From Prochlorococcus sp. AG-409-A19 (GTDB lineage: Bacteria > Cyanobacteriota > Cyanobacteriia > PCC-6307 > Cyanobiaceae), in the NCBI GenBank assembly GCA_003216155.1, contig QCJH01000016.1:1-29708 (forward strand): a DNA stretch of 29,708 nt, in the 5' to 3' direction. The first letter of the stretch is position 1, and every line of letters begins with the position of its first letter. The position numbers were made by a program, and so were the translations under genes. This document shows, piece by piece, positions 1 to 29,708 of the stretch. The notes beneath the pieces were generated by a model. It saw only the letters and a list, made by a program, of their open reading frames with translations, had not been told where the DNA came from and ran no database searches.

Positions 1-30
1 AAAACTTGGTTGAGATAATTAGATGGAAAA

Positions 31-102
<72 letters not shown>

Positions 103-143
103 GACAATCGGAACCTACCATTTAAGAAAGTGCTTTTGAAGAA

Positions 144-416
144 TTGAGCGATTTTTCTCCTGGTGAATCAAAGTTAGCGCCTGGGCTGCGTAAACGTCTC
201 CTTCAGGAGTCAGTAAATCCTTGGCGTGGCCTACGCCGTACTATTTGGTTCGCATTATTTGGGTCAGCTTGTTTGGGCTTTTTTATAATGATTTTGCAAA
301 CTTTAAGTGGAAGTGGTGCATCATTAAACAATTTCACCATTCAAATCATAGCGATTGTTTTCTTTGGAATTTTATTGAAGATTGATCGAAACCAAAGTAC
401 TGACTCAAAGCTTTAA
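144..416 (+). CDS. Small membrane protein, DUF3493-like
   Basis: This 90-residue protein has a basic N-terminal segment (LRKRLLQESVNPWRGLRR, about residues 15-32) followed by two hydrophobic helices at about 34-55 and 62-80. The pattern of a short soluble head, a 'PWRGLRR' box and a helical hairpin resembles the cyanobacterial/plastid DUF3493 family, some of whose plant members (LPA-type) are linked to photosystem II accumulation; this assignment rests on recalled family features, not a search. No ATG is available in frame: the start is a TTG at 144, with an in-frame stop at 123. It is divergent from tRNA-Thr and converges on infB, with 22 bp between the stops. Confidence 0.6.
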   Translation: MSDFSPGESKLAPGLRKRLLQESVNPWRGLRRTIWFALFGSACLGFFIMILQTLSGSGASLNNFTIQIIAIVFFGILLKIDRNQSTDSKL

Positions 417-438
417 TACTGTTTGATTTCTAAATAAG

Positions 439-2403
439 TTATTTTGCCAATTTGCGTCTTTGGGTAACAAGTTTATAAGCATCTACTCGGTCTCCTTCTT
501 CCCAATTGGCAAACCGATCACATCCAATACCACATTCGAAACCAGTCGCCACTTCTTTGACGTCATCTTTGTTTCTGCGAAGGGAGTCTAGATCGCCTTC
601 AAACACAATTTGTTTGGATCGTCTCACTCTTACTCTGCAGTTGCGTTGTAGTTTTCCATTGACTACATAGCAACCTGCTACTGCGCTCTTCCCAATAGAG
701 AAAATTGCTCTGACTTCTGCTTCCCCAAGTGATTCTTCTATTAATTCAGGCGCCAAGAGTCCTTCCATAGCAAGTTGAATATCTTCAAGGAGTTTGTAAA
801 TGACCTCATATTCACGGACATCGACACTATTGGCATCTGCAGCACGTTTGGCTCCTGAAGCCATGGAAGTGTTAAATCCCACGATTACAGCTCCAGATGC
901 AGCGGCTAAGTCAACATCAGTTTCTGTTATTTCACCAGGAGCTGATAAAAGTACTCTTACTTGTACTTCGTCTTTGGGTAATTGTTCAAGGGATCCAAGA
1001 ATTGCTTCTACGCTCCCTTGAACATCGGCTTTGAGAATGAGGTTTAGTTCTTTTAGGTCTCCTTCACTGGCTTGTCCTGAAATTGCCGCGAGAGAAACCC
1101 GCCTTGATGCCATTTGTTGAGCTAGGCGAGAAGCTCTTGCATCTGTTGCTCTTTCGCCAACAACGGCACGTGCTGCTTTTTCGTCGGGATAGACCTCAAA
1201 TTCATCGCCAGCAGTGGGAACTTCGCTAAAACCAAGTGCTTCTACTGCACAGGATGGTCCTGCTACTTTGAGCCTTTTACTGCTTTCATCAACCATTGCC
1301 CGTACTTTCCCTAGTACTGGCCCCGCTGCAAGAACATCACCGGTTCTCAAAGTTCCGTTCTGAACTAGAAGCGTGGCTACAGGACCTTTAGCTTTATCCA
1401 GATGAGCTTCTATAACCGTACCCTTTGCCATTCTTGTTGGGTTTGCTTGTAGATCCTCTACTTCTGTTACTAGTAGAACCATCTCTAGAAGCTTGTCAAT
1501 ATTTTGTCCTTGGATTGCACTGACAGGCACCATCACTACATCTCCACCCCAATCTTCTGCAATGAGGTTCTGATCAGATAACTCTTGCTTGACTCGATCT
1601 GGTGAAGCTCCCTCTTTGTCAATCTTGTTGATAGCAACAACTATTGGCACTTCTGCAGCTCTTGCATGGCTAATGGCTTCCAATGTCTGAGGTCGAACCC
1701 CATCGTCAGCAGCCACTACTAGTACAGCAACATCAGTAACCTTTGTGCCCCTGGCCCGCATAGCTGTAAAGGCTTCATGACCTGGTGTATCTAGGAAGGT
1801 GAGTTTTCTTGGCTTGCCTCCCTGTTCAATTTCAACCTGATAAGCGCCAATATGTTGGGTAATACCGCCTGCCTCACCAGCCGCCACTCTTGATTTGCGG
1901 ATGGCATCAAGCAGACTTGTTTTCCCATGATCTACATGCCCCATCACTGTTACTACTGGTGGGCGACGAATTAAGTGCTCTAAATCAGTATCTTCAATCA
2001 TTGCCGCTGTTTTCTTAGCAGCTTCTTCTACGTCGTCTTGCAGGACTGGGACCCCAAATTCTTCGGCTACTGTTTCTATCGTGGATAGATCAAGAGATTG
2101 TGTGACAGTGGCAATTATTCCTTTGAAGAAAAGGGATTTGATGATTTCTGAGCTTTCTACACTGAGCATGTCCGCTAGCTCTTGAACGGTTAGGTTGGCC
2201 TCTGGGACAATGATCATTTCGGGACGCACTTGCTTTGCCTCGCGGGCTGCCCTTAGTTCCATCGCACGTCGACGTTGACGCTGGCGAGTAGTTTCTTTTT
2301 TTCGTTTCCGCATTGCCGCCACAGGCTTAGCGGATGATTGTTTTTTGCTTTTTGGTTTAGCTGGGCGAGCTAGGCTGGCTGAAAGAATGAGATTTATCTT
2401 CAT
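439..2403 (-). CDS. infB: Translation initiation factor IF-2, 5'-truncated
   Basis: IF-2 is the GTPase that places initiator tRNA on the 30S subunit. Visible parts: an IF2_N-type domain at about residues 66-117; the G domain with G1 GHVDHGKT (155-162), G3 DTPGH (205-209) and G4 NKID (259-262); the beta-barrel domain II; and domains III-IV (C1-C2), ending normally at QRRKLAK. Picocyanobacterial IF-2 is usually well over 1000 residues, with a long basic Pro/Gly/Arg-rich N-terminus. Here the recognisable sequence stops at about residue 10-12 ([10 protein letters not shown]), and the first residues (MKINLILSA) are only the antisense of the pheA sequence lying on the other strand. The ATG at 2403 is therefore the first available Met, not a native start. 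The catalytic core is intact, so a short IF-2 could in principle work if transcribed, but its normal promoter and leader are absent. A chimeric assembly is an equally good explanation. Confidence 0.9.
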
Positions 2404-2704
2404 CCAATCGGGCGAGCCTCAGCTAGAAGGGGATGTCGCCAGTCTTGCGTTTTCATTACATAAAAATGCTCCAGGAGCCTTGCTAGAAGCCCTCTCATGC
2501 ATCGCAAAACTAGGCTTAAATATGAGAAGAATTGAATCAAGGCCATCGAAGAGGGAATTAGGAGAATATGTCTTTTTTGTTGATGTGGACCTATCTCCTG
2601 AAAATAATCATTTTCTCAAAACACTTACAAAGGCCTTAAATCCTTTATGCCAGCACTTAGTACATTTCGGAGCATACCCAAATAGTTCTATTGATCTTGA
2701 ATAA
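2387..2704 (+). pseudogene. pheA: Prephenate dehydratase C-terminal ACT domain, 5'-truncated fragment
   Basis: About 105 codons encode the regulatory ACT domain of prephenate dehydratase, the phenylalanine-pathway enzyme. Seen: RFIFIQ leading in, LAFSLHKNAPGALLEAL, then LNMRRIESRPSKRELGEY, which is the ESRP phenylalanine-binding motif diagnostic of PheA, and FFVDVDL. The whole catalytic domain (about 180 residues, including the TRF active-site motif) is missing. The open frame continues back to 2345, but those codons are antisense infB sequence. Position 2387 is the first in-frame ATG inside PheA-like sequence and is probably not a real start. It converges on the methyltransferase gene with only 2 bp between the stops. 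On its own this fragment cannot make phenylpyruvate. Confidence 0.85.
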
Positions 2705-2706
2705 TC

Positions 2707-3636
2707 TCAGTTTCTTATTCGAAAAACCCCAAACTGCATTAAGCCCTTTGCAAAAGCCCATCGCATAAGCAAAATTGTTGGGATTTCTCTAAGACCTTTA
2801 AAAAAAGCACCTAGTCCAAGACCTAAAACGGCAAAAGGTCTTCTAATCCCCTCAAGAATCGAATCATTCCAAGAAGATATTGTCACTAAAGTCCAATCAT
2901 CAGATTGAACAGCACCATCACAAAAGGGACTATTTATAAGATTATTCCTGAAACCATAAATACTTGCAAATTCCGGATGCGCCCATTGAACAAGCAACTG
3001 ACGCATAACCCATTTTTCCAGCAAAGACATCTCTCCATCCAAATTGTCACGGCGATTCCAATCTGCCAAAGCTAAATAACCTCCTGGACGAAGAACACGT
3101 AATAATTCATCAGCAAAGCGCTGCTTATCAGATATATGAGGACCAACCTCAACACTCCAAACAGCATCAAAACTTCCTTGATCTAATTGCAAATCAAGTG
3201 CATCCATAACCTCAAATCGACATGACAAACCCTCTGGAGTCAATTCTCGCGCTCTCAAAGCTTGAGCGGGGCTAATGGTTATTCCTAAAACATCAAATCC
3301 ATAATCCTCAGCAAGAATTCGACTACTTCCACCGATGCCGCAACCAAGATCTAATACTCGAGAACCAGGAGGTAACTGATCCAGTCCACTCCATTGGACC
3401 AACTCATGAACAAAATCTATCTTTGCCTTCCGGAAATCCTTTTGCGTTGGAGGGTCTCCATAAAAGCCCAAATGAACATGTTCTCCCCAAAGTCTTTCTA
3501 AGAGCTGATCATTAGTCCATGCGTCGTATGCAGACGCCACACTCCGACTATCTTGATATCTACGGTCCTTACTTAACCAAAGGAATAAGTAAACCCCAAA
3601 GGGAAAACAAAGGAAAAGAAAAAACAAAAAAAACAT
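2707..3636 (-). CDS. MPBQ/MSBQ-type SAM-dependent methyltransferase
   Basis: This 309-residue protein begins with a very hydrophobic helix (about 1-21) and continues into a class I Rossmann methyltransferase. Motif I is VLDLGCGIGGSS at about 94-105, followed by GITISPAQ, VMDALDL, SVEVGPHI and ELLRVLRPGG. The linked boxes YDAWTNDQLLERLWGEHVHLG and DFRKAKIDFVHELV are typical of the cyanobacterial 2-methyl-6-phytyl/solanesyl-benzoquinol methyltransferase (Synechocystis Sll0418 type), which acts in plastoquinone and tocopherol synthesis at the thylakoid or inner envelope. The N-terminal helix fits a membrane-bound enzyme with lipid substrates. The start is ATG. It lies 11 bp downstream of the LON-domain gene and may be co-transcribed with it. 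The exact quinol substrate is inferred. Confidence 0.82.
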   Translation of the reverse strand: MFFLFFLFLCFPFGVYLFLWLSKDRRYQDSRSVASAYDAWTNDQLLERLWGEHVHLGFYGDPPTQKDFRKAKIDFVHELVQWSGLDQLPPGSRVLDLGCGIGGSSRILAEDYGFDVLGITISPAQALRARELTPEGLSCRFEVMDALDLQLDQGSFDAVWSVEVGPHISDKQRFADELLRVLRPGGYLALADWNRRDNLDGEMSLLEKWVMRQLLVQWAHPEFASIYGFRNNLINSPFCDGAVQSDDWTLVTISSWNDSILEGIRRPFAVLGLGLGAFFKGLREIPTILLMRWAFAKGLMQFGVFRIRN

Positions 3637-3647
3637 CTGTTCTATCT

Positions 3648-4319
3648 CTAGCTGTTCGTTTTATCGACATTCGCCAAAGTGTCTTTTAAAACAGTTCTCG
3701 CTGCAAGCTGTCTACGGGTATGGTCAAGCATCTCATATTCTCTCTGTAACCTTTCAGTAGTATCAGTCAATTCCAGCAAATGCTGTTGCTCTTCAGCAGC
3801 AGGTCCACCAAGATGCGCTCCTATCCAAAAAGAAAGTTCTCTTGGTAGATCAGGCAAATCATCAGGAAGAGTTATTTGAGAGCCAGTTAATTTCCCCGTG
3901 AGAATTACTACGTCGCTAAGAGCGGAGGAAACACTTTGTGAAAGGTCAAGGAGGTTGTCTTGATTATCAACCTGCTGATCCTCTATCCAGCTCACCATCG
4001 CAGTCCGATAAGGGGTTTCCCTCATCACTTCTAAAATCTGAAACCTCTGTTGACCGCGAGTAATAATGTTACTTCGACCATCCTCTTCTGTTTGATGTTG
4101 CACTATCTCAGCGCAACATCCCACATTCGCCATCTTTCTTTTGGATGGATCCCACCGAACGACTCCAAAACGACTATCGCTCTCTAAAGCCGTTGCCAGC
4201 ATTATCTTGTACCGAGACTCAAAAATGTGCAGAGGAAGTATTTCCTCTGGGAAAAGGACTACATCAGGGAGTAAGAACAGAGGTAATTCCCTGACAGATA
4301 GATCGGCCACGGGAATCAA
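3648..4319 (-). CDS. LON substrate-binding-domain protein (no protease part)
   Basis: This 223-residue protein consists of the N-terminal LON (PUA-like) domain: RELPLFLLPDVVLFPEEILPLHIFESRYKIM at about 10-40, then RFGVVRW, the GCCAEI strand and ITRGQQRFQILE. A helical C-terminal part ends in a probable coiled coil (HLLELTDTTERLQREYEMLD). There is no AAA+ ATPase or Ser-Lys protease domain, so this is the stand-alone LON-domain family common in cyanobacteria next to rpsJ, not Lon protease; its function is not established. The longest start is TTG at 4319. The GTG three codons in (4310) would give VADLSVRELPLF and is a reasonable alternative. It lies about 60 bp downstream of rpsJ. Confidence 0.8.
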   Translation of the reverse strand: MIPVADLSVRELPLFLLPDVVLFPEEILPLHIFESRYKIMLATALESDSRFGVVRWDPSKRKMANVGCCAEIVQHQTEEDGRSNIITRGQQRFQILEVMRETPYRTAMVSWIEDQQVDNQDNLLDLSQSVSSALSDVVILTGKLTGSQITLPDDLPDLPRELSFWIGAHLGGPAAEEQQHLLELTDTTERLQREYEMLDHTRRQLAARTVLKDTLANVDKTNS

Positions 4320-4378
4320 TCAGATAGAGATCTAAATCCTAGTGACCTAAAGAAATTTTGGGAGGAAGTAGCTTCAGA

Positions 4379-4699
4379 TCAGAGCTTAACTTCAATATCC
4401 ACACCACTAGGGAGGTCCAACTTCATTAACGCATCAATGGTCTTGGCTGAAGGGTTGTAAATGTCAATAATTCTCCTATGAGTTCTCGTCTCAAAATGCT
4501 CTCTCGAGTCCTTATCAACATGTGGTGAACGTAAGACGCAATATATCTTCCTTTTTGTAGGAAGAGGTATTGGTCCAATTGCAGTTGCAGCAGTGTTATC
4601 AGCTGTCTCAATGATTTTTTCGCAGGATAGATCAAGCATTCGTCTATCAAAAGCCTTGAGACGAATCCTTATCTTCTGCTGGGCGATGGCCGTTGACAT
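4379..4699 (-). CDS. rpsJ: 30S ribosomal protein S10
   Basis: This full-length 106-residue S10 carries [43 protein letters not shown] and the ending [14 protein letters not shown]10 sits in the head of the 30S subunit and also binds NusB/NusG in antitermination. The ATG start at 4699 fits the cyanobacterial length. It is the last gene of the rpsL-rpsG-fusA-tuf-rpsJ string, the usual cyanobacterial arrangement in which S10 follows tuf rather than heading the S10 operon. It is separated from tuf by a 147-bp gap with a hairpin. Confidence 0.98.
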
Positions 4700-4805
4700 G
4701 AAAATCTAGGGAGATCCCTAATAGGTGATAGTTGAGTTTTCGAGGTTCTTCAAAGAGCCGGGCTGACTTAATTTGCAATAAGCATTAAGCAGGCCATGAA
4801 TCTAA

Positions 4806-4837
4806 TGGATGACTAGACAATTAAGCCTAGCCATCCA
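4806..4837 (-). terminator. Hairpin in the tuf-rpsJ gap (partial terminator or processing site)
   Basis: TGGATG-A-CTAG (4806-4816) and CTAG-C-CATCCA (4827-4837) form a 10-bp stem with one mismatch and a 10-nt loop. It begins about 10 nt after the tuf stop codon on the minus strand. It is not followed by a clear T-run (TTAGATTC follows), so partial termination or an mRNA end-protecting structure is more likely than a full stop before rpsJ. Confidence 0.45.
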
Positions 4838-4846
4838 AAGACTAAT

Positions 4847-6040
4847 TCATTCGATGATTTTGGAAACAACTCCAGCACCAATCGTACGACCTCCTTCCCG
4901 GATTGCGAAGCGCATCCCTTGTTCTATAGCAACAGGACAGATAAGTTCACCTGTCATATTGATGCGGTCACCTGGCATAACCATCTCTACATTGCTTCCA
5001 TCATCAGAAGTGAATGCTGTGATCTGACCAGTTACATCTGTAGTTCGAATATAGAACTGTGGTCGATATCCTGCGAAGAAAGGAGTATGTCTTCCTCCTT
5101 CTTCTTTCTTAAGTACATAAACCTCCCCTTCAAATTTTGTATGGGGAGTTATCGACCCTTTCTTAACAAGGACCATTCCTCGTTCAATATCTTCTTTCTG
5201 AATACCTCTAAGTAGCAAACCAACATTGTCGCCTGCCATACCTTCATCAAGTAGTTTCCTAAACATTTCAACTCCAGTAACCGTTGTCACCCTAGTTTCC
5301 TTAATCCCAACTATCTCTACTTCCTCTCCTACTTTTACCTTTCCTCTTTCAATTCTGCCCGTAGCAACTGTGCCACGACCAGTAATTGAGAAAACATCCT
5401 CAACAGCCATTAAGAAAGGCTTATCAACTTCTCTTTCAGGCTCTGGTATCGAATTATCAACTGCCTCCATTAATTCATTAATTTTAGATTCCCATTCGGA
5501 GTCGCCTTCTAAAGCCTTTAGTCCAGAGACTTTGACGATAGGGACATCAGTAAATCCGTAGCCTTCTAGAAGTTCACCGATCTCCATCTCAACCAACTCA
5601 ATGATCTCTTCATCATCGACCATGTCGCATTTATTTAAAGCGACCACAAGAGCTGGAACACCAACCTGCTTAGCCAAAAGAATATGTTCTTTTGTCTGAG
5701 CCATTGGACCATCAGTAGCAGCACAAACAAGGATGGCTCCATCCATTTGCGCTGCACCTGTGATCATATTTTTCACATAGTCAGCGTGACCTGGGCAATC
5801 AACATGCGCGTAATGCCGCCCATCTGTCTCATACTCAACGTGTGCTGTATTGATGGTAATACCGCGTTCGCGCTCCTCGGGAGCACCATCGATATCTCCA
5901 TAGTCTTGTGCTTTGGCCTGACCCTTCTTGGCAAGCACATTAGTAATTGCTGCTGTAAGGGTGGTTTTCCCATGGTCAACGTGACCGATAGTGCCAATGT
6001 TGACGTGAGGCTTGTTCCTCTCAAACTTCTCGCGAGCCAT
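4847..6040 (-). CDS. tuf: Elongation factor Tu
   Basis: EF-Tu delivers aminoacyl-tRNA to the ribosome. The 397-residue protein is full length: G1 GHVDHGKT (19-26), the effector loop RERGITI, DCPGH (81-85), NKCD (136-139), domain II ([14 protein letters not shown]) and domain III ending [16 protein letters not shown]. The start is [12 protein letters not shown] at an ATG. It lies 43 bp downstream of fusA in the str operon. Nothing is truncated, and it is the only tuf copy seen in the window. Confidence 0.99.
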
Positions 6041-6083
6041 TTTGTTAAAGAATCGGGGGGTGAAAAATTAGGGTTTATAGAGA

Positions 6084-8159
6084 TCAGGAATTGCCCTGAT
6101 TCTTGGAGATGATGGCTTCAGCTACGTTTCGAGGAACTTCCTCATAGTGGCTGAACTCCATAGAAAAGATACCCCGACCCTGAGTCATTGATCGGAGTTG
6201 AGTGGCGTAGCCAAACATTTCGGCCAGAGGCACTTTGGATTGAACTTTAGACAATCCATCATCTATGGATTGTCCTTCGACCTGACCTCTTCGCGAAGAC
6301 AGGTCGCCGATGATCGAACCAAGGAAATCCTCAGGGACCTCGACTTCAACTTTCATCATTGGTTCAAGAAGTACTGGATTGCACCTCTTTACGCCATCTT
6401 TGAAAGCCATTGATCCAGCAATCTTAAACGCCATTTCTGAAGAATCCACATCATGGAAGGAACCATCAACCATGGTGACCTTGACATCAATCAGTGGATA
6501 ACCAGCAATAACTCCAGATTCACAAGTCTCTTTCATGCCTGATTCAGCAGGCTTGATGTATTCCTTAGGTACAACACCACCAACAATCTTATTAACAAAC
6601 TCGAATCCTGAGCCGGGCTCACCAGGCTCCATTTCAATCACAACATGACCATATTGACCCTTACCGCCCGTTTGCCTTGCAAACTTACCTTCTCCTTTTG
6701 AACTTGAACGAATGGTTTCTCTATAAGAAACCTGTGGGGCTCCAATATTTGCCTCAACTTTAAACTCACGAAGCATTCGATCAACAAGTATTTCAAGATG
6801 CAATTCGCCCATACCAGCAATAACTGTCTGACTTGTTTCAGGATCAGTACTGACGCGAAATGTAGGGTCCTCCTCAGCCAATGAAGTCAGTGCTTTAGAT
6901 AGTTTTTCCATATCCCCTTTCGTCTTTGGCTCAACTGCAACTGAAATAACAGGTTCAGGAATAAAAAGAGTCTCAAGAACAATTGGATCATCTGAAGAGC
7001 AGAGAGTATCGCCAGTGGTCGTATTCTTCAGACCTAAAACAGCTCCAAGTTCTCCAGCCCTCAATTCATCTACTTCTTCACGGTCATCAGCCTTAAGAAT
7101 AATCAAGCGAGAGATTCTTTCTTTTTCATCCTTAGTTGAGTTGAGGACATAACTTCCTTTCTTAAGTACGCCCGAATACATTCTGACAAAAGTCAGCTTG
7201 CCATATGGGTCAGCCATGACCTTGAAAGCAAGGGCGCTAAATGGCTCACTGTCATCAGAAGGCCGCAATGCCTGCTCACCATTTGGAAGTAATCCTTGAA
7301 TTGGAGGAACATCCACAGGTGCAGGCAAATAATCAACAACAGCATCCAAAAGCAGCTGGACACCCTTGTTTTTGAAAGCAGAACCACAAAGCATTGGCAC
7401 CAAACCATGCTTAAGAACGCCTTCTCTAATACCTGCTCTTAATTGAGACTGACTTAATTCACCTTTATCAAGAAACTCCTCAATCAAAGCTTCGTCAGTT
7501 TCTGCAATGCACTCCATCAATATTGAGCGCCATTCACTTGCGAGCTCCTGCATATCAGAAGGGATTTCTTGCTCCTCAATATCTTTCCCAAGATCGTCCT
7601 TATAGATAAAAGCTTTGTTCTTTACAAGATCAATAATTCCGCTTAGATCACCCTCTGCTCCAATCGGAAGCTGTATCGGAACAGCATTGGCTTTCAATCG
7701 ATCCTTAATCTGTTTATAAACCTTAAGGAAGTCAGCCCCAGTTCTATCCATCTTATTGACGAATACCATTCTCGGGACTGAATAGCGATCTGCTTGACGC
7801 CAAACTGTTTCAGATTGAGGTTGCACACCACCAACAGCACAGAAAACTGCAATCACGCCATCGAGTACGCGCATTGAGCGCTCAACTTCGATTGTGAAAT
7901 CAACGTGTCCGGGCGTATCGATGATGTTGATACGGTGATCATTCCAAGTAGTTGAAATTGCCGCTGCAGTGATGGTTATCCCGCGTTCTCGTTCTTGAGC
8001 CATCCAGTCAGTTACTGCCGCACCGTCATGGACCTCGCCCATCTTGTGCACAACACCTGAATAAAACAGGATGCGTTCCGTACAAGTGGTCTTGCCAGCA
8101 TCAATATGAGCGGCAATACCAATATTTCTTACACGTTCCAGGGGGAAGGCGCGAGCCAC
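6084..8159 (-). CDS. fusA: Elongation factor G
   Basis: EF-G catalyses GTP-dependent translocation. The 691-residue protein is complete: G1 AHIDAGKT (17-24), RERGITI, DTPGH (81-85), NKMD (135-138), the domain II-V boxes GGKGQYGHV and [11 protein letters not shown], and the domain V segment [20 protein letters not shown] near the C-terminus. It has an ATG start and sits 91 bp after rpsG. The coding sequence for the SSRRGQVEG...DDGLSK region also forms two adjacent hairpins in the DNA (6250-6306), described separately. Confidence 0.99.
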
Positions 8160-8250
8160 AAGATTTTCTCCGGGGTGGGGCTTTAAAGGCGGCTGAGACT
8201 CTACAGGGCAGCCCCCTAATCCTTAAAGTTTTTTTGAGCTTGTGACTAAT

Positions 8251-8721
8251 TCAGTAGCGATAGTGAGCAAAAGCTTTATTGGCTTCAGCCATTTTGTGAG
8301 TTTCTTCTCGTTTACGAACCGCGCTTCCAGCCTCGTTGGCCGCATCCATCAATTCACCTGCCAACTTTTGAGCCATACTCTTGCCATTACGAGCCCTGGA
8401 AAAATTAACTAACCATCTAAGAGCCATTGCTGTACCTCTCTCTTGACGGACTTCCATAGGCACCTGATAAGTCGCACCTCCAACACGACGCGCTCTTACC
8501 TCAACAAGCGGCGTTGCATTCTTTACTGCAGTCTCAAAAAGCTCAATAGGGTCTGAACCAGTGCGCTCATTTATCAAACCAAAAGCTTCAGAAAGTATCC
8601 TCTGAGCAGTGGATTTTTTTCCATGCTTCATTAGCCTGGCGACCATCATAGTTGCCAATCTGTTATTAAATTGAGGGTCAGGAAGGACCGGACGTTTCTC
8701 AGCAGCGTTACGACGAGACAT
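8251..8721 (-). CDS. rpsG: 30S ribosomal protein S7
   Basis: This full-length 156-residue S7 starts [10 protein letters not shown] and contains [29 protein letters not shown] and ending-region [21 protein letters not shown]7 nucleates 30S head assembly on the 3' domain of 16S rRNA and in other bacteria represses its own operon. It lies 69 bp downstream of rpsL and 91 bp upstream of fusA. Confidence 0.99.
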
Positions 8722-8790
8722 AAACCTTAAAAAAGGGAATAAAGGGCCAAAAAGGTGAAAAAGGAGCTCAGAAATTGATCAATTGAATTT

Positions 8791-9168
8791 TCATTCCTTC
8801 TTTGGAGACTTTGCTCCATACTTTGAACGTGCTTGGCGACGATCCTTGACTCCTGCTGTATCAAGAGTTCCTCTAATAATGTGATAGCGAACACCAGGCA
8901 AATCTTTAACCCTGCCCCCTCTTATAAGAACAACAGAGTGCTCCTGAAGATTGTGCCCTATTCCTGGGATGTAGGCAGTGACTTCAAATCCAGATGTCAA
9001 GCGAACACGTGCAACCTTCCTAAGAGCTGAATTGGGCTTTTTAGGAGTAGAGGTATAAACGCGAGTGCAAACCCCCCTACGTTCAGGGCAGGCCCTTAAT
9101 GCAGGAGATTTGGTATTACGAGTGAGGCGCTGACGCTCAGTGCGAATCAGCTGTTGGATAGTTGGCAT
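8791..9168 (-). CDS. rpsL: 30S ribosomal protein S12
   Basis: This 125-residue decoding-centre protein starts [13 protein letters not shown] and has [24 protein letters not shown] (the streptomycin/accuracy loop with wild-type-looking Lys in PKKPNS), [27 protein letters not shown] and the C-terminal YGAKSPKKE. It is the first gene of the str operon on the minus strand and is divergent from glutamate synthase across a 358-bp gap that must hold its promoter. Confidence 0.99.
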
Positions 9169-9526
9169 CGACGATGATCATTTGGCCGGTAACCCGACCC
9201 ATTTCCACAATCTGCAATTTTAACTGTTGACCTGACCTGGGAAATCTTTAGAGATCAATAAACTCCAAATTTGAGTTCCAAGGTTCTCTAAAGACAAGCC
9301 CTATCAAAATTCAGCATTCATCTTGATACATATGTCAATTTGAACAATTGGAAAATCTCTGGTTTAGTTCCTCAAAAAGAAGGCACATAAGTCAATATGG
9401 CCATATAGAGGCCGTTCTTCAGACAATTCCTTTTATGAAGGGCATATCTCTAGGATCTTCATTGACCCTTTTCCTCCCTATAGCAGAAAACTGCTGCAGC
9501 AAAGGAAGATAGCTCAGTCAGAGGTT
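9169..9526. promoter_or_regulatory. Divergent control region between rpsL and glutamate synthase
   Basis: No gene is seen in these 358 bp, which must contain the str-operon promoter (minus) and the glutamate synthase promoter (plus). Structures visible: a perfect 10-bp inverted repeat, TCTTTAGAGA (9245-9254) and TCTCTAAAGA (9285-9294), enclosing a smaller AACTC/GAGTT hairpin; and a short hairpin AGCAG-AAAA-CTGCT at 9482-9495, just upstream of the glutamate synthase start. I found no convincing NtcA site (GTA-N8-TAC). Individual -10/-35 boxes cannot be chosen with confidence. Confidence 0.5.
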
Positions 9527-12500
9527 ATGTCTCAAGCACCACGTCGTCCTCAATGGCCCTACTGCGACAGCAACGCCCCTGAGACCGTGGCTGGCGAAAA
9601 GGATTCCTGTGGAGTCGGTTTTTTAGCCCAAATAGATGGATTAGCCAGTCACTGGATTTTGCAACAAGCTCTCCGTGGCCTGAGCTGCATGGAGCACCGA
9701 GGAGGATGTGGGGGCGACAGTGATTCTGGCGATGGTGCAGGAGTCCTTTGCGCAATTCCCTGGAGCTATCTCGAATCAATCTGGCCTGTAACCAAAGAAA
9801 TTTGTCAAGAAGCATCAGGGTTGGGAATGATGTTTATGCCTCGTGAATCGAATCAGCGCGAGGCAGCTAGAAAATTTTGCGAAGAAGAAGCCAAATCACT
9901 AGGGCTTAGAACTCGAGGATGGAGGAAGGTTCCCGTCAATACATCAGTTCTAGGGCAATTGGCTCTACAAACAGCCCCAGTAATCGAACAATGGCTTTTG
10001 GAGTCAAAAGAAAACAATGATGCACTTGAATCACTCTTATTTCGATTAAGAAGGCGCATCGGCGATAGGGCAAGAAAAACGTTGAAGGGAAATTCAAAAG
10101 AGCTATATGTCGCATCTCTAAGCAGTCGCACAGTCGTATACAAAGGGATGGTGCGTTCAGAAGTCCTTGCGGCTTTCTATTCAGATCTAAAAGATCCTCG
10201 CTTCGAAATTGCCTTTGCCGTATACCACCGTCGCTTCAGTACTAACACCCTTCCCCGATGGCCTCTAGCTCAGCCGATGCGATTACTAGGCCACAATGGG
10301 GAAATAAATACATTGCTAGGGAATCTGAACTGGGCAAGAGCAACAGAAGTCAATCTTGATGAAGTTTGGGGCAGAAACGCAGAAGATATAAAACCTGTAG
10401 TAAATGAAACCTTTAGTGATTCCGCAAATCTTGACGCAACTCTGGAATTACTTGTTCGCAGTGGCCGACCAATTACAGATAGCCTCCTTACCCTAGTTCC
10501 TGAAGCCTTTAGAAATCAGCCTGAATTATCTAATCAACCAGATATTCAAGCCTTTTACGAATATTCAGCTTGCACTCAAGAGCCATGGGATGGTCCAGCA
10601 TTGCTTGTTTTTACTGATGGTCGTTTTGTTGGGGCAACCCTTGATCGCAATGGATTAAGACCAGCTCGTTATTGCATCACTACCGATGGATTTGTAGTTA
10701 TGGGTTCCGAGACTGGTGTAGTTGAACTCAATGAAAATCAAATACTTGAAAAAGGGCGTTTAGGGCCAGGGCAAATGCTTTGTGTAGATATTAAAAATAA
10801 ACGCTTATTACGTAATTGGGATGTGAAGAAAGAAGTTGCAAGTCGTCATCCTTATTCCTCGTGGCTCAAGCAAAACAGAAAAAGTCTAAGAAGATTTCCG
10901 TGGCTAAAAAAGACCCAACTCAAAGATCTAGACCTACTTCAGCAACAAGTGGCCTTTGGATTCACCGCTGAAGACTTTGACCTAGTAATTGAGGCAATGG
11001 CTGGAGGAGCTAAAGAACCAACCTTCTGCATGGGAGATGACATACCACTGGCTGTTCTATCAAACAAACCTCATTTGCTCTACGACTACTTCAAACAACG
11101 TTTTGCTCAAGTAACCAATCCACCAATTGATCCCTTAAGAGAAAAACTTGTGATGAGCCTAGAAATGCATCTAGGCGAAAGGGGGTCACCACTTCTACCG
11201 AAGGAATCTGCGGCAAATGTAATTCACATTCAGAATCCAATCCTGAATGAAGCTTCTCTAGCAGCTATACGCGAACAAGGTCTTAAAAATACAACTCTTA
11301 AAACACTTCTCCCTATCACTGATGGTCCAAAAGGACTGAACAAAAAATTAAAGGCTCTTTGTGATGAAGCAGAAAATGCCGTTTGCGCCGGCAATCAAAT
11401 ATTAGTTCTCTCAGATCGTGGAATTGGACCAAAAACAACCTATATACCCCCTCTCTTGGCCGTTGGAGCAATCCATCATCACTTACTAAAAAAAGGACTG
11501 CGTCTCAAGACATCTTTAGTCATAGAAACTGCTCAATGCTGGAGTACACACCATCTTGCATGCCTAATCGGATATGGCGCTAGTGCAGTTTGCCCCTGGC
11601 TCACTTGGGAAACCACTCGCCATTGGTGGAAGCATCCACGCACTCAAAAACTCTTCGAGACTGGCAAATTGCCAGTTCTTACTATTGAAGAAGCCCAGGC
11701 AAATTTGCAAAAAGCATTAGAAGATGGCTTGCGCAAAATCCTATCCAAGATGGGCATTTCGTTATTAGCGAGCTACCACGGTGCTCAAATCTTTGAAGCT
11801 ATCGGTATTGGAGCCGACTTAATCGAACTAGCCTTCAAAGGGACCACGAGTCGAGTAGCAGGAATAAGCCTTATTGATTTAGCCAGCGAAACTCTGACTT
11901 TCCATGCAAAAGCTTATCCAGAATTAAATCGAGAGAAGCTCGAATTCATGGGCTTTGTGCAATATCGCTCGAGTGGTGAATTTCATCTAAATTCACCTGA
12001 AATGTCCAAAGTTTTACACCGAGCAGTCAAAGAGGGGCCTGGCTATGATCATTTTTCAACTTATCAAACACTTCTTGAGAATAGGCCTGCAACTTCTCTT
12101 CGAGACTTACTTACTTTTAAATCATCGAATTCTCCATTGCCTTTAAATGAAGTTGAAAGTGTAGAAAGCATTTGCAAACGTTTTTGCACCGGTGGGATGA
12201 GCCTAGGTGCTCTTTCAAGAGAAGCCCATGAAGTACTTGCAGTAGCCATGAATAGGATTGGAGGAAAAAGCAATAGTGGTGAAGGAGGAGAAGACCCTTC
12301 AAGATTCAAAACTCTCGAAGATGTTAATTCTGATGGCATATCCTTATCTCTACCTAACATCAAAGGTCTTGAAAATGGAGACAGTGCTTGTTCCGCAATA
12401 AAACAAATTGCATCAGGGCGATTTGGTGTAACACCGGAATATTTACGAAGCGCACAGCAACTTGAAATCAAAGTAGCCCAAGGAGCAAAGCCTGGGGAAG

Positions 12501-14119
12501 GGGGCCAACTCCCAGGGCCCAAAGTAGATACTTATATAGCCAAATTAAGGAACAGCAAGCCAGGAGTTGCACTCATTTCCCCACCACCGCACCACGACAT
12601 TTACTCCATTGAGGACCTAGCACAGTTAATACATGACCTACATCAAGTTCACTCATCTGCAAAAGTAAGTGTGAAACTTGTAGCTGAAATTGGCATAGGA
12701 ACCATTGCAGCTGGAGTTGCTAAGGCTAATGCTGATGTCATTCAAATCTCAGGCCACGATGGAGGAACTGGCGCATCTCCCTTGAGTTCAATAAAACATG
12801 CAGGTAGCCCATGGGAGCTGGGTCTTACCGAAGTTCACCGCTCACTAATTGAAAATGGCTTAAGAGATCGAGTCTTACTACGAGCTGATGGAGGATTAAA
12901 AACAGGCTGGGACGTAATTATGGCAGCTTTACTTGGAGCCGAAGAATATGGGTTTGGATCAATTGCGATGATTGCCGAAGGCTGCATCATGGCTCGTGTT
13001 TGTCATACAAACAAGTGTCCGGTTGGGGTCGCTACGCAGCAAGAAGCACTTCGAAAACGGTTTCCAGGAATCCCTGAACACGTCGTCAATTTCTTCGTAT
13101 TTGTAGCAGAAGAAGTACGCCAACTTTTGAGTTTCATAGGTGTTCCACACCTAGAAGATTTAATCGGGCGAACAGAACTGCTAAAGCCAAGAGAAGAATT
13201 AAATCTATCCAAAACAAATTCTCTTGACTTGTCTTGCTTACTCACTCCAATTGCGAATGCAAAAAACAGAAAATGGCTTGATCACAATTTAGCCGCTCAT
13301 GATAATGGACCAGTTTTAGAGAACCAACTCCTTTCGGACAAAGAGTTCATCAAAGCAATCAATAATCACTCTGAAGTAGATCGAACTATATCCATCTCAA
13401 ATACTGATAGAAGTTTATGTGCAAGAATTGCCGGCGAAATTGCCGGGCAACATGGCAATACTGGATTCCAAGGTCAACTCAATCTAACCTTCAAAGGTGC
13501 TGCCGGTCAAAGTTTTGGCGCTTTCAATCTTAAGGGGATGAATATTAGATTAATAGGCGAAGCAAATGACTATGTAGGCAAAGGAATAAATGGAGGTAAA
13601 ATAACTATAATCCCTCCAGAAATAAGCCATCAATCTGGAAATCAAGTGATTTTAGGTAATACTTGCCTATATGGAGCAACAGGTGGAGAAATATTTGCAC
13701 TAGGCAGAGCTGGAGAACGTTTCGCAGTTCGAAATAGTGGAGCAAGAGCAGTTATTGAAGGAGCGGGTGATCATTGCTGTGAATATATGACTGGCGGAGT
13801 TATTGTTGTACTTGGGTCAACAGGTAGAAATGTTGGCGCAGGGATGACAGGGGGAATAGCATTCTTGCTTGATGAAAATAATAATGCCAGGGCTCAAGTA
13901 AACAATGAAATTGTAGAAGTCATCGAACTATCAAACGAGAAGCAAGAAAATATTCTAAAACCACTTTTGGAATCTCATTTTGCCCACACTTCAAGTCCTA
14001 AAGCAAAGGAAATTCTTGCCAATTGGCATCAATCAAAAAGCCTCTTTAAAGTTCTTTTTCCCCCCAGCGAAAAAATAAATATTGGCTTGATGCCAAATCC
14101 TAAAAAGCTATCTATATAA
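9527..14119 (+). CDS. gltB: Ferredoxin-dependent glutamate synthase (Fd-GOGAT)
   Basis: This enzyme makes two glutamates from 2-oxoglutarate and glutamine with reduced ferredoxin. The protein is full length at 1530 residues. Class II glutamine amidotransferase domain: catalytic Cys28 in EKDSCGVGFLAQ (the preceding 27 residues are the expected cleaved propeptide), then HRGGCGGDSDSGDGAG and YHRRFSTNT. The central domain is followed by the FMN-binding synthase barrel (GGKSNSGEGGEDP, GQLPGPKV, ISGHDGGTGASP, LRADGGLKTGWD). The 3Fe-4S cysteines are C1153, C1159 and C1164 (C-X5-C-X4-C). The C-terminal right-handed beta-helix has repeated G-rich turns. No NADPH-oxidoreductase subunit gene is adjacent, and the family assignment to the ferredoxin type follows from cyanobacterial context (also called glsF/gltS). 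The start ATG has GAGG only 2 nt before it; AAGGAAG at about 9502 is a further candidate. Confidence 0.96.
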   Translation: MSQAPRRPQWPYCDSNAPETVAGEKDSCGVGFLAQIDGLASHWILQQALRGLSCMEHRGGCGGDSDSGDGAGVLCAIPWSYLESIWPVTKEICQEASGLGMMFMPRESNQREAARKFCEEEAKSLGLRTRGWRKVPVNTSVLGQLALQTAPVIEQWLLESKENNDALESLLFRLRRRIGDRARKTLKGNSKELYVASLSSRTVVYKGMVRSEVLAAFYSDLKDPRFEIAFAVYHRRFSTNTLPRWPLAQPMRLLGHNGEINTLLGNLNWARATEVNLDEVWGRNAEDIKPVVNETFSDSANLDATLELLVRSGRPITDSLLTLVPEAFRNQPELSNQPDIQAFYEYSACTQEPWDGPALLVFTDGRFVGATLDRNGLRPARYCITTDGFVVMGSETGVVELNENQILEKGRLGPGQMLCVDIKNKRLLRNWDVKKEVASRHPYSSWLKQNRKSLRRFPWLKKTQLKDLDLLQQQVAFGFTAEDFDLVIEAMAGGAKEPTFCMGDDIPLAVLSNKPHLLYDYFKQRFAQVTNPPIDPLREKLVMSLEMHLGERGSPLLPKESAANVIHIQNPILNEASLAAIREQGLKNTTLKTLLPITDGPKGLNKKLKALCDEAENAVCAGNQILVLSDRGIGPKTTYIPPLLAVGAIHHHLLKKGLRLKTSLVIETAQCWSTHHLACLIGYGASAVCPWLTWETTRHWWKHPRTQKLFETGKLPVLTIEEAQANLQKALEDGLRKILSKMGISLLASYHGAQIFEAIGIGADLIELAFKGTTSRVAGISLIDLASETLTFHAKAYPELNREKLEFMGFVQYRSSGEFHLNSPEMSKVLHRAVKEGPGYDHFSTYQTLLENRPATSLRDLLTFKSSNSPLPLNEVESVESICKRFCTGGMSLGALSREAHEVLAVAMNRIGGKSNSGEGGEDPSRFKTLEDVNSDGISLSLPNIKGLENGDSACSAIKQIASGRFGVTPEYLRSAQQLEIKVAQGAKPGEGGQLPGPKVDTYIAKLRNSKPGVALISPPPHHDIYSIEDLAQLIHDLHQVHSSAKVSVKLVAEIGIGTIAAGVAKANADVIQISGHDGGTGASPLSSIKHAGSPWELGLTEVHRSLIENGLRDRVLLRADGGLKTGWDVIMAALLGAEEYGFGSIAMIAEGCIMARVCHTNKCPVGVATQQEALRKRFPGIPEHVVNFFVFVAEEVRQLLSFIGVPHLEDLIGRTELLKPREELNLSKTNSLDLSCLLTPIANAKNRKWLDHNLAAHDNGPVLENQLLSDKEFIKAINNHSEVDRTISISNTDRSLCARIAGEIAGQHGNTGFQGQLNLTFKGAAGQSFGAFNLKGMNIRLIGEANDYVGKGINGGKITIIPPEISHQSGNQVILGNTCLYGATGGEIFALGRAGERFAVRNSGARAVIEGAGDHCCEYMTGGVIVVLGSTGRNVGAGMTGGIAFLLDENNNARAQVNNEIVEVIELSNEKQENILKPLLESHFAHTSSPKAKEILANWHQSKSLFKVLFPPSEKINIGLMPNPKKLSI

Positions 14120-14120
14120 A

Positions 14121-14429
14121 ATGCCTTGGTTCATAAAAACTGAAACTTTTACAAATGAAATGATGGGATTAGTGCCAGCTAAACGGAAAAAGTATCTTGA
14201 AGAGCACAGAGAATGGGTGGATAAATTACGTTCTTCAGGCCTAAATATTGCAAGTGGTTATCTTATAGATGATTACCAAAAACCTGGCGGAGGAGGATTG
14301 CTAGTTGTAGAAATGGACACTTTTGAATCAGCCAAAACTCTAATTAAAAATGATCCATTAATAATTTCTCGGCTAGTGAATTGGAGAATAGAAGAATGGA
14401 TACCAGTATGCGGTAAACTATTGGAATAG
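14121..14429 (+). CDS. YciI-like small protein
   Basis: This 102-residue protein belongs by appearance to the YciI/YCII dimeric alpha-beta barrel superfamily. It opens with a strand (MPWFIKTETF), has a charged helix LEEHREWVDKLRSSGLNIASG carrying the family-type His, a glycine-rich PGGGGLLVVEM strand, and a second helix with NDPLI (the 'DP' position usual in this family). The enzymatic role, if any, is unknown. The start codon follows the glutamate synthase stop by a single base, so the two are almost certainly co-transcribed and possibly translationally coupled. It converges on lipA with 2 bp between the stops. Confidence 0.75.
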   Translation: MPWFIKTETFTNEMMGLVPAKRKKYLEEHREWVDKLRSSGLNIASGYLIDDYQKPGGGGLLVVEMDTFESAKTLIKNDPLIISRLVNWRIEEWIPVCGKLLE

Positions 14430-14431
14430 TC

Positions 14432-15301
14432 TCATCTAGGGTTCTCCTTCATAAGTTTTTTAACCTCAGAGGCATGATAACTACTTCTCGTCAATGGAGA
14501 ACTGATAACTTGAATAAAACCTAATTTCTGCTCAGCTTCTTCCCTATAAAAAGCAAATTTCTTAGGCTCTACGAAACGATCTACGGCTATATGATTAGGG
14601 CCAGGGGAAAGATATTGACCAATAGTGACTATATCTACACCATTAAATCTCAAGTCATAAAGTACCTCTAATACCTCCTTATCAGTTTCTCCAAGCCCCA
14701 CCATTAATCCAGATTTAGTATAAACTTTAGGCCAACCTTCTCTTACTCGATTAAGTAAATTCAAAGACCTCTGATAATTCCCTTGAGGGCGCACACGACG
14801 ATAAAGCCTTGGGACAGTTTCAATATTATGATTCAGAACATCTGGAGAAGACTCCATAACTTTTGCCAAAGCATCCCAATCACCACAAAAGTCAGGAATT
14901 AACAATTCAATTGAAGTAATTGGAGATAGCCTTCTAATAGCTTGAACACAAGCAACAAATTGACTAGCACCCCCATCCTTTAAATCATCACGGTTTACAG
15001 AAGTAATAACTACATGTACAAGTCCCATTCGATAAACAGCTTCACCAATTCTTTCCGGCTCACTTGGGTCAAGTGTTCTTATACTCTTGTCAAAATCAAT
15101 ATCGCAATAAGGGCATGCACGAGTACAGCCTGGACCCATAATTAAAAAGGTTGCTGTACCAGCGGCAAAGCATTCCCCAATATTTGGACAACTGGCTTCC
15201 TGGCAAACAGTATTCAAGTTCAGATCTAGCAAGAGATCTGCAACAGCACCAATTCTTTCCTTTTGAGGAGCCTTTACACGTAACCAATGAGGTTTGAGCA
15301 A
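14432..15301 (-). CDS. lipA: Lipoyl synthase
   Basis: LipA is a radical-SAM enzyme that inserts two sulfurs into octanoyl-lipoyl domains. In this 289-residue protein the auxiliary [4Fe-4S] ligands are C33, C38 and C44 ([12 protein letters not shown]). The radical-SAM CxxxCxxC is C59, C63, C66 (CTRACPYC). The C-terminal RSSY motif in [10 protein letters not shown] supplies the Ser ligand to the auxiliary cluster. The start is TTG at 15301, giving [16 protein letters not shown], which matches the expected N-terminus; the nearby ATG at 15318 is out of frame. It converges on the YciI-like gene. Confidence 0.96.
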
Positions 15302-15383
15302 AACGTTTTCCAGAACATTGAAACTTTAGAAAGACCTTTGAAACAGCTATTCATTAAGCCATTTTCTTTTAAAATTCATCAAA

Positions 15384-15457
15384 CGGGATGTAGCGCAGCT
15401 TGGTAGCGCACTTCGTTCGGGACGAAGGGGCCGCAGGTTCGAATCCTGTCATCCCGA
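15384..15457 (+). tRNA. trnP: tRNA-Pro (anticodon CGG)
   Basis: A complete 74-nt cloverleaf: acceptor CGGGATG pairs with CATCCCG, with an A discriminator; the D arm is GCGCAGCTTGGTAGCGC; the anticodon arm CTTCG-TTCGGGA-CGAAG gives CGG (reads CCG, Pro); the T arm is GCAGGTTCGAATCCTGT. CCA is not encoded. No integrase or attachment-site duplication is seen nearby. Confidence 0.97.
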
Positions 15458-15487
15458 TTAAATCATTATTTACTTAGTACAGAACAT

Positions 15488-17287
15488 CTAGTATCCACGG
15501 GGAGTAACAATCCAACCATCTTTGACAAAACTAGTTCTATTCCCAACCAATAATATTGTAAGCATATCAACTTCATTTACAGGTAATTTTCCCAAGCTAT
15601 GAATTTGAATATTTTCTTCCTTACGTCCGAGTTGCCTTGCAAGAACTACTGGTGTGCTGCTTAAGCGACACTCTAAAAACAAATCAATAGCCCTTTGTAA
15701 TTGCCAATTTCGTCCCTCAGAACGTGGATTATAAAGAGCAACAACAAAATCTCCTTGAGCTGCAGCCTTTACCCGATCCTCTATTTTTAACCAAGGTGTT
15801 AATCGGTCGCTAAGGCTTATTGCGCAAAAGTCATGCATTAATGGTGCACCAGCTTTTGCAGCTGCCATTTGCAAAGAAGATATACCCGGATGAACTTGAA
15901 ATTTTGGGCGATCACTCTTCGGCAAATCCAACCAAAGTTCAAGTGCCAAACCTGCCATACCATAAATTCCACTATCACCTGAGGAAACCAATGCAACCCT
16001 TATCCCTTGTTTAGATAAGGCCAAAGCTTCATTACATCGATCTCTTTCTCTAGTTAATTGACCCTTTATAAGGACCTGGTCCTTTCTTAACAAAGGTGCC
16101 AAAAGATCCAAATATCTACCATAGCCCAACCACACTGCACTTCTGGCAAGTGCATATCTTGCATCTTGAGTCAACATGGAAATATCCCCTGGACCTGATC
16201 CAACCAAATGCAATTCGCCTAGTTTTGGAGCGAAAGGCTGCTTGGCCTCTGCAATGGCAATCGTGACTGAACCACGCTCAAGAACATCCGAAGAATAAAT
16301 AATCTTGGGCTGTATTAATTCAAATTCACTTTGTCTTTCAGCAGCCAACAAAGCCGCAGCTTCTGAAACTGATGGCGTCCCTACTTCTGCCTCTACTAAT
16401 TTAGAGGGGTTAGGTACTGAAACTCTTGATAGATCTTCGGCCTTGAATAGCCTTATCGGCCACCCCCTAGAATTAGCGAAACCAATCAAACCTGGTTCAT
16501 CAAACTTTATATCAATACTGGCCAATCCAGCTATAGATTGAAGGGCTAAATCATTCTTTAAAAGAGAATCAAATAAAGCTTTTTCAATAAGTTTCTGGCT
16601 TGTAAAGCGTTCACAACCTACTCCTATCCACAAAGTAGCTGGATGCCAACCACATTTATTTTTTAAAGAAGATCCTATAAATAACTTACCAGAGTAATTT
16701 ATAGGATCTTCTTCTGAAAACCCCTTAAAAGAGTTTTTTGCTGCAACAGATTCTTGCCAGATAGAAGACCCAGATTTCTGCTCTAATTCAATTCTCTTCT
16801 TGGATGCCTGACTAAGCATCAAATCCTTCCAGCACTTACTACTGCCACTACGGGTCCAACCCCAAGCCTCACCAAAACTATCTAAAGGCAAGCATTCTTG
16901 ACTATTAGTTCCACCTGTAATTACAGGAATTGCATCGAGATCTTCTGCTAATTGACTAGCCAAGTTTTCAGCTCCTGCCTTATGACCACCTAACAAAGGC
17001 ACCACAAAAAATGTACGAGCATCAATCACGATTACCGCAGGATCTTCTTCTTTATTCCTAATAAGTGGGGCGACTAAACGAATTACAGCTCCAATTGCTC
17101 CTACAACAATCAATACACCTCCTTGGTTCCAGTAATCACAAAGGATTTGTGCAGGTGAACCTACAATTATGTTTTGAGGTGCAATCTGTAAAGTAGATGC
17201 TGCTCCTTTTGTTAAAGCAAGCTCATCCACGTGACCTCTAAGCCTCAGCCTCTCAAGCAGAGGCAAAGCATTGACTGAAAGGCCCAA
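15488..17287 (-). CDS. cobJ: CbiG-CobJ fusion, corrin biosynthesis
   Basis: This 599-residue protein joins two cobalamin enzymes. N-terminal CbiG part (about 1-315; cobalt-precorrin-5A hydrolase): VGAIGAVIRLVAPLI and LLGGHKAGAENLASQLAE at about 62-112, then after a variable linker the CbiG C domain with GVGCERFTS, SIDIKFDEPGL and the signature VGTPSVSEAAALLAA. C-terminal CobJ/CbiH part (about 350-599; precorrin-3B C17-methyltransferase): LVGSGPGDISMLT, ALVSSGDSGIYGMAG, VHPGISSLQMAAAKAGAPLMHDF, FVVALYNPRS and LLVGNRTSF. Such fusions are known in cyanobacteria. The start is TTG at 17287; an in-frame stop lies about 40 nt further upstream and no ATG is in frame before it. The linker DNA contains a perfect 17-bp inverted repeat (16666-16713). 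Confidence 0.9.
   Translation of the reverse strand: MGLSVNALPLLERLRLRGHVDELALTKGAASTLQIAPQNIIVGSPAQILCDYWNQGGVLIVVGAIGAVIRLVAPLIRNKEEDPAVIVIDARTFFVVPLLGGHKAGAENLASQLAEDLDAIPVITGGTNSQECLPLDSFGEAWGWTRSGSSKCWKDLMLSQASKKRIELEQKSGSSIWQESVAAKNSFKGFSEEDPINYSGKLFIGSSLKNKCGWHPATLWIGVGCERFTSQKLIEKALFDSLLKNDLALQSIAGLASIDIKFDEPGLIGFANSRGWPIRLFKAEDLSRVSVPNPSKLVEAEVGTPSVSEAAALLAAERQSEFELIQPKIIYSSDVLERGSVTIAIAEAKQPFAPKLGELHLVGSGPGDISMLTQDARYALARSAVWLGYGRYLDLLAPLLRKDQVLIKGQLTRERDRCNEALALSKQGIRVALVSSGDSGIYGMAGLALELWLDLPKSDRPKFQVHPGISSLQMAAAKAGAPLMHDFCAISLSDRLTPWLKIEDRVKAAAQGDFVVALYNPRSEGRNWQLQRAIDLFLECRLSSTPVVLARQLGRKEENIQIHSLGKLPVNEVDMLTILLVGNRTSFVKDGWIVTPRGY
16666..16713. repeat. 17-bp perfect inverted repeat inside cbiG-cobJ
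   Basis: AAGAAGATCCTATAAAT (16666-16682) and its exact reverse complement (16697-16713) are separated by 14 nt. Both arms are translated, within the linker residues SEEDPINYSGKLFIGSSL between the two halves of the CbiG part. No T-run follows on the coding (minus) strand. Confidence 0.9.
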
Positions 17288-17433
17288 AGCCAGTCTAGAG
17301 TTAGTGGAAATCAGGGTAGTTACTTAGTAGTGGATGTAGTAGTACATAAGATAGAACTTGATTTTAAGTCAGAGGGATCTCAAAAGCTAATAATATAAGA
17401 ATCAATGTTATTTGTTAGTAACACATTGATGAG

Positions 17434-18615
17434 CTACTTCTGCAAAGAAGAATCATCATAAAAAGGATTGGAAGAAGTGGACTCTAATTCATCCGAAGCA
17501 AGGGAATCGCCTTTGGGAAATGCAATCAAATCTTTAGATATGTCAATCAGACTGGGGTTATTTTTTCCTGCCTCATTCAACTCAGAAGTTTCAAGTGTAT
17601 CTGAAAGTGAAGACAACTTCAAACTACTCTCTAAAGACAATGATTCCCCTAGCAAACTCAAAAGCTCGTTCTCACTCAAAGCAGATTGCATCCAAATAGG
17701 ACTCTCTGAATTTTTTGACTTTAAAACCCTCAATTGATTATTGAATACAGGCTCAATAGGTTTACCCAAAGCATCTATTAATTGAAACCGCATTACAGCA
17801 GGACTTTCAGGTAAACCTTTTATCCAAACAGGCTCCTGACCATCAATTAAGAAATTTTGTTCATTAATGCTTATACGTAAACGCCACCGGTCATCCCCCT
17901 CAGTTAAACCTTGTAAAGGGGCATTCCAAATAATCCAATCCAATAAAAGTGGTTCCTCTAATTGCATTGCCTCTGATGGACTGACAATTAAAAGCCATGG
18001 GTCATCTTGATCGGGTTGAGTCCCTATAAGCTTTTGATAGGAGTGAATACGAAATTGCAGGCTTGTACCAGAAACTTTGAGAGCCTCGCCCCATGGATAA
18101 GCAATATAAGAAGAAATCCTATGGCTACCTGGGCTTAAAGCATCCATAGGTATATGCAACCTTGAATCTTCTATATCAGTAACTCGAAGAGGTGAATTGT
18201 TGTCGAGCTGAACAACAACATGAGGCCCAAGTCCTACATCTGAATCATTAACTAAAGGCCAATCTTCTAACCGAAGGACAATCTCCCAGTCATCATTAAT
18301 AATTGCCTCTGGCTTAGGACTCTCTAATACCAACCTTGGATCATATTTCTCCAACCTATCTTTCACTTGCCTTACAGCTCCAGGGGGTTGGACCTCTTGG
18401 AGCTGACTAAATATTGATGGCAATAAAACTGAAGGAAAGTTCGAACCAAAACTTTCGATTGTGATCTCAATTGGCAATTCCGATAGGGCTCCAACAGGAC
18501 CAACCAAAAAAACTTGCAAAAGACTCAAAAAAGTTAGTGCTCGCAAGAGTGTTGTAACCCTGACAAGAAATGAAGAAATCCAAATAGATAATTTCATAAC
18601 TAGGGACAAACCCAA
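17434..18615 (-). CDS. Predicted exported protein of unknown function
   Basis: A 393-residue protein that I do not recognise. The annotated frame opens at a TTG (18615), but the ATG at 18597 (MKLSIWISSFLVRV) is the better start because it gives a standard signal peptide: basic start, long hydrophobic core (TLLRALTFLSLLQVFLVGPVGA) and a likely cleavage near GALS. The rest is soluble and rich in beta-type segments (WEIVLRLEDWPLV, PHVVVQLDNNSPLRV, RWRLRISINEQNFLIDG), suggesting immunoglobulin-like or beta-sandwich folds in the periplasm or lumen. A Ser/Leu/Glu-rich acidic tail (about 315-393) looks disordered. It lies between cbiG-cobJ and the psaA leader, transcribed away from psaA. Confidence 0.7.
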   Translation of the reverse strand: MGLSLVMKLSIWISSFLVRVTTLLRALTFLSLLQVFLVGPVGALSELPIEITIESFGSNFPSVLLPSIFSQLQEVQPPGAVRQVKDRLEKYDPRLVLESPKPEAIINDDWEIVLRLEDWPLVNDSDVGLGPHVVVQLDNNSPLRVTDIEDSRLHIPMDALSPGSHRISSYIAYPWGEALKVSGTSLQFRIHSYQKLIGTQPDQDDPWLLIVSPSEAMQLEEPLLLDWIIWNAPLQGLTEGDDRWRLRISINEQNFLIDGQEPVWIKGLPESPAVMRFQLIDALGKPIEPVFNNQLRVLKSKNSESPIWMQSALSENELLSLLGESLSLESSLKLSSLSDTLETSELNEAGKNNPSLIDISKDLIAFPKGDSLASDELESTSSNPFYDDSSLQK

Positions 18616-18864
18616 ACATCAGAGGGGCAGGAATGCTCGATTCAGTCCTTTTAGCGCTGCACCTAAGAGCAATGACTTAAGGCAAGTCCCTGCAAGCGAA
18701 CTGCCTACTTCAGTTTATGTTAATTAATGCCAAACAATAGCTAGTTCTTGTAGTTGTAAATTTACTTGTATTGATGAACAGCCATTATCGGAGCCCCTGA
18801 TTAAGACTCCAGGCCCAGACTGATGAGCTAGCGGATAGAACATTTGTTACTTGCTTCAGTAGTG

Positions 18865-19064
18865 ACCGGCTCTCGCACTTATGCTTTCGGGAGCGGTCCC
18901 CTTATAGGGGCCCACTCGCTCCAGTGCTCTAAAGGACTTTTGTCTCTTTGTATGGCACTGGCGCCCGGATAAATCATTGCTTAAGTACTGATTTACCCGG
19001 GGCCCTGGCAAGCCTTCGGGCCTGTCCAAGGGGTGGCCCTCCACCTCGATCCCGTACCTCGAGG
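18865..19064 (+). ncRNA. Structured psaA leader RNA (psaA RNA-motif type)
   Basis: The 200 nt before psaA are GC-rich compared with the flanks and form successive hairpins. (1) ACC-G-GCTCTCG (18865-18875) with CGGGAGC-GGT (18888-18897). (2) The alternative GGAGCG (18890-18895) with CGCTCC (18917-18922), enclosing CCCC-TTATA-GGGG. (3) CCAGTGC (18921-18927) with GCACTGG (18955-18961), perfect. (4) CCCGGATAAATC (18964-18975) with GATTTACCCGGG (18990-19001), one mismatch. (5) GCC-TTCG-GGC (19012-19021), a UUCG tetraloop hairpin extended by GG/CC. (6) CCTCGA (19044-19049) with TCGAGG (19059-19064), just before the start codon. Known: a conserved 'psaA' RNA motif (Weinberg and colleagues) occurs in cyanobacterial psaAB 5' UTRs. 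The match here is by position and hairpin style, not a covariance search. Confidence 0.7.
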
Positions 19065-19073
19065 AACCTCTAG
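19044..19073 (+). promoter_or_regulatory. psaA ribosome-binding site held in a hairpin
   Basis: The only good Shine-Dalgarno sequence before psaA is GAGGA at 19061-19065, 8 nt from the ATG. Its GAGG is the 3' arm of the perfect CCTCGA/TCGAGG stem with a 9-nt loop. If this stem forms in the mRNA, ribosome entry would be hindered, which suggests translational control of PsaA synthesis. This is inference from base pairing only. Confidence 0.55.
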
Positions 19074-21329
19074 ATGACCATTAGCCCACCAGAGCGTGGG
19101 AATCAGGCGAAGCCTATTTACGACCAGCCTGTCGACAGGGATCATGTCCCAGCCGACCTTGCAAAAGCCGGAGAACCCGGATTCTGGTCAAGAAGCCTCG
19201 CCAAAGGTCCCAAAACCACAACCTGGATTTGGAACCTCCACGCAGACGCTCACGACTTTGAAACCCACATCGGTGATGTGGAAGAAACCAGCCGGAAGAT
19301 TTTTTCGGCACACTTCGGTCACCTGGCCGTTGTATTTATTTGGCTGAGCGGTGCCTTCTTCCACGGTGCCCGCTTCTCCAATTACGCCGGTTGGCTCGCC
19401 GACCCCACGCACGTGAAACCCGGTGCGCAGGTGGTATGGCCAATTGTCGGTCAAGAAATAATGAATGCCGATCTTGGTGCCGGTTACAACGGCATGCAGA
19501 TCACCTCTGGCATTTTCTCAATGTGGAGAGCCTGGGGAATTACCAACGAGACCGAACTGATGGCCTTAGCCATTGGTGCTCTGGTGATGGCAGCTTTAGT
19601 GCTCCACGGAGGCATCTACCACTACCACAAGGCAGCTCCAAAGCTCGAGTGGTTTAAAAAGATTGAGTCAATGATTCAGCACCATCAGATTGGTCTGATA
19701 GGTCTTGGATCCATTGGCTGGGGAGGCCACCTCAATCACATTGCCAACCCCACCAACGCATTATTAGATGCTATTGATGCTGGCACTCCGCTTGTACTTG
19801 ATGGGAAAACCATTGCAAGCGTGGCAGACATCCCTCTCCCACATGAGCTATACAGCGCAGATCTGGTTGGCCAGATCTATCCAGGTTTAGCTTCTGGTGT
19901 AGGGAACTTCTTCTCCCTCAACTGGTGGGCATTCAGCGACTTCCTTACCAATAACGGTGGTGTTAACCCTGTGACAGGCGGTCTATGGATGACTGATATC
20001 GCTCATCACCATTTGGCATGGGGTGTTTTTGCCATCTTTGGAGGCCATATGTGGCGTAACACCATGGGTGTTGGTCACAGCATGAAGGAAATTATGGATA
20101 ACGCCAAAGGCGATCCAATACTTTTCCCTGCTCCTAAAGGTCACGAAGGAATCTTTGAATTCCTGAGTAACAGCTGGCATGCACAACTAAGCATCAACCT
20201 TGCTTGCGTTGGTTCAGCAAGCATCATCGTTGCGCATCACATGTATGCGTTGCCTCCATATCCGTATTTGGCTAATGATTACGCCACAATGCTGGGATTA
20301 TTCACTCACCATATGTGGATAGGTGGCTTGATGATCTGTGGAGCTGCAGCTCATGGTGGTGTCGCAATGGTTCGGGACTACGACCCCGCGATTCACGTAG
20401 ATAACGTGCTTGACCGGATTCTTAAAGCTCGCGACGCAATCATTAGCCATCTGAGCTGGGTAAGCATGTTCCTTGGCTTCCACAGCTTCGGCCTTTATAT
20501 ACATAACGATGTAATGCGTGCTCTGGGTCGTCCCCAGGACATGTTCAGTGACACCGCTATCCAAGTTCAGCCTGTATTCGCACAGTGGGTACAGCACGTC
20601 TGGCAATCTTCTGTAGGAACTGGTGCTCTTGTAGGAGCAGGAAATCTCCCTGGTGCAGTTAGTGATGCTTTCTCAATTCCATTGGGAACAGCTGACCTGA
20701 TGATCCACCACGTTCATGCATTCACCATTCACGTAACTTGCCTCATCCTGTTAAAGGGTGTTCTCTATGCAAGAAGCTCTCGACTGATTCCTGATAAGGC
20801 TCAGTTGGGATTCCGCTTCCCTTGCGATGGACCAGGTCGTGGTGGTACCTGCCAGGTTTCTTCCTGGGACCACGTGTTCCTTGGGCTTTTCTGGATGTAT
20901 AACTCCATCTCTGTAATCATCTTCTATTTCTCTTGGAAGATGCAAAGCGATGTATGGGGTCTTACAGGAGGCAACTTCGCCCAAAGCGGTATCACAATTA
21001 ATGGATGGCTGCGTGATTACCTATGGGCACAGTCCTCACAGGTTCTCACTGGCTATGGCAATGGCCTAGCGGGCTATAGCCTCCTATTCCTTGGTGCTCA
21101 CTTCATCTGGGCATTTAGCTTGATGTTCCTGTTCAGTGGTCGCGGCTACTGGCAAGAATTGTTCGAGTCAATTATTTGGGCTCACAACAAGCTGAAAGTT
21201 GCTCCAACCATTCAGCCAAGAGCACTTTCTATTACCCAAGGTCGTGCAGTAGGTGTCGCCCACTTCTTGTTAGGCGGTATCGTTACGACTTGGTGTTTCT
21301 TCCATGCCCGCCTTATTGGGCTCGGCTGA
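19074..21329 (+). CDS. psaA: Photosystem I P700 apoprotein A1
   Basis: PsaA is one of the two large reaction-centre subunits binding P700, the electron-transfer chlorophylls, phylloquinone and, with PsaB, the F_X cluster. The 751-residue protein has 11 expected helices and many His pairs for antenna chlorophyll ([18 protein letters not shown]). The F_X loop [12 protein letters not shown] contributes C584 and C593. It ends with [18 protein letters not shown] and HARLIGLG. The ATG at 19074 gives [13 protein letters not shown], as in other cyanobacteria. psaB starts 21 bp after its stop, so the two form a psaAB operon. It is likely controlled through the structured leader. Confidence 0.99.
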
Positions 21330-21350
21330 CCTTTCCTGACCTTTCCCTCC

Positions 21351-23600
21351 ATGGCAACGAAATTTCCTTCGTTCAACCAGGGTCTGGCACAGGACCCTAC
21401 AACCCGTCGTATTTGGTACGGCATTGCCACAGCTCACGATTTCGAGAGCCACGACGGCATGACCGAAGAACAGCTTTACCAAAAGCTGTTCTCAACACAC
21501 TTTGGTCATCTGGCCATAATTGGCCTATGGGTTGCAGGCAACCTGTTCCACATCGCCTGGCAGGGCAACTTTGAGGCTTGGGTCGCCGACCCGACTCACG
21601 TTCGCCCAATCGCTCACGCAATCTGGGATCCCCATTTTGGACAAGGCATCACTGATGCTTTGACTCAAGCTGGAGCATCAGGTCCCGTCAACATTGCATA
21701 TTCCGGTCTTTACCACTGGTGGTACACGATCGGTATGCGGACCAATATCGAGCTTTATCAAGGGGCCATTTTCATCAACATAATGGTGTGTTGGCTCCTA
21801 TTCGGTGGTTGGTTACACCTTCAGCCAAGGTTCCGTCCTTCTTTGGCATGGTTCAAGAACGCTGAAGCACAGTTGAATCACCACATTGCTGTGTTGTTCG
21901 GCTTCTCCAACATTGCTTGGACAGGGCATATGGTTCACGTAGCCATCCCTGAATCTCGTGGTCAACACGTTGGCTGGGATAACTGGCTCGAGGTACTTCC
22001 TCACCCAGATGGCTTAACCCCATTCTTTACTGGAAACTGGGGTGCCTATGCTCAAAACCCTGACTCCTTAGATGCAGTTTTTGGTACCTCCCAAGGTGCT
22101 GGAACTGCAATGCTCACTTTCCTTGGTGGTCTTCACCCAGATAGTGGTTCCCTTTGGCTAACTGACATTGCTCATCACCATCTTGCTCTTGGAGTTGTGA
22201 TGATCATTGGTGGCCATATGTATAGGAACACCTTTGGTATTGGCCATACCCTCAAGGAAATCACTGAAGCCCACAACACAAATCACCCCAACGATCCACA
22301 CAAAGATGGATACAGAGAGGGTTGGGGACATTTCAACCTTAATCACAACGGTATCTATGAGACCGTTAACAACTCTCTCCACTTCCAACTAGGTCTTGCT
22401 CTTGCATGCCTAGGTGTTGCTTGCAGCTTGGTAGCTCACCATATGGGAGCTATGCCTTCCTATGCCTACATAGCTCAGGACTACACAACACAAGCAGCCC
22501 TTTACACCCATCACCAATACATCGCAGTCTTGCTGATGGTTGGTGCCTTCTCTCACGGTGCAATCTTCTTTGTTCGTGACTACGATCCCGAACTCAACAA
22601 GAACAACGTTCTTGCTCGAGTACTGGATAGTAAAGAGGCTCTAATCAGTCACCTCAGCTGGGTGACCATGCTTCTAGGTTTCCATACTCTTGGTCTTTAC
22701 GTCCATAACGACGTTTGTGTCGCCTTTGGAACCCCAGAGAAGCAAATCCTCATTGAGCCAATTTTTGCTCAATTTGCGATGGGCGCAGCCGGCAAGATGA
22801 TGTATGGCTTTGATGCCTTGCTATCCAATTCAGGTAGTGCAGCAACTATGGCTGCAGCCAATATCCCTGGCGACCACTACTGGATGGATATGATCAATGC
22901 CCCAGATGCTACAACCAACTTCCTACCTATTGGCCCTGCTGACTTCCTAGTCCACCACGGTATTGCTCTAGGTATTCACACAACTGCATTGATCCTTATA
23001 AAAGGTGCCCTCGATGCAAGGGGTTCAAAACTAATTCCTGACAAGAAGGATTTTGGTTACTCCTTCCCTTGTGATGGTCCAGGTCGTGGAGGTACATGTG
23101 ACTCATCTGCTTGGGATGCCACTTATATGGCTCTCTTCTGGGCAGTTAACACAATTGCATGGGTTCAGTTCTACTGGCACTGGAAGCATCTAGCCATATG
23201 GTCTGGCAACATTGCTCAGTTCAATGAATCAGGTACCTACCTCATGGGATGGTTCAGGGATTACCTGTGGCTTAATAGCTCACAGTTAATTAATGGCTAC
23301 AACCCATTTGGTGTTAACAACCTATCTCCATGGGCATTTATGTTCCTCTGGGGCCACCTGGTTTGGGCTACAGGATTCATGTTCCTGATCTCCTGGAGAG
23401 GTTATTGGCAAGAACTCATTGAAACCTTGGTATGGGCACACCAGCGCACACCAATTGCCAACCTAGTTGGATGGCGTGATAAGCCAGTGGCTCTATCAAT
23501 TGTTCAGGCCCGTCTAGTAGGTGTTGCTCACTTTGTGATTGGAACCGCCGTAACTTATGCAGCATTTGTGATCGCATCAACTGCTGGCAAGTTTGGTTAA
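21351..23600 (+). CDS. psaB: Photosystem I P700 apoprotein A2
   Basis: PsaB is the partner of PsaA in the PSI core heterodimer. The 749-residue protein starts [24 protein letters not shown] and includes [28 protein letters not shown]. The F_X loop [12 protein letters not shown] has C574 and C583. The C-terminus [25 protein letters not shown] and VARLVG-type segments bind phylloquinone and chlorophyll. It follows psaA by 21 bp containing a repeated pyrimidine-rich CCTTTCC pattern, and is followed within 80 bp by a strong terminator. Confidence 0.99.
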
Positions 23601-23645
23601 CTCAAACACTTACTACTCCTGAAAAAGCTGTCTTCAAGCAGCATG

Positions 23646-23679
23646 AAGCCCCGCCATTAGAGTTGGCGGGGCTTTTTTT
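23646..23679 (+). terminator. Rho-independent terminator of psaAB
   Basis: GCCCCGCC (23648-23655) pairs with GGCGGGGC (23665-23672) around a 9-nt loop, with extra A-T pairs at the base, and is followed by seven Ts (23673-23679). It sits about 45 bp after the psaB stop, ending the operon. Confidence 0.95.
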
Positions 23680-23786
23680 ATGTAATCTATTTCTCTACGA
23701 GCTTTAAGCAAATAAAGTACTGATTCAGAGACTCTGAAAGGAATTCCGAATATAAAATCAGCCGAAGCAGAAATCTTTACAGCTAA

Positions 23787-24074
23787 AGGGAAAGACTCAG
23801 AAGATCAATTATAAATTTAGATAATGGCACTAATAATGCTTATTTACTAGCCAATTCAAGGGGTCAATTTCTTGAGGTCTCTAAGGAAAGTTTTTGTTTA
23901 CCAAACAATTTCCCCCCTCCAACTCAGTCATTCCCAACTTCATTCGCCGAAACTCTTTTAAGGAAATTATTCCAAGTACCTGGCCATTTCCACCTTACAA
24001 TTATGGCGATGATTATTAAATATGAACATCCTTCTAATGGGTGCTTAATGTTCGAAAGCGGAGGGAAAAGCTGA
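23787..24074 (+). pseudogene. Open frame of 95 codons without a usable start (possible gene remnant)
   Basis: Between the psaAB terminator and psaL, one plus-strand frame stays open from the stop at 23784-23786 to the TGA at 24072-24074. It has no ATG, GTG or TTG until an ATG at 24003. Its translation looks protein-like: INLDNGTNNAYLLANSRG, then QFLEVSKESFCLPNNF, PPPTQSFPTSFAETLLRKLF and QVPGHFHLTIMAMI. I do not recognise it. It may be a decayed gene that lost its start, a gene with a rare ATT start (23808), or chance. The remainder of 23680-24302 shows nothing else coding. Confidence 0.3.
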
Positions 24075-24122
24075 AGAATCAATTCCAAAGTATCTTGCAT
24101 AGGAACTAACTGTTTCCTTGAT

Positions 24123-24149
24123 CAAAAAAAACAACGCTTAGAGAGCGTT
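24123..24149 (-). terminator. Second terminator-like hairpin downstream of psaL
   Basis: AACGCT (24133-24138) and AGCGTT (24144-24149) pair perfectly around a 5-nt loop. On the minus strand this is followed by GTTTTTTTT (complement of 24123-24132). It is a back-up terminator for psaI-psaL reading, lying about 55 bp beyond the first. Confidence 0.6.
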
Positions 24150-24202
24150 CAGAAGCACAAGTAACTTCTCAGCTTCTCGTAAATAAATCAAATATCTTTA
24201 AC

Positions 24203-24243
24203 AAAAAAATATTCTCCTGGAGCAAAATTTTGCCCCAGGAGAA
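24203..24243 (-). terminator. Rho-independent terminator of psaI-psaL
   Basis: TTCTCCTGG (24212-24220) pairs perfectly with CCAGGAGAA (24235-24243). The interior GCAAAATTTTGC is self-complementary, so the whole element is close to one long palindrome. On the minus strand it is followed by a T-rich run (complement of 24203-24209). It lies 60 bp past the psaL stop. Confidence 0.85.
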
Positions 24244-24302
24244 CTGAACTCAGCTAATGAAATATTAAATCAAGCTTGGCAGGTCTTATGCCTCAATTAA
24301 GT

Positions 24303-24902
24303 TCAACCCACCCAAGGGAAGAAAGCGCCTTGTTGAATAAGAGTATCGACATGCAAGGTTCCACATAGCAACCAAGCAAAGACAGCTCCACCGCATCCAC
24401 CTAACCAAAAACCACTAGTGAAATCTGCCCAACCTAATTTGGTAAATAGATCAGCTGGAGGAGTGTTAATAGTGCAATCAGCTGGCTGAGCACTAGGGGC
24501 TTTACCTGGTGAGTTATAGAGGACAAGCAGAGCAGTAAGAATATGCACTGCTCCAATTGCACTCAACAGACCAGCGGTTAAAGCAAAGTCGCTATTTCGG
24601 AAAGGACCAGTAATGGTGAATGGTCCATAAAGAAAGTACCCAAACATCGCACCTACTTCTAGGCCGCGGAAGTTTGACGACAATCCTGGGCGATAAAAAG
24701 GAAGGTTGTTTAACCAAGCCTTTGTGAAATAGCCACTATTTACTGGTGTGGCAAGATCACCAACGCAAGGATCTGCTGCTGGTGTAACGGCCCACTGCTC
24801 AGCTATGCCGATATCAGTTGGGCGGGCAGACTGGTCCCGATATTTCTCGGGAAACTTAACTGGAGTATTGGAGCGAAGGAACGGGTCCTGAAATTCAGTC
24901 AT
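24303..24902 (-). CDS. psaL: Photosystem I subunit XI (PsaL)
   Basis: PsaL holds PSI monomers together as trimers/tetramers at the connecting domain. The 199-residue protein contains [16 protein letters not shown] sequence (here [32 protein letters not shown]), [17 protein letters not shown] and the last helix [20 protein letters not shown], with three hydrophobic helices at about 80-100, 107-128 and 160-182. An N-terminal extension of some 40 residues ([20 protein letters not shown]), longer than in Synechocystis-type PsaL, is typical of marine picocyanobacteria. The start is ATG at 24902. It is downstream of psaI by 47 bp, in one operon. Confidence 0.97.
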
Positions 24903-24949
24903 TTTGGTTTTCTAGAACTAGTTTGCCTGGGATGGATGGGGACGACCGT

Positions 24950-25066
24950 TCAGTCGGTAGCGGTGATATGCCGGCCAACCAGCACAATGAATACTGCTGG
25001 TGTTATCAGCCCAATAAGAGGAACAAAAACACCAGGCAGCCAGGCGGCGGCAAATTCGCTAGTCAT
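24950..25066 (-). CDS. psaI: Photosystem I subunit VIII (PsaI)
   Basis: A 38-residue single-helix protein: an MTSEFAAAWLP head, a membrane span GVFVPLIGLITPAVFIVLV and a short charged tail ending TATD. The PxxxPLxGLxxPAxxxxxL pattern is characteristic of PsaI, which packs beside PsaL at the trimerisation face. It is directly upstream of psaL on the same strand, the usual cyanobacterial neighbour. Start ATG at 25066; no clear Shine-Dalgarno. Confidence 0.92.
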   Translation of the reverse strand: MTSEFAAAWLPGVFVPLIGLITPAVFIVLVGRHITATD

Positions 25067-25207
25067 GGCATATACCAATAAGTCCACAGTTACTGTATAT
25101 AGAGCCTTTATCGTCATCCCGTCCTAGACCCATTGACGAAATAAAAGTTCAATCCTTTACCTGGCGGTTAATCATCGATCACTGCCAAATTCAAGAATCA
25201 TTCAACA

Positions 25208-25696
25208 ATGAATCAAATTTTCGCTGGGGCTGCAGCCCTGTCATTGACTCTGATTTTGTGGGTTCTAGGTCGAAAACCTACCAAGGCAACTCTGCACACA
25301 ATTGATACGAGCAATCTTGATGCTGTAAACCTCCCTCGGAATGCACTATTTGATTCGAAGCTAGATTTCTTACAAAAAAAGCTCCCCATCTCGCCTACAC
25401 AAGAAAGTAAAAGTAACTGGTCCCCCCCAAAAAACCCTCAGTTACGAATAAAGCTTCAGCGTCAACTTCGTAAATTGATAGCATCAAGTCCTGAGGATCG
25501 TCTGACTGCAATCAACATCGCTGGTGAATGGGGACATCCTTCGATTTTGCCCTTGGTAAAAAGAGGACTAAAAGATTCTGATAGTCAAGTAATTAAAGCC
25601 GCTGCAAAAATTATGGAGAAATACCGTGGCAAGACTCAAATAAAAAATTCTCTCGACAAAGTTCGTCACCCACGTAATGTGGCTCTAATGCGATAA
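25208..25696 (+). CDS. Membrane-anchored protein with HEAT-like helices
   Basis: A 162-residue protein with one N-terminal membrane helix (about 4-20, FAGAAALSLTLILWVLG), a polar linker, and a C-terminal helical part (about 72-145). There RKLIASSPEDRLTAINIAGEWGHPSILPLVKRGLKDSDSQVIKAAAKIM reads like one to two HEAT/PBS-lyase-type repeats, with the D-S-x-V-x-x-A-A-A box of such repeats. I do not know its function. Start ATG at 25208, divergent from psaI across 141 bp. Its last 31 bp overlap the 3' end of the convergent glycosyltransferase gene. Confidence 0.65.
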   Translation: MNQIFAGAAALSLTLILWVLGRKPTKATLHTIDTSNLDAVNLPRNALFDSKLDFLQKKLPISPTQESKSNWSPPKNPQLRIKLQRQLRKLIASSPEDRLTAINIAGEWGHPSILPLVKRGLKDSDSQVIKAAAKIMEKYRGKTQIKNSLDKVRHPRNVALMR

Positions 25697-26640
25697 ATAG
25701 GACGACCTTGACTTTCATGATAAGTACGTATTTGGAGCTCACCAAGTAACCCAAAACAAAACAACTGGACTCCTGCAAGACCAAGTACTAATGCAACAGT
25801 AAAAAGTGGTCGATTGCCAATATTGGCGCCCAAGAGCTTGATAACTAACAAATAAGCACTAGCAAGAATGCTCCCTGCAATAGCGACTAAGCCGCCAAAC
25901 CCAAAAACATACATAGGTCTAGTCAAGAAGCGGTTCATGAACCAAACAGTCAGCAAATCCATCAAAACTCGAAAAGTGCGGTCAATCCCATATTTGCTAC
26001 TGCCAAATTGGCGTGCTCTGTGATTGACTTTCACCTCAGTAATCCTTGCACCTTCAATATTGGCCAAAACAGGTAAAAACCTATGTAGCTCTCCATAAAG
26101 CCTCATATCTGTAAGCACTTCTCTGCGATATGCCTTCAAGGAGCATCCATAATCATTCAATCTCACTCCTGTTACACGACCAATTAATCGATTCGCGATT
26201 CGAGAGGGTAGCTTTCTCTGTAATGCAGAATCTTTGCGTTGATATCTCCACCCACTTACCAAATCAAAACCTTCTCTAACTCTACTAAGTAAAAGAGGTA
26301 TATCAGCAGGGTCATTCTGAAGATCTCCATCCAAACTGACAATCACCTCCCCTCTTGCTGTATCAAATCCAGCTGCCATAGCTGCTGTTTGTCCGTAGTT
26401 TTTGCGCAATATCACTCCTACTAATTCTGGAACCTCTGAACAAAGACTTCTCAAAACCTCCGCACTCTTATCTGTCGAACCATCGTTCACCAAAACTAGC
26501 TCAAAGCTCTCGCCGGTAGGACGCAAAGCTGCCAAAAGCTGCTTAACCAATTCAGCGAGACTTTCCTCCTCATTATAGATCGGGACTACTACAGAGAGAT
26601 CTAAAGCTGAATTCATCTCTTCCCCCAAAATCAAAGGCAA
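25666..26640 (-). CDS. Family 2 glycosyltransferase, polyprenyl-phosphate type (DPM1/GtrB-like)
   Basis: GT-A fold catalytic domain: LSVVVPIYNEEESLAELV, LVLVNDGSTDKS, NYGQTAAMAAGFD, and the metal-binding SLDGDLQND (D-x-D) at about 102-110, followed by SGWRYQRKDS and DYGCSLKAYRR. Two C-terminal hydrophobic helices (about 245-270 and 280-303) anchor it, as in GtrB/ArnC-like enzymes that move a sugar from a nucleotide donor to undecaprenyl or dolichyl phosphate. The donor sugar cannot be read from the sequence. The frame opens at TTG 26640, but the ATG at 26616 with GGGGAAGAG before it is the more likely start (MNSALDLSVVVP). Confidence 0.88.
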   Translation of the reverse strand: MPLILGEEMNSALDLSVVVPIYNEEESLAELVKQLLAALRPTGESFELVLVNDGSTDKSAEVLRSLCSEVPELVGVILRKNYGQTAAMAAGFDTARGEVIVSLDGDLQNDPADIPLLLSRVREGFDLVSGWRYQRKDSALQRKLPSRIANRLIGRVTGVRLNDYGCSLKAYRREVLTDMRLYGELHRFLPVLANIEGARITEVKVNHRARQFGSSKYGIDRTFRVLMDLLTVWFMNRFLTRPMYVFGFGGLVAIAGSILASAYLLVIKLLGANIGNRPLFTVALVLGLAGVQLFCFGLLGELQIRTYHESQGRPIYRIRATLRG

Positions 26641-26655
26641 CTTAAGTGCTAAAGG

Positions 26656-27396
26656 TCAAAGCAAAGAAGTTCCGTCATGACAGCGATTAACACGGCCTAC
26701 CCCTCGCACTTGACCTCTGTAATTACAGGCCACAGGACGTGTATCACTAAAACTTAATCCATCGCGTCCAATCCCATCTCTACCTCTTTCCTTCCCAGAG
26801 CTATGCCAATAGAAACCGCCCCCCTCATGAATCGCAACATGAGTGCAACGTTCCTCAGAACCGAAAAAGATCAAGTCTCCCAATAGCAAATCCTGCAATT
26901 TATCTGGATTGAATTGAACTTTCGAACAAAACTTTTCCTGCTGATAAGCATCGCGTGGCAACCAGATTCCTTCACTTGCGAAGGCAGACTGCACTAATCC
27001 TGAACAATCAAAATCAGGGCCTAAAGTTCCACCCCAAAGATAATTATTTTTCTGAGCAGCTGCAGTTCGGACCCAATTCAATACAGCAGGCAGCCTCTTA
27101 TTGATTTCTCTTCTACTCAGCAATGTAGGCCTCCAAAAGCCTCTCTTTACTACTTTGCCTGACAAGACTTCTATATCCAGCCAACACTTATAACCATCTT
27201 CAAGAAGCCTAACTAATACTCGACCTTTAAGAAAAAGAGACTTGGGAGCTTCTAACAATTCAAAACTACGGCCTGAAGGCGCCTGAGTAGCTAAAGCACC
27301 CCCTGTTGAAGATTGATAACCATTTACTCCTGTTTTCAGTTCCCAATAGCTTCCTGGGGTGAATAGATCAATTGAGATGAGGGTGTCTAGGGTCAA
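26656..27396 (-). CDS. NlpC/P60 cell-wall peptidase with N-terminal SH3-like domain
   Basis: A 246-residue protein with an N-terminal bacterial SH3-like segment (about 15-85: PGSYWELKTGVNGYQSSTGG ... KCWLDIEVL) and an NlpC/P60 papain-like domain. Catalytic residues visible: Cys131 in PDFDCSGLVQSAF, His186 in CTHVAIH, and His198 in YWHSSG. The layout matches the cyanobacterial gamma-D-glutamyl-diamino acid endopeptidases that trim peptidoglycan stem peptides. No signal peptide is visible, so it may act on recycled muropeptides in the cytoplasm. The start is TTG at 27396; an in-frame TAG two codons upstream rules out a longer form. It is divergent from the serine hydrolase, the two putative starts being 2 nt apart. 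Confidence 0.85.
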   Translation of the reverse strand: MTLDTLISIDLFTPGSYWELKTGVNGYQSSTGGALATQAPSGRSFELLEAPKSLFLKGRVLVRLLEDGYKCWLDIEVLSGKVVKRGFWRPTLLSRREINKRLPAVLNWVRTAAAQKNNYLWGGTLGPDFDCSGLVQSAFASEGIWLPRDAYQQEKFCSKVQFNPDKLQDLLLGDLIFFGSEERCTHVAIHEGGGFYWHSSGKERGRDGIGRDGLSFSDTRPVACNYRGQVRGVGRVNRCHDGTSLL

Positions 27397-27398
27397 GA

Positions 27399-28304
27399 TT
27401 GCCTATCGCAATTGATATGGGGTTCTACCGCTCCGATCACACTATGACTTCTCAATTAGTGGAGTTATTGGATCGGCTTGAAGCCAAGGGGCATTCAGGG
27501 CTCAAAAACAGCATTTCAATTACTTGGGTGCGTTACTCGCATGCCACCCCAAAACCTGGAAGTGGCTATGGATCTTGTTGGTCTGAGCAAAGGCTCCTAT
27601 ACCCAGCCAGTGTGGTGAAGCTTATATATGCCTTAGCAGCGGAAGCATGGCTGCAGAAAGACTTAATTCCAGATAGCAAAGAACTCAGGGAAGCTTTAAA
27701 AGCAATGATTTATAACTCTAGTAACGATGCAACAAGTCTTGTTGTAGACCTGCTCACAGGTACTACCAGCGGACCTTCTTTAAAAGGAGAACAATGGACA
27801 GCATGGGAAGCCCAAAGGCAACTTATTAATAAATGGTTATTTGAATTGGGTTGGAATGAACTTCAAGGAATTAATTGCTGTCAAAAAACGTGGAGTGATG
27901 GCCCCTATGGCAGAGAAAAAGATTTCTATGGCGAAGGAAACATAAACCGCAATTCCTTATCAACATCAGCAACTGCACGAATAATGGAAGCAATCATGAC
28001 TGACTCCATAATCTCACCGCCAGCATGCAAAAGAATGAAAGGACTTCTTTCAAGGCCTATCGACTTAATGCATAGAAAAGCTGACCCTGAAAATCAAGTG
28101 GATGGTTTTCTTGGAGAAGGATTACCGCCTGGGACACGTTTGTGGAGCAAAGCAGGCCTAATGAGTCATGCTCGTCATGATGCTGCATGGTTCTGCATCC
28201 CAGGACAGAAGCCAATGCTTATAGTTGTTTTCACTCAAGGAAGACAGTTAGCTACAAATAATTTGCTCTTTCCAGAAATATCAAAGGAACTTGCCAAGAT
28301 GTAA
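27399..28304 (+). CDS. Class A beta-lactamase-fold serine hydrolase
   Basis: A 301-residue protein of the serine beta-lactamase/penicillin-binding fold. The SxxK nucleophile motif is S71-VVK74 in YPASVVKLIYA. An SxN-type motif is S107-S-N109 in NSSNDAT. The KTG equivalent is K251-AG in LWSKAGLMSHARHD. No signal peptide or class A omega-loop ExxLN motif is evident, so a beta-lactamase role is doubtful; a peptidase or esterase on cell-wall or amino-acid compounds is as likely. The longest start is TTG 27399; ATG at 27417 (MGFYRSDH) or 27444 (MTSQLVELLDRL) are alternatives and the last looks most natural. It is divergent from the NlpC/P60 gene. Confidence 0.75.
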   Translation: MPIAIDMGFYRSDHTMTSQLVELLDRLEAKGHSGLKNSISITWVRYSHATPKPGSGYGSCWSEQRLLYPASVVKLIYALAAEAWLQKDLIPDSKELREALKAMIYNSSNDATSLVVDLLTGTTSGPSLKGEQWTAWEAQRQLINKWLFELGWNELQGINCCQKTWSDGPYGREKDFYGEGNINRNSLSTSATARIMEAIMTDSIISPPACKRMKGLLSRPIDLMHRKADPENQVDGFLGEGLPPGTRLWSKAGLMSHARHDAAWFCIPGQKPMLIVVFTQGRQLATNNLLFPEISKELAKM

Positions 28305-28475
28305 ATAGAAAAATAGAGGCGATTTCTTATCAAATCCTTATAAGTTCTGATTCTCTTAATTCGAATAAAAAACAGTCAATATTCTACCCACGACAATCTG
28401 TCACCACTAGTAATTAGTAGTTTCTAATTTGGCCTGCTGCTTAAAGCACAGCATAGGCAATTGCTTTATGAGGAG

Positions 28476-28491
28476 AGGGCTCCCAAGCCCT
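28476..28491 (-). terminator. Small hairpin downstream of the 51-aa membrane protein gene
   Basis: AGGGCT (28476-28481) and AGCCCT (28486-28491) pair perfectly around a 4-nt loop, 11 nt past the stop of the small gene on the minus strand, next to the palindrome CTGAGCTCAG (28490-28499). No T-run follows, so termination is uncertain. Confidence 0.3.
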
Positions 28492-28501
28492 GAGCTCAGG
28501 A

Positions 28502-28657
28502 TTACCTTGCGATCAAAAGAACTCCAGCAAACAAAACTGAAGCTGCGATAAAGCCGACCCCCAAAAGGATTGCTGCTATTGGGGTGTTCAAATATACGGA
28601 TATGGTTGCCAATTCATTCCCTTTTTTTTCTGCCACTTGTGGACCCTGCAAAATCAT
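28502..28657 (-). CDS. 51-aa single-helix membrane protein (paralogue of its two upstream neighbours)
   Basis: A small gene on the minus strand: start ATG 28657 with an in-frame TGA three codons before it, stop TAA 28502-28504. The protein has a short polar head (MILQGPQVAEKKGNE), the box LATISVYLNT, and a hydrophobic helix to the end (IAAILLGVGFIAASVLF ... IAR). The tail aligns without gaps to the partial gene at 29503: after LNT both have exactly 26 residues ending IAR. The box also matches ELANVSVYW in the gene at 28813. No known family recognised; it lacks the chlorophyll-binding ExxNGRxAMIG motif of high-light-inducible proteins. The 12-nt element at 28661-28672 lies directly upstream. 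Confidence 0.7.
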   Translation of the reverse strand: MILQGPQVAEKKGNELATISVYLNTPIAAILLGVGFIAASVLFAGVLLIAR

Positions 28658-28660
28658 CAA

Positions 28661-28672
28661 TATTCAAGCACC
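28661..28672 (-). repeat. 12-nt shared upstream element, copy 1
   Basis: TATTCAAGCACC on the plus strand (GGTGCTTGAATA on the coding strand), 3 nt before the ATG of the 51-aa gene. The identical 12-mer lies before the next gene at 29413-29424. Confidence 0.7.
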
Positions 28673-28812
28673 ATTGATTACCACGAGAGTACTTGTCTCA
28701 AAAACCATTAGAAGAGGGCCTAAATGCCCACAACAATTACAGCAACAGCCTCTTGGGAGCCATCCCACCTTGAGAATCCATGAGAAAGGGCTCTTTAAGT
28801 ATTAATAAGCTT

Positions 28813-29403
28813 TCACAGGTGTTTTGATTGGAACAAATCGACCGCGGTCACGGCTTTTTTCGTATTTTTGCTGGGAACAGACATAGAAATTGTTCTCTGG
28901 CTCTGTATTTCACTTGAAACAATCTCTCTCTCTACTGGAGCTGCCTTCTCAGTCACTGTTGGCGCACTGTTCACCTCGATTTCACTTGAAACAATCTCTC
29001 TCTCTACTGGAGCTGCCTTCTCAGTCACTGTTGGCGCACTGTTCACCTCGATTTTGCTTGAAACAATCTCTCTCTCTACTGGAGCTGCATCTAAAAGTTG
29101 TGCATCCAAAACTTGAGGAAAATGCAATCTTCCATGAGTGAATGAAACAACAGAAAAAACAAAAGTAGTTGCCACTAAAAGAACTACAAAAATAATTGCT
29201 GCGACTTGGTTAAGAGGGCTCCAATAAACCGAGACATTTGCCAACTCCTCACCTTCGTTTGATGATTGAGCTCGGGATGCTCCCCATTGGATGTATACGT
29301 CGTCATTGACCCATCCTTTGTTAGCAGACCTATAAGGCGATTCAAGCGTCGCAAAATCGACTATCTCTTTGATCCTCTCTCTGAGCACTTGCGTATCTCC
29401 CAT
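28813..29403 (-). CDS. Single-pass membrane protein with 24-residue tandem repeats
   Basis: A 196-residue protein, not recognised. Residues 1-55 form a polar head (RERIKEIVDFATLESPYRS, NDDVYIQWGASR). Residues 54-61 carry the box ELANVSVY shared with the two small neighbours. One membrane helix spans about 67-89 (VAAIIFVVLLVATTFVFSVVSF). The C-terminal side is a charged, probably extended tail of repeats of the unit APVEREIVSS(K/E)IEVNS + APTVTEKA: residues 107-130, 131-154 and a partial copy 155-167. The tail then becomes basic (SKNTKKAVTAVDLFQSKHL). Start ATG 29403. It appears to be an expanded member of the same family as the genes on either side. Confidence 0.75.
   Translation of the reverse strand: MGDTQVLRERIKEIVDFATLESPYRSANKGWVNDDVYIQWGASRAQSSNEGEELANVSVYWSPLNQVAAIIFVVLLVATTFVFSVVSFTHGRLHFPQVLDAQLLDAAPVEREIVSSKIEVNSAPTVTEKAAPVEREIVSSEIEVNSAPTVTEKAAPVEREIVSSEIQSQRTISMSVPSKNTKKAVTAVDLFQSKHL
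28909..29088. repeat. 72-bp exact tandem repeat (2.5 copies) within the coding region
   Basis: Copy 1 at 28909-28980 and copy 2 at 28981-29052 are identical over all 72 bases. A third, partial copy runs from 29053 to about 29088 with two early substitutions. The unit is 24 codons, so copy-number change keeps the frame. Each copy includes an internal CTCTCTCTCT run. Confidence 0.95.
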
Positions 29404-29412
29404 AGTCAGAGG

Positions 29413-29424
29413 TATTCAAGCACC
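29413..29424 (-). repeat. 12-nt shared upstream element, copy 2
   Basis: TATTCAAGCACC, identical to 28661-28672, lying 9 nt before the ATG of the repeat-containing membrane protein gene. Confidence 0.7.
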
Positions 29425-29502
29425 GAAAGGAACTTGCAACTTTTTTGGCAAAACTTATTTCCAATATAGAAGTCTGAATAAAAGCTGATCCAACACCTCC
29501 AT

Positions 29503-29708
29503 TCACCTAGCAATGAAAGCCAAAGAAGCAACCAAAACAGCGGCAGCTATGACACCGATAGAGACCAATCCTGCGATTTTTCCTGTATTGAGAGAAACGG
29601 AAATCGTCAACAACTTATTTCGGCTATCTCGTTTCTTTTCGGAAACAGTCTGATTCCCAGCAGGAACCTGTCTTTTGACTCCTGCCTTCTTATCCGCTGC
29701 TGCTTTGC
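29503..29708 (-). CDS. Small membrane protein, partial (5' end beyond the window)
   Basis: The minus-strand frame is open from the window edge to the TGA at 29503-29505, giving the last 67 residues of a protein. A Lys-rich head (DKKAGVKRQVPAGNQTVSEKK, RDSRNK) leads to the box LLTISVSLNT and a hydrophobic helix KIAGLVSIGVIAAAVLVASL ending AFIAR. It aligns gap-free with the 51-aa protein at 28502 from the ISV-x-LNT box to the final IAR, so the two are paralogues. Function unknown; the true start is not in the window. Confidence 0.65.
   Translation of the reverse strand, partial: KAAADKKAGVKRQVPAGNQTVSEKKRDSRNKLLTISVSLNTGKIAGLVSIGVIAAAVLVASLAFIAR

Follow-up and report, generated by a model that had tools for sequence, protein, structure and literature searches.

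The window (the whole stretch of 29,708 nucleotides that was analysed) carries near its left end two incomplete genes, infB (minus strand) and pheA (plus strand), which lie head to head, abut each other and are both cut on their 5' sides. The initial annotation had described both genes as broken at one point, and the open reading frames, the Pfam and NCBIfam domains and the homology of relatives bear this out. The infB-side arm begins 30 bases from the contig end with a tRNA-Thr(CGT) found by ARAGORN (31..102, minus strand), which also lies beyond the 3' end of infB in Prochlorococcus sp. MIT 1300 (G275), G429 and G402. It is followed by a small open reading frame (144..416, plus strand), which in relatives adjoins the infB 3' end according to tblastn, and then by the 3' part of infB itself (439..2391, minus strand). 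This part encodes the IF-2 core in about 650 codons, as judged by Pfam, NCBIfam and the relatives, and the 5' part is missing. The frame as called (439-2403, minus strand) is longer by up to four codons, which are antisense pheA.

Among the matches listed, the nearest IF-2 relatives (P0097, P0098 and P0099) are 1124, 1136 and 1132 residues long, and the window match starts at their residues 475, 487 and 484, respectively. As some relatives also have short open IF-2 frames (701, 720, 761, 842 and 896 residues in G604, G498, G411, G621 and G389 among the matches listed), length alone is no proof of a cut; the adjoining pheA sequence is. The DNA upstream of the window infB is pheA, so infB is cut, and the choice of a start codon by the gene caller was rejected as the cause of the short IF-2. 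Many cyanobacterial IF-2 entries among the matches listed have 649-782 residues and the close relatives 1104-1145; the IF-2 of Synechococcus sp. KORDI-100, for example, has 772 residues and comes from a 2.79-Mb contig. The low-complexity N-terminal part of IF-2 may often be affected by start-site calls or frameshifts.

The pheA-side frame (2345-2704, plus strand) encodes 119 residues with ACT as its sole Pfam domain. Pfam, NCBIfam and tblastn identify the 3' part of pheA at 2390..2704 (plus strand) as the ACT-domain end of prephenate dehydratase, with the catalytic domain missing. The frame matches the prephenate dehydratase profile from position 176 of 284, and the relatives' PheA proteins of 280 residues from about residue 177. 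The two frames overlap at 2345-2403, but only because each of them extends a short distance into the neighbouring gene in antisense. The models 439-2403 and 2345-2704 are thus truncated at a suspect join, and both gene annotations should indeed be treated as broken.

The right arm (2390..28304) is collinear with MIT 1300 from 1,510,249 down to 1,484,552 in a gene-by-gene match of 20 out of 20 genes, and no second break is seen against MIT 1300 from pheA to 28304. Altogether 22 of 23 window genes match the fetched MIT 1300 stretches; the remaining one, 28,813-29,403, is found at the corresponding place in G408. This last frame contains a coding tandem repeat at 28907-29088 (72-base unit, 2.5 copies, 98% matches), and its translation shows the repeated AAPVEREIVSSEIEVNSAPTVTEK.

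The junction sequence

Comparison of codons with those of relatives places the chimeric junction at GAGATTT (2389..2395). Zero to seven nucleotides can be assigned to infB, to pheA or to both, and there is no filler. The comparison used 11 distinct infB rows that reach the breakpoint, one shorter infB row and 11 pheA rows. On the infB side homology extends to base 2391, where the 11 distinct relatives read A-(V/I/L/M)-(V/L)-L-(S/T)-ASLARP. The residue before base 2391 is Asn in the window and Ala in all 11 distinct genome sequences. As 39 of 119 further IF-2 proteins among the matches listed share the window's Asn before the LSASLARP stretch, the infB portion possibly reaches 2395, and an estimate of 0-4 common bases was widened to 0-7 for the same reason.

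On the pheA side homology starts with the Arg codon 2390-2392 (N-(R/C)-T-R-F in the 11 relatives' rows) and possibly one base to the left of 2390. The Thr codon to the left of this Arg is conserved in 11 of 11 distinct sequences and reads Met in the window, so pheA is not safely extended to the left of 2389. A common stretch of eight bases (2384-2391) was dropped because it requires this Met to stand for the conserved Thr. Of the break positions proposed earlier, the pheA start at the Arg codon therefore holds, while the infB end has to be moved, since homology runs further, to 2391 and possibly 2395. No repeats of at least 40 nt are present near the junction within the window, and on this within-window view a repeat-mediated rearrangement was rejected.

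Gene order in relatives

The initial contig scan listed 80 loci, two of which (L001 and L002) have cyanobacterial titles. The window proteins resemble those of Prochlorococcus and Synechococcus, and PsaA, PsaB, EF-G and EF-Tu are 90-95% identical to their MIT 1300 counterparts. Protein identity over 22 common genes divides evenly, with the window nearer MIT 1300 in 11 and nearer G242 in 11. Eight concatenated proteins are 82.8%, 83.3%, 84.2% and 84.8% identical to the window in MIT 1300, G408, G410 and G242, respectively; the 88.8% and 86.6% of G068 and G362 are based on fewer sites, as gltB is partly or wholly missing there. The eight-protein tree, which leaves out G147 and G263 because they have fewer than seven of these genes, shows a split with support 1.000 between the window, MIT 1300, G408 and G410 on one side and G242, G068 and G362 on the other.

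The pheA-methyltransferase-LON stretch, searched in 400 genomes of the family, gave 25 matches at E <=1e-150, the best being G410 with 70% identity; G242 is absent from these 25 nearest genomes. Genus searches included one genome each around G429 and G423 and five around G438, and the most similar DNA found in them, in infB, was 76% identical to the window. No close relative of the window lineage is present among the genomes searched.

In MIT 1300, rpsL, rpsG, fus, tuf, rpsJ, LON and the methyltransferase gene follow each other on one strand, and pheA comes next on the other strand. Beyond pheA lie genes that include rnhB, rne and two radical-SAM-like genes, then tRNA-Thr, the small open reading frame, infB, ylxR, nusA and rimP. 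Several of these names, those of ylxR-nusA-rimP included, were assigned by reading the translations; with these names, the expectation that ylxR, nusA and rimP lie upstream of infB, as in many bacteria, is confirmed for MIT 1300. Here pheA and infB share a strand and are separated by 13,350 bp. The pheA part of the window corresponds to 1,509,947-1,510,249 and the infB part to 1,521,656-1,523,599, so that the path of the window on MIT 1300 leads from 1,484,552 to 1,510,249 in pheA, jumps 13,350 bp to 1,523,599 in infB and then runs backwards.

The generality of this arrangement was followed in family-wide searches, in which infB matched 281 of 300 genomes and the methyltransferase gene 277 of 300. 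Among the matches listed, 67 pairs of infB and the methyltransferase gene on one contig were read by eye; the far pairs of G461 and G476 were omitted from the 67, which leaves the count of near pairs unaffected. In this set, 33 pairs from 32 genomes are less than 50 kb apart and 34 are farther apart. The infB gene has the MIT 1300 orientation in 31 of the 33 near pairs listed, with gaps of 9.2-15.8 kb in 19 of them and of 38-42 kb in 12. Where the infB and pheA loci are near each other, they thus share a strand, and infB has its 3' end toward the pheA side; the strand of pheA relative to infB is seen directly in MIT 1300. The two exceptions are G576 and the pair G429b, which is a fold-back arm. 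In G576 contig C11, infB (38936-40882) and the methyltransferase gene (9384-10295) are on the same strand, 28.6 kb apart, possibly as the result of a rearrangement or a misassembly. Two methyltransferase copies, 73% and 71% identical to that of the window, occur on contigs C66 and C131 of G475, which may point to an assembly that is mixed or co-sorted.

The short arrangement is not universal, as in G242 (2,410,873 bp) the two loci are about 265 kb apart. All those of the 25 genomes nearest in pheA-methyltransferase-LON DNA that have a same-contig pair among the 67 listed (11 genomes, including the fold-back of G429) have the short layout. The eight-protein tree would also speak for the short-distance layout in the window species, if its root is assumed to lie on the side of G242 and G362.

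A similarly folded contig is found in G429. This contig (C15, 24,681 bp) has inverted arms of 4,931 bp at both ends (L119 and L099; 1-4931 and 19751-24681, in opposite orientation), which are 99.98% identical and whose sole mismatch is their fourth inner base. At the inner junction nusA is joined head to head to rne, and both genes are cut. The NusA reading VAVAREANPP, which MIT 1300 also has, runs on through AGCTACTGCTAC on the rne side, suggesting that up to about 12 nt could be common to nusA and rne at this point. The contig thus contains the methyltransferase-pheA stretch twice, once in normal and once in inverted orientation, a state expected from amplification with strand switching. It resembles the window in that the same chromosomal region is affected and the infB operon is placed head to head with the rne-pheA-methyltransferase side. 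It differs in its breakpoints, which lie in nusA and rne, and in also containing the rne side with its continuation uncut.

Proteins were searched for the fusion itself and for intact copies of the two genes. The pheA-side frame gave 95 matches; for the IF-2 frame the best 120 of 3,794 matches, and for the full-length PheA of G410 the best 120 of 1,159, were considered, the IF-2 search covering proteins up to about 1,144 residues. Among the best 120 IF-2 matches, P0096 is the window's own frame and the remaining ones are at most 91% identical. P0096 is listed with a longest contig of 29,708 bases, so the window is apparently a complete contig. In the matches listed, the pheA part of the window reaches at most 70.7% identity over at least 95 residues, and 72.6% over 73, and those pheA matches that align slightly further to the left continue into normal PheA. 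The first three residues of the fused frame on the infB side are aligned in P0096 only, among the matches listed. No infB/pheA fusion was found in relatives among the protein matches listed or the 67 pairs, and the protein matches listed include no intact IF-2 or PheA of the window's own species. Either a relative with the same junction or an intact copy would have spoken against the initial annotation, and neither turned up among these matches.

Origin of the junction and its consequences

These observations suggest, with a probability of about 0.85, that the contig is an inverted (fold-back) chimera of the type produced by multiple displacement amplification (MDA), that is, a technical artefact and not biology. 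An amplification chimera had been considered a likely cause before, and the inverted geometry, the sharp junction and the lack of a fusion in the relatives listed make it the likelier one. We infer that the source DNA was amplified by MDA, that the species has the MIT 1300 layout and that the polymerase switched strands. In such an event, the 3' end synthesized by the phi29 polymerase would be copied from the ribosomal-protein and methyltransferase side into pheA and would then detach. Some 13 kb away, the loosened 3' end could anneal to infB on a displaced strand, and copying would then reverse its course and pass through the infB 3' end, the small open reading frame and tRNA-Thr. The opposite course, from infB into pheA, would give an identical join. 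In the cell itself infB and pheA are most probably intact.

The junction appears to fit the class of MDA chimeras, being inverted, within one region, with a tiny overlap or none, and unique. The two segments are inverted when relatives with the MIT 1300 layout stand in for the parent, and the join is absent from relatives among the matches and pairs listed. In the data reported in PMC1855051, 406 of 475 MDA chimeras are inverted; 337 of the inverted joins are below 10 kb and 69 above, and the direct ones number 11 and 58, so that the two orientations are about equally frequent above 10 kb. In these chimeras, as in the window, two stretches of one genome that lie near each other are connected in inverted orientation and the DNA between them is skipped. 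The window differs from most of them in its separation of about 13 kb, which is taken from a relative, and in its 0-7 common bases; the parental separation of 13,350 bp (from MIT 1300) is long for inverted MDA chimeras, which mostly span less than 10 kb. At the junctions of inverted MDA chimeras a short complementary match of 2-21 nt is expected. The match at the present junction, possibly zero, neither supports nor excludes such an origin: PMC1855051 gives matches of at least two bases in 76.8% of joins overall and in only 34.8% of inverted joins above 10 kb.

The single-cell data on Prochlorococcus MED4 reported in PMC2731171 are closer in organism. The 454 libraries contained about one chimera per 10 kb, 80% of them inversions and 80% less than 10 kb apart, and two cells yielded seven chimeric contigs per cell prior to added sequencing. 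The organism group is that of the window, the joins are mostly inverted and a few of them persist into contigs. That study, which suggests that annotation can expose chimeric contigs, had a reference genome of the same strain, whereas the parent of the window is deduced from other species. Benchmarks of a marine single-cell workflow in PMC6122165 give a mean of 1.5 misassemblies per 100 kb.

The proposal that a simple deletion brought together infB on the minus strand and a divergent pheA on the plus strand is contradicted by the gene order of relatives, the comparison that had been suggested as a check. In MIT 1300 the two genes are on the same strand with 13,350 bp between them, so a deletion would give a head-to-tail join, and the head-to-head join requires an inversion. 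A deletion would need a divergent ancestor. One listed pair, G429b, has that order, but it is the second arm of a fold-back, and in 31 of the 33 near pairs listed infB points toward the side of pheA and shares its strand, an arrangement from which no deletion can produce a head-to-head join; in G242, the coordinates show that a deletion would remove about 2.1 Mb. As the flanks are not in the ancestral orientation in MIT 1300 and the near pairs listed, the deletion was rejected, and its probability is close to negligible. A genuine chromosomal inversion of about 13 kb, from the middle of infB to the middle of pheA, would lose no DNA, split both genes and leave a reciprocal junction elsewhere. 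The MIT 1300 layout would yield exactly this junction, and the absence of intact infB and pheA of the same species among the proteins listed is also predicted by a real rearrangement. The infB gene is essential in bacteria. However, the inversion would split it and would remove the catalytic domain of PheA in a photoautotroph, it is absent from the same-contig pairs listed except for the fold-back arm of G429, and no repeats of at least 40 nt flank the junction within the window, which makes it very unlikely. A join that is real in the cell in the sense of a recent inversion, with a core-only IF-2 and a PheA ACT fragment both tolerated and this prephenate dehydratase lost, is likewise very unlikely.

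A chimera could also have been made without MDA, by ligation or a k-mer join in the library or the assembler. With the G242 layout in the species, it could likewise connect loci across a long distance, and the join would then be direct instead of a fold-back. The junction of 0-7 nt without longer repeats agrees with an assembler or library origin, and inverted chimeric reads are known from ligation library preparation as well, according to PMC13141652. This origin is nevertheless unlikely, as MDA favours inverted joins of loci near each other (PMC1855051) and random joins would usually link unrelated loci.

The probable MDA-type chimera is biologically ordinary, and the fusion is most likely not a real feature. 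Fold-backs of this kind are detectable by comparison of gene order without reads, and G429 provides a second case. At this end of the contig it is unsafe to infer gene order or gene loss; if it is not corrected, the join would make a Prochlorococcus-like lineage appear to have lost prephenate dehydratase and to possess a shortened IF-2.
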